Below, piece by piece: positions 1 through 64,000 of a stretch of DNA of 64,000 bases (position 1 is its first letter; each line of letters starts with the position of its first letter). This DNA comes from Mycolicibacterium boenickei (lineage in GTDB: Bacteria; Actinomycetota; Actinomycetes; Mycobacteriales; Mycobacteriaceae). Below the pieces are notes generated by a model, which saw only the letters and a program-made list of their open reading frames with translations, was not told the DNA's origin and ran no database searches. A program made the position numbers and the translations under genes. The stretch is taken from contig NZ_AP022579.1 in NCBI RefSeq assembly GCF_010731295.1, forward strand, positions 62,001-126,000. Reading direction: 5' to 3'.

Positions 1-1597
1 ATCGGGGTGCAGGTAGCCGGGTGTCGGGATCCACCGCCTTGGCCGTCTCGGAGAATCGCCGAGCGAAGTTTCGCCGGTTGGCCGCCTGGTGCGCTGCCCA
101 CAGCGGCGTCTTGTACACGATGTTTTCCCAAGCTTCGACGGCGTCATGGTTGAGCTGCAGGAAGATTCCTTCGCCGCGGTCTTCGGTCGCGGGCACCCAC
201 GTTGGTTTGCCATTGCGGGTCAATTTGACCAGCCGTCCGGGCAGGTCGTTCACCCGGTCCATTTCGTCGAGCCGCGTGAATCCGATGAAGGCGTTGACCT
301 TTTTCATCTGATTGACGGCGACCACGCGACTGATCTGCGGGGGAAGCGCGGAGCCGCGAGCCATGTCGGTCACCATCAGGCCGGTAGCGTTCTTCTGGGA
401 TGGGAACAGCGCGGGCTTCTGCAAGTACTGCCATTCAGGAATCAGGAGTTCCACCGGATCCCAGTCGTCTCGCTTCTTTTTGCGCTCCTCGTCGGACTCG
501 GGCGGCGTAAGCGCATCGGCGATTGCAGTCGAAAGACTTTCGTCAGAGACACCAGCCAGATCGATGCTCTTCATGTCTGCCATCGCACGGATCACGTCGA
601 GCTGTCCTGCAAACTGCTTCAGAGTGTCGGCACCTAGCTCCAGCCGAAGCAGGTCACCTAGGGCTTCGGCTTTCTCGGCGTCGGTGCGGGGCATGACAAT
701 GATCGATTGGGTGGAGGCGAACCACAGATTGGAGGCACCCATCATGATCAACGCCGGCCGCGCATCACATTCCTTGTCGAACGCGTTCAAATGCGGGTGA
801 CGCCCGCGGCAGGTCTGCGGCAGCTTGTCGCGGCCTACGGAGCCCTGTGCCTCTGCCATGCCGCGGGTAGCCCCACATTGTGTGCACGCGATCATTGAGC
901 CGACGCTCTTGCCAAGGTTGGCGTCGCGCATTTTCAGGTCGGGCCGCTCTGCTTTGGCGCACCGCCGGCCCCGATGCACCCACAGTTCGTACGGAAACTC
1001 GTCGACGTGACCGTTGGTGCACGTGAGCAGGTGCTGCGCAGGTACCGCGGGGCTCTCCCGACGCCCAGTCTTGGCACCACCACGCTGGGCGCCACGGCCC
1101 GGACAGCTCTTATGAGTGAATTGTGCCAGGTCAGGGCGGAAGGGATGAGTGTTGACGTAGCTGAATCTAGGTAACGGGCCGAGGTAGTCGCAGCCGGTGC
1201 ATCGTAGCCACTGCGGGAACACGCGGGCCGGGATGCCCAAGTCGGCACCCTCTTTAGCGAAGGAGTTCAGTTTCGGCTGCCATGGATAGGGCCGCAGCGC
1301 GTCCACCTGCGGACCAAGATGCATCCGAATCACGTTGAGCAGCCGAGGCTCGATGACCGCCGGAATCTTCTCGCGCCGTTTCCAGATGGGCTCCCAATCG
1401 TCTAGGCCGGCGGGCATGACCGAAAAGCCGGGCAAGTCCATGATCGCGCCCGGACCGTAGGTGTACAGCAGCGACGAGGGCCGTGACGAGCCCACCTTGG
1501 CGCGGTTCTTGACCACCGCGTCTTCGGCATCGGCAAGGGGGTCCAGCGCCTCACCCGGATCGTGCAGCATCACCTCTTCGGGCGTGGTGTCGGTCAT
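1..1597 (-). CDS. drmB: DISARM protein DrmB (DUF1998), C-terminus outside window
   Basis: The frame reading leftward from the ATG at 1597 is open to base 1, giving about 532 residues without a stop, so the C-terminal part lies outside. The N-terminus has the DrmB-like stretch SSLLYTYGPGAIMDLPG. There are paired-cysteine motifs (CTGC, CTQC) and a CTNGHVDEFPYELWVH segment, all as in the DUF1998 family. In DISARM, DrmB acts with the helicase DrmA against incoming phage DNA. The start overlaps the drmA stop (ATGA), so the two are probably translationally coupled. drmC (phospholipase D-like) usually follows and cannot be seen here. The assignment rests on both the motifs and the neighbours. Confidence 0.9.
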   Translation of the reverse strand, partial: MTDTTPEEVMLHDPGEALDPLADAEDAVVKNRAKVGSSRPSSLLYTYGPGAIMDLPGFSVMPAGLDDWEPIWKRREKIPAVIEPRLLNVIRMHLGPQVDALRPYPWQPKLNSFAKEGADLGIPARVFPQWLRCTGCDYLGPLPRFSYVNTHPFRPDLAQFTHKSCPGRGAQRGGAKTGRRESPAVPAQHLLTCTNGHVDEFPYELWVHRGRRCAKAERPDLKMRDANLGKSVGSMIACTQCGATRGMAEAQGSVGRDKLPQTCRGRHPHLNAFDKECDARPALIMMGASNLWFASTQSIIVMPRTDAEKAEALGDLLRLELGADTLKQFAGQLDVIRAMADMKSIDLAGVSDESLSTAIADALTPPESDEERKKKRDDWDPVELLIPEWQYLQKPALFPSQKNATGLMVTDMARGSALPPQISRVVAVNQMKKVNAFIGFTRLDEMDRVNDLPGRLVKLTRNGKPTWVPATEDRGEGIFLQLNHDAVEAWENIVYKTPLWAAHQAANRRNFARRFSETAKAVDPDTRLPAPR

Positions 1598-4500
1598 CAG
1601 TCCTCATCTCCCACTGGCAGGGTCCACCGTGGTGCACCATCGGGAACGTGCGCGAACAGGCGCTCGGGGATGGGACTGACGAGGATGTTGATCTCCGGCT
1701 GCACTTCCCGCATCGAGTTCGCAATGACAAACGGCGCCTGATTGGACGACCCGACACCGGCTTTGGCGTTCTCGGGACTCATCAACAACGGCAGGTACTT
1801 GTCTCCTTCCCCCGTGCGTTCGTAGACCAGCGTCCTGTGCATGTCGCTGGCGCGGCTGGCGCGGTCGACCCACCGGTCGATGCGATTCACCAAGCGGTCG
1901 CTGGCGTACTTCACCGCCACCTCATCTAGCGCCGCAGCCGAGATCCGCGCTTTCAGTCGTTCGGCGACACGCTCGACAACCTCCCGGTGTTCCTTGATTC
2001 TCCAGGCGCTGCGCTCTTCAGAGAGTCCGTCGTCCAGTGGCGCCTGCAGCACGCGGGCCACGCTGACCAATAGTCCATCAAGTCCGCGATCGAGCGACGT
2101 CGGCGAGTACGGCGTCACCGACAACGCTTCCACCTGGGAGTAGAATGTCTCGTGGTAATGGCGGAACTGCTCGTAATGCGCCAGGTCCCGGGGACGTGCC
2201 CAGTTACCCAGTGTCACAACCAAACCGGGGCGTTTGGAATCGCGGCCGACACGAGACGAGGCCTGGATGTACTCGGCGGTGTTCTTGGGCTGACCGACGA
2301 CGAGCATCAGGCCGAGCCTCTGCACGTCAACACCCACCTGCAGCATCGAGGTGGCCAACACCACGTCGAAGGGCGCTTCCTTGCGCGTGTGCACCTTCTT
2401 GCCGTCGCGCTGTGCTGCCATTCGCGCCTGGAAGGCTTCGGTGGTGTCATAGTCAGGGTCGAATTCCAATCCCAACCGGTCCAGTGTGCGGCCGATCTCC
2501 GACGAGGCGATCCGTGCGGTGAGCTCGCCGGTGTTCAGCAGTCCGAATGCGGCGCCGTGGCGGGGTGGAAATCCGGAGTCTTTGCGGGGGCGCTTGATTC
2601 GATTCTGAACATCATCGCCCATGTAGCGGGTCATGCCGGCAAGCTCGCGGGTGGCATTGAAGTACCCGACCAGTGTCAGGTAGGGGTCGGCAGCGATGCC
2701 GCTGCGGTCCAAAAGCAGCTGCCCGGCAGACAGCAATACTTCGGAGACGCGAATCTCAGCGCTGGCCAGGCGCACTCCCTGCGCGCTCACCCCGATATAC
2801 CTTCGGCCGGGTGTTGATTTGGTGATTGGGATTTCGCGGGAGAAGTAAGTGTCGGCGACATCGAGCACCTGCGGCGGGAAAATTTCCAGGCGCCGCCCGT
2901 AGAGGCCGCGCACCTGTTCCTGGGCATTGCGGACGGTGGCGGTGGACGCGACGATCAGCGGCCGCACCGGCTTCCCGTCGGCTTGCTCCCATGAGGCCAG
3001 TGTCTCCACCGCGACCTCGAACAGGCCAACGGCGGTGCCTAGGGCCCCGGTGATTAGGTGGAGCTCGTCCTGAATGATCAGGTCTGGCGGTCGCAGCCGG
3101 TTCACCGGATGGACGGTGGCCGCGGGATACCCGTCCACAGCCGGATGCGCAGTGGAGATGTTGCACGCCGCATAGTCGGGGTGGACGTAGCCGTGGCGAC
3201 CGCAGCGCCGCCCGACGTAGCCGAACAATGCCGCGGCTTCACCTTCGCGGGCGAGGCGGGCGAACTTATCGACGGTGGCGATGACGAAAGCCGGTGTCAG
3301 TCGGTAGATCTCCTCGTCCACGGTCAGAATCGGCAGGCCCTCACTGGCCTGCCCGCCTTTAGCGAACGGGCAACGCGCGAGGTCATCTCCGCAGTAGACA
3401 AACACGCGTCGGGCAGTCGCATCGGCTTTGACCTGCGCGGCAGCGATCGGTGTGCCACACCATGGGCAGCGCTGGACCTGGAGCACGGTTAGCCGATGCG
3501 AGCCGTATTCGTTGGCCTTCGTCAGCTGTTCGTCCGCTTCCTCGAAGCGTTTCGGGCTAACATCGGTACCGACCCATAGCCCAATACGGAACGGCTCACT
3601 GCCCCATGTGTTTTGGTCACCTTGGCGTAGCAGCTCGGCTGCGCACACCAATGCCGTGGCGCGTTGGAACTGCTGGGCAGTGAGCAGCCGCAGCGTGTAG
3701 CGCATCAGCACCGCAACGCCGTCGCGGCCGTCCAGCAGTCCGTCGGCCGATTCGACGAGCCCCTGGCGACGCCGGATCGCGAACGTGTAGGCAGCCAACC
3801 CAAGGTAGGCCTCGGTCTTTCCACCACCGGTCGGGAAGAACAGCAATTCCACTTGTGCCAAGTGCTCCGCGCTGCGCAGCTGCGTCTCCGGATTCGTCAA
3901 TGCTCCGAGTTGCATCAGGATGAACGCCAACTGGAAGGGCCGCCACGAAGCAGCCTTCGCACCAGCCTCGGCCACCATGCTCTGTGCATCGGCGATCGAT
4001 AAGACGGGATCTGAAGCGCGCAACGCAGCTACCTGAGAGGCGATGCGCTGATCGCGCATCACTGCATTCATGAACTGAAAGCAGCGAAGCGCTTCAGCGT
4101 CGGCCACGACGTGGTCGAGCCCGCCTTGTAGTCGCTTATGAGCCCGTCGGGCTTCCACCAGTGCCAGGTCGGCCGTATCGCGAAGATGAGACGGCAACTG
4201 CGCGATCGCTTCTTCTTGACTTTCGAGCCATTCTCCGTAGCCGGCGATGAGGGGCTGCAGTCCTGCGCCGACTTGTTTTGCGTTCGCGGATGCCAAGGCA
4301 TCCATGGATAGCAATGCGTTCTCGACGTCGCGCGCCTGGGTCTGCGGGGTTTCAGCGACGGGAAGCCAGGTGGTCCACACTGCAGCCGCCCGTCGCGATT
4401 CCTTTTTGGCAGTCCAGTCCACCGAGCAGGTCCGACCGATGGCGTACTCAAGTCTGTTGCGGTACTGCAGGTTTAAGCGTTGGACCTCGGCGTCGTGTTC

Positions 4501-5310
4501 CGGCACGTCTTGTTCAAGGACATCGCACACCGGAAGAAAGACCTCCGCTCCCCCGGCATCGATGTAAAGCTTGGTCTGGAACATCCACATCCCAATCGGG
4601 ATCGGCATCGGCGTCTCGCGGTCGTTGCACAAAGCGATTTCGACGAGCACCCGGTCGTACGTCGCGTCGTCGTAACGGTCCACCCGAAGACAGATGGTGT
4701 CGCGCAACTGGATGGTCGCCGTTTGGCCGGCATCGAGATCGGCGAGGCGGACGGTTCGGGGTTCTTCCACCGGGATGCGCTGGAAATGGCGGATCGGACG
4801 GCCTGCCTTGCTGACCTTATCGGTCTGCACCGACTCGTAAGTGCCCCACGACGCCGTAACAGTGAACGCCTCCAAGTCGGGCGGCACCTGGAACCGCAGA
4901 CCCATCGACGAGGGAATCATCAACCCCTGCTTGGGCGCCCGATCCTCACCGTCATCGTCGCTGGCATCAGCCTCGTCCTCGTCGGCGGCGAACGCCGGAA
5001 TGCCCCGCCCCTCTGCCGCGGCGCTTTCGTCGGCCTGAGCTTCAGCCAACTCGCCGCGCTCGGTCTCTACACCCGCGTCTGCGCTACCAGCTGTGACTCC
5101 AGTGAGGCGTACCGGCGCGATATGCCCGACCAGATACTGCGAGCGCGGGCTGAACGGCAACAACTCGTCGGGACCGTGAATCGGGCCGAGCAGCTCGCGC
5201 TCCAGAACGTCAACCAAGTTCTCTCGAACCGTGAACGACGAGCCGTCCGGCTCGAAGGTCAAGTCGTAGGTCGAGCCCGGTTCCTTCGCTTTCTCAGTGG
5301 CGCTGGTCAT
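1597..5310 (-). CDS. drmA: DISARM helicase DrmA
   Basis: 1237 residues, the usual size for DrmA. Helicase signatures occur in order: Walker A FPTGGGKTEAY near residue 493, DELH (motif II) near 747, a STAT motif near 790, and QASSRVGRDSKRPG (motif VI) near 1018. A Cys cluster (CPWCG, then YCGDDLARC) sits near residues 610-640 and may bind zinc. The first ~150 residues are acidic and of low complexity. In DISARM, DrmA and DrmB form the DNA-engaging core. The start shares one base with the drmMI stop (TAATG) and the stop overlaps drmB, so the gene sits inside a single coupled operon. Confidence 0.93.
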   Translation of the reverse strand: MTSATEKAKEPGSTYDLTFEPDGSSFTVRENLVDVLERELLGPIHGPDELLPFSPRSQYLVGHIAPVRLTGVTAGSADAGVETERGELAEAQADESAAAEGRGIPAFAADEDEADASDDDGEDRAPKQGLMIPSSMGLRFQVPPDLEAFTVTASWGTYESVQTDKVSKAGRPIRHFQRIPVEEPRTVRLADLDAGQTATIQLRDTICLRVDRYDDATYDRVLVEIALCNDRETPMPIPIGMWMFQTKLYIDAGGAEVFLPVCDVLEQDVPEHDAEVQRLNLQYRNRLEYAIGRTCSVDWTAKKESRRAAAVWTTWLPVAETPQTQARDVENALLSMDALASANAKQVGAGLQPLIAGYGEWLESQEEAIAQLPSHLRDTADLALVEARRAHKRLQGGLDHVVADAEALRCFQFMNAVMRDQRIASQVAALRASDPVLSIADAQSMVAEAGAKAASWRPFQLAFILMQLGALTNPETQLRSAEHLAQVELLFFPTGGGKTEAYLGLAAYTFAIRRRQGLVESADGLLDGRDGVAVLMRYTLRLLTAQQFQRATALVCAAELLRQGDQNTWGSEPFRIGLWVGTDVSPKRFEEADEQLTKANEYGSHRLTVLQVQRCPWCGTPIAAAQVKADATARRVFVYCGDDLARCPFAKGGQASEGLPILTVDEEIYRLTPAFVIATVDKFARLAREGEAAALFGYVGRRCGRHGYVHPDYAACNISTAHPAVDGYPAATVHPVNRLRPPDLIIQDELHLITGALGTAVGLFEVAVETLASWEQADGKPVRPLIVASTATVRNAQEQVRGLYGRRLEIFPPQVLDVADTYFSREIPITKSTPGRRYIGVSAQGVRLASAEIRVSEVLLSAGQLLLDRSGIAADPYLTLVGYFNATRELAGMTRYMGDDVQNRIKRPRKDSGFPPRHGAAFGLLNTGELTARIASSEIGRTLDRLGLEFDPDYDTTEAFQARMAAQRDGKKVHTRKEAPFDVVLATSMLQVGVDVQRLGLMLVVGQPKNTAEYIQASSRVGRDSKRPGLVVTLGNWARPRDLAHYEQFRHYHETFYSQVEALSVTPYSPTSLDRGLDGLLVSVARVLQAPLDDGLSEERSAWRIKEHREVVERVAERLKARISAAALDEVAVKYASDRLVNRIDRWVDRASRASDMHRTLVYERTGEGDKYLPLLMSPENAKAGVGSSNQAPFVIANSMREVQPEINILVSPIPERLFAHVPDGAPRWTLPVGDED

Positions 5311-8300
5311 TACAGCAGTGTCCCCTGCTCGTCTGGTGCGCTCGTACCGCGACGGCCTTTGCTTTTCGTTTGCGGTGTCTGCTTTGCTTCCTCGGCGGCC
5401 CTGCGATGGTTCTCCTCCAACAGCCGGTCAAGAATCTCCACCCGCGCTGCGGGACTCACCGTCCAGCGCTGAATCTTTCGATAACTGTGAAAACCATGGT
5501 CAAGCCGGACATCCGACCACCCGTACGCATCCATAACAGCGGAGTCAAGTTCCACCTGGATAGCTCGCATCCGTGCAATCTCGGGATCAGCGCCATCGGT
5601 AACCTGCGGAGAGTTAACGAAGTTGTAGAGACGCGTCAAGCCTAGGTGCCGGCCTTCCATAATCCCGCGTCGTTCCGCGTCCATCAATTCCCCGACTTCC
5701 AGCAACCGGTTGGAATCGATTGGCCTAGGGAATGTTTCGAACACATCGGATAATGAGTAATTGACGTCCGCGCGCATTGTTGATCCATACTTCGTTGCCC
5801 AAAGTTGGTGAATGCTCGAGGAGAGCACCGCCTGGTCGCAGCGCGAGTTAGTCGCAAATACACCTAGCTTATTTGCGAAAACTTGGTTAGTCGGCACGCG
5901 GATCGGCATCAGAGTATTGCTGACAAGCGCGATCACCAACACCTCGTCAAGATTGGCGATCGCTCGCCGCATCTCTGGCCGCGGCCGGATGAACTGCCAC
6001 CAGTACTCTCGTGCGCGGGGGTCGTTGTTTCTTTGACGGTCAGGTTTCACCGCATCTAACACTCGGGCGAACGGAAGACGGTAAGGCTCAGCGGCTTCTA
6101 AACTGCGGCCATCGAAATCAATGACCCAACGGGAGGCCGAACAATCCGGACGGGTGTTTAGATCCTCACCATTCAGAAACGGAAAAAGCACTTCGGAATT
6201 GCGCGAGTCCGCCGCAATCCACGCCCGCGCCTCCGTGGGTTCAAGAAGGAAACCGAGGCCCAGAATGTTGCAGCCTTGGAATGCGGTGTCCGTATTCTCA
6301 GCAAGTCGAACAGGTGGTCCATCGAGGCGGCCACCCGACTCTAGCAACGTGGTAATGCGTCCGACCGGTTCGTCGTCGCAGATGCGAACCACGTGATCAC
6401 TCACCTTCCCTGCTGTCCCCCAAACGGCGGCGAATTCGAGGTTGGCGCTGGCAACGGGCCATGACCTACTTTGGATGGCACGGGTGATGGTGAGACCTGC
6501 GTCGACCATTCTGTCGAGCCCGACTATGCGGGTGTCACCCTGGGCAATGGTATTCGTGGCGATCAACCCAAGATTACCGTGAGGCGAGAGCAAGTCCTGG
6601 GTGCGCAAGAAGAAGTAGGCCACTTGGTCGGCACTGCCCTTGACCCCGCCAGCGAGTACATTGACGAACCAGTCACGGATGTTCGTTCCCATTGCACCGG
6701 TCAGCTTTTGGCCTCCGAGAAATGGCGGATTCCCGACTATGGCGTCGAACCCGCCACGCTCTAGGATCACGTCAGGCGCTTCGATCACCCAATGGTTTGG
6801 CTGCCAGCGCGAGTAATCAGTCGGCACTGTCGGGGTGAGACCGCTGTCAATAATGCCTTCGAGCATGGTGGAATCTGGTTCACCGGATTCGGGGTGGGCG
6901 GCTTTGACAGCGATACGCAAGGTCTCGTAAGCCTCGTCGAGCGGCTTGCTCGGCTTCCCGCCTACCCTCAATCCGGCGGCGACCACACCGTCGGCAATCT
7001 TGCGTAAAGATGCCGTCGCGTAGCGCAATTGAGCGAGCTGCCGGCGTTTGGCCGCGCTGTTGCGGGCTGGATTGTTCTCGATGACTTCGGATGCCAGTTG
7101 ACGGCGCAGATCACCGGCTTTGCTAAGGATGGTGTCGATATCGACGTCGAAGATGTCGAACATCTCGCCCGGCGGTACACGTTTCGGATCGATATGTAGC
7201 TTACGGAGTTGCTCCAGGCTGGTAATTCCAAGCAGAGAGTTACCAAGAAAAATTTTATCGTCGACGAACGAGAACGGCAGGTCACGGTCCAGGGACACCA
7301 GCCACAGGGAGAGCTTGCACATTTCAACGGCCATGTCGTTGATGTCGGCACCATAGAGGCAGTTTGCGACGACTTCACGGATTGCCCGACGGTGCAGGTC
7401 GCTGCGTTGGGCGTTGTCGGAGTCTTCGGCTGACCATGCTTCAACCACGCGGTCTGCCAAGTAGCTGGCGGCCGAAACGAGGAAAGCCCCTGAGCCGCAG
7501 GCAATGTCGGCGACCTTGAGGCTCAACAGGTCATCAGACGACTTCAGTTTCCACTGGGATTCGTCAGCGGTCTGATACGGGCCCGGTGCGTAGCACAGGG
7601 GTTGCAAGGCATGCAGGACGACTTCACGCGCCAGCGATTTCGGGGTGTAGTGCGCGCCCGCGTTCTTGCGCGAGGGCGTCTCCTTGACCATCAACCCACC
7701 GGCGAGCACCACAAACGGGCGACCCCGCAAATCTTGACGGATGACGCCAAGCCAGGGCAGTACGCGTTCGCGCAGCTTAGGATCGTCACCCACCGCTTGC
7801 ACCAAGCCGCTTATCACGCCCAGCTCCGCCTTGGCGTCGATGCCTTTTACGATCGCTCCCGCTGATTGGGGTTTCGCCGACGGTTGGTCGCTTTCGATGT
7901 GTGCGCGAATTGCGTCAGCCAGCTTCTTCGGCGCAGCGTTAGCCGCCGCAAGCCGCTCCAGCTCGGCCAGCGAGATCTCAGGCTCCTCGCCGCGGGCACC
8001 CTGCAACCCGAGATAGGTCTCATCCACTGTGACGGCGGTGTAGCCGAGCAGGCCCTCGTAGATGTAACCAATCTGTTCGACGTCAATGTCTCGGAATGAG
8101 ATTCGCCGTACTTCGTTCTTTTTGAGGACGGCCTGCTGAACCGAGCGCAAGGCGTGCAACATTACCCGGTCCGATACGGCAACGGCCAGGGTCCCATGGG
8201 GGGTGGGTGCAGTAAGGAATGGAAAGCGCTCTGGGTCAAACAGCGAGCCGCCGTATGCGGGGACCCGCATGTTCTCGAAAGAAGCGCCACCGTAGAGCGC

Positions 8301-9383
8301 CTGGCTGGTCGCGAGCAGTCGATGCCACGTGAGCGAGGTCGCGTCGAGGGCTTCTTCACTCTCCTCGGCCTCGCGGGCTTGCAAGCGGTCTAGTTCGCGA
8401 GAGATTCCGTAGCCCTGCTCAAACAGCTCTCCTGATGGCAGTAGCCCGCGCTCTTCGGCGAAGAGCAAGAAGACGATTCGCATCATGATCGTCACCGCGG
8501 CTTCGTAGCTTTGGTGAGTGTCAGCAGGCAGCGGGTTGGGTTCGCCGCGTTGTTGGGCATCGCGTGCCGATTCAGAGAACGACTGGATGAGCAGTTCGAC
8601 AGCCCGCCGAACCTGCGCGCCGAGGGCTTCGGTGATTTCTTCGGCGGCGGCAACGGATTCCTCGAAAAGTACCGAGAGCCGCTCGTCTGCCTTGCCGCCG
8701 ATGATGTGCTGACGTGAGATCAGCGCAAAGAATGCGTCACGGGTACGGGGCTCCTCCACCCAGGTCAGCGCGTCCACCACACCCGAGGCGGTCATGGCGC
8801 CGGCGCGTGCACACACCAGCGCCCACCAGCGACCGTCGGTCACGATGCCAATCGGGATGCCGTTGTCGCGCAGCAGCGCTTCCATCCGGTCGATCGGGGT
8901 GGCCGCCCACAGGTCACTGGGGACCTGGCGCAATGAATCGACCGGTTCGATCATCGACACCAGGGCACCGATAGCGCCGTCGGGGTCCAGCAGGGCTGCC
9001 TCGGCGCCGACGGTGACCGCGCGGTTGGGTGACTGAGCCGTGATGCCGGCGACGGGTCCCCAGGACAGGGATTCGGCCCAGCCGACGACGTCGCGCAGTA
9101 CGGTTTCGACCCATTTGTCGCGGGCGATGCGGTACGCGTCATCGATCGTGCCGTCGTCGCCGGCGGCGCGATCTGCTGTCTCCCATGCGGCTTCGAAGTC
9201 CTTGCGGGCGTACAGCAGTGCTTCTTTGCGGGTGTCATCCAAGGCCGGTATGCCCTGCGGCCATACCCGCTTGAGTGGTGCGATCGCTAGGAACGGGCCG
9301 TCTGTGTCGACGAGTTCGAGCCAGGCGCGGTGCAGCTCGGAAACGTTGGGTGTCGAACGCTGCCGGGGTGTGCGGGGTGCCAT
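5310..9383 (-). CDS. drmMI: DISARM adenine-specific DNA methyltransferase DrmMI
   Basis: 1357 residues. A class I SAM-dependent N6-adenine methylase is indicated by AGAHYTPKSLAREV (motif X), DIACGSGAFLVSAASYLAD near residue 632 (motif I) and VGNPPF near 886 (motif IV). The architecture resembles the large Type IIL/BREX-like methylases with long N- and C-terminal extensions. It should methylate host DNA so that DISARM can tell self from phage; the target is unknown. The probable target-recognition part, after about residue 900, is richer in A+T than its surroundings (5701-5760 counts 45% G+C). The start shares one base with the drmD stop (TGATG). Confidence 0.92.
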   Translation of the reverse strand: MAPRTPRQRSTPNVSELHRAWLELVDTDGPFLAIAPLKRVWPQGIPALDDTRKEALLYARKDFEAAWETADRAAGDDGTIDDAYRIARDKWVETVLRDVVGWAESLSWGPVAGITAQSPNRAVTVGAEAALLDPDGAIGALVSMIEPVDSLRQVPSDLWAATPIDRMEALLRDNGIPIGIVTDGRWWALVCARAGAMTASGVVDALTWVEEPRTRDAFFALISRQHIIGGKADERLSVLFEESVAAAEEITEALGAQVRRAVELLIQSFSESARDAQQRGEPNPLPADTHQSYEAAVTIMMRIVFLLFAEERGLLPSGELFEQGYGISRELDRLQAREAEESEEALDATSLTWHRLLATSQALYGGASFENMRVPAYGGSLFDPERFPFLTAPTPHGTLAVAVSDRVMLHALRSVQQAVLKKNEVRRISFRDIDVEQIGYIYEGLLGYTAVTVDETYLGLQGARGEEPEISLAELERLAAANAAPKKLADAIRAHIESDQPSAKPQSAGAIVKGIDAKAELGVISGLVQAVGDDPKLRERVLPWLGVIRQDLRGRPFVVLAGGLMVKETPSRKNAGAHYTPKSLAREVVLHALQPLCYAPGPYQTADESQWKLKSSDDLLSLKVADIACGSGAFLVSAASYLADRVVEAWSAEDSDNAQRSDLHRRAIREVVANCLYGADINDMAVEMCKLSLWLVSLDRDLPFSFVDDKIFLGNSLLGITSLEQLRKLHIDPKRVPPGEMFDIFDVDIDTILSKAGDLRRQLASEVIENNPARNSAAKRRQLAQLRYATASLRKIADGVVAAGLRVGGKPSKPLDEAYETLRIAVKAAHPESGEPDSTMLEGIIDSGLTPTVPTDYSRWQPNHWVIEAPDVILERGGFDAIVGNPPFLGGQKLTGAMGTNIRDWFVNVLAGGVKGSADQVAYFFLRTQDLLSPHGNLGLIATNTIAQGDTRIVGLDRMVDAGLTITRAIQSRSWPVASANLEFAAVWGTAGKVSDHVVRICDDEPVGRITTLLESGGRLDGPPVRLAENTDTAFQGCNILGLGFLLEPTEARAWIAADSRNSEVLFPFLNGEDLNTRPDCSASRWVIDFDGRSLEAAEPYRLPFARVLDAVKPDRQRNNDPRAREYWWQFIRPRPEMRRAIANLDEVLVIALVSNTLMPIRVPTNQVFANKLGVFATNSRCDQAVLSSSIHQLWATKYGSTMRADVNYSLSDVFETFPRPIDSNRLLEVGELMDAERRGIMEGRHLGLTRLYNFVNSPQVTDGADPEIARMRAIQVELDSAVMDAYGWSDVRLDHGFHSYRKIQRWTVSPAARVEILDRLLEENHRRAAEEAKQTPQTKSKGRRGTSAPDEQGTLL

Positions 9384-12300
9384 CAGCGCAGCCCTCCTTT
9401 CGCGTCCTCGGGTGTGAGGGCGAAGACCACCGCAGCGGCAGTGGTGTGGGGTTTGACGTCGGCGTAGCGGTCGGTGATGGCCGCGATCTCGCGGGCCTCC
9501 TCATCGTCGAGTTCATCGAGACGGCGCTGCATCGAGTCGATGTCGCGGCGCCACTGCTTCTGCTGGTCGTCGGCCCAGAGCATGGCTTGGGCTTCGGCTT
9601 CCTTGCTACGCAATAGATCCAGCGATTCGCCCAGATTGGCCCGGAACGCTGCGAAGATGTCGCGGGCCCGTTGAATATCGGACGCCCGGCGTTTGTCTAG
9701 TTGCTCCAGTACGCGGGTGTGCCGGCGGTCGGCGCGAGCGTGCATCGACTCCTCCAAGCGCGCCCTTAACGGTGCATCCGTGGCGTTCCAGATATCACAC
9801 AGGTCGTCGCGTACTCGGCGGCTGGCCAGGGCGAGATGGTCGCCGTCGAGGGCATGATCGAGGGCGTGTTCGGCTTTCTCCTCGGCCATAGCGCGCCGGC
9901 CCTTTAGCCGCACACCGACGAGGAACACTTCCTCGTGCAACCGCACCCCGCCCCGACCGACGAGCACCATGCGGGTCACGGCAGCCACGAACGACTCAGC
10001 CATATCGTCGATCACCGCTGCGGTGACACGGTTGAGGGTGGAATCCACACTCCACAGCGAGCGGCGCAGTAGCCGTTGCGCTTTCTGCACGATCGGATGT
10101 CCGAGGTGCACGTACACCAGATCGGCCCGTCCTTCAGCGGCAGTCGGGTCGAACGTAATTGGCCGTAGCACATCAGGTTTCAGTCGGGTAGCCAAGCCTT
10201 TCAAGGTGCCTTGCCATGCGGGACTCAACGGGGGCATCTCGAACACGTCGGCGTCGGTGTCGGCGTCGCCGACCGGCTCCAACGGAAGTTGATGGTTGAT
10301 CCGCAATGCTGTGTCAACCACGCGACGCAGGTTCTGCGGTTCCAGATGCAGATCGGCGCGCGACGAGTCGTATCCGCGCTCCAACTCGGTGAGTCGCGTG
10401 TTGAGTTCGATTCCGCCGGCCAGCGCTTCCTGGATCACCTTGTTGCCGTCGATCCCCTTAGCTTTACGCTTGGCCGGTGCGCGGCGGGCGAAGTGCTCTT
10501 GGATCTCGTCACCGATCACCTGGTTGGCTGATCCCAGGTCCACCTCGACCTGGGCGATCTTCTTAGCGATGCGCGCCATGAAGTTCGCGTCGGCGGCGTA
10601 AGTGGAGGACTTGTCGTCGGGCACGAAATGAAACACTTCGGGCGTTTCGGCCTGCCCGTAGCGGTCGATGCGGCCAATCCGCTGTTCAAGCCGCGACGGG
10701 TTGAACGGGATGTCGAAGTTCACCAGCCGGTGGCAGTGGGTTTGTAGGTCGATGCCTTCGCCTGCGGCATCGGTGGCCAGCAGCACCCGCACCGGTTCCT
10801 CCGTCGGGTCCGCCGTGAACTGCGATCGGATGTATTCCCGGTCCTCGGGGGGTGTCGCGCCTTCAATGACAGCCAGGCGGTCTGCGTAGCCGCGCTGTAC
10901 CAGCACCCGCTGTAGCCAGCCGAGTGTGTGCGCGTATTCGGTGAACACCACGACCCGCTCGTTGGACCAGTGGGTGCCGTCGGGCCGGCACACTGCATCC
11001 AGGAAAGTGAGCAACCGCTCCAGTCGTGAATCGGGTCGGCCTTCGTAGCTCAAGCCCCAGTCGGCGAGCGTCTGCAGCTGACCGGGCTCGGCAGCGCTCA
11101 GCGGATCGGACGCCTTAGACTCCCGCAGCCGCTCGGCCTCATCGTGCTCCCACAGACCTTCTTCCTCGTCGGCCTGGCCTTCGCCGAAGATGTCGTCGTA
11201 CTCGTCGTCGCGCAGGCCGCGCCCAGCTCGCGTGTCGCGGTAGTGGCTGATCGTCATCCCGAAGGCGAACGGGCTGGACAGGAACCGCTTCTTGAGCAGC
11301 ATGGTCACGATGTCGCCGCCCGGTTTCGTGCCATTCTGCTTGGCGCTGCGGGTAACGATCTCATCGAGCAGGGAGAACATCTCCTGTTCGCTGTCCTCGG
11401 GCGTGAAGTCGAGGATGTTTACCTGGCGATCTTTGAATCCTTTGCCTTTGAGATCGCGCTTGAGTCGGCGCACCGTCACGTCCTTGAGTGCGGTGGCGTC
11501 TAGCAACGCGCCGCGAGAGAACCGGCGCGGGTCGATCATCTCCATCAGCGCGGTGAACGATTCCGGGTAGCCGTTGTGCGGCGTCGCGCTCAAGAACAGG
11601 CGGTGCTCGCATGTCTCGGCGAGCTGGCGAACAGCGACGGTCCGCTGGGTGTCCACTGAATAGCCGCGCCCGCCAGCGATGGTCGAGGGGCTCGACGGCG
11701 CGACATGGTGAGCCTCATCGACGATGAGCATGTCGAAGGCGAACCTTTTTCCTAGCTTCGGGTTTTTGGCCTGGGCGTAGACGTCGCGCAGCAGACGCTG
11801 GCAACGCACCTGCGGAAGCCAGGCCATGGACACGATCACCCGTGGGTATAGCTGGAAGGGGTTGGCATGCAGGCCGTGGGTGCGACGAACGTCAGACATC
11901 AGCTCGCTGTTGACGATGACGAATTGCAGGCCAAACTTGTCCCGCATCTCGTCTTGCCATTTCAGCGCCAAGCTCGGCGGGCACACGATCACCGCGGTAC
12001 GGGCACGATGCCGTAGAAAGAGTTCCTGCACGACCAGGCCTGCCTCGATGGTCTTGCCCAAGCCGACGTCGTCGGCAAGCAGGAGGTTTGTCCGCGGGCT
12101 GGTCAGTGCGCGGCGCAGTGGTTCGAGTTGGTAGGCCTCCACGGTGACCCCCGACCAGAAGGGCGCCTGGTAGCGGTTCGGATCTGCCGAGGTTACCGCG
12201 CCCCATCGCATCGCGTCGATGAAGCCGGCCAAGGTGACGGGATCGTCGAAACCTTCGGGGTTGATGTGCTCGGGTAGTCCCTGCGGTGGCGTGACCGTTT

Positions 12301-12931
12301 TACCGACCTCGAGCTCCCAAATCACTGACAGCTGCTCTCCAAGACGATCTTCGTCGAGCGACTGCAGGTCGACAACGTGATTGAGCTTCGCGGCAGCATC
12401 GTCAGCGGGGCTGAGCGGCAGACCCTGCGCCTGGACGTTGGCGACCGCCCAAGTCGAGCCGCGGACCTCTACAACCTGGCCGGGTTCGGGCAAGGGCGGC
12501 GCAACGACAGACACAGGTGATCCTCCGGTAGGTGGGGCGAGCCGATCAGTATCGCTGTTCGCACCGACGACCGCGCGGATGGTCTCCTCAGACACTCCGA
12601 AATGTTCGGCGGATTGTTTGACGGCATGCGCTGCAGCACTTTGTCTGCGATTGGCATCGACTGCCGAGGTCGCAGCGCTGAAGTCCCGTCGGATCTTGTT
12701 TCGCTGGCCTGACGTCAGTAGATCCTCGGGCAGTGCTGCTGGCAGATCGTTGTGGACCAGGGACTCGATGGTGTCGTAGGAGATGCCGTACTTTGCTTCG
12801 AGCTGCGCGCAGGTGTTACGCATGGCCCATTCGATGCCATGCTCGTCGATCGCCCCTTGGACGGCTCGACGAATTGTCGACCGTTGTCCCGGCGACAGAT
12901 GGTCAGCCTCTAGCGCGGATGGATCCCCCAC
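9383..12931 (-). CDS. drmD: DISARM SNF2-family helicase DrmD
   Basis: 1182 residues and the first gene of the DISARM operon, which marks class 1. The SNF2 motifs are DDVGLGKTIEAGLV near residue 289 (Walker A), VDEAHH near 405 (motif II), FLSATPHNGYP (motif III), FTEYAHTLGWL, ATDAAGEGIDLQ and RIGRIDRYGQ near 755 (motif VI). A charged, coiled-coil-like C-terminal tail of about 200 residues follows. The chosen start is a GTG at 12931; I see no strong Shine-Dalgarno before it, so a nearby start remains possible. The promoter region is shared with the divergent gene beginning at 13005. Confidence 0.92.
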   Translation of the reverse strand: MGDPSALEADHLSPGQRSTIRRAVQGAIDEHGIEWAMRNTCAQLEAKYGISYDTIESLVHNDLPAALPEDLLTSGQRNKIRRDFSAATSAVDANRRQSAAAHAVKQSAEHFGVSEETIRAVVGANSDTDRLAPPTGGSPVSVVAPPLPEPGQVVEVRGSTWAVANVQAQGLPLSPADDAAAKLNHVVDLQSLDEDRLGEQLSVIWELEVGKTVTPPQGLPEHINPEGFDDPVTLAGFIDAMRWGAVTSADPNRYQAPFWSGVTVEAYQLEPLRRALTSPRTNLLLADDVGLGKTIEAGLVVQELFLRHRARTAVIVCPPSLALKWQDEMRDKFGLQFVIVNSELMSDVRRTHGLHANPFQLYPRVIVSMAWLPQVRCQRLLRDVYAQAKNPKLGKRFAFDMLIVDEAHHVAPSSPSTIAGGRGYSVDTQRTVAVRQLAETCEHRLFLSATPHNGYPESFTALMEMIDPRRFSRGALLDATALKDVTVRRLKRDLKGKGFKDRQVNILDFTPEDSEQEMFSLLDEIVTRSAKQNGTKPGGDIVTMLLKKRFLSSPFAFGMTISHYRDTRAGRGLRDDEYDDIFGEGQADEEEGLWEHDEAERLRESKASDPLSAAEPGQLQTLADWGLSYEGRPDSRLERLLTFLDAVCRPDGTHWSNERVVVFTEYAHTLGWLQRVLVQRGYADRLAVIEGATPPEDREYIRSQFTADPTEEPVRVLLATDAAGEGIDLQTHCHRLVNFDIPFNPSRLEQRIGRIDRYGQAETPEVFHFVPDDKSSTYAADANFMARIAKKIAQVEVDLGSANQVIGDEIQEHFARRAPAKRKAKGIDGNKVIQEALAGGIELNTRLTELERGYDSSRADLHLEPQNLRRVVDTALRINHQLPLEPVGDADTDADVFEMPPLSPAWQGTLKGLATRLKPDVLRPITFDPTAAEGRADLVYVHLGHPIVQKAQRLLRRSLWSVDSTLNRVTAAVIDDMAESFVAAVTRMVLVGRGGVRLHEEVFLVGVRLKGRRAMAEEKAEHALDHALDGDHLALASRRVRDDLCDIWNATDAPLRARLEESMHARADRRHTRVLEQLDKRRASDIQRARDIFAAFRANLGESLDLLRSKEAEAQAMLWADDQQKQWRRDIDSMQRRLDELDDEEAREIAAITDRYADVKPHTTAAAVVFALTPEDAKGGLR

Positions 12932-12970
12932 GGATCATCACGGTAGTTGGGCCTCCACCACATGTCCGGG

Positions 12971-13013
12971 TTTCCACACCGTCCCCGCAGGAGCATTTTG
13001 ACGAGTGTGGAAA
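12971..13013. promoter_or_regulatory. Inverted repeat in the DISARM divergent promoter
   Basis: TTTCCACAC (12971-12979) and GTGTGGAAA (13005-13013) form a perfect 9 bp inverted repeat with a 25 bp spacer. It lies in the only intergenic gap between drmD and the divergent metallopeptidase-HicA gene, and its right arm covers that gene's GTG start. The layout suggests an operator controlling one or both directions. No regulator gene is visible nearby, so the binding protein is unknown; one of the two divergent products could be autoregulatory. Confidence 0.5.
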
Positions 13014-14162
13014 TATTCGCATGTGGCTGACACTCTCTCACTTCCTGAAGTAGTCGACACCCTTGTTGAGATGGACCTTGTCGACCTGGATAACGAGGGT
13101 CCATGGCCCGGCGACCCAGAAGACTCCGATGTGTACGAACCCGACTGGACGCAGGTCCACCCAGCCGACTCCGACATCGGCGTGCCGCTTGACTGGGGGC
13201 ACGGGCGGTCGACCTTCTATGACGAAATCCAGCGGCGCGCAAGCGCGGGTTTCACGGTTCCTCCCCCGGACGTGCTGGACGCCTTAGCGTGGTACACACC
13301 GATTCATTATTTCGGCCTTGGCTCGGCGATCTACATTCGTGAGTCAGCCGTCTTCGACGTCGCCGGCGCAATCCTCAATCGATTGCCGAGGCCTGAGCGC
13401 GAGGTGCCCGAGAACGTCGACGGGGCTTCGCGCGCAGCACTGTCGGTGCTCTACCTACACGAGGCGTACCACCACAAGATCGAATCGCTCGCGATCCGAT
13501 TCGAGGTTGTGGAGCGCACCCGTCGCTACCTCCCGTACTCGAAGTCGGTCTACATCCCACTCATCGAGCAAGGATCTGATGGCGTACTCGAAGAGGCACT
13601 TGCGTGTGCGGAGATGTACCGCCGCTTCAAGACTGAACAGCTCTACCGCCGAGGCGTGCCGAAGATTGTCCGGGACGCCACACTGGCAATGCTGCCGGAG
13701 TGGTTCCGGACCCTTCCGCCCAGCTACCGCGAAGCGTGCCGATATCTCCGCAACCCAACGTTCGACGACGCGCAACGAATTCTGATGAGCCAAGTTCAGG
13801 AAGGTGCGGCCGAACCCAAGCGCGCGGCCATCGAGTGGAACCTGACGCCGCACATGTCCCGCGGATTGTTTAACTGCCAAACCATTACCCACGTACTTGT
13901 TCCGAAAGGCCAGACGCCGATCCTGCCCTGGATCGGCCTCACTCCTGCACTCCCCTCAATAAGCAGCAGAAAGGCCATCCGATATCTGGAAGATCAAGGG
14001 TGGAAAGTGGACCCAGGCCGCGGCAAGGGATCGCACGTGCGACTCAAACTCATTGGAAAGCAACCGCTTACGATCCCCGTGAACCGAGAGTCACTATCTC
14101 CTCCTGTTTTGAAGTCCGTCGCGAACGCGCTGGGCATTCGGCTCGCTGATCTGGAGTTCTAG
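13005..14162 (+). CDS. HEXXH metallopeptidase-like protein with C-terminal HicA-like domain
   Basis: 385 residues, not a family I can name as a whole. The middle carries an HEAYHH zinc-protease-type motif (His152, Glu153, His156), followed about 40 residues later by EEALA (Glu196/197), the arrangement of a gluzincin site with a downstream Glu ligand. Residues ~317-385 look like a HicA mRNA-interferase fold: SSRKAIRYLEDQGW, then GKGSHVRLK with His344 at the position of the HicA catalytic His, then TIPVNRESLSPPVLKSVANA. No HicB antitoxin gene is adjacent. The GTG at 13005 has AGGAG 11 bases upstream; a GTG at 13023 is the alternative. Thirteen bases separate it from the next gene, so they are probably co-transcribed. 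Function is inferred only. Confidence 0.72.
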   Translation: MWKYSHVADTLSLPEVVDTLVEMDLVDLDNEGPWPGDPEDSDVYEPDWTQVHPADSDIGVPLDWGHGRSTFYDEIQRRASAGFTVPPPDVLDALAWYTPIHYFGLGSAIYIRESAVFDVAGAILNRLPRPEREVPENVDGASRAALSVLYLHEAYHHKIESLAIRFEVVERTRRYLPYSKSVYIPLIEQGSDGVLEEALACAEMYRRFKTEQLYRRGVPKIVRDATLAMLPEWFRTLPPSYREACRYLRNPTFDDAQRILMSQVQEGAAEPKRAAIEWNLTPHMSRGLFNCQTITHVLVPKGQTPILPWIGLTPALPSISSRKAIRYLEDQGWKVDPGRGKGSHVRLKLIGKQPLTIPVNRESLSPPVLKSVANALGIRLADLEF

Positions 14163-14183
14163 CGGTGAAGAAACGTGCCGCCA

Positions 14184-15248
14184 ATGACTAAGCCGTCCCC
14201 AGCAACCGCGTTGGCCGGGACGCCAGGCACCCGAACGATTCAGATCGCATGCGACGAATCCGGTTCTGAGGGCGAGAATCTGATCGAAGGCAGCTCACGG
14301 ATCTTCGCCCATGGCAGCACAGACCTCGACCCAGGTACCGCATCTCAGCTAATCGATGAACTTCGGGAGGCCGTGAAATTCAAGGGCCTTGAACTGAAAT
14401 CAACGACGCTGCTACAGAATGCCTCTCGACGGGCCGCGCTACTGAATACGCTCACGCCAGGCGGACCCCTCTCGGGCCGTGCGAAGTTTCTGGTGATCGA
14501 CAAGTGGTACATGGCGGCGGCCAAGGTAATCGACCTGGTGATCGAGGAGGATGCCTACGCGAAGGGCATCGACATCTACGGTACCGGGGAGGCCTATCGG
14601 ATGGCGCAGGTGCTGATTCAGGAAGGGCCCCGCGCGTTCGGCGAGAGGCGTATGCAAAAGCTGCTCGGCGACTTCGTATCGTTTGTGCGTCGCAAACAGC
14701 GGGGAGGCGCGAAAACGACTGAGGCTGAGTTGCTTCAGACGATCGATGATCTCCGACTTAGGAACAACCGCCGCAGTGTTACCGCCATCATGCAACGGCT
14801 GTGGGAGGGTAGGCATTACCTAGCGGGATACGGGCCGGACGCCCCCGCAACTAGCATGGGAACGCTGGAACCGATCGTGCCCGCGATCGTCAGTACGGCC
14901 AAAGACTGGCATCAAGTACATCGCATCCCCATTGAGATCGTTCATGATCGCCACGCGGCGTTGACTCCCGCTGCGGTCAAAGACATCTTGGCGGTATCGA
15001 CTGTTAGATTTCCCGGCATGGGCATCCCGCCGCCGATAGCGTCGCTTCAGCAGGTGGATTCGCGTACTGACGCCCGCGTACAAGTGGCCGACCTTGTCGC
15101 AGGGGTAGGCGCGTGGGCTGCTCGCAGCGCCCTCGGCGGGACGCTGCACCCGGAGGAGGCGGACCTCATCCGCGATTTCGTGGTGACCGACTCAATGTGG
15201 GCCGACGTGCCGAGTTGGATGCAACTGTATGGACGGACTCTGCGGTGA
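14184..15248 (+). CDS. DUF3800 domain protein
   Basis: The N-terminal QIACDESGSEGE matches the DESG signature that opens DUF3800, a family with a suspected RNase H-like fold that is frequent in mobile and defence loci. A later acidic patch (QVDSRTDARVQVADLVAGV) is also typical of the family's C-terminal half. The ATG at 14184 fits a purine-rich GAAGAA about 10 bases upstream better than the GTG at 14175 does. It follows the metallopeptidase-HicA gene closely and probably forms a bicistron with it. Catalytic activity is not established from sequence. Confidence 0.75.
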   Translation: MTKPSPATALAGTPGTRTIQIACDESGSEGENLIEGSSRIFAHGSTDLDPGTASQLIDELREAVKFKGLELKSTTLLQNASRRAALLNTLTPGGPLSGRAKFLVIDKWYMAAAKVIDLVIEEDAYAKGIDIYGTGEAYRMAQVLIQEGPRAFGERRMQKLLGDFVSFVRRKQRGGAKTTEAELLQTIDDLRLRNNRRSVTAIMQRLWEGRHYLAGYGPDAPATSMGTLEPIVPAIVSTAKDWHQVHRIPIEIVHDRHAALTPAAVKDILAVSTVRFPGMGIPPPIASLQQVDSRTDARVQVADLVAGVGAWAARSALGGTLHPEEADLIRDFVVTDSMWADVPSWMQLYGRTLR

Positions 15249-15302
15249 AATCATCACCCCCCTTACAGTGCAGCGTTGGCTGCCAATGGCCGCTACCGCA
15301 AC

Positions 15303-16724
15303 CTACCAACTGGCCTTCGCGTAATCCTTCAAGAAGCACCCATACAGATCCTCGCCCAGTTCCCCGCGCACGATCGGGTCATACACGCGCGCAGCACCAT
15401 CCACCAGATCCAGCGGCGCGTGGAAACCTTCTTCGGCCAGCCGCAGCTTCGTCGGGTGCGGACGCTCATCGGTGATCCACCCGGTGTCGACGGCAGTCAT
15501 GAGAATGCCGTCCTGCTCCAGCATCTCCCCGGAACTGGTGCGGGTCAGCATGTTCAGCGCGGCCTTGGCCATGTTGGTGTGCGGATGCCCAGGCCCCTTG
15601 TAGCCGCGGCTGAACTGGCCCTCCATCGCCGACACGTTCACCACGTACTTGCGCCGGGCCGGTGACGCGGCCAGCGCCGGGCGCAGCCGGCTCACCAGAA
15701 TGAACGGCGCGGTCTGGTTGCACAGCTGCACTTCGAGCAGCTCCATCGCGTCGACCTCGTGCACGCGCTGGGTCCAGCTGTTCACTGACGCGGTATCGGG
15801 CAACAGCCCACCCGCATCGATGGCGATCCCGGCGGAGATCCGCTCCGGCGAGGCGCTGCGCGCGGTCAGCGCCAGCTCGGTCAGCGCATGTGGCGCCGGA
15901 TGCTCGCCGAGGCTGCCGGCCAGGGCATGCGGATGCGCGTCACTGACATGGTCGAAGGTGACCACGTCCACCAGAGCCGGCGGCGGGGTGCGCTCGGCCT
16001 CCACCAGCGCGGCATACGAGCCGGGCGGGCGGCGCACCGTCTGCGCCGCGTTGTTGATCAGGATGTCCAGCGGCCCCTGCGCGGCGACCTCATCGGCCAG
16101 GGCCACCACCTGGGCCGGGTCCCGCAGGTCGATCCCCACCACCCGCAGCCGGTGCAACCAGTCGGCACTGTCCTCCATCGCGGCGAAGCGGCGCACCGCG
16201 TCATTGGGGAACCGGGTGGTGATCGTGGTGTGCGCGCCGTCGCGCAGCAGCCGCAGCGCGATGTACATGCCGATCTTGGCGCGCCCGCCGGTGAGCAGGG
16301 CCCGGCGCCCGGTCAGGTCCGTGCGGGCATCGCGCTTGGCCCGGTTGATCGCGGCGCAGTCCGGACAAAGCTGGTGGTAGAAGGCGTCGACGACGGTGTG
16401 GTGGTTCTTGCAGATGTAGCAGGCCCGCGAGCGCAGCAGCGTGCCCGCGCTGGCCCCGACCGCGGTGGACACCAGCGGCAGACCCTGGGTCTCGTCGTCG
16501 ATCCGTCCCGGCGCACCGGTGGCGGTGGCAGCGATGACGGCGCGATCCGCGGCCGCAACCCGATCGCGCGCCGCGGCCCGGCGCACCTTCTTCAACTCCT
16601 TGAACATCTTCGCGGTGGCCTGGCGCACAGCAACGGCGTCGGGGTGCTCGGGAGGCAGCTTGTGCACCTCGGACAGCACCCGCAGGCACGTGCTGAGCTG
16701 GTCAGGGTCGATCGCGTTCACCAT
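15303..16724 (-). CDS. SDR-family oxidoreductase with N-terminal zinc-ribbon-like segment
   Basis: The Rossmann core begins at ALLTGGRAKIGMYIALRLL and continues with DILINNAAQTVRR, both typical of short-chain dehydrogenase/reductases. Before it lies a Cys cluster, CYICKNHHTVV...CPDC, which looks like a zinc ribbon, and a Lys/Arg-rich helix. The protein is about 473 residues, long for an SDR because of this N-terminal addition and an insertion rich in His and Ala. NAD(P) specificity and substrate are unknown. The ATG at 16724 is chosen because the further 18 upstream codons look non-coding. It is convergent with the DUF3800 gene. Confidence 0.8.
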   Translation of the reverse strand: MVNAIDPDQLSTCLRVLSEVHKLPPEHPDAVAVRQATAKMFKELKKVRRAAARDRVAAADRAVIAATATGAPGRIDDETQGLPLVSTAVGASAGTLLRSRACYICKNHHTVVDAFYHQLCPDCAAINRAKRDARTDLTGRRALLTGGRAKIGMYIALRLLRDGAHTTITTRFPNDAVRRFAAMEDSADWLHRLRVVGIDLRDPAQVVALADEVAAQGPLDILINNAAQTVRRPPGSYAALVEAERTPPPALVDVVTFDHVSDAHPHALAGSLGEHPAPHALTELALTARSASPERISAGIAIDAGGLLPDTASVNSWTQRVHEVDAMELLEVQLCNQTAPFILVSRLRPALAASPARRKYVVNVSAMEGQFSRGYKGPGHPHTNMAKAALNMLTRTSSGEMLEQDGILMTAVDTGWITDERPHPTKLRLAEEGFHAPLDLVDGAARVYDPIVRGELGEDLYGCFLKDYAKASW

Positions 16725-16796
16725 GGAAGGGTACGGCGGGTGGGCACAAATCCCCGTATCGAGCGAACCGGCGGCCAAGCGCTGGGGCCCGTGACG

Positions 16797-17237
16797 TCAG
16801 TCGTAGATGACGTCCAACCCGCGCCGCCGAAGGTCGGCCAAGCCGTCGCGCATGCTCTGCAGCTGCTCGGGTGAATGCCCGACCCAGTCGGTGATCTCGC
16901 CGACGATCTTCACCGGCTCACGGGTTCGGTAGGACCGAGTCGGATTCCCGGGCAGCTTCTTGTCGGTCACGTTCGGGTCGTCCTCGATCGCCCCTTCGGG
17001 TTCGACGATGTAAATGCGGCCGCGCCCCTCGCCGACAGCCATCTCGGCACCCCACACCGCGGCATCCAAGGTGCGGGTCACGTACACGTGGTTCATGATC
17101 CGGCCGGCTTGGTAATTCGACTCGCGTCCGGGCACCAGGCGGTCCCCCACCGCCAGGTCGGCCTTGGTGCCGTGCAGCAGCGCACCCGACTCGTGCACCT
17201 CGAACGGTATCGGCGTATTCGTCACAACATCCCCCAT
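16797..17237 (-). CDS. arr: Rifampin ADP-ribosyltransferase Arr
   Basis: 146 residues, the normal length of Arr. Landmarks are FEVHESGALLHGTKADL, RESNYQAGRIMNHVYVT, RGRIYIVEPEG, DDPNVTDKKLPGNPTRSYR and a C-terminal LDVIYD, all highly conserved in mycobacterial Arr. The enzyme uses NAD+ to ADP-ribosylate the ansa-bridge hydroxyl of rifamycins in the cytoplasm and so inactivates them. The ATG at 17237 gives the family N-terminus; upstream in-frame codons do not resemble it. It appears monocistronic, as it usually is in environmental mycobacteria. Confidence 0.95.
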   Translation of the reverse strand: MGDVVTNTPIPFEVHESGALLHGTKADLAVGDRLVPGRESNYQAGRIMNHVYVTRTLDAAVWGAEMAVGEGRGRIYIVEPEGAIEDDPNVTDKKLPGNPTRSYRTREPVKIVGEITDWVGHSPEQLQSMRDGLADLRRRGLDVIYD

Positions 17238-17417
17238 CTCGTCACGGACCGGAAGATTGTGCAGCACGTCAGGGGCCTTGCCGCAAGCCCCACCCCCGGC
17301 CGTATAGTGAGAGTGGGAACGGATCGAAAGTCTTTCGCGCCCAGCCAATCCGATTGAGTCCACCCGTCTCGGAACGGGTCGCATCGATGGCGCCTGCGCA
17401 GCCGGGCCGATGGTCGC

Positions 17418-17423
17418 TAATCT
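17418..17423 (+). promoter_or_regulatory. -10 box for a leaderless transcript
   Basis: TAATCT ends 7 bases before the ATG at 17431, which places the expected transcription start on the A of the start codon. This supports 17431 over the in-frame ATG at 17410. Confidence 0.45.
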
Positions 17424-17430
17424 CTGCACC

Positions 17431-18267
17431 ATGCAGCGACGGGAGCCAACGCTCATCGAGTGGGCACATCAGTACAACGGCTACCAACGACTGGCGGCGG
17501 ACCCAGCCCGCCTCGCAGACGTCCTCCGTCCGGCCATGGACGAATTTCGCAGCACCCGCCAGGTCCCCGAGTGGGCAGGAGTTGACCTACTGCGCGGCTG
17601 GGCCTTCTGGTGCGTCCGCGCCCATCGTCACGGCGGCGGCTACGACCCGATCGAAGAGGTGTTTCCCGAGTTCAACGCGATCATCGCAGCACTGCATCAC
17701 CATTCCGGGGCAACCGACGCCGACCGTCCGCCACTGCGAGCGACACCCTGGCCACATGACGACATCCTTCACGCTTGGTGGGTCGAGCCCAACCGGCTGC
17801 TGGCCGGTGAATACCCGGGTGCCACCACCGCAGAGAAAGCCGAAGCCAAGATCCGCGTGCTCCTCGACGCCGGAATCGACACCATCATCGACCTCACCAC
17901 AGAAGGTGACCGGCTGACGCCCTATCTGGCGCTCCTGCGAGCGGAGGCCGAGAAATCCGGGCGCACAGTGCGGCACTTCGCGCATCCCATTCCCGATTTC
18001 GGCGTCATCGACGACGCCGGCTACGACGCGATCCTGGCGCGCATCCACTCCGAGTTGGACGCCGGCCGCAACGTCTACGTGCACTGCTGGGGCGGGAAGG
18101 GACGGACCGGCACTGTGATCGGATGCCTGCTCGCTGAATCCGGATTGAGCTACGACGACGTCATCGATCGCATCGCCGAATTACGCGCGGGGACAAGAAA
18201 AGCCGCGTTTGTCTGCCCCGAGTCCGCTGCCCAGCGCGACCTTCTGAGAGCTCGCTGCTCCCGGTAG
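17431..18267 (+). CDS. Tyrosine/dual-specificity phosphatase-like protein
   Basis: 278 residues. The C-terminal half carries VHCWGGKGRTGTVIG, the HCX5R phosphatase P-loop, with catalytic Cys219 and Arg225. An upstream LLDAGIDTIIDLTTE segment and an Asp-bearing loop (PIPDFGVIDD) fit a DSP fold with its general acid. Residues 1-~120 form a separate helical region rich in His and Trp that I do not recognise. The substrate may be phosphotyrosine, phosphoserine or a phosphoinositide. The start is chosen for its leaderless -10 box. Confidence 0.8.
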   Translation: MQRREPTLIEWAHQYNGYQRLAADPARLADVLRPAMDEFRSTRQVPEWAGVDLLRGWAFWCVRAHRHGGGYDPIEEVFPEFNAIIAALHHHSGATDADRPPLRATPWPHDDILHAWWVEPNRLLAGEYPGATTAEKAEAKIRVLLDAGIDTIIDLTTEGDRLTPYLALLRAEAEKSGRTVRHFAHPIPDFGVIDDAGYDAILARIHSELDAGRNVYVHCWGGKGRTGTVIGCLLAESGLSYDDVIDRIAELRAGTRKAAFVCPESAAQRDLLRARCSR

Positions 18268-18295
18268 CGCTAACGTTGCGGCGGGAGGGGGCGTC

Positions 18296-18604
18296 ATGGT
18301 TGAAAACTTGCTTGCCGACGGCGGAACCGCATATCAGGTCGGCTCCACGATCAGCGCAATACTCTGGCCGGTTGCGGGCGTGCTGTTGCTGACCGTCGGC
18401 GTTCGCCGCTGGATCGCGCACACCCGATGGGTGCGCCACGACGACGACCGGCTGCTTCACCCGGCAGGTACCGGGCCCGTGGACGATCGGCCGCCGCCTC
18501 AACCGTCGCGCGGGACGGCGTTCATCATCGCGGGTGCGGTGATGCTGAGCATCGGAATTCTCCATCTCGCCGCGCTCGCCATTGGCGCAGGGATGTCGTC
18601 CTAA
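18296..18604 (+). CDS. Small two-helix membrane protein
   Basis: 102 residues with two hydrophobic segments, roughly residues 17-38 (ILWPVAGVLLLTVGV) and 77-100 (FIIAGAVMLSIGILHLAALA), joined by a polar loop. GGGAGGGG lies just upstream of the ATG. I do not recognise the family. It follows the phosphatase gene by 28 bases and may be co-transcribed, although TAACGT at 18271 could be its own -10 box. Confidence 0.6.
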   Translation: MVENLLADGGTAYQVGSTISAILWPVAGVLLLTVGVRRWIAHTRWVRHDDDRLLHPAGTGPVDDRPPPQPSRGTAFIIAGAVMLSIGILHLAALAIGAGMSS

Positions 18605-18607
18605 AGA

Positions 18608-19354
18608 TCAGAGTTGGTCGAGCAACCCGTCGACGATGCCACGTAGTTTCGCGAAATGCGCACCGGCCCAATAAATCTGCCCGCAGTCCGGGCACTGACT
18701 GAATTCGTCGTAGTAGCGGCGGGTCAACGGCTCGAGGCGATCTGCCACCTCTTCCTTCGTCACCGCGGCCAGCGGCCCGTTGCATCGCACGCAGCGGATG
18801 AACGGCTTGGCCTGCCGCCGCAGATCCAGCCGCCGCAGCACCTCCAGTGTCTGCTCCGCGGGCTGCTGGGAATGGACGAACAGGCCGTGCGTGATCGCGC
18901 GACGCTTCAGCAGGCCGCGGTCGCGGGTGAGCAGGGTCCGCTGCTGCTCGACACTGATATCCGCCAGGGCCTGATCGTCGGCATCGTTGGACCACCAGAC
19001 GTCGAACCCGAGCAGACGCAGCAGCCGCGCCAGTCGGCCGAGGTTGACGTCGATCACGAACCGCGGATGCCGCAGCGGCTCGGGCCGGAGCCGGGCCGTC
19101 GACCCCACGTCGAGCGCCTCGAACATCGGGTACGCCGCGATCCGGTCGCCGACGGCGGGACGATGCTCGAAGCCCACCGGGTCCCCGTTCACCAGGATCA
19201 GGTCGATCTCGGTGTGTGGAATGCCCATGGCCTCCAGCACGTCCTTGACAGTCTGATGATCCCCGCACGGGCGACGCAGGGTCTGGCTGCGCGAGTCAGC
19301 GTCCAAGAAGTCGTTGAGCTCGGCGTAGGCCCGGACGTGCACGTAGCCGGCCAT
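18608..19354 (-). CDS. Mut7-C RNase domain protein with N-terminal ubiquitin-like domain
   Basis: 248 residues in two parts. Residues 1-~80 are a ubiquitin/ThiS-like Mut7-C ubiquitin domain (VHVRAYAELNDFL, later DIAPY-type strand AAYPMFEAL). Residues ~90-248 are the Mut7-C PIN-like RNase: FVIDVNLGRLARLLRLLGFD, DDQALADIS and LLTRDRGLLKR supply conserved acidic residues. A CVRC...CPDC zinc ribbon and WAGAHFAKL end the protein. The family is believed to act on RNA. The ATG at 19354 is preferred because the 19 codons before it are not conserved-looking. Confidence 0.88.
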   Translation of the reverse strand: MAGYVHVRAYAELNDFLDADSRSQTLRRPCGDHQTVKDVLEAMGIPHTEIDLILVNGDPVGFEHRPAVGDRIAAYPMFEALDVGSTARLRPEPLRHPRFVIDVNLGRLARLLRLLGFDVWWSNDADDQALADISVEQQRTLLTRDRGLLKRRAITHGLFVHSQQPAEQTLEVLRRLDLRRQAKPFIRCVRCNGPLAAVTKEEVADRLEPLTRRYYDEFSQCPDCGQIYWAGAHFAKLRGIVDGLLDQL

Positions 19355-19427
19355 AGCGCCATGCTCCCGCGCGGGGCACAGGCGAGCAAGGACCGCCGAC
19401 AGGCTGGGCAACCTTGAGCGATCGGCC

Positions 19428-19433
19428 TAGCGT
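19428..19433 (+). promoter_or_regulatory. -10 box for a leaderless transcript
   Basis: TAGCGT ends 6 bases before the ATG at 19440 and no Shine-Dalgarno is visible, which fits a leaderless mRNA. Confidence 0.4.
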
Positions 19434-19439
19434 GAAGTC

Positions 19440-19925
19440 ATGACAGAGCAGTCACCCGCGGTCACCGTCGCTCATCCGCCGAAACTGATGCTGCGCGTCG
19501 TCAACCCGGCCCTGCGGTTCATGCTGCGCACACCGTTCGCCGGTGCCGCACGCCAGCAGTTCATGGTCCTGACCGTGCGCGGCCGAAAGACCGGGCGGCA
19601 GTATGCGATTCCGCTGAGCGCGCACTTCATCGACAACACGCTCTACGCGATGACCGACGCCGGTTGGAAGCACAACTTCCGCGATGGCGCCACCGCCGAA
19701 GTGCTCCACAACGGCAAGACCGCGACCATGCGGGGCGAGCTCATCACAGACCGCGCGACGGTCGCCGATCTGTTCCACCGCTGCGCCGAGTCATACGGCG
19801 TCAAACGCGCCCAGCGCATGATGGGGTTGGTCTTCCGCGATGAGCGCATCCCCACGCTGGAGGAGTTCAGCGAGGCCGTCGACCGTGAGCATCTCGTCGC
19901 CATCAAGCTGACCCCGGCAGCCTGA
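19440..19925 (+). CDS. Ddn-like F420(deazaflavin)-dependent reductase
   Basis: 161 residues with the family signature FMVLTVRGRKTGRQYAIPL and a following DNTLYAMTDAGWKHNFRDG, as in the deazaflavin-dependent nitroreductase (DUF385) group related to Mycobacterium tuberculosis Ddn. These split-barrel proteins bind F420 and reduce quinones or nitroaromatics, or use other flavins. The substrate cannot be inferred. The promoter appears leaderless. Confidence 0.85.
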   Translation: MTEQSPAVTVAHPPKLMLRVVNPALRFMLRTPFAGAARQQFMVLTVRGRKTGRQYAIPLSAHFIDNTLYAMTDAGWKHNFRDGATAEVLHNGKTATMRGELITDRATVADLFHRCAESYGVKRAQRMMGLVFRDERIPTLEEFSEAVDREHLVAIKLTPAA

Positions 19926-19972
19926 CCGTCAGTCCATCAGGAGCTTCCGTTCCTCAGATCAGCCGGCAGGAC

Positions 19973-19989
19973 CGTCAAAAGTTTTGACG
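19973..19989. promoter_or_regulatory. 17 bp perfect palindrome before the ABC-NYN operon
   Basis: CGTCAAAA-G-TTTTGACG has perfect 8 bp arms and lies about 120 bases before the first start codon of the permease operon. A possible -10 (TAACGT, 20080-20085) lies between. It is the right size for a dimeric repressor site; no candidate regulator is adjacent. Confidence 0.45.
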
Positions 19990-20109
19990 ACTTCCGTAGG
20001 AACATGCCGCCCCAACCGGCCCGCCGGCACCCCCACACCAAATGCCCCAATAACCGCCACCCGCCACACCCATCTCGGTAACGTCAGCAGCAATGAGCGG
20101 GGCACCGAC

Positions 20110-21159
20110 GTGTTGATTGCGGCGTTACGCGATCTGCAGTGGCGCCGACGGCGATTCATGATCGCAGCGGTCGGCACCGCGTTGGTCTTCGCCATGACGC
20201 TGGTGTTGACGGGCCTGGCGAACGGTTTCCGCGTCGAAGCCGAACGCAGCGTCGACGCGCTCCACCTCGACGCATTCATGATCAAGTCAGGCGCGGCGGG
20301 ACCGTTCCTCGGCTCAGCACCGCTGCCACTCACCGACGTTCAAAGGGCCGCCAAGCTGCCGGGTGTCGTCACCGCGGTCCCGCTGGTGTACGGCTCGTCG
20401 ACGATCCCCGCCGGCGGCACCCCGCGCAACGTGAACGTGTTCGGGGTGCCGGAGCAGGGCCCAGGCGCTCCGACCCTGAAGGAAGGCCGGGCCCCGCACA
20501 CCCCCGACGAGGTCGCGGTGTCGACGACGATGGGCCGCCCGGTCGGCGCCGACGTCGCGGTGGGCGCGTCGAAACTGCGGGTCGTGGGATTGGTCGATGA
20601 CCTCACCGCGCTGGCCGCCCAGGACAACATCTACCTGACGGTTCCGGGCGCCCAACAACTGCTGTTCTCCGGGCAGAAGCTCATCTCGTCGGTCGGCATC
20701 GTCGGCAATCCGGGCGCGGCGCCACCGGAGTTCCGCATCGTCGACCGGGCCGGCGCCATCGACGACATGGTGCGACCGCTGCGCGGCGCCAACCAGGCGA
20801 TGAGTTTGATGGCCGGCCTGCTGTGGGCGGTCGCGGCGCTGATCGTCGGCTCGGTGATCTACCTGTCCGCCCTGGAACGCACCCGCGACTTCGCGGTCTT
20901 CAAGGCCGTCGGCGTCGCCACCCGATCGATCATGGGCGGCCTGGCGATGCAGGCCGTCGCCGTCGCGCTACTGGCCGCCCTGTTGGGTGCGGGGCTGTCG
21001 CTCGTGCTCGGGCCGCCGTTCCCGATGCGCTGCGACGTCCCGACTCTGGCGTTCGTGGCGCTGCCGATCGTCGCCGTCGTGATCGGCCTGCTGGCCAGCG
21101 TGGCCGGGCTGCGCCGCGCCGTCACCATCGACCCTGCCCTGGCGTTCCGAGGACCGTGA
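20110..21159 (+). CDS. ABC transporter permease, FtsX/MacB type
   Basis: About 349 residues. One transmembrane helix near the N-terminus (IAAVGTALVFAMTLVLTGLA) is followed by a ~200-residue extracytoplasmic domain and then three C-terminal helices (LLWAVAALIVGSVIYL, VAVALLAALLGAGL, LPIVAVVIGLLASVAG). This is the FtsX-type topology used for lipid, lipoprotein or peptide export. The GTG at 20110 is preferred because it has GAGCGGGG upstream; the longer in-frame ATG at 19984 would start across the palindrome. It is followed after one base by its ATPase. Confidence 0.87.
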   Translation: MLIAALRDLQWRRRRFMIAAVGTALVFAMTLVLTGLANGFRVEAERSVDALHLDAFMIKSGAAGPFLGSAPLPLTDVQRAAKLPGVVTAVPLVYGSSTIPAGGTPRNVNVFGVPEQGPGAPTLKEGRAPHTPDEVAVSTTMGRPVGADVAVGASKLRVVGLVDDLTALAAQDNIYLTVPGAQQLLFSGQKLISSVGIVGNPGAAPPEFRIVDRAGAIDDMVRPLRGANQAMSLMAGLLWAVAALIVGSVIYLSALERTRDFAVFKAVGVATRSIMGGLAMQAVAVALLAALLGAGLSLVLGPPFPMRCDVPTLAFVALPIVAVVIGLLASVAGLRRAVTIDPALAFRGP

Positions 21160-21160
21160 C

Positions 21161-22150
21161 ATGGCCGACCTACTCGTCAAAGACCTCGTCGTGGAGTACT
21201 CCAGCGGCGGGTACGCGGTGCGCCCGATCGACGGCCTCGACCTCGAAGTGCCCGCCGGATCACTGGCAATCCTGCTGGGCCCCAGCGGTTGCGGCAAGAC
21301 AACGCTGCTGTCGTGTCTGGGCGGGATCCTCAAACCGACCGCGGGCCGCATCGAGTTCGGCGACGTCGATGTGACCACCCTGAACAAGAAGGAGCTGTCG
21401 AACTACCGGCGCGACACCGTCGGGATCGTGTTCCAGGCGTTCAACCTGGTGCCCAGCCTCACAGCCATGGAGAACGTGATGGTGCCGCTGCGCGCCGCCG
21501 GGATGAGCCGCTACGGCGCCCGCGAGCGCGCCATGGAACTGCTGACCCGCGTCGGGCTCAAAGACCGATTGCACCACCGCCCCGGCAATCTCAGCGGCGG
21601 ACAACAACAACGCGTCGCGGTGGCCCGCGCGATCGCGCTCGACCCACCACTGATCCTGGCCGACGAACCGACCGCCCACCTCGACTTCATCCAGGTGGAG
21701 GAAGTACTGCGACTCATCCGGGAACTGGCCAGCGACGAACGCGTCGTTGTCGTCGCCACCCACGACACCCGCATCCTGCCGCTCGCCGATCAGGTGGTGG
21801 AGCTCGTCCCACACGTGGCCGTCGAGCATCAGGGCCCCGAGACCGTGACCATCGAGGCAGGCGAGGTGCTGTTCTCCCAGGGCGAGATGGGCGACCTGAT
21901 CTACATCATCACCGACGGCGAGATCGAACTGGCCCGCGAATTGGCCAGCGGCGGTGAGGAAGTCATCAAGACCGTCGGGCCCGGCGACTACTTCGGCGAG
22001 ATGGGTCCGCTGTTCAGCCTGCCCCGGTCGGCGACCGCCCGGGCCAAGTCCGACGCCACCATCGTCGGGTACACCGTCCAGGCGTTCCGAGAACTGCTCG
22101 GCCCCACCGGAGCGCGGAACCTCATCGGCCGATCCGAAGCCGAGGACTGA
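21161..22150 (+). CDS. ABC ATPase with C-terminal cyclic-nucleotide-binding domain
   Basis: 329 residues. Residues 1-~220 are a complete LolD/MacB-like ATPase: [13 protein letters not shown] (Walker A), [15 protein letters not shown] (signature) and [12 protein letters not shown] (Walker B). Residues ~225-325 are a cyclic-nucleotide-binding fold, with [20 protein letters not shown] and [19 protein letters not shown] matching the phosphate-binding cassette. Transport could therefore be gated by cAMP or a similar ligand. The stop overlaps the next start by one base, so the NYN protein is translationally coupled. Confidence 0.9.
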
Positions 22151-22983
22151 TGACCGAACTCGACAGCCGCGTCGCGGTCTACCTCGACTTCGACAACATC
22201 GTCATCTCCCGCTACGACCAGGTCAACGGTCGCAACTCTTTCCAAAAAGACAAGGCCAAGGGTCTGGAGCCCGACAAGCTCACCAAGGCCACCGTCGACG
22301 TCGGCGCGATCCTCGACTTCGCCTCCTCCTTCGGCACATTGGTGCTCACCCGTGCCTACGCGGACTGGTCAGCCGACCTCAACGCCGGGTACCGCGAGCA
22401 GCTCGTCGGCCGTGCCGTCGACCTGGTGCAGCTGTTCCCGGCGGCCGCATACGGCAAGAACGGCGCCGACATCCGGCTGGCCGTCGACGCGGTCGAGGAC
22501 ATGTTCCGGCTCCCCGACCTCACCCATGTGGTGATCGTGGCCGGCGACTCCGACTACATTCCCCTGGCCCAGCGCTGTAAACGCCTGGGCCGCTATGTCG
22601 TCGGCATCGGAGTCGCCGGATCGTCGAGCCGGGTGCTGGCCGCCGCGTGCGACGAGTTCGTCGTCTACGACTCGCTGCCCGGTATCCCCACCCCCGTCCC
22701 TGAGCCGGAACCCAAGCCGCAGAAGCGCACCCGCAAGAAGGAAGAACCCGACCCGCAGGCCGAGGCCACCGCGCTGCTCACCCGCGCCCTGCAGATCGGC
22801 CTGGAGAAGGACGATGTCGAGTGGCTGCACAACTCCGCGGTCAAGGCGCAGATGAAGCGGATGGACCCGTCGTTCAGTGAGAAGTCGTTGGGCTTCAAAT
22901 CGTTCAGCGATTTCCTGCGGTCGCGGTCCAAAGTCGTCGAACTGGACGAGAGCTCGACGACGCGCATGGTCAAGCTGCGCTGA
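22150..22983 (+). CDS. NYN-domain (PIN-like) protein with OST-HTH/LOTUS domain
   Basis: 277 residues. The NYN domain begins at VAVYLDFDNIVISRYD (first catalytic Asp cluster) and continues through ADIRLAVDAVEDM and VIVAGDSDYIPLAQR, which carry the acidic residues expected of a PIN-like nuclease. A Lys/Glu-rich linker leads to an OST-HTH domain at ~205-277 (QMKRMDPSFSEKSLGFKSFSDFL), a fold associated with RNA binding. It is probably an RNase or RNA-binding regulator. Coupling to an ABC transporter is unusual and unexplained. Confidence 0.87.
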   Translation: MTELDSRVAVYLDFDNIVISRYDQVNGRNSFQKDKAKGLEPDKLTKATVDVGAILDFASSFGTLVLTRAYADWSADLNAGYREQLVGRAVDLVQLFPAAAYGKNGADIRLAVDAVEDMFRLPDLTHVVIVAGDSDYIPLAQRCKRLGRYVVGIGVAGSSSRVLAAACDEFVVYDSLPGIPTPVPEPEPKPQKRTRKKEEPDPQAEATALLTRALQIGLEKDDVEWLHNSAVKAQMKRMDPSFSEKSLGFKSFSDFLRSRSKVVELDESSTTRMVKLR

Positions 22984-22986
22984 TCC

Positions 22987-24483
22987 TCACACGCCCAACC
23001 GCCCCGATAGCCGGTTCAGCCGGTCCAGGCTCTCCCCGTCGAGTCCGGTGAACGACACGGTCTTCCCACGCGACGAGTACTTGAGTCGTATCGCATCGAG
23101 ACTCGCGACAGACGACGCATCCCACACCGACACACCGGACATGTCGATCACCACCTCGGCGGGATCGTCGGCGTAGTCGAACTGGTGCACCAGGTCATTG
23201 CTGGACACGAAGAACAGGTCGCCGCGAACCCGATAGGTCCGCACACCGTCCGGCCCGGTCACGGCCGTCACCGAGGTGAAGTGTGCGACGCGGCGGGCGA
23301 ACGCCACCATCGCCGTGAGCACCCCGAGGGACACCCCAACAGCGAGATTCCCGGTGACGACAGTCGCGACAACGGTGACGATCATGATCAGAGTCTCACT
23401 GCGCGGCAGCATCTTCAGGGTGCGCGGCGTCACGCTGTGCCAGTCGAAGGTCGCGAACGACACCACGATCATCACCGCCACCAGCGCGGCCATCGGGATG
23501 CGTCCGACGAGATCCCCAAGGGACACCACCAGGATCAAGACGAACACGCCGGTCAGCAAGGTGGACAGTCGGGTTCGGGCCCCGGCCACCTTGACGTTCA
23601 TCATGGTCTGCCCGATCACCGCGCAGCCGCCCATGCCACCGAAGATCGCGGTGACCACATTGGCGATCCCCTGCCCGCACGCTTCACGGGTCTTGTTGGA
23701 CGGGGTATCGGTGATGTCGTCGACGAGCTTGGCCGTCATCAGCGACTCCAGCAGGCCGACGAGCGCCGCCCCCAACGCATAGGGCGCGATCACCTGCAGC
23801 GTGTGCAGGGTCAACGGAACGTGCGGCAGCCCGGGAACAGGCAACGAATCAGGCAGTGCCCCTTGATCTCCCACGTCGGGCACGTCCCAGCCGAAGAACA
23901 CGACGACGGCGGTCAGCACCAGCACCACCACCAGCGGCGCGGGCACCGCCGTTGTCAGCTTGGGCAGCACGAACATCAGCACCACGCCCACGACAGTCAG
24001 CGGATACACCAGCCACGGTACGTCGACCAGATGCGGCAGCTGCGATACCAGCACCAGGATGGCCAGCGCGTTGACGAAACCGACCATCACACTGCGCGGG
24101 ATGAACCGCATGAGCTTGGCAACCCCGAAGGCCGCCAACAGCATCTGGATCACGCCCGCCAGGAGAATCGTGGCGACGAGGTATCCCACCCCGAATTCCC
24201 GTGCCACCGGGGCGACGACGAGTGCGACCGCCGCGGTGGCGGCCGTGATCATCGCGGGCCGTCCGCCGGTGAAGGCGATGGTGCTCGCCATCGTCACCGT
24301 CGAGAACAGGCCCACTCGGGGGTCGACGCCGGCGATCACCGAGAACGCGATGGCCTCGGGGATCAAGGCCAGCGCGACGACCAGCCCGGCCAGCACCTCG
24401 GTGCGCAGCACGGCCGGTGACCACAGTAACGGCCGATCGACGCTGTCTGAAGGCGCGCGAAATCCAGGGATGGTGATGCTCAT
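22987..24483 (-). CDS. SulP-family inorganic anion transporter with STAS domain
   Basis: About 498 residues with 10-12 hydrophobic segments, a SulP-like N-terminus (LVVALALIPEAIAFSVIAGVD) and a C-terminal STAS domain (VVIDMSGVSVWDASSVASLD). Members carry sulfate, bicarbonate or other anions across the inner membrane. The ATG at 24483 has AAGGAG upstream; the longer frame would overlap the ABC ATPase gene. Thirty bases after the ATPase gene, it is probably the last member of the transporter operon. This makes sulfate a plausible substrate. Confidence 0.88.
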   Translation of the reverse strand: MSITIPGFRAPSDSVDRPLLWSPAVLRTEVLAGLVVALALIPEAIAFSVIAGVDPRVGLFSTVTMASTIAFTGGRPAMITAATAAVALVVAPVAREFGVGYLVATILLAGVIQMLLAAFGVAKLMRFIPRSVMVGFVNALAILVLVSQLPHLVDVPWLVYPLTVVGVVLMFVLPKLTTAVPAPLVVVLVLTAVVVFFGWDVPDVGDQGALPDSLPVPGLPHVPLTLHTLQVIAPYALGAALVGLLESLMTAKLVDDITDTPSNKTREACGQGIANVVTAIFGGMGGCAVIGQTMMNVKVAGARTRLSTLLTGVFVLILVVSLGDLVGRIPMAALVAVMIVVSFATFDWHSVTPRTLKMLPRSETLIMIVTVVATVVTGNLAVGVSLGVLTAMVAFARRVAHFTSVTAVTGPDGVRTYRVRGDLFFVSSNDLVHQFDYADDPAEVVIDMSGVSVWDASSVASLDAIRLKYSSRGKTVSFTGLDGESLDRLNRLSGRLGV

Positions 24484-24512
24484 CGAATCTCCTTGGCGGA
24501 AAGCCAGATAAG

Positions 24513-25262
24513 TTATGCCGCCGGGCGGTGGCCCAGGAAGTCCAGGATGGCGCGACGGCGCCGCTGGTAGGACTCCTCGAACTGCGCCTCGGGCGTGCGG
24601 GGCTTCTCGATCGTGATGACGTCGGCGACGGTCGCGGGCCGATGGCTCAACAGCACGATCCGGTCGGCCAGCAGCAGGGCCTCGTCGACATCGTGGGTGA
24701 CGAACAGCAGCGTCATCTTCTGGGTCTCCCACACCGACGTCAGCAGCTGCTGCATCTCAAGCCGCGTCTGCGCATCCAGAGCACCGAACGGCTCGTCCAT
24801 CAACATCACTCGCGGCTCACAGGCCAACGTGCGGGCCAATTGCACCCGCTGACGCATGCCACCCGAAAGCTGACTGGGCAGGTGATCCAGGTAGTCACCG
24901 AGCCCGACCTGTTCCAGCCGGGTGGCGGCCTTCTCCTTGAGCTCCTTCCCGCGCACCCCACGGAGTTTCAACGGGAACTGCACGTTCTTCAGTGCGGACC
25001 GCCACGGGAACAGCGCGTCCTCCTGAAACACCATGGCGCACTGGGCGACATTGCCGGTGACGGGTGCACCATCGACAGTCGCGGTGCCGCCCATCGGTTT
25101 CAGCAGCCCGGCCAAGGCCCGCAGGATGGTCGACTTGCCGCAACCGGACGGCCCGAGGAACACCACCACCTCGCCGGGCTCGATCGTGAGGGTGATGTTG
25201 GCCGCGACAACTCCGTTGAAGCCGAGTTGCAGCTGCTGGAGATTGACGGCGCCGGCGCTCAT
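24513..25262 (-). CDS. ABC transporter ATPase, SsuB/TauB/NrtD type
   Basis: 249 residues. [20 protein letters not shown] is Walker A, QLSGGMRQRVQLARTLA the signature and VMLMDEPFGALDAQTR Walker B, as in the nitrate/sulfonate/taurine importer ATPases. The ATG at 25262 overlaps the permease stop by four bases (ATGA). It powers import with the permease and binding protein upstream. The exact substrate is unresolved. Confidence 0.9.
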   Translation of the reverse strand: MSAGAVNLQQLQLGFNGVVAANITLTIEPGEVVVFLGPSGCGKSTILRALAGLLKPMGGTATVDGAPVTGNVAQCAMVFQEDALFPWRSALKNVQFPLKLRGVRGKELKEKAATRLEQVGLGDYLDHLPSQLSGGMRQRVQLARTLACEPRVMLMDEPFGALDAQTRLEMQQLLTSVWETQKMTLLFVTHDVDEALLLADRIVLLSHRPATVADVITIEKPRTPEAQFEESYQRRRRAILDFLGHRPAA

Positions 25263-26146
25263 CGGGCGGCCCTCGGCAGCCAGCGGTTGACCCGCCGTCC
25301 GACCCGCTCGACAGACCAGGCGGTGCCCAACCCCAGCGCGCCGATGGAGATCATGCCGACCACGACGCCGGCGTAGTCGAGCAGACCGTAGGCCTGCCAG
25401 GTGTAGTACCCGATGCCGAATTGCCCCGAGATCATCTCGGCACTCACCACACAGATCCACGCCACGCCCATCGCCACCGAGAGCCCGGCGAAGATGCCCG
25501 GCAGCGCGCCCGGGATGATCACGTGGAACAGCAACGACATTCGACCCGCACCCATGGTCTGGGCGGCCTCCTCCCACACCTTCGGCATCGAGTCCATGGC
25601 ATGGATGGTGCTGACCACGACGGGGAAGAACGCCGCGAAGAACGTGATGAACACGATCCCCTGCTCGCTGGACGGGAACAGCAGGATGGTCAGCGGCACC
25701 AAGGCGATCGCCGGGATCGGGCGGATCAATTCGATGAAGGGCCGCAACGCCATCCGCGCGATCTCAGAACGCCCGACCAGCACACCCAACCCGATGCCGA
25801 CCACCGCCGCCAACCCGAAGCCGAGCAGGATGCGCTGCAGGCTGGCGAGCAGGTCGTCGTAGTAGCTGCCCGAGCCGATCCGCGCCACCAACGCCTGCAG
25901 CACCGCCTCCGGCGCAGGCATTCGGTTGAACCGCAGCCAGGCCACCACATTGTTGGTGGTCAACAGGTGCCAGGCCACCAGGAACGCGGTGATCGGGATC
26001 AACGGCAGCAGCAGTGCGGGAACCCGTCGGGCGACGGAGACCGGCAGCAGATCTGCCAGGCTGCGCCGCGGCGACTTCTCGCCCCGGTTGGCCGGGGACC
26101 ACAACCGCGGTGCGGTGATCGTGGGCCGGGTCATGAGCTCGGTCAT
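25259..26146 (-). CDS. ABC transporter permease, SsuC/TauC/NrtB type
   Basis: 295 residues with about six transmembrane segments and the cytoplasmic EAA-like loop (EEAAQTMGAGRMSLLFHVII) of binding-protein-dependent permeases. AAAGGAAA precedes the ATG. It is coupled to the ATPase and lies 24 bases after the binding-protein gene, so the three genes form one importer. Confidence 0.9.
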   Translation of the reverse strand: MTELMTRPTITAPRLWSPANRGEKSPRRSLADLLPVSVARRVPALLLPLIPITAFLVAWHLLTTNNVVAWLRFNRMPAPEAVLQALVARIGSGSYYDDLLASLQRILLGFGLAAVVGIGLGVLVGRSEIARMALRPFIELIRPIPAIALVPLTILLFPSSEQGIVFITFFAAFFPVVVSTIHAMDSMPKVWEEAAQTMGAGRMSLLFHVIIPGALPGIFAGLSVAMGVAWICVVSAEMISGQFGIGYYTWQAYGLLDYAGVVVGMISIGALGLGTAWSVERVGRRVNRWLPRAAR

Positions 26147-26169
26147 GCGGTTTCCTTTCTGGGAGGGGT

Positions 26170-27627
26170 TTAGCCGGCGGTGCGGGACTGCCCCACGGCA
26201 GCCGGATAGGCGACGGGCACGGCCTGCGGATGGCTGGTCCGGTAGGTGTCGGCAGCGGCGCCGGTGGCGAACGGCTTGTAGCGCTGAGTGGGTGGTGCCG
26301 TCGGATCGTCCAGCCAGACGGCGTGATCGGCGAAGATCCGCAGCCCGGTCAGGGTGTCGGGCACATAGGCGGCCCGCACCTCAGGAGTCGCGCCGACCCG
26401 GCGCAGCAGGCATGTCGGGGTCGCGGCAACCTCGGTGGTCTCCGATCCTGACGCCCACACCTCGGACGCCTGGGCCGGGTCGTTCACCGGCAGCCTGCAC
26501 ACGTCGTCGAATCCGGTGAGCATCATCGGGTTGGCCACGCTGGCCTGGCGCTGCGGGTACTGGTCTCCGAACAACTGCCGCAGATAGCTGTCGTTGACGA
26601 AGCCGGCAACGTCGAAATCCTTTGTCACCGAGCCACGCCCGACCAGATACTCCTTCACCGACGCGAACGCGGTGAGGAACTGCTCCTTGAGGGTCATGTC
26701 GAAGCTGACCAACCCGTTGGGACCGTTGTAGAGGTAGATCACCTCGGGTTCGATGCCGGTCAACTCGCCGACCCGCTTCGCCGCCGCGAGCGGATGAGCG
26801 ACGATGTCGTCGGTGGTCGATTTCATCGCCCGCAGGAACGCCGCCATCACCTCGGGATTGCCCTCAGCGAACTGCTTGCGCACCACCACGCCATGGAAGG
26901 TCGGCACATTGTTGTCGCCGCCGTCGTACAGCAGCCGGCCCTGGTTGCGGTAGATCACCAGCTGCGGCCACGGCACGAACTGCGCCAGGCCGTCGACCTG
27001 TCCTCCGTCGATGGCCGAAGCACCCACCGACGGATCCTGGTTGACGATGTGCACCGCGGCCTTGTCCATGCCGCTGTTGCGTACCGCCGACGAGAACATG
27101 CCGTCTCCAGCCGACCCGAGACTCGTCGACACTTTCTTGCCGGTCAGGTCGCCGAGCTTTTCGGCAGGCGAATCCGACGGCACTACAACCTGGTTCAATG
27201 AGCCACGCAGGTTGTAGCCGGTGGTCGCGACCATCTCGGTGACCGCGTCGTCGTACTTGCGGGTCTTGGAGCCGTTGGTGAGCAACGGGTAGTCACCCAT
27301 CGAGCCGATGTCGACGTGGGTGGCGATCATCTGCGCGGTCAGCGGGGCGCCGGACGCGAAGTCCTGCCACACCACCCGGTACTTGGTGCCGGTGGCCGCG
27401 CCCAGTTCCTTGAGTGCGTTCTCGAAGTCACCGCGGTCGCGCAGCAAGGTGCCGGCGTTGACGGTGTTGATGGTCTTGGATTGGTAGCCGACGTTGACGA
27501 CGACGGTCGGCTCGGTGAGCAGACCGCAGCCGGTGAGCAGCTGGGCGCCGCTCACCGTGACTGCGGCCAGCAGAGCAGCCGACCGGGCCCGCCACCGGCC
27601 CCGAGGATGATGTTGCACGTCGTCCAT
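26170..27627 (-). CDS. Substrate-binding lipoprotein of SsuA/TauA/NrtA-like ABC importer
   Basis: 485 residues. The N-terminus has an Arg-rich region, a hydrophobic helix and an LLTGC lipobox, so it should be a membrane-anchored lipoprotein. The body has the NMT1/SsuA-like pattern of these periplasmic binding proteins (NVGYQSKTINTVNAGTLL, KLGDLTGKKVSTSLGSAGDG). It is longer than typical SsuA (~320) by a C-terminal extension. Aliphatic sulfonate, taurine or nitrate are the family's substrates; the downstream SulP gene favours a sulfur source. Confidence 0.85.
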   Translation of the reverse strand: MDDVQHHPRGRWRARSAALLAAVTVSGAQLLTGCGLLTEPTVVVNVGYQSKTINTVNAGTLLRDRGDFENALKELGAATGTKYRVVWQDFASGAPLTAQMIATHVDIGSMGDYPLLTNGSKTRKYDDAVTEMVATTGYNLRGSLNQVVVPSDSPAEKLGDLTGKKVSTSLGSAGDGMFSSAVRNSGMDKAAVHIVNQDPSVGASAIDGGQVDGLAQFVPWPQLVIYRNQGRLLYDGGDNNVPTFHGVVVRKQFAEGNPEVMAAFLRAMKSTTDDIVAHPLAAAKRVGELTGIEPEVIYLYNGPNGLVSFDMTLKEQFLTAFASVKEYLVGRGSVTKDFDVAGFVNDSYLRQLFGDQYPQRQASVANPMMLTGFDDVCRLPVNDPAQASEVWASGSETTEVAATPTCLLRRVGATPEVRAAYVPDTLTGLRIFADHAVWLDDPTAPPTQRYKPFATGAAADTYRTSHPQAVPVAYPAAVGQSRTAG

Positions 27628-27650
27628 ACCGACAAGAGTCGACGGCTTCT

Positions 27651-27730
27651 GTTACCTCACTGTCATGTGAGGTTGCGCAGCAGTTACGCCATCTGCACGC
27701 AATGAACGCCGAGGTTACGCCACCAGTACC
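27651..27730. promoter_or_regulatory. Three phased GTTAC repeats plus an inverted repeat before the ABC-SulP operon
   Basis: GTTAC starts at 27651, 27683 and 27714, spaced 32 and 31 bases, about three helical turns. The second and third continue as GTTACGCCATC and GTTACGCCACC, and the same core occurs at 33699. Within the first repeat, ACCTCAC-TGTCAT-GTGAGGT (27654-27673) is an inverted repeat. The array lies 24-100 bases upstream of the binding-protein start and also faces the DUF202 genes. It is probably a multi-site operator; the regulator is unknown. Confidence 0.5.
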
Positions 27731-27770
27731 GCCCTGGTAACGGGTGTGGGTTTCGGAAAGGCTTGCAGCC

Positions 27771-28115
27771 GTGGATGTTCCGATCGAACCCGACTACCGG
27801 TTCACACTCGCCAACGAGCGCACGTTTCTGGCGTGGCAGCGCACCTCTCTCGGACTGCTCGCGGCAGCCGTCGCGGTGGTGCAGTTCATGCCCGAACTGA
27901 CAGTTCCTGGTCTTCGGCACATACTGGGGGTGGCAGTCGGCGCCATGGCGATCCTGACGGCCGTCGCGGGTCTGCGCCGGTGGGCCCAGGTCGATCGCGC
28001 GATGCGCCATGACCAGCCGCTGCCCCGCGCCGCGGCGCCGACCTATCTGACCGCCGGCCTGGCGATGATGGGTCTGGTCACGGTGAGTCTTGCTCTCGTG
28101 GCGACGGTTCGATGA
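27771..28115 (+). CDS. DUF202 membrane protein
   Basis: About 114 residues with three hydrophobic segments. The N-terminal [24 protein letters not shown] is the DUF202 (YidH-like) signature. The GTG at 27771 has GGAAAGG upstream, and the earlier in-frame ATG adds an unlikely extension. The function of the family is unknown. Its stop overlaps the start of a second DUF202 protein. Confidence 0.85.
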
Positions 28116-28444
28116 CGCGCCAGGCGCTGGAGCAGGACCGCGGGCTGCAGGCCGAGCGGACCGCGCTGGCCTGGACTCGCACCGCGCTGGCGATCGCCGC
28201 AGCCGGCGTGCTGGTGCTGGTGCGTGACGGCCACCTCCTCGGTAACCCCGTGCGCTTGGCCGTCGTCGGTGCCGCGGCCACATTGGCCGCCGCGGTCTAC
28301 ACCCTCGGGGCACACCGTCGTCGGCAGCTACTGGCGCGCCCGCGGCATTGCGCCGCGTCGGGTCGCCGATATGTGCCTGTCGTCGGCGCAGCCGTCATCA
28401 TCGAAGGTGCCCTTGTGGTGACCTACCTGGCGGTGCCCGCCTGA
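28112..28444 (+). CDS. Second DUF202 membrane protein
   Basis: 110 residues with three hydrophobic segments and [19 protein letters not shown], again the DUF202 signature. It is coupled by ATGA to the preceding gene; paired YidH/YidG-like genes are common in actinobacteria. Its 3' end overlaps the convergent gene by 22 bases. Confidence 0.82.
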
Positions 28445-29319
28445 CGCTGCGCACGCAACAGCTTCTGCCGCACCCGCGACACAAGACCCGGTCGGTCGGA
28501 CACCATCGACTGGGTCACCCACACCACCGACCAACCGAACGACTCGAGTTCCGCCGTCTGCGCATGCATCCACCGTCGATAGTCCGCACCGTCCCGTTCT
28601 TCGTCGCACTCGATGGCGACCTTCCAACGGCGCCAACCCATCGCCACGCGGTTGCACACCATGCCCCAGGTGTCGAAGAACGGAATCTGGGTTTCAAATC
28701 CCGGTATGCCGATGTAGCGCAACACCAGTCGAGTTCGCGTCTCGAGCGGTGTTTCAGCGCCGCCGTCGGCCTCCACCAGCGCCATCCGCAGCTGCTCGAC
28801 GCCCCGCATTCCTCGATTCACCTCGTACAGCGACCACACGTCCTCGGGGTCAAGCCCCGTCTTGTTCAGCAGCGCGTCCAAGATCGGTACCGCCTGGTCA
28901 TGCGGCAACAACCGGCCCAGGTCGAACGCCGTCCGCGCGACGGTGGTTACCCGCATCCCCTCCCACTCGCAAACCTCGTCCGGCTCAAGGGCATACGAGT
29001 ACGCCCGTAGCCCGGCCGGTGCATGACGATTGGCCCGCACGATCTCCGCCGGTGCATCTGCGTCCAGCCATTCGGTGCCGTAGACCGCCGCCGCAGACAG
29101 TCCGCTGACCACCGCATCCGGACCGGCGAACAGCCAAGCCGCCTGGGCGCGCAGCAGCGGGGTCAAGGTCACCTCGTTGTCCAGGTAGACGTTGCGGTAG
29201 ACGGCTCGGTACTTGGTCTCGAGTTCGTGCTTGGTGAGCAGCCCGGCCCTGATCGCCTCTCTGTCCAGAAACGGGCCGGGCCGTCGGCCGGGAAGCGCTC
29301 CAGAGAACTGCGTGTTCAT
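28423..29319 (-). CDS. AbiEi-like / DUF559-like protein
   Basis: 298 residues of a mycobacterial family. The N-terminal half has a winged-helix-like segment and GPDAVVSGLSAAAVYGTEW, as in AbiEi-type antitoxin-like proteins. The C-terminal half (WKVAIECDEERDGADYRRWMHAQTAELESFGWSVVW) is a Vsr/DUF559-like restriction-endonuclease fold with possible catalytic Glu/Asp. No toxin partner is adjacent. The role is unknown; DNA binding or cleavage is a reasonable guess. The ATG at 29319 is preferred to the longer frame, which crosses an inverted repeat. Confidence 0.65.
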   Translation of the reverse strand: MNTQFSGALPGRRPGPFLDREAIRAGLLTKHELETKYRAVYRNVYLDNEVTLTPLLRAQAAWLFAGPDAVVSGLSAAAVYGTEWLDADAPAEIVRANRHAPAGLRAYSYALEPDEVCEWEGMRVTTVARTAFDLGRLLPHDQAVPILDALLNKTGLDPEDVWSLYEVNRGMRGVEQLRMALVEADGGAETPLETRTRLVLRYIGIPGFETQIPFFDTWGMVCNRVAMGWRRWKVAIECDEERDGADYRRWMHAQTAELESFGWSVVWVTQSMVSDRPGLVSRVRQKLLRAQRQAGTAR

Positions 29320-29386
29320 GAGGCCAGCATCGGCGGGCGAACCGACAATTCTCGGGCTCTGTCGCGGGTTATGCACAGGTGCGGGG

Positions 29387-29462
29387 ACACTGTGACGAGC
29401 GTGCAGGATTTGCCGACGATTTCGCAGTTCTGGCTGGAAAAGCTGCACGCTCGTCACAGTGT
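29387..29462. repeat. 20 bp perfect inverted repeat between gyrB-like gene and next gene
   Basis: Left arm ACACTGTGACGAGCGTGCAG (29387-29406) and its exact reverse complement (29443-29462) flank a 36 bp spacer. It lies 29-104 bases past the stop of the gyrB-like gene and may end its transcript, or belong to a dispersed palindromic repeat family. No T tract follows. Confidence 0.7.
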
Positions 29463-29490
29463 TCCGAACGGGATATAGGAACCCGGCCGA

Positions 29491-31425
<1,935 letters not shown>

Positions 31426-32778
31426 CTACTGGTTGCGAGCTGGGACGAAATCGATTGGCGCGCCGGCCGGAATCAGCTGTTCGGTCTCGACGCTGGCGTC
31501 GAACTCCTGAATGAAGCGGTAGGCATGCTGCATCACCCACCACCGCACCCAGGTCTGATTGACGGCCTCGCGTTCCTTCGGGTCCTCCAGCAGGTTGGTG
31601 ATGCGCGCGAAGCCCAGCGGGATCTCCGGGTCGTGGAAGTGCTGCTGCCGTTTGAAGTTGATCTTGAACTGAGACCACTTCACCGCGTGCAGTTCCTCGT
31701 TGAGCCACACCATGCAGCCCTCGCGACTGGATTCCTCTGCCCCGCCGAAGAATTCGCGCTGGTCGATACCGTCGATGATCCGGTCCTCGGGAATCTCGCA
31801 GCCCGCCCACCGCAGCAAGGTCGGGAACATGTCGGTGACGTGCACCATCTCGTTGCTCTCGCGCACCGCCACGTGTCCCGGATAGCGGATCAGGCACGGG
31901 GTGCGGATGCCGCCCTCAGCGGAACTGAAGTAGGACCCGTCGAAGAATCCTGCGGTGCCACGTCCGGCCAGATGGTCCTCGGCACCGTTGTCCCCCGCCA
32001 TGATGACGATGGTGTTGTCCTCGATACCCAGTTCGGTCAGGTAGTCGAGGATGCTGCCGAAGTCATGATCGAGCATGAGCAGCGAATCACCCCACGCCCC
32101 ATTGGTGCTCTTGCCCTTGAACTGCTCGCGGACCTCCATCGGGAAGTGCATCAGTGAGTGGTTGTGGTACAGGTAGAACGGCTTGTCCGCCTCGACGCTG
32201 CGCTTCATGAACGCCTTGGCCCGGCGGTCGTATTCGCCGTCGACCTCACCTTTGAGCTTGACGGTCAGCTGCTGGTCGGTGGCCTGGACACCGTCGGCCT
32301 TGGTGCCGTCATACATGTAGGAGTAGCCGTCGCGGTCGCCGTTGTACCAGGGATCGTCGGGCCACAGGCATTCGTCGTACGTGCGGGCCGGGCCGTACCA
32401 TTCGTCGAACCCGTGATCCGTGGGCCAGCGGCCGTCCTCGGCGCCGATGTGCCACTTGCCGAAACATGCTGTGGCGTAGCCAGCTTCGGACAGAATGTCG
32501 CCCATGGTGCGCTCCCAGGCCACGATGCCGCCGCCGTTTCCGCCGAGGGCGATGGTGTGGTTGCCGGATCGGATCGGGTAGCGCCCGGTCATCAGCGCGG
32601 AGCGGGTGGGCGTGCACTGCGGTTCGACGACGAAGTGCGACAGCTTCAACGACTCGGCCGCGAAGGCGTCCATCCGAGCGGTGTCAGCGCCGCGAAGAAT
32701 GCCGCCGCCGTAGCAGCCGAGCTCACCCATTCCTAGGTTGTCGACGTGGAAATACACGATGTTGGGTTTTTTGGGCAT
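31426..32778 (-). CDS. Arylsulfatase-type sulfatase
   Basis: 450 residues. C-T-P-T-R beginning at Cys55 is the sulfatase motif whose Cys is converted to formylglycine. The N-terminal IVYFHVDNLGMGELGCYGGG provides metal-binding Asp, and IMAGDNGAEDH later supplies Asp/Asn ligands. No signal peptide is visible, so it is probably cytoplasmic. It hydrolyses sulfate esters to release sulfate. The formylglycine-generating enzyme gene at 33779 and the GntR gene between them fit a sulfur-acquisition cluster. AGAGGTAG lies before the ATG. Confidence 0.92.
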   Translation of the reverse strand: MPKKPNIVYFHVDNLGMGELGCYGGGILRGADTARMDAFAAESLKLSHFVVEPQCTPTRSALMTGRYPIRSGNHTIALGGNGGGIVAWERTMGDILSEAGYATACFGKWHIGAEDGRWPTDHGFDEWYGPARTYDECLWPDDPWYNGDRDGYSYMYDGTKADGVQATDQQLTVKLKGEVDGEYDRRAKAFMKRSVEADKPFYLYHNHSLMHFPMEVREQFKGKSTNGAWGDSLLMLDHDFGSILDYLTELGIEDNTIVIMAGDNGAEDHLAGRGTAGFFDGSYFSSAEGGIRTPCLIRYPGHVAVRESNEMVHVTDMFPTLLRWAGCEIPEDRIIDGIDQREFFGGAEESSREGCMVWLNEELHAVKWSQFKINFKRQQHFHDPEIPLGFARITNLLEDPKEREAVNQTWVRWWVMQHAYRFIQEFDASVETEQLIPAGAPIDFVPARNQ

Positions 32779-32840
32779 GGTTGAGCTACCTCTCTGTCGA
32801 TAGGGTGAAATCCGGTGAGGGTGAGGTGAAGAAGCGCCGG

Positions 32841-33653
32841 CTACGTTGGCGGCGGCGACGGATGGTCAGGCGACCGCGCGGCGATCGTCATCAACGAGCA
32901 CCGATCCCCGCGATAGCGCACGGTCTCGAAGTCGAACGGGGTGCCGTCCTCCAGATGAGTCAACCGATGCAGCAGCAACAGCGGTGCACCGGAACGGATT
33001 TGCAGCAGTTCAGCGGTATTCGCATCGGCCGAGACCGACTCCACGGTCATCTCGGCCCAGCCCAGCCGCATGCCGAGTTCGCGCTCGATCAACGCGAACA
33101 CATCTTGGCGATCGAGGTTGGCGTCCACGGGTATCGCCCCGATCCGCAACGACGTGGTGTCGAGCGACAGCGGCACCCCGCCGACAGACCGCAGCCGTTC
33201 GATGAAGAGAATCGGCGCGTTCTCGGGCAATTGGAGCTTGGCGGCGACGAAGGGCGAAGCGACCGACTCGCGCACGGAGAGCACCGTGTTCTCGACGGGC
33301 AGTTGGTGGCCGGCCAGCGACTCGGCCAGACCCTCGAGACGATCGATGCGTTGACTCAGCTTGGCGCCGGTGACGAAGGTTCCGGCGCCCTGAACCCGGG
33401 TGATCAGCCCCTCGCCGCGGAGCAGCTCGAGCGCTTCGCGGATGGCGTTGCGGCTGACCCCGAACTCGGCGGCGAGCTCGTTCTCCGGCGGCAACATCGG
33501 GCGTGCCGCCGCCAGTCCGCCGTACACACCGTCGAGGATCTGGCCGCGCAGGACATCGCGCGCCCAGCGCGCCGCGTCGGCCCGGGTGCCGGCGTACTCC
33601 CTGGTCGCCGGACGGGGAAAGTCCTTCGGCGGGATGTGCGGACGGCGGGTCAT
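32841..33653 (-). CDS. GntR-family regulator with UTRA effector domain
   Basis: 270 residues. The winged helix is at ~45-105 (ENELAAEFGVSRNAIREALELLRGEGLI, then VQGAGTFV). The C-terminal HutC-type UTRA domain (ILFIERLRSVGGVPLSLDTTSL) should bind a small ligand. It lies directly upstream of the sulfatase and gyrB-like genes and probably controls them, perhaps through the GTTAC site at 33699 and the related sites before the ABC-SulP operon. Confidence 0.88.
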   Translation of the reverse strand: MTRRPHIPPKDFPRPATREYAGTRADAARWARDVLRGQILDGVYGGLAAARPMLPPENELAAEFGVSRNAIREALELLRGEGLITRVQGAGTFVTGAKLSQRIDRLEGLAESLAGHQLPVENTVLSVRESVASPFVAAKLQLPENAPILFIERLRSVGGVPLSLDTTSLRIGAIPVDANLDRQDVFALIERELGMRLGWAEMTVESVSADANTAELLQIRSGAPLLLLHRLTHLEDGTPFDFETVRYRGDRCSLMTIAARSPDHPSPPPT

Positions 33654-33698
33654 GACCTCACTGTGCCACCGTGGACACCGGGTGGCGATACGGCGCGT

Positions 33699-33715
33699 GT
33701 TACGCCACCTGTTAC
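33699..33715. promoter_or_regulatory. GTTACGCCACCTGTTAC site before the GntR gene
   Basis: GTTACGCCACCTGTTAC lies 46 bases upstream of the GntR start. Its left nine bases recur exactly at 27683 and 27714 upstream of the sulfonate-type importer. Two direct GTTAC half-sites lie 12 bases apart, unlike the usual GntR palindrome. Confidence 0.4.
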
Positions 33716-33778
33716 TTCGTAAAGCCCTAGGCCAGCGGGTATGGGGCGGCGTTTACGCGCGGCTTCCGCCACCACGGA

Positions 33779-34654
33779 CTAGGTGGCGACACAGCGGAAA
33801 CCGATGTGAGTGGTGGCGCTGTCCTGCGATTGCGAGGACCGGGCCGCCGGCCGGTAGCGGTGGCAGTACTCGGGCGCGCACAGGTGAGACCCGCCTTTGA
33901 GTGTCTGCATCACCGACGGATCACCGGCAGGTGCCGGACAGCATCCGGACGACTCGGCACTCTCTCGATGACGGGCGGTGAAGCGGGTGGCGGTCCACTC
34001 CCACACGTTGCCGATCATGTCGACCAGGCCATGAGCGTTCGGCGGGAACGTGCCAACCGGTGAGGTCCCGACCCAGCCCAGCGCACCGTCGTTGCGGTAC
34101 GGAAACCGGCCCTGCCACGTGTTGGCCATCAGCTGTCCGCCCGGCCGGACATCGTCGCCCCAGGCGTAGACGGTCGTCGCGCCGGCGCCTGCCGCGTACT
34201 CCCATTCTTTTTCGGTGGGCAGTCGCCGCCCGGCCCAGGTCGCGTATGCCGCGGCGTCGGGATAGGCGACCTGGACCACGGGATGATCGGGCCGGTCCTC
34301 GATGGAGGATTCCGGCCCTCGCGGATGCTTCCAGCAGGCCCCCGGAACCCACGTCCACCACTGACGCCAATCGCGCAGGTTCACCGGTCCGTCCGTCGGG
34401 CGGAAAACCAGCGCCCCCGGGACGAGCTCCTCGGCGGGCACTCCTGGAAACGCCGCAGGATCCAGTCGCTGCTCGGCGACGGTGACATACCCGGTGGCGG
34501 AGACGAACTCGGCGAACTGAGCGTTGGTGACCGGATGCCGCTCGATGCTGAACGGCGCAACTGACGCCTCGTGCACCGGCGATTCCTCGGGATAGAAGTT
34601 CTGCGATCCCATGCGGTAGGTGCCGCCATCAAGTGCGACGAGTTCGGTGAGCAT
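33779..34654 (-). CDS. Formylglycine-generating enzyme (SUMF1 family)
   Basis: 291 residues. Typical features are GGTYRMGSQNFYPEESPVHE at the start, RLPTEKEWEYAAG, GNVWEWTATRF, and the paired catalytic cysteines in LCAPEYC (Cys259 and Cys264). The enzyme uses copper and oxygen to turn the sulfatase Cys into formylglycine in the cytoplasm. The sulfatase at 31426 carries the target motif. The promoter is probably leaderless (TAGTCT six bases before the ATG). Confidence 0.93.
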   Translation of the reverse strand: MLTELVALDGGTYRMGSQNFYPEESPVHEASVAPFSIERHPVTNAQFAEFVSATGYVTVAEQRLDPAAFPGVPAEELVPGALVFRPTDGPVNLRDWRQWWTWVPGACWKHPRGPESSIEDRPDHPVVQVAYPDAAAYATWAGRRLPTEKEWEYAAGAGATTVYAWGDDVRPGGQLMANTWQGRFPYRNDGALGWVGTSPVGTFPPNAHGLVDMIGNVWEWTATRFTARHRESAESSGCCPAPAGDPSVMQTLKGGSHLCAPEYCHRYRPAARSSQSQDSATTHIGFRCVAT

Positions 34655-34660
34655 CCGGAC

Positions 34661-34666
34661 AGACTA
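34661..34666 (-). promoter_or_regulatory. -10 box for a leaderless transcript
   Basis: On the minus strand TAGTCT ends 6 bases before the ATG at 34654, which fits a leaderless mRNA for the formylglycine-generating enzyme. Confidence 0.4.
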
Positions 34667-34699
34667 GGTAGGACCGGAACCCGGTGCAGTCCAGCAGGC

Positions 34700-35770
34700 C
34701 TACTGCCCCGCGCCACCACCGGCATGCGTCCTGGTGATGGCAGGCACCGGATGCCCGGCGTCCCGCACCGCTCGGGACACCGCCTCGCTGACCGCCTGCT
34801 CGCGGTCGAAGGGCACCAGTGCGATGACGCAGCCCCCGAACCCGCCACCGGTCATCCGTGCCCCAAGGGCACCGGCGTGCACTGCGGTCGCGGCGATCAA
34901 ATCGAGGTGCGGTGTGGTGATCTCGAAGTCGTCACGCATCGAGGCGTGCGAGGCGGTCCACAGCTCACCAGCCGCGACGAAATCCGAAGAGTCCATCGCC
35001 GCAACACAATCGAGCACGCGCCGGTTCTCGGTCAGCACATGGCGCGCCCGTCGGGCATCGACGGGATCTATGACCTTCCCGAGCGCAGACGGTTCGGCCT
35101 CCCGGAGCGTGGCCACCCCGATATCGCCGGCGGCCTGCTCACACGATGCCCGCCGGGCCGCGTACTCGCCGCCGGCGTGCGCGTGCCGGGCCCGTGAGTC
35201 GATCAGGAGCAGTGCGACTCCGGCTGCCTCGGCATCGAAGCGCACCGGCTGCACCGTGACTTCGCGGAAGTCGATCAGCATCGCCGTCCCCGGGGCACCG
35301 AACAGAGATGCCAACTGATCGAGCAAACCCGTTGGCGCGCCGACATACTCGTTCTCGGCGCGCTGAGCGATCCGGGCCTGCTCGACGCGATCGAGCTCGA
35401 CGCCTGCCGCGGTGAGCAGCGCACCCAGCACCGCGCATTCCAGCGCGGCCGACGACGACAGCCCCGAACCGATCTCGACGTCGCTGGTTATCGTCATGGC
35501 CCCGCCGGGCGCGAAAACCCCCGCCGCGCGCAGCGCCCACATCACCCCGCCGACATACGCCGCCCAGCCCGTCACCTCTCCCGGCTCGGTGTCCACACCG
35601 AAACCCGCGTCGCCCAATGCACTCGACACCGACAGCACACCTGACGAATCCGGTTCGAACTCGACAAAGGTGCGCTGTGGCAAGGCGATCGGCAGTGCGA
35701 ACCCCGCGTTGTAGTCGGTGTGCTCGCCGATCAGATTGATCCGGCCCGGGGCGGAGTATCTGATACTCAC
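34700..35770 (-). CDS. galK: Galactokinase
   Basis: 356 residues. The GHMP-kinase galactokinase signature [13 protein letters not shown] is near the N-terminus, followed by [12 protein letters not shown] (ATP loop) and a C-terminal [13 protein letters not shown]. It phosphorylates galactose at C1 for the Leloir pathway. The GTG at 35770 overlaps the patatin stop; the longer frame would overlap that gene by over 350 bases. No galT or galE is adjacent. Confidence 0.9.
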
Positions 35771-36804
35771 CGGCGCGGTTCCACCCGATGGGCCCGGCGG
35801 AAGCGGTCCAGATAGCCGGGCCAGTCCCAGCCGGACAGGAACTCCGTCGTCGCCGCGTAGCCCTTCTCGTACAAAGCCTGAGCCTCGCCGCGGGAGATGT
35901 CGAAGTCCAGCACTCCGACCTCGGTCGAATCCACCTGTATCGCACGCACCTTCACCCACGGCTGGCTGAGGTAGGCCTGATCGTGGCCGACCAGCATCGT
36001 GGTGAGCAGGCTTTCCAGCAAGCTCGGACGGCCGAAATTCAACAGACTCAACCCGGGGATGAGCTGCTCGGCCGAGGGCGCGGGCAGATACGGCACCACC
36101 GTCACCCCGAACGTCGGCCAACGCGGCTCGGCGCCGTCGGGACGGTCGAAGGTGTCGATCGGGAAGTTCGACAACACGCCACCGTCTACCAGCGTGCAGG
36201 CTTGCCCGTCAGCGGTTTTCAGCGTCACCGGGTGGAACAGGAACGGGATCGCCATCGAGGCCCGCACCGCGTCGGCCACCAGTTGCTCGTCAGGGTCCAG
36301 GCCGTAGACCCGCCGGTAATCCCATGGCAGACGCACGAGTTGCCCGGTGGTCACGTCGGTGACCGTGACCGTCAGCCGGTAGCGCCGCTCGGGCAACAGA
36401 TTGTCGTCCTTGATGGCCAGATCGCCAAAGGTCTTGACACCCAGGTTCTTCAGCTCGCTGCGAATCCAGTCATACGCGAAGTCGCCGCGATAGATACCGG
36501 TTTCGCGCAGCAGGCCCCACGCCGTGCCCAGCACGGGGATGCTCTCGATCGGCCCACTGTCACGGAACTTGCGGTACGGCACGCTGAGTGCCAACTCGCG
36601 CAGCTGATCGCTGCTCAACTCATTGCGATGCACCGCGGCGGCCACCACCGCGCCGACCAGCGAGCCGGCCGAGGTGCCGGAGATCCGCTCGATCGCATAT
36701 CCCGCATCCTTGAGCGCGACCACAGCACCCACCAGGCCGATGCCCTTGACGCCGCCGCCGGAGAGCACGAGGTCGGCCCGGTGCGGGGAACGCTTCGCAG
36801 CCAT
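35767..36804 (-). CDS. Patatin-like phospholipase
   Basis: 345 residues. [17 protein letters not shown] is the glycine-rich oxyanion loop, and [11 protein letters not shown] carries the GXSXG nucleophile. A later DGG motif ([11 protein letters not shown]) supplies the catalytic Asp. These enzymes hydrolyse acyl esters of lipids. The ATG at 36804 gives a protein beginning just before the catalytic core. Its stop overlaps the galactokinase start, so the two are probably co-transcribed, although no functional link is evident. Confidence 0.88.
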
Positions 36805-36964
36805 GACCCCAGCTTGGCACGGCTGCCTGACAATCAGCCTCGGATCGCGGCACGCGCGCTTGTGGCGTCGATTTCTACCGCAGGGCGGCGCGCCGGGCCG
36901 AAGAGCAGCCCCGACGTGGAAACCGACGCACAAAGCGTCACAACCGGCACCTCAACACGCCACG

Positions 36965-36970
36965 TAGCAT
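36965..36970 (+). promoter_or_regulatory. -10 box for a leaderless transcript
   Basis: TAGCAT ends 9 bases before the ATG at 36980 with no ribosome-binding site between. Confidence 0.35.
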
Positions 36971-36979
36971 CGAATCACC

Positions 36980-38152
36980 ATGCGTATCGCCATCAGTGGG
37001 GCCGGAGTCGCCGGGACAGCGCTCGCGCACTGGCTACACCGTTCTGGCCGTAGCCCGACGCTGATCGAGCGGGCACCGGCGTTTCGCACCGGCGGCTACA
37101 TGATCGACTTCTGGGGCATCGGCTACCGGACCGCCCGGCAGATGGGCATCGAGCCGGCTATCCGCGAGGCAGGCTACGACGTGAATTCGGTGCGCTCGCT
37201 GCGACCCGCCGGTACCATCCGGGCCGAACTCCGCGTCGACGTGTTCCGGCGCATGATCGGCAACGACTTCACCAGCCTGCCGCGCGGTGACCTGGCCGCC
37301 GCGATCTACCGCACGATCGAGGACAGCGTGCCGACCGTGTTCGGCAACAGCATCACCGGCATCGACCAACACCCCGACGGGGTGCGGGTGACGTTCGAGA
37401 ACGGTCCGGCCGACGAGTTCGACCTCGTCATCGGCGCCGACGGCCTGCACTCCAACGTGCGCGGCCTGGTCTTCGGCCCCGAGGAGCGGTTCGAGCACTA
37501 CCTGGGCTGCAAGGTCGCCGCGTGCATGGTCGACGGCTATTCCGGCGGGACTTCCGATACCTATCTCACCTACAGCGTTCCCGGGCGCCAGGTCGGGCAG
37601 TTCACCTTGCGTGGCGGCCGCACCATGTTCCTGTTCGTGTTCCGCGATAACCATGACGACCACGGCATGACGCCAAAAGAGCAGTTGCACAACCAGTTCG
37701 ACGATGCCGGCTGGGAGTGCCGCGAAATCCTGGCCGCGGTGGACGGCGTCGACGACCTGTTCTTCGACGTGGTCTCCCAAATCCGGATGGATCGCTGGTC
37801 CGATGGCCGGGTGCTGTTGATCGGTGACGCGGCGGGCTGCATCTCGCTGCTCGGCGGTGAGGGCACCGGTCTGGCGATCACCGAGGCGTACGCCCTGGCC
37901 GGGGAACTCGCCCGCGCCGACGGGAACCACTACCGGGCCTTCGCGAGCTACGAGTCACTCCTGCGGCCGTTCATCGAGGGCAAGCAGGCCGGCGCCGAAC
38001 GGATGCTCGGCTTCTTCGCCACCAGAACGAAGTTCGGTTTGTGGTTCCGCAACGTGGCGCTGCGGGCGATGAACCTGAGCCGCCCGGTGGCGGGCCTGTT
38101 CACCGGCAGTGTGCGCGACGACCTCGACCTGCCCGACTACCGGATCGACTAG
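36980..38152 (+). CDS. FAD-dependent monooxygenase (PHBH/TetX type)
   Basis: 390 residues. IAISGAGVAGTALAHWL is the Rossmann GXGXXG for FAD, VIGADGLHSNVR the DG motif and VLLIGDAAGCISLLGGEGTGLA the GD motif with the flavin-ring loop. Class A aromatic hydroxylases and tetracycline-inactivating enzymes share this layout; the substrate is unknown. The 3' end overlaps the convergent P450 gene by four bases. Confidence 0.88.
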   Translation: MRIAISGAGVAGTALAHWLHRSGRSPTLIERAPAFRTGGYMIDFWGIGYRTARQMGIEPAIREAGYDVNSVRSLRPAGTIRAELRVDVFRRMIGNDFTSLPRGDLAAAIYRTIEDSVPTVFGNSITGIDQHPDGVRVTFENGPADEFDLVIGADGLHSNVRGLVFGPEERFEHYLGCKVAACMVDGYSGGTSDTYLTYSVPGRQVGQFTLRGGRTMFLFVFRDNHDDHGMTPKEQLHNQFDDAGWECREILAAVDGVDDLFFDVVSQIRMDRWSDGRVLLIGDAAGCISLLGGEGTGLAITEAYALAGELARADGNHYRAFASYESLLRPFIEGKQAGAERMLGFFATRTKFGLWFRNVALRAMNLSRPVAGLFTGSVRDDLDLPDYRID

Positions 38153-39486
38153 CGGCGGGCCGACTCCTCCGGCTCACGCGCGACCTCGGCCACCTCCCGG
38201 ACCGCCCGCACACAGATCCGCGCGCCGCGACGCGGGACCAACGTCACGTGCTTGACGCGCTGACGTTCGTCGGGAGTCGTCGTCGTGAAAAAGTCTACCC
38301 GACGCAGGATTTCACGCAGCACCACGCGCAGCTCGACCATCGCGAACGTCGCGCCCAGGCAGCGACGGTTGCCGCCGCCGAACGGGAACCAGGTGGTCGG
38401 GCCGAGGGGCACACCGAGCATGCGGTCCGGGTCGAACCGGTCGGCGCCGGGATACACGTCGTCACGTGCGTGCACCAGGCCGATGCCCGGCGCCACCATC
38501 ACCCCGGCAGGCAACCGGTGGCCGGCCAGCTCGACCGGCTGCTTGAGCACCCGGCCCACGTCGAACACCACCGGCCGGATCCGCAGGGTTTCCTTGGCCA
38601 CCGCGTCGAGGTAGTCGTCATCGCCGTTGCGCGCGGCCCGCACCGCCTTGTCGAGCGCCGCGGGGTGACGGGTCAGCCGTTCCAGCGCCCACGACAGTGC
38701 CGTCGCGGTCGTCTCATGCCCGGCGGCGAGGAGGGTCATCAGCTGATCGCGCAGTTCCCGGTCGGTCATGGTGTGCCCGCCCTCGTCCGCGGACCGCACC
38801 AGCATGGCCAGCACATCGGTGCGGGTCGCGAGCTCCGGGTCGGCCCGCCGATCAGCGATCTCGGCGTACAGCAGCCGGTCGGCCTCCTCGATGTTGCGCT
38901 GCAGGGCCCGCCACGGGCGCCGTCGCTGCAACCCCGGAACGGCCAGGGCCAACGTCTCCCACGGCCCGACGCTGAGCAGCCGCGGCATCACCGATCGCAA
39001 CGCGGCGAGCCGGGCCGGATCCGAAGCGCCGATCACGGTCCGCAGAATGACCTCAAGGGTGATCTCGGCCATCTTCGGGGCGACCGGGAACGTCGTTCCC
39101 ACGGGCCAGCCCGCGATGTTCGCGGCGGCGATCTCGGTCATGATCTCGGTCTGGCGGGCTACCGCGTCGCGGTGGAACGGCGGAAGCATCTGCCGCCGCC
39201 GCTGATGGTGTTCGTCCTCGTCGATCACCAGCACCGAGCTCTCGCCGAGGAGCGCACTCAGCACCGAGTTCGCTTCTCCGGCATGGAAGATCGTCGGATC
39301 TCCGGCGAACACCACCTTGATGTCGGCGGGATCCGCCAGATACACCATGGTGCCCATCGCCGCGACCCGCAGCGTGAACACGTCGCCGTAGCGGCGTCGG
39401 CAGGCCGAGACGAATCGTGGCCAGAAATGCAGCATCAACGCGGCCTGCACCGAAGGGGGCAACCGAGGCCCCGGAGGTAACCCCAT
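38149..39486 (-). CDS. Cytochrome P450
   Basis: 445 residues. FPFGGGNRRCLG holds the haem-ligand Cys near residue 375, KETLRIRPV the ExxR motif and AGHETTATALSWALERL the oxygen-binding I helix. The N-terminus (GLPPGPRLPP) is the usual proline hinge without a membrane anchor. It resembles the mycobacterial CYP135/CYP138 type, but I cannot fix the subfamily. No ferredoxin gene is adjacent. Confidence 0.9.
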   Translation of the reverse strand: MGLPPGPRLPPSVQAALMLHFWPRFVSACRRRYGDVFTLRVAAMGTMVYLADPADIKVVFAGDPTIFHAGEANSVLSALLGESSVLVIDEDEHHQRRRQMLPPFHRDAVARQTEIMTEIAAANIAGWPVGTTFPVAPKMAEITLEVILRTVIGASDPARLAALRSVMPRLLSVGPWETLALAVPGLQRRRPWRALQRNIEEADRLLYAEIADRRADPELATRTDVLAMLVRSADEGGHTMTDRELRDQLMTLLAAGHETTATALSWALERLTRHPAALDKAVRAARNGDDDYLDAVAKETLRIRPVVFDVGRVLKQPVELAGHRLPAGVMVAPGIGLVHARDDVYPGADRFDPDRMLGVPLGPTTWFPFGGGNRRCLGATFAMVELRVVLREILRRVDFFTTTTPDERQRVKHVTLVPRRGARICVRAVREVAEVAREPEESARR

Positions 39487-39541
39487 TCCTCCACCCTACG
39501 AGCCGTCGTGGCCCGGCGGGGCGGAAGCTCACACAGTCGGA

Positions 39542-39568
39542 GGCCCGGACGCTGGCTGCGTCCGGGCC
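39542..39568. terminator. Hairpin terminator after the His-rich peptide gene
   Basis: GGCCCGGACGC and GCGTCCGGGCC form a perfect 11 bp stem with a 5-base loop, 16 bases past the stop of the minus-strand peptide gene. There is no T tract, which is common for mycobacterial intrinsic terminators. Confidence 0.65.
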
Positions 39569-39583
39569 CCGCCTCCCCCTGGC

Positions 39584-39796
39584 CTACTTGGCGTGGTTGC
39601 GCTGGTGGTGGTGATGGGTCGCGGACCCGGGCTGCGGCATGTTGTGCTGGTTCGGGAAGGCCTGGTGCGCGCTGACCGACGGCCCGGTGTTGGCGACGGA
39701 AGCGTCGGCGTGAGCGGTGGCGGCGCCAAGGGCGATCAACGCGGGGGCGGCAGCGAGGGTGAGTCCGGCGGCGATGCGGCGGGTGATGGTGGTCAT
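39584..39796 (-). CDS. Small secreted His-rich protein
   Basis: 70 residues. It has an Arg-rich start, a hydrophobic segment and an AHA-type cleavage site near residue 30, so it should be exported. The mature part ends in HHHHQRNHAK with several further His and Asn residues, which suggests metal binding or a stress-related role. AAGGAG lies before the ATG at 39796. I do not recognise a named family. Confidence 0.6.
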   Translation of the reverse strand: MTTITRRIAAGLTLAAAPALIALGAATAHADASVANTGPSVSAHQAFPNQHNMPQPGSATHHHHQRNHAK

Positions 39797-40196
39797 GTCG
39801 ACTCCTTTGTCGGATAAGGCTTTTGGTGTTTTCTCCGGTGTGTTCCGGCGTTGAAATAAGAATGCGACGGCGCGGCCCGCGGCTGTATCGACCGACCGGC
39901 CCATCCACCGGACGAATCCCGTGTCCCCCGATCGGAGGAACGACGCCGTCTATGGCGGGCGCTGGGCTGCGGCTGCGCCGCTTTCCACGCCTGGGTCGCC
40001 GCAGCTCGACCATCACGACCCAGGCGTAGGAACGGGCACCAATGCCCGACCGGGCAGTTCGTCGTTTTCCACCCACGGGTCGTCGATCGCGTACACGAGC
40101 AGCCGTGGGGTAGAAACCGGCGGCAAGGAGAGGCCGGCGAGGGAACTTCACCCATTGGCCACCAAATTGCCGTCGGGCACACCCCACCTCGCCGTT
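39797..40196. other. Intergenic region without a convincing gene
   Basis: About 400 bases between the divergent peptide and lipoprotein genes. Short open frames exist on both strands but none has a ribosome-binding site or recognisable content. The part next to 39840 is A/T-rich (TTGAAATAAGAAT) and may hold the peptide-gene promoter. Confidence 0.5.
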
Positions 40197-40228
40197 TAGG
40201 ATCAGCAAACCGATCCAAGGGGGACTCG
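40197..40228 (+). promoter_or_regulatory. Promoter/leader shared by the two lipoprotein paralogues (copy 1)
   Basis: TAGGATCAGCAAAC begins 32 bases before the start and is followed by CCAAGGGGG. The same layout occurs before the paralogue at 43208. TAGGAT fits a -10 box; the G run is the ribosome-binding region. Confidence 0.55.
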
Positions 40229-40891
40229 ATGGGCATCGACCTCAAGGCGGCCGGCGTCGCGCTGAGCGCGGTCCTGCTCGCCGCCTGCACCCCCACCCTC
40301 CCCGGCTCCGACGGCCCGCACGTCGACGTCCTTGGCAGCATGATGGCCAGCGAATCCGAGATCAACACCGTGATGAACGCCGAGGTCAGGCCCAAAACCG
40401 CGCTGCGCAGCCCGATGACCAACGCCAACTATGAGCCGCTCTCCCGCCCGGAGTGCATCGTCGTCATCGGCAACGGGATGAAGTGGGTGTACGCCGACAG
40501 CGGCTACCGGGAATTCCGCGAGACCCAGCTCGCCGACGACCAGGACGACGTCGAGGTCGACCAGGCGATCGCCAGGTTCGACAACCCGAAGGCGGCCGAG
40601 GCCATGGTGGCGCGCACCCTCGACATCTGGCGGCGCTGCGGCGACGACACCCTGACCTTCAGCTATGACGGCGGCAAGACGAAGGACGCCCGACGCATGG
40701 CCGTCCCGGCCGTGCTCGACGGTGTCGACATCACCCACGACGAACCGCTGGACGTCACCGATCGCGTCACCCACCGCGCGATCCTGGCTGCCGACACCTA
40801 CGTCATCGACCTGCGGATCAGCGGCTACGACATCACCGACCGTCAGACGGTCCAGCTGGCCAAGATCATCGCGGGCCGCAACGCACTCTGA
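40229..40891 (+). CDS. PknH-sensor-domain-like lipoprotein
   Basis: 220 residues with an N-terminal signal and LLAAC lipobox. The body (HVDVLGSMMASESEINTVM, then RPECIVVIGNGMKWVY) is like the extracellular sensor domain of the kinase PknH and its free-standing lipoprotein relatives. Two Cys (in PEC and RRC) probably form a disulfide. It should sit on the outer face of the plasma membrane and bind an unknown ligand. A close paralogue lies at 43208. Confidence 0.83.
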   Translation: MGIDLKAAGVALSAVLLAACTPTLPGSDGPHVDVLGSMMASESEINTVMNAEVRPKTALRSPMTNANYEPLSRPECIVVIGNGMKWVYADSGYREFRETQLADDQDDVEVDQAIARFDNPKAAEAMVARTLDIWRRCGDDTLTFSYDGGKTKDARRMAVPAVLDGVDITHDEPLDVTDRVTHRAILAADTYVIDLRISGYDITDRQTVQLAKIIAGRNAL

Positions 40892-40912
40892 CCGCTTACC
40901 CTGGTCTCAGGG

Positions 40913-41653
40913 GTGAGCATGGTGAGCCACGCTGTGAACCGAAGGACACAAGGGCCACAAACCCTGCGTTCCCGGTGGATCGTGCGCAGCGCCGCCGTCA
41001 TCACCGACACCCTGTTCGCCGATGTCTCCGAATGGCAACGCCCGGTCGACGACACCTACCCCTACCCGGTGCTCTCGATCCGGGTCAGCGACGGCACCTA
41101 CCGCGACCGCAATTTCGCGACCAATTACGCCTGGATGCGCGGCGCCTTGGATTCCGGACGGCTGGTGTTCGGCATCGTCTACACCTACTGCCGGCCCAAT
41201 TGGCAGGCCAATGCCAACACCGTGTGCTCGATGATCGACGCCAACGGCGGCCTGCACCCACGCATTACGCTCATGCTCGATGTCGAGCAGGGCGGCAATC
41301 CCCGCGGTGACGGTTCGGACTGGATCAACCGGCTGTACTGGAACCTGGCCGAATACGCCGGTAGCCGCGCCCGCATCATCGGCTACGGCAATGTCGGCGA
41401 CCTGAACGGCATGTGGCGCACCAAACCCAACGGGATCCGGCTCGTCGTCGCGGCCTACGGCAGCAACCCCGACTATCCCGGCAAGGTCGCCCATCAGTAC
41501 ACCGACGGTCGCGGCTTCAGTCCCGGCCTGCCGCAGGGCGCGCCACCGTTCGGCCGATGCGACATGAATTCCGCCGACGGCCTCAGCCCGGTGCAGTTCG
41601 CGTCGGCCTGCGGTATCGCGACGCCGTCGCCGGACGGAACGGACCTGGTGTGA
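40913..41653 (+). CDS. GH25-like lysozyme-type protein
   Basis: 246 residues. FADVSEWQRPVDDTYPYPV near residue 35 is the GH25 N-terminal motif, and ITLMLDVEQGG carries the DxE catalytic acids. The domain is most like the muramidase module of mycobacteriophage lysin A and related host proteins. No clear signal peptide is seen. The GTG at 40913 is the longest start; ATG at 40919 and GTG at 40922 are alternatives. TACCCT at 40897 could be its -10. It should act on peptidoglycan. Confidence 0.75.
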   Translation: MSMVSHAVNRRTQGPQTLRSRWIVRSAAVITDTLFADVSEWQRPVDDTYPYPVLSIRVSDGTYRDRNFATNYAWMRGALDSGRLVFGIVYTYCRPNWQANANTVCSMIDANGGLHPRITLMLDVEQGGNPRGDGSDWINRLYWNLAEYAGSRARIIGYGNVGDLNGMWRTKPNGIRLVVAAYGSNPDYPGKVAHQYTDGRGFSPGLPQGAPPFGRCDMNSADGLSPVQFASACGIATPSPDGTDLV

Positions 41654-41851
41654 CAGCCGACAACGATCGGCCAGTGTAAACCATTGTGCTGCAACTGATT
41701 ACCCGCAACATCTCGGAAACGTTGACACAACCGACATATCGGCGTGTACTGAAGGTCAGGGCGCGCCACCCGCTGATCGACCGCTTCTCCCCGTTCGACC
41801 ACAGCTGCGGCACGGGGACCTTGGAAGCAGTGTTCCCTTTAAGGATCCCGG

Positions 41852-42997
41852 TCAGGTGGGTGGCGCCGCTCCGAACAGCGAACGCCAGCCCGCGTCGGGC
41901 AGTGCCAGTTTGAATATCGTCCGCAGAGTCTGCAGGTACTGGCGGGCGAGAGGACCGCTGGTGTAGGGCAGATCGTATTTCTCGCACACACCGCGCACTC
42001 GCACACCGACCTCCGCCAAGCGGTTGCTGGGCAGGTCCGGGAACAGGTGGTGCTCGATCTGATAGCACAGGTGTCCACTCGAAAATGCCAGCACCCGACC
42101 GGCTTTGAAGTTTGCCGCCCCCAGCATCTGTCGTAGATACCACTCGCCGCGGCTCTCGTCTCGCAGCGTTTCCGGGCCGAACCGCTCCGCCCCGTCGGGG
42201 AAATGCCCGCAGAAGATCACCAGGTACGCCCACACGTTACGCAGCACATTGGCACCCAGATTCGCGCCAAGGGTTCGCTTCCAGCGCCGCCCGCTCAGCG
42301 CAGGCAAGACGACGAAGTCCTTGGTGAGCTGGCGGCCGATCTTGGCGCGCAACAGTTGTCGTACGGCCTTCTTCCCGTCTTCGGTGTCCGCTCGGTCCCG
42401 GGCGGAGTAGAAGTCGTGTAGGGCGATCCCCCACTCGAAGATCATGGCCAACAGCACATTTCGCAGAGGCTGCACCAGATGTTGAGGTTCCCATTGCTGG
42501 TCGCGGCTCATCCGGAGGATGCCGAAGCCGAGATCGTCATCTACGCCCAGCACGTTGCTGAACACGTGATGGTGGTAGTTGTGCGAATAGCGCCACTGCG
42601 CGGACGGTCCCACCATGTCCCACTCCCAGGTGGCGGAGTGGATCTCAGGGTCGTTCATCCAGTCCCACTGGCCGTGCGACACGTTGTGCGCGATTTCCAT
42701 GTTCTCAACGGATTTCGCGTAGGCCAGGGCAACCGTTCCGGCCAGCAGGCCGGGCTTCGACCGGGTACCGGCGATCAGCAGCCGGGCCGCCACCTCGAGC
42801 CCCCGCTGAAACACGATGACGCGTCGAATATAGGCAGCGTCCCGCGCACCGAGTGATTCCTCGACATCGCGGCGGATGGTGTCGAGCTCGGCTCCGATCG
42901 CGTCGACGTCGGCGCGGCTCAACTTCGCGTAAGCAGCAATATCTCTGATAGTCAGTGTTCCCGGTCCGTCTGTGTACGGCGGCATAGTCCGGGCCAC
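41852..42997 (-). CDS. Membrane fatty-acid desaturase, DesA3-like
   Basis: 381 residues with the three histidine boxes of membrane di-iron desaturases: HNVSH (104-108), HNYHHH (139-144) and QIEHH near 315. The Gln in the last box is typical of acyl-CoA and front-end desaturases such as mycobacterial DesA3. It introduces a double bond in a fatty acyl chain, using electrons from a partner reductase that is not encoded nearby. Confidence 0.9.
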   Translation of the reverse strand: MARTMPPYTDGPGTLTIRDIAAYAKLSRADVDAIGAELDTIRRDVEESLGARDAAYIRRVIVFQRGLEVAARLLIAGTRSKPGLLAGTVALAYAKSVENMEIAHNVSHGQWDWMNDPEIHSATWEWDMVGPSAQWRYSHNYHHHVFSNVLGVDDDLGFGILRMSRDQQWEPQHLVQPLRNVLLAMIFEWGIALHDFYSARDRADTEDGKKAVRQLLRAKIGRQLTKDFVVLPALSGRRWKRTLGANLGANVLRNVWAYLVIFCGHFPDGAERFGPETLRDESRGEWYLRQMLGAANFKAGRVLAFSSGHLCYQIEHHLFPDLPSNRLAEVGVRVRGVCEKYDLPYTSGPLARQYLQTLRTIFKLALPDAGWRSLFGAAPPT

Positions 42998-43176
42998 CTG
43001 GGTGAGAGTGCCTTCAGACTAGGTGCTGCGGTGGATCCTCGCCACAGCACCAGGTAGGACACCGAATGCGCGCCACCGATGGCAGCGAAACCCCCACTCC
43101 CGCGGTGCTGCTGTGACCGGTGTGATCAGAGATGCCCGGGCCTGCGCGAGCACTGCGCTGGACCCCTCAGACCGAT

Positions 43177-43207
43177 TACGATCAGCAAACACGGTCAAGG
43201 GGGTTTC
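43177..43207 (+). promoter_or_regulatory. Promoter/leader shared by the two lipoprotein paralogues (copy 2)
   Basis: TACGATCAGCAAAC followed by GTCAAGGGGG mirrors the sequence before 40229, with nearly the same distance to the start (25 versus 26 bases after the -10 box). Confidence 0.55.
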
Positions 43208-43888
43208 ATGTACGGGCAACGGGCGGCCATCCCCGCCATCGCGGCTATCGCGCTGGCGGGCACTGCACTGAGCGGGTGCGGCACCGAGCAAACCGACGAT
43301 GACGCCGGCCCGCAGATCGACGTCCTCGGCAGCATGCTGGCCAGCGAATCCGAACTCAACACGATCCTGGTCACCACAGGTTTGCGCGCCAAGACCGCAC
43401 TGCGCCAGCCCGCCAGGCTCGACGCCGATGAACACGCCTCGCGTCCGGTCTGCCTGGCCGTCATCGGCAATGCCATGGACGAGGTCTACCGGGACAGCGG
43501 ATTCCGCCAGTTCCGCGAGTCCCTGTTCGCCGACGAGGGCGACGACCTCGAGGTCGACCAGGCCGTCACGGCTTTCGATACCCCCACGGCAGCAAGAACT
43601 CTCGTCACTCGCACGGTGGACACCTGGCGACAGTGCGCCGGAGACAACCTCACGATCAGGTACGACAGCAATCGCCAACCGAGCACGTTCGCACTCGGCA
43701 ACCCGAGCGTCGTCGACGACATCGATGTCACCAACGAGCAGTCACCGACCAGCCCGCAACAGGGCAGCCGCCGCGCGATCGTCGCCGTCGACAACCTCGT
43801 CGTCGATGTGCGGATCACCGGAACCAACCTGACCGACGGCCAGGTGGTGCGGCTGGCAAAGGCCATCGCCGGGCGCAACTCGGTCTGA
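43208..43888 (+). CDS. PknH-sensor-domain-like lipoprotein (paralogue)
   Basis: 226 residues with signal peptide and ALSGC lipobox. QIDVLGSMLASESELNTIL, RPVCLAVIGNAMDEVY and the C-terminal VVRLAKAIAGRNSV align along their length with the protein at 40229, so the two arose by duplication. The ATG at 43208 is fixed by the conserved leader. It faces the convergent kinase-solute-binding fusion gene. Confidence 0.83.
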   Translation: MYGQRAAIPAIAAIALAGTALSGCGTEQTDDDAGPQIDVLGSMLASESELNTILVTTGLRAKTALRQPARLDADEHASRPVCLAVIGNAMDEVYRDSGFRQFRESLFADEGDDLEVDQAVTAFDTPTAARTLVTRTVDTWRQCAGDNLTIRYDSNRQPSTFALGNPSVVDDIDVTNEQSPTSPQQGSRRAIVAVDNLVVDVRITGTNLTDGQVVRLAKAIAGRNSV

Positions 43889-43901
43889 GACGCGAAAACC
43901 G

Positions 43902-45701
43902 TTAGTGGAAAGCGCCATTGATCACCGGCTGGGTGATCATGCCCTTCTCCACACCCCACATGGTGGCGATCGTGCGGTACTCCCCGGTGTCCATCACGTG
44001 CTCGAGAGCGAGCCGCAACGACTCGGCCAGACCGGAGCCCTTGGCCACCGGCCAGCCGTAAGGTGCGGAGTCGAACACCTCACCGGCCGGCTCCAACACC
44101 GGGCCGCTGAGCTTGATCGCGAATCCCGCGACCGGTGAATCGGCGGCCATGGCGTCGACCTCACCGGCGATCAGTGCGGCCGTCACCTCGTCCTGATGGG
44201 TGCGCACCACCTTCTCGACGGGCGGTAGCCCGGCCGCCACGCAGGCGTCGGACTTGGCCGGGATTCCCGTGGTGTCCTGAATCGTGCTGTACGCCACGCC
44301 CACTCGCAGCCCGCAGGGAGATCCGGGATCGGCCGACGTTCCCGCCCGCCGGGCCCACAGCGTGCCCGCCTGGAAATAGGTGACGAAGTCCGCGTGCTGC
44401 TCACGCTCGGCGGTGTCGGTGATCGAGGACATCCCGACGTGGAAGTTGCCGTCCTGCACCGAGGGCAGGATCCCCTCGAACCCGGTCTCGCGGAAGTCCG
44501 GTACCAGGCCCATGGTCCGGGTGACAGCCTTCATCAGATCGATGTCGAACCCGACGATCTGACCGCTGGAATTCTTGAACTCGTTGGGCGCGTAGGGCAC
44601 GTTCACCCCGATCACCAGTCGCCCGGAGTCGCGGATGTCGGACGGCACGGTCTTGGCGATCGCGTCCACCGCACCCGTCGGCGCCTCCACCGGACCGGAC
44701 CCGGCCGAACCGACCGCGTTGGCAACCCGATCCGAACCGTCGTCGCGCAGCTGCCACACCCCCACCGCGCCCAGTGCCGCCACCAGAACCGTGGCCCCGA
44801 CGATCGCGGCCACCTTCTTGGACACCCGCGGCCGGGTCGAAACGCGTTGCGCCGAATGGCGGCCCGACCGCCCGGTGGCTCGGACCGGCACCGCGAGCGC
44901 CGCCCGCGCGGCAACCGCCAGGGCCGCGCCCGACTGATACCGCTTGGCCGGTTTCTTGGCCATGCCCTTGGCGATCACCTCATCGAAGGCCGCGAGCCGC
45001 GGATCCTTGTCGGACGCTTTCGGCGCCGGTGACACCATGTGCCCGGCGATCTGCTGCTCCAGGCTGTCCCCGGGGTAGGGCCGCACGCCGGTGAGGCATT
45101 CGTAGAGCACGCATGCCAACGCATAGATGTCTGAACGCGGATCGGCCTTCCCGCCCTCGAACCGCTCAGGAGCCATGTACGCCAACGTGCCGACCGTGCT
45201 GCCCGCGGTGGTGATCCCCACGTCGTCGGCGCAGCGCGCCAACCCGAAATCGATGAGATAGACGAAGTCGTTGTCGGCGATCAGGATGTTCGACGGTTTG
45301 ACGTCGCGATGCACCAGCCCCACCCGATGGGCGGCGTCCAGCGCCGTGCCCACCTGCTCGACCAGGCTCACCGCGCGCGCCGGATCCATCGGCTTCCCGG
45401 AGTTGGCGAGCATCGCGCCGAGGTTGCGGCCCTCGATCAACCGCATGTCCAGGTAGAGCCGGCCGTCGATCTCGCCGTACCCGTGAATCGGCACCACGTG
45501 CGGGTCGTTCACTCCGGCCGCGGCGTGCGACTCCTGCCTGAACCGCTCCTGGAACGCCGCGTCCTGGGCCATGTGCGCAGGCAGCACCTTGAGCGCGACG
45601 ATGCGGTCGGTGTCGGAATCGTAGGCCTGGTAAACCTCGCCCATCCCGCCCCGACCGATCAGCTTCTGCAGCTGATAGTGCCCGAATGGGGTCGAATCCA
45701 C
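43902..45701 (-). CDS. Ser/Thr protein kinase fused to an extracellular solute-binding domain
   Basis: 599 residues. Residues 1-~265 are a complete PknB-type kinase: IGRGGMGEVYQAYD, Lys38, HRDVKPSNIL (131-140), DFGLA (151-155) and APERFEG. A juxtamembrane Arg-rich linker and one helix at ~299-321 follow. Residues ~350-595 are a SBP_bac_3 amino-acid-binding module (LVIGVNVPYAPNEF, DIDLMKAVTRTMGLVPDF). The design suggests a receptor that senses an amino acid outside and phosphorylates targets inside. It is transcribed away from the flippase-like gene. Confidence 0.93.
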   Translation of the reverse strand: MDSTPFGHYQLQKLIGRGGMGEVYQAYDSDTDRIVALKVLPAHMAQDAAFQERFRQESHAAAGVNDPHVVPIHGYGEIDGRLYLDMRLIEGRNLGAMLANSGKPMDPARAVSLVEQVGTALDAAHRVGLVHRDVKPSNILIADNDFVYLIDFGLARCADDVGITTAGSTVGTLAYMAPERFEGGKADPRSDIYALACVLYECLTGVRPYPGDSLEQQIAGHMVSPAPKASDKDPRLAAFDEVIAKGMAKKPAKRYQSGAALAVAARAALAVPVRATGRSGRHSAQRVSTRPRVSKKVAAIVGATVLVAALGAVGVWQLRDDGSDRVANAVGSAGSGPVEAPTGAVDAIAKTVPSDIRDSGRLVIGVNVPYAPNEFKNSSGQIVGFDIDLMKAVTRTMGLVPDFRETGFEGILPSVQDGNFHVGMSSITDTAEREQHADFVTYFQAGTLWARRAGTSADPGSPCGLRVGVAYSTIQDTTGIPAKSDACVAAGLPPVEKVVRTHQDEVTAALIAGEVDAMAADSPVAGFAIKLSGPVLEPAGEVFDSAPYGWPVAKGSGLAESLRLALEHVMDTGEYRTIATMWGVEKGMITQPVINGAFH

Positions 45702-45948
45702 CGTTCAACTCCTCCGGAGCGGCCAATTCGGCGTCGGCATGTCGATCGAAGTTACATCACGTCTGCCGCATGTGTTCGGTCTAGATCACATCGGGTGAGC
45801 AAAAATTGTCGCTCGCGGTGACGCGTGAGACCGATGTGAATTCGTAACGGTCCAGATCGCCACCAAATGCCGATATCGGGGTCCGATCCCGCTACCTTGG
45901 TCGCGGGCTTGGATAGCGAGTCTTGGTAACGGGCCAGGAAGGGGGAAC

Positions 45949-48324
45949 ATGCGCGTTGACGGACGGGACATCACCGTCACCGGCAGCCTCCTGCAACCGC
46001 CGACCCGGCGCACCAACGACATCCTGCGTCTGATCCTGGCCGCGATCTTCCTGGCCACCGTCATCACCAGCTCGCTGATCACCCGCTACGAATGGGTCGC
46101 GCTGGAGCGCTCGATCTCCGAGATCGTCGGTGTGCTGACGCCCACCCAGTCCAATCTGGTGTACCTGGCGTACGGCATCGCGATCCTCGCGCTGCCGTTC
46201 GTGATCCTGGTCAGCCTGGTGCTCGGGCGGCAATGGAAACTGTTGGGCGCCTACGCCGCTGCCGCGCTGATCACCATGCTGTCGTTGTCGATCACCGCCA
46301 ACGGCATCGCCGCCCCGAAGTGGCATTTCGATCTCTCGGACCGGCTCAGCTCCCAGCTCTCGCAGTTCCTCGACGACCCGCGCTGGATCGGCATGCTCGC
46401 CGCGGTGCTCACCGTTTCCGGGCCGTGGCTGTCACGCCGGCTGCGCCGCTGGTGGTGGACGCTGCTGCTGGCGTTCGTGCCGATCCACCTGGTGGTCAGC
46501 GCCGTTGTGCCGGCGCGCTCACTGCTGGGTCTGACCGCGGGCTGGTTCGTCGGCGCCCTGGTGGTGTGGCTGGTCGGCACCCCCGCCCTGGAAGTCCCGC
46601 TCGACGGCGCCGTGCGCGCCCTCGCCCGGCGCGGGTTCGTCGTGTCGGCGTTCACCGTGGTCCGCCCGGCCGGTGCCGGCCCGCTGACGCTCACCGCGCA
46701 GTCACCCGATCCCGACTCCAGCGCTGTCGTCGAGCTCTACGGCCCCAACCAGCAGAGCGGCGGCGCGGTGCGGCAGGTATGGCGCAAACTGCGGCTGCGC
46801 TCCAACGAGACCGCACCCCTGCAGACCTCGATGCGCCGTGCCGTCGAGCACCGGGCCCTGATGGCGATCGCGATCGGCGACCTCGGTCTGGCGAGTACGT
46901 CGACCATGTCGGTAGCGGCCCTCGACCGCGGCTGGACGCTGTACGCGCACAACCGCAAACGCGGCATCCCACTGGACCAGAGCACCGACGAAACCACCGT
47001 CGGGCGCGTGTGGAACGCGCTGCGCACCCTGCACGACCACCAGATCTCCCACGGTGACCTGCGCAGCAAGGAGATCACCGTCGACGACGGCGCGGTGCTG
47101 TTCGGTGGGTTCGGCAGCGCTGAGTACGGCGCCACCGACGCGCAATTGCAGTCCGATATCGCGCAACTGCTCGTCACCACCACGGCGCTGTACGACCCGA
47201 AGTCGGCGGTCACCGCGGCCATCGACGCGTTCGGCCGTGACACCGTGCTCACCGCGTCACGACGGCTGACCAAGGCCGCGGTGCCGGCCCGGGTGCGCGC
47301 GGAGATTCCCGACGCCAAAGAAGTGATGACCGCCGCCCGCGACGAGGTCAAACGCCAGACCGGCGCCGACCAGATCCAGGCCGAGACCATCACCCGGTTC
47401 ACCCGCACCCAGGTGATCCAGCTGGTGCTGCTGGTGGCGCTGGTCTATGTGGCCTACCCGTTCATCAGCACGGTGCCGACGTTCTTCTCCGAGCTGCGCA
47501 CCGTGGACTGGTCGTGGGCGCTGCTCGGGCTGACCGTCTCGGCGCTGACGTACGTGGGTGCGGCGGCCGCGCTGTGGGCGTGCGCCGACGGGCTGGTGAG
47601 TTTCCGCAACCTCTCGATCATGCAGGTGGCCAACACCTTTGCCGCCACCACCACACCCGCCGGCGTCGGCGGCCTGGCCCTGAGCACCCGGTTCCTGCAG
47701 AAGGGCGGGCTGAGCACAGCGCGCGCCACCGCAGCGGTGGCCCTGCAGCAGTCGGTGCAGGTGATCGTGCACGTGATCCTGCTGATCCTGTTCAGCACCA
47801 TGGCCGGGGCCTCCGCGGACCTGTCGCACTTCGTGCCGAGCTCCACGATCCTGTACCTGATCGCCGGGCTCGCGCTCGGACTGATCGGGGCGTTTCTGGC
47901 CGTGCCCAAGCTGCGGCGCTGGCTGTCCTCCTCGCTGCGCCCCAAGCTTCAGGAGGTCGGCGACGACCTGATCAAACTGGCCCGCGAACCGCAACGGCTG
48001 GCGCTGATCGTGCTGGGCGCCGCGGGCACCACCCTCGGTGCGGCCCTGGCCCTGTGGGCCAGCGTCGAGGCATTCGGCGGAACCACCTCCTTCGTCACCG
48101 TCACCGTCGTCACCATGGTCGGCGGCACCCTGGCCTCGGCGGCGCCCACCCCGGGCGGTGTGGGCGCGGTCGAGGCGGCCCTGATCGGTGGTCTGGCCGC
48201 GTTCGGCGTGCCGGCCGGAATCGGGGTGCCCGCGGTACTGCTCTACCGGGTGCTGACCTGCTGGTTGCCGGTGTTCATCGGCTGGCCGGTGATGCGCTGG
48301 CTCACGAAGAACGACATGATCTGA
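45949..48324 (+). CDS. Flippase-like (LPG synthase TM) membrane protein with kinase-like middle domain
   Basis: 791 residues in three parts. The N-terminal ~200 residues have about six helices. The middle (~225-450) is soluble and contains HDHQISHGDLRSKEITVDDG, resembling the catalytic loop of a kinase, followed by FGGFGSAEYG instead of DFG. The C-terminal ~320 residues have about seven helices of the UPF0104 lysylphosphatidylglycerol-synthase-like flippase type. It may move a lipid or cell-wall intermediate. GGAAGGGGG precedes the ATG. It sits divergently from the kinase receptor. Confidence 0.82.
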   Translation: MRVDGRDITVTGSLLQPPTRRTNDILRLILAAIFLATVITSSLITRYEWVALERSISEIVGVLTPTQSNLVYLAYGIAILALPFVILVSLVLGRQWKLLGAYAAAALITMLSLSITANGIAAPKWHFDLSDRLSSQLSQFLDDPRWIGMLAAVLTVSGPWLSRRLRRWWWTLLLAFVPIHLVVSAVVPARSLLGLTAGWFVGALVVWLVGTPALEVPLDGAVRALARRGFVVSAFTVVRPAGAGPLTLTAQSPDPDSSAVVELYGPNQQSGGAVRQVWRKLRLRSNETAPLQTSMRRAVEHRALMAIAIGDLGLASTSTMSVAALDRGWTLYAHNRKRGIPLDQSTDETTVGRVWNALRTLHDHQISHGDLRSKEITVDDGAVLFGGFGSAEYGATDAQLQSDIAQLLVTTTALYDPKSAVTAAIDAFGRDTVLTASRRLTKAAVPARVRAEIPDAKEVMTAARDEVKRQTGADQIQAETITRFTRTQVIQLVLLVALVYVAYPFISTVPTFFSELRTVDWSWALLGLTVSALTYVGAAAALWACADGLVSFRNLSIMQVANTFAATTTPAGVGGLALSTRFLQKGGLSTARATAAVALQQSVQVIVHVILLILFSTMAGASADLSHFVPSSTILYLIAGLALGLIGAFLAVPKLRRWLSSSLRPKLQEVGDDLIKLAREPQRLALIVLGAAGTTLGAALALWASVEAFGGTTSFVTVTVVTMVGGTLASAAPTPGGVGAVEAALIGGLAAFGVPAGIGVPAVLLYRVLTCWLPVFIGWPVMRWLTKNDMI

Positions 48325-48389
48325 GGCGCGTTTCGGCGTGTCCCGGCCGGCGTGTCCCGGCCGGCGGGCGGGTGCCGAGTTGCCCGGCT

Positions 48390-48661
48390 GTGAGCGACAA
48401 CTCAGCGACAATCGGCACATTCGTACCGTGAGCACCAGATGCCACAAGCGCGAAATGAACTTGCGTCACTCCGATGCACATGAGCCTCGTGGGTCACGGA
48501 ATTGGGAGTGCCCGCCTATGAGCGACAGTGTCGCTAGTAGGCGGGCACTGGACGCATGAGGTAAGTGAGCCCACTGGTACTGAAGTTTCAATGAAGCACA
48601 GCGACAACGGGTTTGGCGATAACCATGTGGCTGATGTGGCATTTGTCGCTGAATAGTCGCT
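48390..48661. repeat. Cluster of AGCGACA/TGTCGCT motifs with long palindrome
   Basis: The 497-base gap between the flippase-like gene and the helicase holds AGCGACA at 48393, 48404, 48521 and 48600, and its complement at 48529 and 48644. The strongest element is the palindrome at 48507-48549: AGTGCCCGCCTA and TAGGCGGGCACT are perfect 12 bp arms around AGCGACA-G-TGTCGCT, with a two-base mismatch on each side. No gene is supported here. Confidence 0.65.
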
Positions 48662-48820
48662 GACAGGCGGGCAACTCGACACTCGCCGGAAATTCTCGCA
48701 CCCAGCCCTCCCGGCGACGTCCCACGCAGTGGCGAACGCGACCGCGAGCAAAGTTCTGAGAATGAATTCCGGACAATCCGTGCATCCGGCAATCCCGATC
48801 AGGTGCCATGATGATGTGTC

Positions 48821-50770
48821 ATGGACGGCGCCGATCCCACTGAGCTGATCCGCCATGCCGACTCCGCGCTTGCCGGTGTCGGCAAACTCCGTGCCGAGAT
48901 CGCCGACCGTATCCGCGCCCGCACCGACGAGGTGGTGACGCAGACCCTGCGGTCGGCGCCGCTGCAGCACCTGCGCCCCTATCTGGCACGCGGCGCCCGC
49001 CTCGGCGGGCTGGCGAACTCCGACTACCGCACGGTCGCCGATGTCCACTCGGTGCCGGCCCGGCTGTTGACCCAGGTGCCCGGCGTCGACATCGAGGCCG
49101 CGCAAGCGGTGCAGGCCGCCGCCCAGGCCATGTCCGACCACATCCGCACCACCACCCGGCCCCGGCTGCGGTCCGGCGAGGACACCGAACTGCTGTCCTC
49201 GCTGCTGACGCTGACCGAGGCCGAAGTACCGGTCAAGCAGTTGCGCCGGCTGATGCCACGGCTGCGCAGCCACACCGCCTCGGACCAGCTGCGCGAATCG
49301 GTACGCGGGCTGCTCGACCGCATCGACGACGCCCACCACCACGACGGCGACGTGTGGGCACACTACCGCGCCGACCCCCGCCCCATTGACCAACTTCTGA
49401 GCGAATTCGCCTCCGGGACAACCGATGTGGATGCGGCCCAGGGATTTGTCGGAGCCGAGGTGGCCGCGCTGGTCGAGCAGACCGCGCTGAACCGCACCCT
49501 GCTGCGCACCGAGCTTCGCGGGTATCAGGAATTCGGTGCCCGCTACGCGCTGGCCCGGGAGCGAGTGCTGCTGTGCGACGACCTGGGGCTGGGCAAAACC
49601 CTGCAGGCCCTCGCAGTCGCGGCGCACCTGGCAGCCGCAGCGCAACTGCGCCACACCCTGGTGGTGTGCCAGCCCAACACCGGAATCCATTGGGCCGCAG
49701 AGACAGCCAAACACACCGCGCTGCGGTCGGTCGAGATCCGCGGCAGTGAACGCGAAGCGCGCCTTGAGAATTGGAAGGCCTCCGGCGGCGTGGCCATCGT
49801 CTCCTACGACACCCTGCAGCGCATCAAACTGCCCGAACGCCCCACGCTGGTCATCGTCGACGAGGCACACCTGCTGCGGGACCCGAAATCCGACCGGTCC
49901 CGGGCCGTCCGCAACGTGCTGACCTCCGACAACCGGGTGCTGTTCCTTTCCGGCGTACCGATGCACCAGCGGATCGGCGGTTTTCGTCATCTCGCAGACT
50001 TCCTGCAACCCGACGTCGCAGGCAAGGTGGCACCCAACGCGGGCGACCGCGGATCGATCGCCTTCCGCCGCGCGGTGGACCGCGTGTACCTGCGACGGGA
50101 CTACCGCGACGTGGTCGACGAACTGCCGGTGCGGATCGCCGCCGAGGAGTGGGTGCGGCTCAGCCGCGCCGACCGTGAGCGCTATCGACAGTCCGTCTCC
50201 AGCGGAAACTTCAGCGCGATCCGGCAGGGGGCTTGGCCGTCGGGCGCACCGACACCGGCCGCCAAGCTGGACCGCCTCATCGAACTCACCAACGAGGCCC
50301 ACATCAACGGGGCCAGGGTGGTGGTGTTCTCACACTTTCCGGCAGTACTCGACGTGATCCGGAAGGCGTTGCCGGGCAACATCTTCGGCCCGGTGGACGC
50401 ATCGGTACCCGACCAGCAGGCCGTCGTCGACGCCTTCGCGACCGACCGTGGCCCGGCCACCCTGCTGGCCCACATCGGTGCAGGCGCCCTGGATCTGCGC
50501 CGGCTGGACGACCCGGTGGTGTTCATCATCGCCGAGCCCCAGTGGCAGCCGCGCACGGAGCGGCAGGTGGTCGGACGCACCCAGCGGCTCAGCGAACTGC
50601 ACACCGTGCGGGTGTACCGGCTGCTGGCCAGGGGCACCGTCGACGAGCCGATCCGTCGCCTGGCGCAACATCCCGACCAGGCCCCACCACATCAGGACGA
50701 AGTGGTGCGGGCCGAGCAGGCCCGGCTGGCCCGGGCCGGGCTGACCGCCAAATTCAGTGGAACCGGTTGA
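48821..50770 (+). CDS. SNF2-like DEAH helicase
   Basis: 649 residues. Residues ~60-105 resemble a helix-hairpin-helix segment (VPARLLTQVPGVDIEAAQAV). The helicase has CDDLGLGKTLQALAV (Walker A), VIVDEAHLLRDPK (motif II), FLSGVPMHQR (motif III) and QVVGRTQRLSELH (motif VI). It is smaller than typical SNF2 proteins and has no nuclease domain. DNA repair or defence roles are possible; no partner gene is adjacent. The 3' end overlaps the convergent gene by 17 bases. Confidence 0.83.
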   Translation: MDGADPTELIRHADSALAGVGKLRAEIADRIRARTDEVVTQTLRSAPLQHLRPYLARGARLGGLANSDYRTVADVHSVPARLLTQVPGVDIEAAQAVQAAAQAMSDHIRTTTRPRLRSGEDTELLSSLLTLTEAEVPVKQLRRLMPRLRSHTASDQLRESVRGLLDRIDDAHHHDGDVWAHYRADPRPIDQLLSEFASGTTDVDAAQGFVGAEVAALVEQTALNRTLLRTELRGYQEFGARYALARERVLLCDDLGLGKTLQALAVAAHLAAAAQLRHTLVVCQPNTGIHWAAETAKHTALRSVEIRGSEREARLENWKASGGVAIVSYDTLQRIKLPERPTLVIVDEAHLLRDPKSDRSRAVRNVLTSDNRVLFLSGVPMHQRIGGFRHLADFLQPDVAGKVAPNAGDRGSIAFRRAVDRVYLRRDYRDVVDELPVRIAAEEWVRLSRADRERYRQSVSSGNFSAIRQGAWPSGAPTPAAKLDRLIELTNEAHINGARVVVFSHFPAVLDVIRKALPGNIFGPVDASVPDQQAVVDAFATDRGPATLLAHIGAGALDLRRLDDPVVFIIAEPQWQPRTERQVVGRTQRLSELHTVRVYRLLARGTVDEPIRRLAQHPDQAPPHQDEVVRAEQARLARAGLTAKFSGTG

Positions 50771-51920
50771 TGATCGGGATGCGCTCGATGATGCGGTCCC
50801 GCAACCGCGGCTGCGGGTAGGTCACCGGCGGAGGAACGTACGGCGGCGGTGCATAGACCGGCGCGGGCGGCGGTGTGTACGCCGGCGCCGGCGCGGGCGG
50901 AACGTAGGCGGGCGCAGGTTCGGGGGCCGGTGCCGCGGGGGCCGGCGGGACCTGGGCGGGCGGCTGGTGCGCCGGCGGATTGGCCGCCTCGACCGCGCGA
51001 GCCGGTGGCGGAGCGGCGGGAGACGGCGGAGGAGCCGCGGGGGCAGGTTTGGCGGCGGGCTTGTCGACCGGCTTCTGCACCGGTTTCGGGGCAGGCCCCG
51101 CCTCGGGCGCCGATTCCTTGATGCTCGCGACCTGCGCGGTTTCCGACACCGCTCCGGGGTGCAGATGCAGCCCGATGGCGGCCGAGCTCGCCACGACCAG
51201 CGTCACCAGGGCTCCGCCGACGACGGACGACAACGCACCGACCTTGGTCCAGTGCACCTTCTTGGCCGGTGTCGCAACGGTATTCACCGCGAGCGCCGCG
51301 GCGAGCCCGGCCCCGCGCGCGAAGGCCAGGTCGGATTCGGCCGCGGTGATCACCTGAGCCGGCAGCGACTCGGCCAGCTCGGCCACCACCGGGCCGTGGG
51401 CGTCGGAGCCCAGGATGAACATGGCACTGATCGGTCTGCCGGTGAGCGCCAGCAACCCGGTGATGTCGGTGACGAAGGTGTCGGACCGCTCGATGCGATC
51501 GGCGCTGACGTCGTCAGGGGTCACGATCGCCACGACGGCCGCGTCGGGTTCGACGATGCACACCGCGATGTCGTCATGCTCGGTGATCTCGGCGATGCCA
51601 CTGGCCAGCATGCCTGCCGCCTCGATCTCCGAGACCGCGAAGACATTGCCGTAGCCGCGGTTGTCCAGCGACTGCATGATGCGACCGGCCAGCGGCGCGG
51701 CATCATTCGTCCACGTCACGCCGATGGCATGGATGCGGTGACCGCCGTCGAGTTCGGAGTCGTCCACCAAGCCCCGCAACAGGCCGTCGGGGTCATAGCC
51801 GGCGGCATCCTCGAACGAGATTGCGCCGCGATCGACCGGACGCCCCTCGCCCGTGGTGCCTTCGACGAGCACCCACCGAACGGCTCTCGAAGTCATCGCG
51901 AGGCCGAGCACGAGATCCAT
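50754..51920 (-). CDS. DUF7159-type protein with proline-rich C-terminus
   Basis: 388 residues. The N-terminal ~200 residues (MDLVLGLAMTSRAVRWVLVEG) have a repeated actin-like ATPase-type fold. A transmembrane helix at ~228-252 is followed by an extracytoplasmic tail of about 135 residues that is extremely rich in Pro and Ala, ending RDRIIERIPIINRFH. It is a paralogue of the protein at 61389. Its function in mycobacterial envelopes is unknown. Confidence 0.75.
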   Translation of the reverse strand: MDLVLGLAMTSRAVRWVLVEGTTGEGRPVDRGAISFEDAAGYDPDGLLRGLVDDSELDGGHRIHAIGVTWTNDAAPLAGRIMQSLDNRGYGNVFAVSEIEAAGMLASGIAEITEHDDIAVCIVEPDAAVVAIVTPDDVSADRIERSDTFVTDITGLLALTGRPISAMFILGSDAHGPVVAELAESLPAQVITAAESDLAFARGAGLAAALAVNTVATPAKKVHWTKVGALSSVVGGALVTLVVASSAAIGLHLHPGAVSETAQVASIKESAPEAGPAPKPVQKPVDKPAAKPAPAAPPPSPAAPPPARAVEAANPPAHQPPAQVPPAPAAPAPEPAPAYVPPAPAPAYTPPPAPVYAPPPYVPPPVTYPQPRLRDRIIERIPIINRFH

Positions 51921-52061
51921 ACCGATCCCCCGATCTGCCTAGTCAGTCGTTAATCAGGTTACCGGTGTGACGGCGCTTACACGTGGGTGCGCCGATCTAT
52001 GCGCAAACTCTTACGGCCTCTTACGGCCCGCATAGGGACCGCACTCATGCGGCGCACACCA

Positions 52062-52067
52062 TAAGCT
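52062..52067 (+). promoter_or_regulatory. -10 box for a leaderless transcript
   Basis: TAAGCT ends 8 bases before the ATG at 52076, supporting that start and a leaderless mRNA. Confidence 0.4.
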
Positions 52068-52075
52068 CGCTGCAC

Positions 52076-52528
52076 ATGAGGTACCTCGCTGCCGTCCTGG
52101 CCACCACGTCCGCGCTCGCGGGGTGTGCCGTCGCGGGCAAGCCCACCATGGCCCCGGTGACGGAAGAATGGCGGCAGGCCGTCACCGACGCAGTCGCCGG
52201 TCTCGGCACGCAGATGGGTCCGATCGCCAACGCGATGGTGACCGCCAATCACCAGACCGATTTCGGCGCCCTGCACAGTGCATGCAACGACCTGCGCAAC
52301 TATGTCGACTCGGTCCGGAACAAGGTCCTGCCCGGGCCCGACGTCCAGGTCAACTCCTCGCTGCGGGAGGGCCTGGACGGCTATCGGAGCATGGCCGATC
52401 AGTGCGTGGTGTTGACCCCAGAGAACAGCGAAGCGCGGCTGGGCAAGTTCGAGGCCACCATGGACGAGGCCCACCTGCACATCATGGACGCACTCAAGGA
52501 GCTCGGCGTCGATATCCCGAAGCGCTGA
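52076..52528 (+). CDS. Small lipoprotein
   Basis: 150 residues. A signal peptide ends in SALAGC, a clear lipobox. The mature helical part has two Cys (in HSACNDL and DQCVVL) that could form a disulfide. I do not recognise the family. It is separated by about 110 bases from the Pit transporter gene. Confidence 0.75.
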   Translation: MRYLAAVLATTSALAGCAVAGKPTMAPVTEEWRQAVTDAVAGLGTQMGPIANAMVTANHQTDFGALHSACNDLRNYVDSVRNKVLPGPDVQVNSSLREGLDGYRSMADQCVVLTPENSEARLGKFEATMDEAHLHIMDALKELGVDIPKR

Positions 52529-52640
52529 CACTGGCGCGGCTACCACACACGACCACTTCTCGTACTCCTATCCAGAGACCCGATAAGTGACGGAGACCTC
52601 AGCCAGTTAATTAGGTTTCCGTAGCGATTGTGTTCAAGAA

Positions 52641-53789
52641 TTGTTTACCGTGTCGTTACAGTTTCTCCTGCTGTGCATTGTCGTCTTCACCGCGTTGATG
52701 TTCGATTTCACCAACGGTTTTCACGACACCGGCAATGCGATGGCGACGTCGATCGCCAGCGGAGCACTCAAACCACGCACTGCCGTGGCGCTGTCGGCGC
52801 TGCTGAATCTGGTCGGCGCATTTCTGTCCACCGCAGTGGCCGCGACGATCGCCAAGGGGCTTGTCGACGCGGACCTGGTCACCCTGGAATTGGTGTTCGC
52901 CGGGCTCGTCGGCAGCATCCTGTGGAACCTGCTCACCTGGCTGATGGGTATCCCGTCCAGCTCGTCGCACGCCCTCATCGGCGGCATCGTCGGCGCGATG
53001 ATCGCCGCCGTCGGTGGCCACGGCGTGATCTGGCACGGCGTCGTCTCGACCGTCATCGTGCCCGCGGTGTTGTCACCACTGATCGCAGGTCTGGTGGCCT
53101 GCATCGCCAGTTGGCTGGTCTACCGGCTGATCCGCGGCCTGCCCAAGGACCGCACCATCGCCGCCTTCCGGTACGGACAGATCGGCTCGGCCTCCCTGAT
53201 CTCACTGGCGCACGGCACGAACGACGCCCAGAAGACCATGGGCATCATCTTTCTCGCCCTGATCTCGTACGGCGCTGTCGACGAGTCGGCGACCATGCCG
53301 CCGTTCTGGGTGATCGCGGCCTGCGCCGTCGCCATCGCCCTCGGCACCCTCTCGGGTGGCTGGCGGGTCATCCGCACCCTGGGCAAGGGACTGGTCGACA
53401 CCGAGGCGCCGCAGGGCATGGCCGCCGAAGTCTCCTCGGCGGCAACCATCCTGCTCTCCAGCCACTTCGGCTACTCGCTGTCCACGACACACGTCGCGAC
53501 CGGGTCCATCCTCGGCAGCGGCCTCGGCCGGCGCACCGAGGTGCGCTGGGGCGTCGCCCGCAACATGGCCACCGCCTGGCTGATCACGCTGCCGGCCGCG
53601 GGCCTGGTCGGCGCACTCACCTACGTCCTCGTGCACGGAATCGGCGGCTTCGCCGGACCGCTGATCGGTTTCGTCGCGCTGATCGCCTCCACGGTGCCCA
53701 TCTGGCTCAAGTCGCGTAAGCCGCCGATCGACCACAAGAACGTCAACGACGCGTGGCAGGGCAGCCTCACCGCGGTCGAGAGCAAGTAG
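52641..53789 (+). CDS. pit: Inorganic phosphate transporter, Pit family
   Basis: 382 residues with about ten helices and the duplicated PiT signature: FDFTNGFHDTGNAMATSIASG near the start and SLAHGTNDAQKTMGIIF in the second half. It is a low-affinity, proton- or metal-coupled phosphate importer, possibly carrying metal phosphates. The start is uncertain: TTG at 52641 or GTG at 52650. It is followed by a small membrane protein, as pitA is by Rv0544c in M. tuberculosis (from memory). Confidence 0.9.
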   Translation: MFTVSLQFLLLCIVVFTALMFDFTNGFHDTGNAMATSIASGALKPRTAVALSALLNLVGAFLSTAVAATIAKGLVDADLVTLELVFAGLVGSILWNLLTWLMGIPSSSSHALIGGIVGAMIAAVGGHGVIWHGVVSTVIVPAVLSPLIAGLVACIASWLVYRLIRGLPKDRTIAAFRYGQIGSASLISLAHGTNDAQKTMGIIFLALISYGAVDESATMPPFWVIAACAVAIALGTLSGGWRVIRTLGKGLVDTEAPQGMAAEVSSAATILLSSHFGYSLSTTHVATGSILGSGLGRRTEVRWGVARNMATAWLITLPAAGLVGALTYVLVHGIGGFAGPLIGFVALIASTVPIWLKSRKPPIDHKNVNDAWQGSLTAVESK

Positions 53790-53803
53790 GGACGGGGCCC
53801 CAC

Positions 53804-54088
53804 ATGAACGAGTGGATCAATCTCGCAGCCGTCGGCAAGATCCTGCTGTTCGGCCTGGCGGTGGGCGCATCCGTGCCGACCCTGTTCGCGATCGGCGTGC
53901 GCCTGCACATCGCCGCCGGTGTCGCCGATGGCCCGTCAGACGGCGGCCGCCGGCGTCTGCTGACCGGCCTGAGCCGGCTGATGTTCGCGTTGGTGCTGAT
54001 CGTGGTGGTCACGGGCGTGCTGTTCATCGCCAACAACTTCATCGGCCATCACACCGGCGTGTACCTGTTCAACAGTAACGCGCACTGA
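53804..54088 (+). CDS. Small membrane protein next to Pit
   Basis: 94 residues with two helices (ILLFGLAVGASVPTLFAIGV and LMFALVLIVVVTGVLFIANN). The GC-rich segment before the ATG at 53804 includes GGGACGGGG. It lies 14 bases after the Pit gene. It may be a Pit accessory subunit. The 3' end lies 15 bases from the convergent cutinase gene; TGAGC/GCTCA arms at 54086-54106 may act as a weak shared terminator. Confidence 0.78.
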   Translation: MNEWINLAAVGKILLFGLAVGASVPTLFAIGVRLHIAAGVADGPSDGGRRRLLTGLSRLMFALVLIVVVTGVLFIANNFIGHHTGVYLFNSNAH

Positions 54089-54103
54089 GCCCTGATCGTC
54101 CGC

Positions 54104-55069
54104 TCAGGCCAGTGGCGCGACAGGCGCCGGTGAGGACGGAGTCGGCGATGCCGGCGTCGGCGCCGGAGGGCTCTGCGCCGGGGCCGGACCGGGAAGGTTC
54201 TGCGGGGCCGGGCCCATGTGCTGGGCGGGCTGGGCGGTCTGCGCCGCCGGCTGGGCAGGCTGGACCCGCGAGGGCTGCGACGGGCCCGCGCCCGCCAGCA
54301 ATGCCGGCGGACCGGGCTGGGGCGCCTGTTGCGCCCAAGCGTCCTGGAGCTTGCTCGCCGCGAACGCGGCGCCCTGATTCACCAGGCCGGCTTCCGCGTA
54401 CTGCGTGTGAATACCGAAGCTTCTGCCCTGCGGGTCGCACACCAGATCGTTGTCCACACAGAGATCGATGGCTTTGGCCGTGTAACTCGGCCCGACGACG
54501 ACCGAAGGATTGTTGAGCACCTTCATGAATCGCGGCGACGGCTTGCCGAACAACGCGACCGCGGCGACATGGTCAGCAACGTCGGGCGGCATCGGCGCAG
54601 GCACACTGTCCGGTGAAATCCCGTCCGGCACAACGCTCGCAGTTACGAAGCCGATGACTGCCGCACCTTGAGAGAATCCGCCGAGCACCATCTTGGTATC
54701 GGGGCAATTGGCAGCCATGGTCATGATGCGCGCCCGCGCATCGGCGATGCCCTGGACGGCAGTTGGGAAGTCGGTGGTCGCCGGGTAATCGACGGGGTAG
54801 ACCTCCACCGCCTTCGGCGCGACGTTGGCGCGCAACGAGTTAACGAACGCTTCGCCGGTATCGCCTACGCCAGGCGCTTCCATCGTGCCGCGGGCGAATA
54901 TCACCTCGGCATCCGGACACGGTGCCGCATCGGCGGACGGCATCGTCACATTGCCCATCACGGAAGCCGCCCCCGCCATGACGGCAACCAAACCGGCACT
55001 TCCGAGTTTCCCCACTAATTCACTGTGGCACAGCACAGCATTGAGCGCGCTCCGAGCAAGCGGAGGCAT
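54104..55069 (-). CDS. Cutinase-like (Culp) secreted lipase
   Basis: 321 residues. A hydrophobic segment and ADA cleavage-like site precede the cutinase domain: DAEVIFARGTMEAPGVG, GGFSQGAAVI (nucleophile Ser) and LVCDPQGRSFGIHTQYAEAG (catalytic Asp and His). The ~80-residue C-terminus is rich in Pro, Ala and Gln, as in cell-wall-associated mycobacterial Culps. It hydrolyses ester lipids outside the cell. Confidence 0.88.
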   Translation of the reverse strand: MPPLARSALNAVLCHSELVGKLGSAGLVAVMAGAASVMGNVTMPSADAAPCPDAEVIFARGTMEAPGVGDTGEAFVNSLRANVAPKAVEVYPVDYPATTDFPTAVQGIADARARIMTMAANCPDTKMVLGGFSQGAAVIGFVTASVVPDGISPDSVPAPMPPDVADHVAAVALFGKPSPRFMKVLNNPSVVVGPSYTAKAIDLCVDNDLVCDPQGRSFGIHTQYAEAGLVNQGAAFAASKLQDAWAQQAPQPGPPALLAGAGPSQPSRVQPAQPAAQTAQPAQHMGPAPQNLPGPAPAQSPPAPTPASPTPSSPAPVAPLA

Positions 55070-55279
55070 AGAGTTCCCTCAAGAACCAGAGAGAATTCTC
55101 AGGAAGCAGGCGCGTTGCCATGGCACGCGCACCACCCTGCCGGCGCTCTGGCAATCCCCGAATCATCGTTTTCCCCAACCATTCTCGGTCCCGTTCCGCG
55201 CAGCTCCCGGCCGCACGCCAAGCAGGAGGGCGCCGCCGCTGGCGCAATGTCCGGCAAACCCACCTCGAACGACACGTCT

Positions 55280-55330
55280 CACTGGTAACTTTCGAGCCCT
55301 GTGACCCACACGTGACACGCGTCACATTTT
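55280..55330. promoter_or_regulatory. Conserved upstream box of PE-PPE paralogue 1
   Basis: CACTGGTAACTTT (55280-55292) followed by GTCACATTT (55321-55329) recurs before the second paralogue. GTGAC-ACGC-GTCAC within it is a further inverted repeat. The surrounding 355-base gap between the divergent cutinase and PE-PPE genes shows no other gene. Confidence 0.5.
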
Positions 55331-55423
55331 CTTGTTCGCGGCAGCCGCGGGCCACAGACGTTGCGGCTGCGCCGAATCACCACGATCACCGAACCACCAC
55401 GGTGGAGAAAGAAGGCATGAAAA

Positions 55424-56950
55424 ATGAAGGGTCGGGGGCAATGCGGTTCATCTCGTTGGGGGCCAATGTTGTTGGCTGGCGGCGTCGTCGTCGCGGTATC
55501 GGCGGGGGTTACGGTCAATACCCCAGCGCCTTCCTACACCGCCGCCGTTCGCCTGGTCGGCACGACGATCGGCGTCGGGGCGTCTTACGACGCGTTCGGG
55601 TTGAGCATCCCGGTGTTCTTCTACGGGAGTGTCATTCCCGAGGGCGACTCGTATCACACCGTTCCCTATCCGGCTCAGATCAGCGTGAGCATCCCGATCA
55701 TCTCGGATCTGCCGGGGCTGTCCGACCTTCCGTACTGGACGCAGTCCCTGAAACGATCCGAGGCGATCGGCGCCGGGTATCTGCTGAAGGACATCGCCGC
55801 GGTGGCCGCCGGTGAAAAAGTGCGGATCATCGGCGTATCGCAGGGCACGCAGGTCGCCGAGATCGCGCGCAACGAGATGTCCAAGATTCCGGATTATGTT
55901 GCCAATGCCCAGAATTACGAGTTCCTCCTGCTCGGGGATCCGTATCAGCCCAACGGCGGCATCCTGGCCCGCCTGTCGGCCTGGCGTGACCTGCCGGTAT
56001 TGGGCGACATTTTCCCGCTCGGCCGGCCGGGACCATCCGACAGCCCGTTCAAGACCACCTTCTATCAAAACCAGTACGACGGCGTCGCCGACTTCCCGGC
56101 GTATTTCAACGTGCTGTCCATCGCGAACGCCATCGCCGGAATGGCATTCGGGCATGCGTTCCCGGGCTACGTGATGGAGTACCCCGACGCCCCCAACGCC
56201 GTCACCACCCAGGTCGGCAACACCACCTATGTCACGCTGCCCCAGTATCTTCCGCTGCTGGCGCCGCTGCGCATCCCCGCATCCCTGATCGGGGCAGAAC
56301 GCTTCGTCGACGCCATCGATCCGGTGCTGCGGGTTTTGGTCGAGATGGGCTACGACCGCACCGCGGACCCCAGCCGGGTCAAGGAATTCAGCTGGACGAT
56401 GCCCGAGGAGAAGGTGACCGAAGCGCTCGACGCACTGCCCGGCGCGTTCGAGCAGTCCTTGGCGATCCTCGGCGGCGAGAAGTACGTCCCCACGCTGCCG
56501 CAGCCCGTCGTCTCCGACGCCGAACCGGACACCCCGCTGCCCGAGCATCCGGCCGATCCAGTGGGCACCTCACCGGCAGAGCAGAGGCTGCGCAAGGCGA
56601 TGGACGACATCGCGGCAGCGTTGTCCAACGCCACCCGGCCACTGGCCAAGGTGTTCCAGTCCTTCGGCGGTCGTACGCCAACGGCCGAGGTGACCGACAC
56701 CACGGACAAGCCCACCGCCCCGGTCCATCGCCTGAACCGTTCGGCCAGAATGCAATTGGATCAGCCGCGTTCCGCTCCGGCGCAGCGGTTGAAGATGGTC
56801 CGGGACGCGCACAAGTCCGGCGAGAAGCCCGCTCGCGCCACCAAGCGTGCGGCCAAGCAGGCGACCAAGCAAGCCGCCAAGCAAGCCGCGAAAACCGGAC
56901 ACGATCAACGCCACGATCCGCCGAAGCGCAAGAGCAAGCGGGCGAGCTGA
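55424..56950 (+). CDS. PE-PPE domain alpha/beta hydrolase (paralogue 1)
   Basis: 508 residues. A hydrophobic leader (MLLAGGVVVAVSAGVTV) is followed at ~40-260 by the PE-PPE hydrolase domain: IPVFFYGSVIPEGDSYHTV, IIGVSQGTQVAEI (GXSXG Ser) and LLLGDPYQPNGG. The C-terminal ~100 residues are low-complexity and rich in Lys and Ala. It should be an exported esterase acting on envelope lipids. A paralogue lies at 57868 beyond a TetR gene. Confidence 0.85.
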   Translation: MKGRGQCGSSRWGPMLLAGGVVVAVSAGVTVNTPAPSYTAAVRLVGTTIGVGASYDAFGLSIPVFFYGSVIPEGDSYHTVPYPAQISVSIPIISDLPGLSDLPYWTQSLKRSEAIGAGYLLKDIAAVAAGEKVRIIGVSQGTQVAEIARNEMSKIPDYVANAQNYEFLLLGDPYQPNGGILARLSAWRDLPVLGDIFPLGRPGPSDSPFKTTFYQNQYDGVADFPAYFNVLSIANAIAGMAFGHAFPGYVMEYPDAPNAVTTQVGNTTYVTLPQYLPLLAPLRIPASLIGAERFVDAIDPVLRVLVEMGYDRTADPSRVKEFSWTMPEEKVTEALDALPGAFEQSLAILGGEKYVPTLPQPVVSDAEPDTPLPEHPADPVGTSPAEQRLRKAMDDIAAALSNATRPLAKVFQSFGGRTPTAEVTDTTDKPTAPVHRLNRSARMQLDQPRSAPAQRLKMVRDAHKSGEKPARATKRAAKQATKQAAKQAAKTGHDQRHDPPKRKSKRAS

Positions 56951-56982
56951 CCGTCCGACGGCGGGCAGGGCACGGGCCGGAT

Positions 56983-56988
56983 TACACT
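56983..56988 (+). promoter_or_regulatory. -10 box for a leaderless transcript
   Basis: TACACT ends 7 bases before the ATG at 56996 of the TetR gene. Confidence 0.45.
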
Positions 56989-56995
56989 CCCGGCC

Positions 56996-57667
56996 ATGGC
57001 CAGACCGCCGTCGGCTCCCGGCCGCACGATCCGCGGGCTCGACGCCGAACAGCGTCGCGCCCATCGTCGTGAGCAGTTGCTGGCGGCGGCGTTCGAGCTG
57101 ATCGCGCGCGACGGCTACGCCAACACCTCGATCGAGCAGATCTGCCAGACGGCATACGTCGGCAACAAGGCCTTCTACGAGGTGTTCGACAGCAAAGAAG
57201 ACTGCTACCTGGCCCTGCTGTCCCAGATAGCCGGACGGATCGAGGAGCGGGCGGTCCAGGCCCTGGCCGATGCGCCGGACGACCCCGACGAAACGGTCCA
57301 TCGGCTGCTGTCGGCGTTCGCCCATGCTCTCGTCGACGATCCCCGGGTCGCGGTGGTGGCATTCGGGGAATGCGCGGGCATCTCGCCGCGGGTCGAGCGG
57401 CTGCGCCGTGAGAACCGCCGCTGGACAGCGGCCTTTCTCGAGAATCTCTGGCGGCAACGCGAGTTCCCCTGCCTACCGGACACCGGCGCGGTCGACTATC
57501 ACGCGTTGGCGGTGTCCACCGTGGGCGGGCTCTTCGAGAGCGTGGCCGACTGGCTGCACGAGCGCGAGACCGACAGCGATACCCCGCCGACCATCGACAC
57601 GTTGATCGGCAATCTGGCGAGCTTCGTCGGGGTGGTTCGCGCCGGAATCGCGGCGTCGGTGCGCTGA
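56996..57667 (+). CDS. TetR-family regulator
   Basis: 223 residues. The N-terminal helix-turn-helix (REQLLAAAFELIARDGYANTSIEQICQTAYVGNKAFYEVF) is a typical TetR DNA-binding domain, and the rest is the helical ligand domain. It lies between two PE-PPE paralogues and probably controls at least the downstream one through the palindrome at 57688. Its promoter looks leaderless and it may also regulate itself. Confidence 0.9.
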   Translation: MARPPSAPGRTIRGLDAEQRRAHRREQLLAAAFELIARDGYANTSIEQICQTAYVGNKAFYEVFDSKEDCYLALLSQIAGRIEERAVQALADAPDDPDETVHRLLSAFAHALVDDPRVAVVAFGECAGISPRVERLRRENRRWTAAFLENLWRQREFPCLPDTGAVDYHALAVSTVGGLFESVADWLHERETDSDTPPTIDTLIGNLASFVGVVRAGIAASVR

Positions 57668-57670
57668 TTC

Positions 57671-57703
57671 TGCAAACAATGGTTTGCAACAAGAGCTCTT
57701 GTT
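57671..57703. promoter_or_regulatory. Hairpin and 16 bp palindrome after the TetR gene
   Basis: TGCAAAC-AATG-GTTTGCA (57671-57688) forms a 7 bp stem, and AACAAGAGCTCTTGTT (57688-57703) is a perfect palindrome. Both lie just after the TetR stop and upstream of the second PE-PPE gene. The palindrome is the size of a TetR operator; the hairpin could also end the TetR transcript. Confidence 0.55.
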
Positions 57704-57735
57704 TCCAAAAGTGACGCTTGTCATACATCGCTACC

Positions 57736-57781
57736 CACTGGTAACTTTCCGGCAGCACGCGACGTGGCGTCCGTCACATTT
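57736..57781. promoter_or_regulatory. Conserved upstream box of PE-PPE paralogue 2
   Basis: CACTGGTAACTTT (57736-57748) and GTCACATTT (57773-57781) match the box before the first paralogue, with a spacer four bases shorter. It lies 87 bases before the start codon. Confidence 0.5.
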
Positions 57782-57867
57782 CCCGGTTGACGCGCAGGTG
57801 GCGGGCCCAGATGTTCGGCCGCGCCATCCGGGCGGCCGCTCACCACGATGAGGAAGCGGGAACAGCC

Positions 57868-59550
57868 ATGAGGGTTCGGGGGGAATCGTCGCGCCGGGCG
57901 CGACGGGAGCGCGGCACGCGGCGCTGGGGATCGATGCTGATGGCCGGCGGCGTCGTCGTCGCGGTGTCGGCGGGAGTCACGGTCAGCACGCCGGCGGCCA
58001 CCTACAGCGCCGCGGTCCGGCTGATCGGCACGACGATCGGCGTCGGGCCCTCGTTCGACGGATTCGGTTTGAGCGTCCCGATGTTCTTCTACGGGAGCAC
58101 GGTGCCCGAAGGCGACTCGTTCCACACCGTCCCCTACCCGGCGCAGATCAACGTCGACATCCCGATCATCTCCGACCTGCCCGGCCTGTCCGACATTCCG
58201 TACTGGCCTCACTCGCTGAAACGGTCCGAGCAGATCGGGGCGGGCTACCTCCAGCAGGACATCGCCAACACACCGGCCGACGAAAAGGTCACGATCATCG
58301 GCATGTCCCAAGGCACCGAGGTGGCTGAGATCGTGCGCGCCGCGATGTCCAAAGACCCGAATTACGTTGCCAACGCGGACAATTACGAGTTCGTCTTCAT
58401 CGGCGATCCCTATCAGCCCAACGGCGGCATCCTGACCCGCTTCACCTCATGGAGCGATGTCCCCGTGCTCGGCGACCTCTTCCCGCTCGGCCGGCCCGGA
58501 CCGTCCGACAGCCCCTTCAAGACGACCTATTACCAGAACCAGTACGACGGCTTCGCTGATTTCCCAGCCTATTTCAACGTCCTGTCCATCGCGAACGCCG
58601 TCGCCGGGATCTTGTTCCAGCATGTCTTCCCCGGCTATGTATTGGAGCATCCCGACGCCCCCAACGCCGTCACCACTCAGGTCGGCAACACCACATACGT
58701 GATGCTGCCCCAGTACCTACCGCTGCTGGCGCCGCTGCGCATCCCCGCGTCGGTGATCGGCGCGGAACGATTCGTCGACGCCCTCGACCCGGTGCTGCGG
58801 GTCTTCGTCGAGATGGGATACGACCGCACCGCAGACCCCAGCCAGGTCAAGGAATTCGGCTGGGTCACACCGCCGGAGAAATTTCAGGAAGCGCTCGACG
58901 AGCTACCGGCGGCGTTCGAGCAATCCTTGGCGATCCTCGGCGGCGAGAAGTACACCCCCACGCTGCCGCAGCCTGTCGTCTCGGGCACCGAACCCGAGAC
59001 GCCGGTGACCGAACACCCGATAGACCCGGTGGGCACCTCGCCCTTCGAGCAGGGGGTGCGGCACTCGGTGGAGGATGTGGCGGCAGCGTTGTCGAACGCC
59101 ACCCGGCCGCTGGCCAAGGTGCTTCAGGCCATCGGCGATGCCACCGCGCCGCACAAGACCGTCGACCCGGCCGACAGCCCGGCTCCGTTGGACACCAAGG
59201 CAGACAAGGGCATCACGGCCGACAAGGTTGACACCGAAGTCGGCAGCAAGGTTGCCGCCGATGCCAATGCCAATGCCAATGCCAATGCCAATGCCAATGC
59301 CAAGACCGACGCGAAGGCCGGCGACGAGCCGAAGTCCACACCGTTGGGCCGTCATCCCCGGACCCGCGCGGACTCCGTGAGCACCGATTCGGCGCCGCGA
59401 CTGAAGGTGGTCCGGGACGGGGACAAATCCGACGAGAAGCCCGCCCGCGCCACGAAGCGGGCCGCCAAGCAGGCGGAAAAGCCGGCCGCGAAGTCAGCGA
59501 ACGATCAGCACGACCGGCCCGCGAAGCACGACAGCAAGCAGGCTGGTTAG
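57868..59550 (+). CDS. PE-PPE domain alpha/beta hydrolase (paralogue 2)
   Basis: About 560 residues. It matches paralogue 1 from VVVAVSAGVTV through the hydrolase domain (FYGSTVPEGDSFHTV, IIGMSQGTEVAEI, FIGDPYQPNGG). Its C-terminal tail is longer and contains an Ala-Asn repeat, then a Lys/Ala-rich end. The ATG at 57868 follows a clean spacer; the 27 codons before it look non-coding. It should be exported and act on envelope lipids. Confidence 0.85.
   Translation: MRVRGESSRRARRERGTRRWGSMLMAGGVVVAVSAGVTVSTPAATYSAAVRLIGTTIGVGPSFDGFGLSVPMFFYGSTVPEGDSFHTVPYPAQINVDIPIISDLPGLSDIPYWPHSLKRSEQIGAGYLQQDIANTPADEKVTIIGMSQGTEVAEIVRAAMSKDPNYVANADNYEFVFIGDPYQPNGGILTRFTSWSDVPVLGDLFPLGRPGPSDSPFKTTYYQNQYDGFADFPAYFNVLSIANAVAGILFQHVFPGYVLEHPDAPNAVTTQVGNTTYVMLPQYLPLLAPLRIPASVIGAERFVDALDPVLRVFVEMGYDRTADPSQVKEFGWVTPPEKFQEALDELPAAFEQSLAILGGEKYTPTLPQPVVSGTEPETPVTEHPIDPVGTSPFEQGVRHSVEDVAAALSNATRPLAKVLQAIGDATAPHKTVDPADSPAPLDTKADKGITADKVDTEVGSKVAADANANANANANANAKTDAKAGDEPKSTPLGRHPRTRADSVSTDSAPRLKVVRDGDKSDEKPARATKRAAKQAEKPAAKSANDQHDRPAKHDSKQAG
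59263..59304 (+). repeat. GCCAAT hexanucleotide repeat inside PE-PPE paralogue 2
   Basis: Six perfect GCCAAT copies (59263-59298), followed by GCCAAG, encode (Ala-Asn)6-Ala-Lys. The unit is two codons long, so slippage would change the tail length without a frameshift. Confidence 0.9.
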
Positions 59551-61205
59551 TTCTCCGACGGCGGGCGCTGCGGACGACGCTGAATCCGCAGCGCCTGCGT
59601 CGGCACCTGAAGATCGGTGGTCGGCGGGGCGGCCAGCACCGTCGTCGAATCCTCCTTCAGGCGCACGATTCTCGGCACCGACGCCGCCCGGGGTTGCCGC
59701 GCGATGGTCGGCGGAGCGGACTCTTCGACCGCAGGCTTCGCGGGCACGACCTCCGTCGGTGGTTCGGGCGCCGGTTTGGCCGAACGGGTTTCGCGTCGCA
59801 CCAGATACCCGGCGAACGGCCCGGTGAACACCATCACCGCCAGCACGAGCAGGCTCAGCACGGCCACGGTGACATCGAACGTGCTGGTGATCTGCTGGGC
59901 CAGGTTGTTGCCGTAGATCGCCGCAGGCGCGGGCCCGGCGTAGCGCGGTGCCAGGGCCACCCCGATGGCCACGTTCGCCACCGTGAAGACGAACAACACC
60001 GCGCTGAAGGCGGCGGCGACCGTCGTCGACGTCACCCCCCGATCGAGCTGACGGTGCAGCCACCGTGCCACCAGTGCGGTGACCAGGTTGAACACCGTCA
60101 TCGCGACGGTGTCGTACAGCGCCCGTGGAAGATCGAGCGACAGGGCGATCAGGAAATCGACGACCCGCAGCGCCGCCGCCGCGAACGCCCAGAAGGCGAT
60201 CAGCGTCAGGCACTTCTGCGCGGCACCACGGTAGGCACCGATGGTGGGCGGCTTGATCAGGAAGACGGCGTACAGCGTCGTCGGCGCCACGATCGCGGCG
60301 GCGGCCGCCCAGGCGAGGTAGCCCTCGTAACCCACGGCCGCCGTCGAGGTGTTCTGGGCGATGCCATGGAAGGCGTCGATGTCGCGGCCGATACCGGCAA
60401 GCCACACCAGGGTGGCGGCGATCGCGCCCGAGACGCCGATGGCCGTGGTGGCCAGCCGCGCCGCGCCGGTCCGCTCGGTCAGCCAGCGCGAGGCGATGAC
60501 CAGGGCGATCATCGCCTCCGCCCCGTAGAGCAGGGTGGTGACGATGACGGCGATGTCGTGGCCGCCGAACTCGACCTGGGTGACGAACAGGTACCGCAGC
60601 CGCCAGTACAGGTTGAATGCGACCGACAGCGTCGCCAGCGCGATCGAGAGGAAACCGATCACCCGGGCTACGGCATACCAGCGGCGAAACTTGTTGTCCT
60701 CGACCGTGATCGACGTGATGGGCGGCTGCCCGGCCAGCAGTGCGCCCGCGACGCCCAGCAACATGCCCGGCCCCACCCCCGGCGGCACGGCGCCCGTCCC
60801 GCCACTGCTCACCGTCTGCGCCAGGTGGTAGCCGACGAAACAGACGACCACGACGAGGTAGGCGGCGCTGAGCACAAGCCGGATGCGGCTGGTGCGGCGG
60901 ACGTCCGAGGTGGGAGCGGCCAGGCGGAACGGCCCCGCGTGCGGCGCCACCGCGGCACCGATGGCCAGCAGCGTCACGACGGCCAGCAGGACGAACGTCG
61001 ACCCCGCACTGCCGGGGACACCGAGGCCGAATTCCAGGTTCCACGGGAGCAGCATCGCGACGACGAGCAGCACCACGGCCAGACCGTCGCGCACCCGGTT
61101 GGTACGGGTGGGCACGTAGCCGACCCGCTGGGGACGCTCCGCGGCCCGCGCGGCCATGGTCGCCACCTCGACGGTGGCGGACGCGTCGTAACGCTCGTCG
61201 CTCAC
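59547..61205 (-). CDS. Polytopic membrane protein of unknown function
   Basis: About 552 residues with ten or more hydrophobic segments (for example VVLLVVAMLLPWNLEF and AAYLVVVVCFVGYHLA), followed by a Pro/Glu-rich cytoplasmic tail of about 100 residues. GAGAGGAA precedes the GTG at 61205. I do not recognise a named family. It is divergent from the large DUF7159 protein, and such pairing may be functional. Its 3' end overlaps the PE-PPE gene by four bases. Confidence 0.72.
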   Translation of the reverse strand: MSDERYDASATVEVATMAARAAERPQRVGYVPTRTNRVRDGLAVVLLVVAMLLPWNLEFGLGVPGSAGSTFVLLAVVTLLAIGAAVAPHAGPFRLAAPTSDVRRTSRIRLVLSAAYLVVVVCFVGYHLAQTVSSGGTGAVPPGVGPGMLLGVAGALLAGQPPITSITVEDNKFRRWYAVARVIGFLSIALATLSVAFNLYWRLRYLFVTQVEFGGHDIAVIVTTLLYGAEAMIALVIASRWLTERTGAARLATTAIGVSGAIAATLVWLAGIGRDIDAFHGIAQNTSTAAVGYEGYLAWAAAAAIVAPTTLYAVFLIKPPTIGAYRGAAQKCLTLIAFWAFAAAALRVVDFLIALSLDLPRALYDTVAMTVFNLVTALVARWLHRQLDRGVTSTTVAAAFSAVLFVFTVANVAIGVALAPRYAGPAPAAIYGNNLAQQITSTFDVTVAVLSLLVLAVMVFTGPFAGYLVRRETRSAKPAPEPPTEVVPAKPAVEESAPPTIARQPRAASVPRIVRLKEDSTTVLAAPPTTDLQVPTQALRIQRRPQRPPSEN

Positions 61206-61388
61206 GTACCGATTCCTCTCTATGAGTGACAACGCAGCGGGACTCAACCAGCGTGCTCACTTTTGCTCCGACGCACAAGCAGCGCTGGCAGCCGCATCGT
61301 TTGACCACCAAGGTCCGTCGCAGCTGTGCGGTAGCTTGGATTTGTCCGTCGGGGCTCGTACAACGTGCAAGAAGCAAGGAGTGGAACC

Positions 61389-63257
61389 GTGGACGTAGTC
61401 CTCGGGGTGGCGGTCACCGGGCGTGTGGCGCGCTTGGCCATGGTCGGATCCCCCGCGAGTGGCGGCCAGGTTCTGGACCAATACGCGCTCGACCTGCCCG
61501 ACGACCTCGTGGCCGAGATGTCGGAGTTGGCCGAGACCATCATCGGCACCTTCCGGGCGGTGACCGAATCGGGTAACCAGGTCGCCGCGACCCGATTGTG
61601 CGTTCCCGACGATTCAGCCGCCGACACGTTGCGTCAGACAGTGCTCGACGCGGGCGTGCCGAACGTCGAGCTGGTGACCGAGGCCGAGGCCGCCGCGGCC
61701 CTGGCCCGCAGCGTGGGTGCCGACGCCGCGTTGCTGCTCGCCGATGACGACACCGTGTCACTCACCGTGGTCGGCGAGAGCAGTGAGGCACCAACTTCCA
61801 CGTTGGCCACCATGCCGATCGGCACCGCCGGGCCCGCGGCCGCGTGCGCCGCGGTGCTGCAGCGGGTACCCGCCGACGAAGCACCGACCCGCGTGCTGTT
61901 GGTCGGGCAGCGCCTCGATCTTGATTCCGTTGCGGCAGAGCTTCGTTCGACCGCACCGGTCGAAGTCGCGCCCGACGCGGGCTTCGCGATCGCCCGCGGC
62001 GCCGCACAACTGGTCGGCGATGTCGCCCCGGCAAGTGCCTCCACGCAGATGGCACCCATCGTCGGTGTGCCACAGGATCCGACCCAGATGGCGCCCGTGT
62101 CGGAGGCCACTCAGATGGCGCCTGCCGCCGCGGACGCGACGCAGATGGCCCCGGCCGCCGGCGATGCCACGCAGATGGCCCCGGCCGCCGACGCCACCCA
62201 GATGGCACCCGCCCGCGCTGACTCCGCGGCCGTCGGCCCGGATCTGGCGTACTCGCAGGAACCCGAGGACGAACCCTGGGCCGACGAGATGCCTATGGAC
62301 GCGGTCAACGAGTTCGTCCCCGAGCAGGACGACGACGCGGACTACACGACCGTCATCGCACCGCCGCCGCCTCGGATGCTGTTGATGGGCAGCGCCATGG
62401 CCTTCGTCGTGGTGAGCTTCGCCACGCTGGCCACCGCGGTCGCCATCAATGTCCGGCCGGCGGCCGACGTGCGCGCCCAGCCTGCACCCACCGAGCAGGC
62501 CGCGACCGTACCCGGCAACTACCTTCCGCCGGTGCCGCACGAGCCGGATCCGGTGGCACTGCCCGTGTCCGTTCTCACCCCGCCACCCGCCGCTCCGGCC
62601 GCGCCCAGGGTGCGCACCGACACCGGCAACCAGCCGCCTGTGGTGGCCCCGCCGGCCGCACCTCCCGCCGTGCCTGCTCCTCCGCCGGTCGAGGTCTCGC
62701 CGGGGCCCGTTCCGGTGCCCGTCCCGATTCCGTTGCCCGTTCCGGTCCCGCTGCCGCCGGTGGTGTGGCCGACGGTTCCGACGTGGGTGCCGACGACCCC
62801 GCCGACCACGACGACGGTCCCGCCCACCACCACTACGACGAAACCGCCGACGACCACGACGACTCCGCCCACAACCACGACGGCGCCTCCGACCACGACC
62901 ACCGCACCGCCGACCACAACGACAGCTCCTCCGACCACGACGGCGCCGCCCACCACGACTGTCGCCCCGCCGACCAAGACCTCGGAACCTCCCATCGAGG
63001 TGCCGACCCACACCGTGCCGACGTACACACCCCCGGTCGAACAACCGACCATCGAGGCTCCCGCGACGCAGGCCCCGGTCACGACGATGCCGCAGTATCC
63101 GTCGGGCGGAGGGTCCTCGTCGAGTGAAGGGGGATCCTCCGGCGGCGGATTGTTCGGTGGCGGAAGCGGCTCGAGCAGCGGAGGCAGCGGCGGACTGTTC
63201 GGCGGCGGTAGCGGCTCCGGTGGCTCGCCGGTGACGACGATGCCCGTCAGCCCGTAG
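61389..63257 (+). CDS. Large DUF7159-type protein with repeats
   Basis: 622 residues. The N-terminal MDVVLGVAVTGRVARLAMVG resembles the protein at 50754. A central region (62043-62210) has six copies of T-Q-M-A-P spaced 8-12 residues. One helix at ~337-360 is followed by an extracytoplasmic domain with long Thr/Pro tracts (PPTTTT units, ~62800-62970) and a Gly/Ser-rich end. GTG at 61389 has AAGGAG upstream. It is probably an envelope-spanning protein, possibly O-mannosylated on the Thr tracts. Its role is unknown. Confidence 0.75.
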   Translation: MDVVLGVAVTGRVARLAMVGSPASGGQVLDQYALDLPDDLVAEMSELAETIIGTFRAVTESGNQVAATRLCVPDDSAADTLRQTVLDAGVPNVELVTEAEAAAALARSVGADAALLLADDDTVSLTVVGESSEAPTSTLATMPIGTAGPAAACAAVLQRVPADEAPTRVLLVGQRLDLDSVAAELRSTAPVEVAPDAGFAIARGAAQLVGDVAPASASTQMAPIVGVPQDPTQMAPVSEATQMAPAAADATQMAPAAGDATQMAPAADATQMAPARADSAAVGPDLAYSQEPEDEPWADEMPMDAVNEFVPEQDDDADYTTVIAPPPPRMLLMGSAMAFVVVSFATLATAVAINVRPAADVRAQPAPTEQAATVPGNYLPPVPHEPDPVALPVSVLTPPPAAPAAPRVRTDTGNQPPVVAPPAAPPAVPAPPPVEVSPGPVPVPVPIPLPVPVPLPPVVWPTVPTWVPTTPPTTTTVPPTTTTTKPPTTTTTPPTTTTAPPTTTTAPPTTTTAPPTTTAPPTTTVAPPTKTSEPPIEVPTHTVPTYTPPVEQPTIEAPATQAPVTTMPQYPSGGGSSSSEGGSSGGGLFGGGSGSSSGGSGGLFGGGSGSGGSPVTTMPVSP

Positions 63258-63281
63258 CTCCCACCCGAAAGGAACGCCGCA

Positions 63282-63506
63282 GTGCCCAAGAAGCGTTGGA
63301 ACGACCTGTCCCCCACCGCCAAGACGGCCGTCATCGTCGTGGCTGCGGCCGATGCCGGGCTGCGCGCCTGGGCGCTGCGCGACCTCGCCGGGCGCGAGCC
63401 GAGCCGGATCAACGGACCGAAGTGGTTGTGGGGCAGCGCACTCGGGCTGCTGACCACCTCAGGTGTGCTGCCCGTGGCCTATCTGGTGGTCGGGCGTAGG
63501 TCCTGA
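63282..63506 (+). CDS. Small membrane-associated protein
   Basis: 74 residues with two hydrophobic segments (AVIVVAAADAGLRAWAL and GLLTTSGVLPVAYLVV). It starts with GTG after AAAGGAA and lies 24 bases after the preceding gene. Family not recognised; cytochrome- or phospholipase-like small membrane subunits have a similar size. Confidence 0.6.
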   Translation: MPKKRWNDLSPTAKTAVIVVAAADAGLRAWALRDLAGREPSRINGPKWLWGSALGLLTTSGVLPVAYLVVGRRS

Positions 63507-63527
63507 CCAGGCGGCCAGGACCTACGT
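63496..63527. terminator. Shared terminator hairpin between convergent genes
   Basis: CGTAGGTCCTG and CAGGACCTACG form a perfect 11 bp stem with a 10-base loop. The arms span the ends of both convergent genes, so it could end transcription in both directions. Confidence 0.65.
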
Positions 63528-64000
63528 GCCCTTCACGTTCATGACCTGACGCAGCTCATGCTCGATCTCGATGAGACTCGCGGCGTCCGCCATCACCACG
63601 TCGATGTCCTTGTACGCGTCGGGAATCTCATCGATCCATTCCGCGCCGTGCCGATACTCGATACCCCGCATCCGTTGCGCGAGGTCATCGGCGGTGAACC
63701 GACGACGCGCCTCGTTGCGGGAGAAGCGGCGGCCGGCGCCGTGCGGCGCTGAGCACAACCCGGCAGGGTCGCCCTTGCCGCGCACCACATATGACCGAGT
63801 TCCCATGCTGCCCGGGATCAGCCCCATGACGCCGGTGTGCGCGTCGATCGCACCCTTACGCGTCAACCACACATCCCGGCCGCCGTGGTGTTCCTTGCGG
63901 GTGTAGTTGTGGTGCGTGTTGATGCGCTCGACCTCGAAATCGCCTGCGGTGTGCAGCCGGCTCATCTCGGCATAGCCCATCCAATCGGCGAAGACCGACA
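63522..64000 (-). CDS. rtcB: RtcB-type RNA ligase, N-terminus outside window
   Basis: About 159 C-terminal residues are visible, and the frame stays open to base 64000. INTHHNYTRKEHHGGRDVWLTRKGA and GLIPGSMGTRSYVVRGKG are conserved RtcB segments; HGAGRRFSR carries the His that accepts GMP. The protein ends LRQVMNVKGT, the usual RtcB C-terminus. It joins 3'-phosphate and 5'-hydroxyl RNA ends in repair or tRNA healing. Confidence 0.92.
   Translation of the reverse strand, partial: SVFADWMGYAEMSRLHTAGDFEVERINTHHNYTRKEHHGGRDVWLTRKGAIDAHTGVMGLIPGSMGTRSYVVRGKGDPAGLCSAPHGAGRRFSRNEARRRFTADDLAQRMRGIEYRHGAEWIDEIPDAYKDIDVVMADAASLIEIEHELRQVMNVKGT

Follow-up and report, generated by a model that had tools for sequence, protein, structure and literature searches.

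The window analysed here is a 64,000-nucleotide stretch of the Mycolicibacterium boenickei genome which carries core genes of a class 1 DISARM system on the minus strand and, divergent from drmD, a gene encoding a peptidase-like head of approximately 300 residues joined to a HicA domain (Table 1). The preliminary description had reported an HEXXH site with a downstream glutamate in one protein with a HicA domain, divergent orientation to drmD and a DUF3800 gene following downstream, and each of these features was recovered. The fusion gene likely starts at GTG 13023, since a GTG is aligned at the same place in 4/4 relatives; this gives a protein of 379 aa, the commonest length among close homologues in the matches listed. 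An alternative GTG at 13005 gives 385 aa (ORF 13005-14162), and this longer form is used for residue numbering. The earlier start coordinate, 12932, is merely the first base past drmD. Alignment of the promoter region with relatives revealed no clear operator in 12932..13022. The DUF3800 gene begins with GTG in Table 1, with ATG 14184 as a possible start.

Table 1. Features of the window in and around the fusion gene (residues numbered on the 385 aa form)
Feature	Position	Strand	Basis
Probable drmB, runs off the window	2..1597	-	ORF; name from position and similarity across loci
drmA (short form), DISARM helicase	1597..5310	-	NF038325, 1377.9 bits (cut-off 950)
drmMI, DISARM class 1 methyltransferase	5310..9383	-	PADLOC DrmMI, 1635 bits
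drmD, DISARM class 1 SNF2-like helicase	9383..12931	-	NF038317, 1240.7 bits (cut-off 610); PADLOC DrmD
Intergenic region between drmD and fusion gene (divergent)	12932..13022		ORF bounds and alignment
Peptidase-like/HicA fusion gene, GTG start, 379 aa	13023..14162	+	ORF and PF07927 match
N-terminal motif DALAWYTPIHYFG, Asp92 to Gly104	13278..13316	+	conserved among homologues
HEXXH motif (HEAYH), residues 152-156	13458..13472	+	163/163 full-length homologues
Glu196-Glu197 in EEALA, candidate third metal ligand	13590..13595	+	each kept in 162/163
HicA domain (PF07927), residues 322-378	13968..14138	+	profile match
Catalytic-type His344 of HicA domain	14034-14036	+	127/127 HicA-class members
DUF3800 gene, 12 nt past fusion gene	14175..15248	+	PF12686, E 1.5e-5

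The C-terminal domain matches PF07927 (E 2e-8, 34.6 bits, curated cut-off 27) and, in profile searches, HicA chains of the PDB (best E 8.4e-7), in a two-domain protein of 379-385 aa that is unlike the small monodomain HicA toxins. The reported absence of a HicB antitoxin holds for the HicB family covered by PF15919, which gave no match at E<=1 across the whole 6.59 Mb genome; as a control, if a soft one, the same family matched 11/14 genomes at E<=1 and 3/14 over its cut-off. As far as PF15919 is concerned, the adjacent or fused HicB of a HicAB module is therefore missing.

A protein of the fusion's composition is expected to contain approximately 0.018 HEXXH motifs by chance, yet all 163 full-length homologues keep the motif, which places it beyond chance. 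Tyr97 and Tyr241 are likewise present in 163 of these homologues, Glu196 in 162 and His101 in 160, and the conservation of HEXXH across these homologues and of His344 across HicA-bearing members, whose loss would by the preliminary description have refuted its reading, is thus strict. From these motifs we infer that the head is a zincin-like metallopeptidase, with Glu196-Glu197 as the candidate third metal ligand. Profile comparisons were also made between the head and known families. Among 83 family members, Pfam families other than HicA and HigB matched at most three members each (best E 0.0035, Atrophin-1), and in PDB profile searches the best chain for the head was no better than E 0.8. 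Membership of the head in the M78/ImmA-IrrE group was rejected: the HEXXH with downstream glutamate is shared, but sequence kinship was undetectable by hhalign, which against four aligned M78 sequences gave a probability of 0.2% (E 0.27), or by Pfam, where PF06114 was not among the families matched by the 83 members. The MPTase families of polyvalent proteins in Pfam likewise matched none of the 83, in which only two domains were seen, and among PADLOC defence families the fusion gave a chance-level match alone (PDC-M06A, E 0.047).

Homologues of the fusion number 189 at E<=0.001 among 8000 candidates scored, with 120 of them listed. Behind the head, 181 of the 195 matches listed carry one of two toxin types, HicA (137) or HigB-like (44), and the remaining 14 carry neither; a sister branch joins a homologous head to a HigB/RelE-like end. 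The two branches find one another: a profile of the HicA-type alignment recovers a HigB-type member in a genome (E 1.3e-16), the HigB-type profile recovers the HicA-type in the reverse search (E 2.7e-17), and their profile-profile comparison reaches 99.4% (E 2.8e-21). A head tree of 126 tips is cleanly split into HicA and HigB types, with 36/36 HigB tips grouped (support 0.867); because a single toxin swap is evident in it, calling the toxin ends interchangeable would be a weak claim. Of 83 family members, a set that includes 9 of HigB type, 67 match PF07927 at E<=5. The assignment of the sister-branch end as HigB/RelE-like is weak, resting on low scores: at E<=5 the HigB-like toxin family PF05015 matches 7 of 26 members of HigB type, the best of them at 7.4e-4, and in PDB profile searches this end matches a 40 kDa insecticidal toxin chain at E 8e-5, variants of cytochrome b562 with E values from 0.044 and YoeB chains at E 0.17. 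Arg, His and Trp columns are kept in 14/14 aligned HigB-type ends, and at one locus (L108) the C-terminal part of the HigB-type profile hits a free-standing ORF, with an ORF after it that was named HigA-like by eye.

The family is small and apparently undescribed. A phylum-level search with the HicA-type profile matched 26/396 genomes, of which 24, those beyond the window's own and G492, matched by the HicA end alone; with the HigB-type profile 11/396 matched, comprising the window's own genome, G492, a truncated match in G414 (L100, left out of the evidence) and eight matches to the HigB end only. A class-level search around G492 matched 1/66 genomes, G492 itself. Other C-terminal partners may have been missed, as the last protein search was seeded with both known branches.

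Intact fusions divergent from drmD occur at five loci, counting the window once (L001, L009, L057, L083 and L099 all refer to it). Within the genus sample, a full-length fusion is present in 4/11 genomes with drmD over the cut-off vs 0/187 others (Fisher p 5e-6, uncorrected for relatedness). Among the eight genus genomes whose drmD is >=80% identical, an intact fusion adjoins the gene in three, a 34-residue remnant in one and neither in four. In one genome (G189, the same as L004 and, as one locus counted once, L012/L047) intact fusion and drmD lie on different contigs, and by eye no defence gene directly flanks the fusion. A reading of the fusion as a DISARM subunit was dropped, since constant presence with the core genes was not found at these loci; the absence beside 4/8 close drmD loci, together with members in other contexts, also leaves unsupported DISARM as the functional partner implied by the preliminary description. 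The distribution suggests exchangeable cargo in the slot next to drmD in mycobacterial DISARM.

The DUF3800 gene fared similarly. The preliminary description had treated it and the fusion as a unit, but the two are adjacent only in the window and at one other locus (L002) among the 17 loci compared, and DUF3800 homologues occur in 3/198 genus genomes, of which the window's own alone has the fusion. The 17-locus comparison and this genus distribution rule out an obligate pair, and the DUF3800 gene is proposed to be a further, separable cargo gene.

Elsewhere, members of the sister branch or more distant ones lie beside a DruE-like helicase (G039), 140 nt past type III RM genes (L125) and in contigs that also bear terminase or portal genes (L109, L126, L127 and L128), and no neighbour gene common to DISARM, phage and other loci was found among the 17 compared. 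By context, members fall in defence islands and in phage contigs. Plasmid searches with the window fusion and P0146 gave no match, nor did the INPHARED phages with the window fusion and the L109 member, leaving a plasmid or reference-phage gene unsupported. A viral contig scan matched 0/82 candidates with the HicA-type profile, and with family alignment A6 it returned L109 again and nothing else.

Taken together, the fusion of peptidase-like head and HicA, the strict conservation of both active sites and the defence setting survive from the preliminary description, while the pair unit and the DISARM partner do not. The reading favoured here, with confidence a little short of even, is that the fusion may be an mRNA interferase encoded by one gene, restrained by its peptidase part and carried as mobile cargo for defence. 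The metallopeptidase-like head would keep the toxin domain inactive in place of HicB and would respond to a cue from infection or from a competitor, upon which proteolysis of the fusion itself or of a bound inhibitor would free the RNase. The freed RNase would cut mRNA and stop growth, giving abortive infection, or superinfection exclusion if phage-borne, and beside DISARM the fusion would be backup cargo in a shared defence slot. More tentative is the extension to the whole family as an undescribed class of single-gene immune effectors, in which a metallopeptidase-like sensor head would gate a HicA or RelE/HigB RNase by proteolysis, without a separate antitoxin, the whole travelling with phages and with islands of the DISARM, Druantia-like and type III RM kinds.

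The roles of the two domains could also be reversed, with the peptidase as the weapon and the toxin domain as its aim: the HicA or RelE-like end would bring the HEXXH domain to RNA or ribosomes, and that domain would there cleave a protein of a phage or one bound to the ribosome. Each C-terminal type is a fold that acts on RNA or the ribosome (HicA has a dsRBD fold and RelE binds the A-site; PMC11980606), and HEXXH ranks with the best-conserved features of both branches, but the toxin ends keep their catalytic-type residues (His344 in 127/127, Arg/His/Trp in 14/14), which pure targeting would not require, and this arrangement is considered unlikely. Rather unlikely as well is a metal-binding, non-proteolytic head serving as a built-in antitoxin or as a sensor of a ligand. 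The Pfam, PDB and M78 comparisons revealed no convincing kinship to a peptidase, and since PF15919 HicB was not found in the genome an in-cis element may restrain the RNase; both His and both Glu of HEXXH...EE are, however, kept in 162-163/163 homologues, which would exceed the usual structural metal site.

Cleavage of a trans-acting repressor or antitoxin by the head, freeing the toxin domain in the manner of M78/ImmA, has a functional precedent in the Zn-peptidases of COG2856, which occur with Xre partners and RelE/PIN toxins (PMC2701414), and one of the loci, L003, has an XRE-type HTH gene approximately 160 nt downstream of the fusion; this is nonetheless improbable, as the 17 compared loci share no partner gene and the sequence of the head does not resemble M78. 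Least probable is an ordinary HicA toxin with a chance N-terminal extension, acting as an addiction module whose defence neighbours reflect island clustering, for although NCBI labels several close homologues 'type II toxin-antitoxin system HicA family toxin' and islands gather unrelated genes, the extension is strictly conserved, is common to a second toxin end and precedes one of the two toxins in 181/195 listed members.

Toxins of toxin-antitoxin systems are usually held in check by a labile partner protein. Under proteolytic restraint by the head, a fused peptidase-like domain would replace the antitoxin in front of two unrelated RNase-type ends, which, if true, would constitute a different gating of an abortive-infection toxin, and the fusion may act as an immune weapon that is complete in itself and can be switched. 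Its two active sites lie in one small protein and can be inactivated separately, making the gating idea directly testable.

Several known systems resemble the fusion in part. In DISARM class 1 the core genes drmD, drmMI and drmA are adjacent to it and divergent, but the fusion is not a DISARM gene. The M78/ImmA-IrrE systems (COG2856, PMC2701414) also couple a Zn-peptidase-type motif (HEXXH...ExxA) to an RNase toxin, but there the peptidase gene is distinct from the toxin gene, and an Xre domain or partner is present. The zincin-like MPTase domains of polyvalent proteins, for which autoproteolytic release has been proposed (PMC5512222), come closer in that a peptidase with HEXXH and a Glu-bearing helix is fused to a BECR-fold RNase in phages; as described there, these proteins are multi-domain and belong to phages and conjugative elements, whereas the fusion has approximately 380 aa, two domains and no convincing Pfam peptidase match. 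In multidomain RelE/ParE (BECR) toxins (Gerdes 2025, PMC11980606) a RelE/HigB-like domain likewise ends a longer protein and defence is proposed. The main text of that survey, which left out many multidomain proteins including ones without an identified antitoxin, contains neither 'peptidase' nor 'metallo', and 'protease' twice, at least once about Lon-type proteases. No comparable fusion of a peptidase to HicA or RelE appeared in the open-access listings and text passages covered. For the toxin domain a comparison is offered by the survey of HicA contexts (Gerdes 2024, PMC10865869), in whose main text zinc, metallo, protease and peptidase are all absent as words. Fourteen contexts are described there, among them fused single-gene forms (classes 11-14), and a C-terminal HicA with a conserved GSH motif is common to these and to the fusion; the partners are HicB in classes 11-13 and SMC in class 14, in contrast to the HEXXH head without PF15919 HicB found here, and the fusion thus adds a context to that published list.

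The window encodes a single protein that joins a predicted peptidase-like head, with HEXXH and a downstream glutamate, to HicA. Its features are listed in the table, and the arrangement, including the DUF3800 gene directly after the fusion and the divergence from DISARM, is as given in the preliminary description, in which only the start coordinate was loose. The product is likely to be 379 aa, beginning at GTG 13023, because this codon lines up across five loci; among the close homologues listed, 379 aa is also the most frequent length. Residue numbering starts from GTG 13005. The first 300 residues of the fusion have no match in Pfam, NCBIfam or PADLOC.

Features in the window and in compared loci (L-numbers; G-numbers are sampled genomes); coordinates without a locus label are those of the window
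Feature	Position	Strand	Basis or content
Fusion ORF	13005-14162	+	ORF call
HicA_toxin PF07927	fusion residues 322-378		single Pfam match of fusion, 34.6 bits, cut-off 27
HEAYH	residues 152-156, head
Glu pair	residues 196-197, head
DUF3800 ORF	starts 12 nt after fusion		PF12686, E 1.5e-5
drmD, drmMI, drmA (DISARM class 1)		opposite fusion	HMM-confirmed
Probable drmB	ORF next after drmD/drmMI/drmA		assigned from position
Further ORF	16797-17456	-	presumably rifampicin ADP-ribosyltransferase (Arr)-like, by eye
XRE-type HTH gene just downstream of fusion, this locus only	L003 11302-12015		weak MbcA/ParS-like C-terminus, E 0.004
~1255/540-aa module region	L087 8551-13937; L052 172-5591; L089 6864-14999
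Candidate further defence cluster adjoining DISARM, just upstream of window	L048 (G000:C1:45000-64999) 4306-15558		DrmD-like SNF2 helicase (a similar one on the fusion's own contig in G189, L096), weakly GajB-like protein, PDC-S68 protein (PADLOC E 0), UvrD/NERD-like helicase
Possible Druantia-like system with unrecognised partner	L046 11142-19192 (G039)

A protein search recovered 189 homologues of the fusion protein (E<=0.001; 120 of them listed) among 8000 candidates scored, and three pooled searches gave at least 195 distinct proteins among the matches listed. The N-terminal domain, as defined by a profile built in this analysis, is present in all 195 listed proteins, 137 of which end in HicA, 44 in a HigB-like domain and 14, mostly truncated-looking by eye, in neither. 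The two sites emphasised in the preliminary description proved invariant: H152, E153 and H156 of the HEXXH motif are kept in 163/163 sequences of at least 355 aa (the window protein and five viral-contig members included), and HicA His344 in 127/127 HicA-class members. Y97 and Y241 are likewise kept in all 163, E196 and E197 in 162 each and H101 in 160. In a protein of this composition, only about 0.018 HEXXH motifs would be expected by chance. Judged from its sequence, the fusion is a constrained architecture.

The same head carries two toxin ends. The HicA-branch profile picks up a G492 protein without HicA in a genome search (E 1.3e-16), the sister-branch profile picks up the head of the window protein (E 2.7e-17), and the two profiles align over 225 columns (99.4% probability, E 2.8e-21). 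HigB-like_toxin PF05015 matches the sister-branch end in 7/26 members at a threshold of E<=5, with 7.4e-4 as the lowest value. Among PDB entries, a 40 kDa insecticidal toxin chain scores best against this end (E 8e-5), ahead of cytochrome b562 variants (chance matches, from E 0.044) and of YoeB toxins (E 0.17). The C-terminal part of that branch's profile alone matches short ORFs in eight other genomes (E 5e-6 to 9e-4); one of these, in L108, has a HigA-like ORF (named by eye) after it. This pattern of matches makes a HigB/RelE-type end likely, without being strong; two members (P0146, P0171) carry the source name 'plasmid maintenance system killer protein'. In a FastTree tree of 126 non-redundant heads, 36 HigB-type and 90 HicA-type tips separate without exception (support 0.867), indicating one exchange of the toxin end and no repeated shuffling.

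For the HicB family PF15919, the absence noted in the preliminary description extends to the whole 6.59 Mb genome, where nothing matches it at E<=1; the same search gave a match in 11/14 control genomes, above the cut-off in only 3. All-against-all comparison of ORFs up to 2.5 kb from the fusion in 17 loci revealed common neighbours solely among the DISARM loci (drmD, ORFs that overlap it and, in two loci, DUF3800) and among three phage contigs; these two groups have no neighbour in common with each other or with the remaining loci. With neither an antitoxin partner nor such a neighbour found, the data fit a self-contained protein, without proving it. ORFs of 73-74 aa and 83-104 aa flank the phage-borne fusion in all three of L126-L128, and are possibly regulators or ordinary phage genes.

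An intact fusion diverges from drmD in five loci (window, L002, L003, G006 and G020), and in G034 a 34-residue remnant adjoins a drmD whose two parts are about 12 kb apart, in a DISARM locus (L045, L050) that is apparently decaying. Among 198 genus genomes, drmD exceeds its family cut-off in 11, which include all 4 with a full-length fusion (Fisher p 5e-6, kinship ignored; the G034 fragment and the G039 sister-branch member left out); in one of the sampled genomes, G189, fusion and drmD are on separate contigs, and this drmD shares only 53% identity with that of the window. A functional partnership with DISARM was not borne out: among eight genomes with drmD at least 80% identical, the fusion is intact in three, a remnant in one and absent from four (G015, G037, G040 and G153, the last of which has the closest drmD, 94%). 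Other genes, mutually similar-looking by eye, lie nearby in three of the eight (G034, G037 and G153). Because half of these close loci are without the fusion, and some hold other genes, the drmD-side position is read as an exchangeable cargo slot and the fusion as no DISARM component. By eye, G153 and G034 have in common a module of two genes (~1255 + 540 aa) close to drmD, and G037 has ORFs that look related; the module is a candidate for another cargo of this slot.

Nor did the fusion and DUF3800 gene hold as a conserved pair: DUF3800 homologues occur in 3/198 genus genomes, in just one case together with the fusion, and the pair was otherwise seen in L002, so that the two genes are separable. 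Four aligned DUF3800 relatives keep residues of the 'CDESG' and 'QxADxVAG' type without variation, and a nuclease-type partner is plausible.

Elsewhere, the G039 sister-branch member, which stops early near transposase-like ORFs (by eye), adjoins a helicase that strongly matches DruE (E 2e-184) and a protein of 1140 aa that matches nothing in PADLOC or Pfam. In L125, type III RM genes (MTase_III E 4e-170, REase_III E 3e-14) precede the fusion by 140 nt, and on four contigs (L109, L126-L128) the fusion is opposite in strand to terminase or portal genes. On the short L005-L008 contigs, where the view of neighbours spans 4.8-21.6 kb, it follows two ORFs, presumably sbcD/sbcC, in L005, adjoins a T5orf172/MUG113 gene in L007 and is interrupted by transposase-like ORFs (by eye) in L008. 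By eye, no defence gene is among its immediate neighbours in L004 (G189).

In the head, HEXXH is followed 40 residues on by EEALA, a pattern presumably typical of gluzincin-type sites. The head may be a zincin-like peptidase that holds the toxin domain in check and would release it on cue, a proposal whose observed basis is the co-conserved sites, the toxin exchange, the lack of a PF15919 HicB and the mobile or defence settings. Its peptidase component is weakened because the head has no convincing relative among peptidases: Pfam families beyond HicA/HigB match at most 3 of 83 members each (best E 0.0035), no PDB chain scores below E 0.8, and hhalign against M78 gives 0.2% (four M78 sequences only). 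In the leading alternative the toxin domain aims the peptidase, but strict conservation of His344 argues against a mere aiming device.

The sections of Gerdes 2024 (PMC10865869) considered here give 14 HicA contexts, none a peptidase fusion, and the main text nowhere uses protease, peptidase, metallo or zinc; those of Gerdes 2025 (PMC11980606), on RelE/ParE multidomain toxins, include no peptidase fusion of this kind, and that survey omits many multidomain proteins, for example those without an identified antitoxin. No report of a peptidase-like/HicA (or HigB) family was found in searches of the open-access literature; the family appears undescribed there, though its logic has precedents. For both reasons the fusion is counted as a variation on known peptidase-toxin logic, represented in the relevant sections of two earlier studies by COG2856 peptidases with Xre and RelE/PIN (PMC2701414) and by zincin-BECR polyvalent proteins (PMC5512222).
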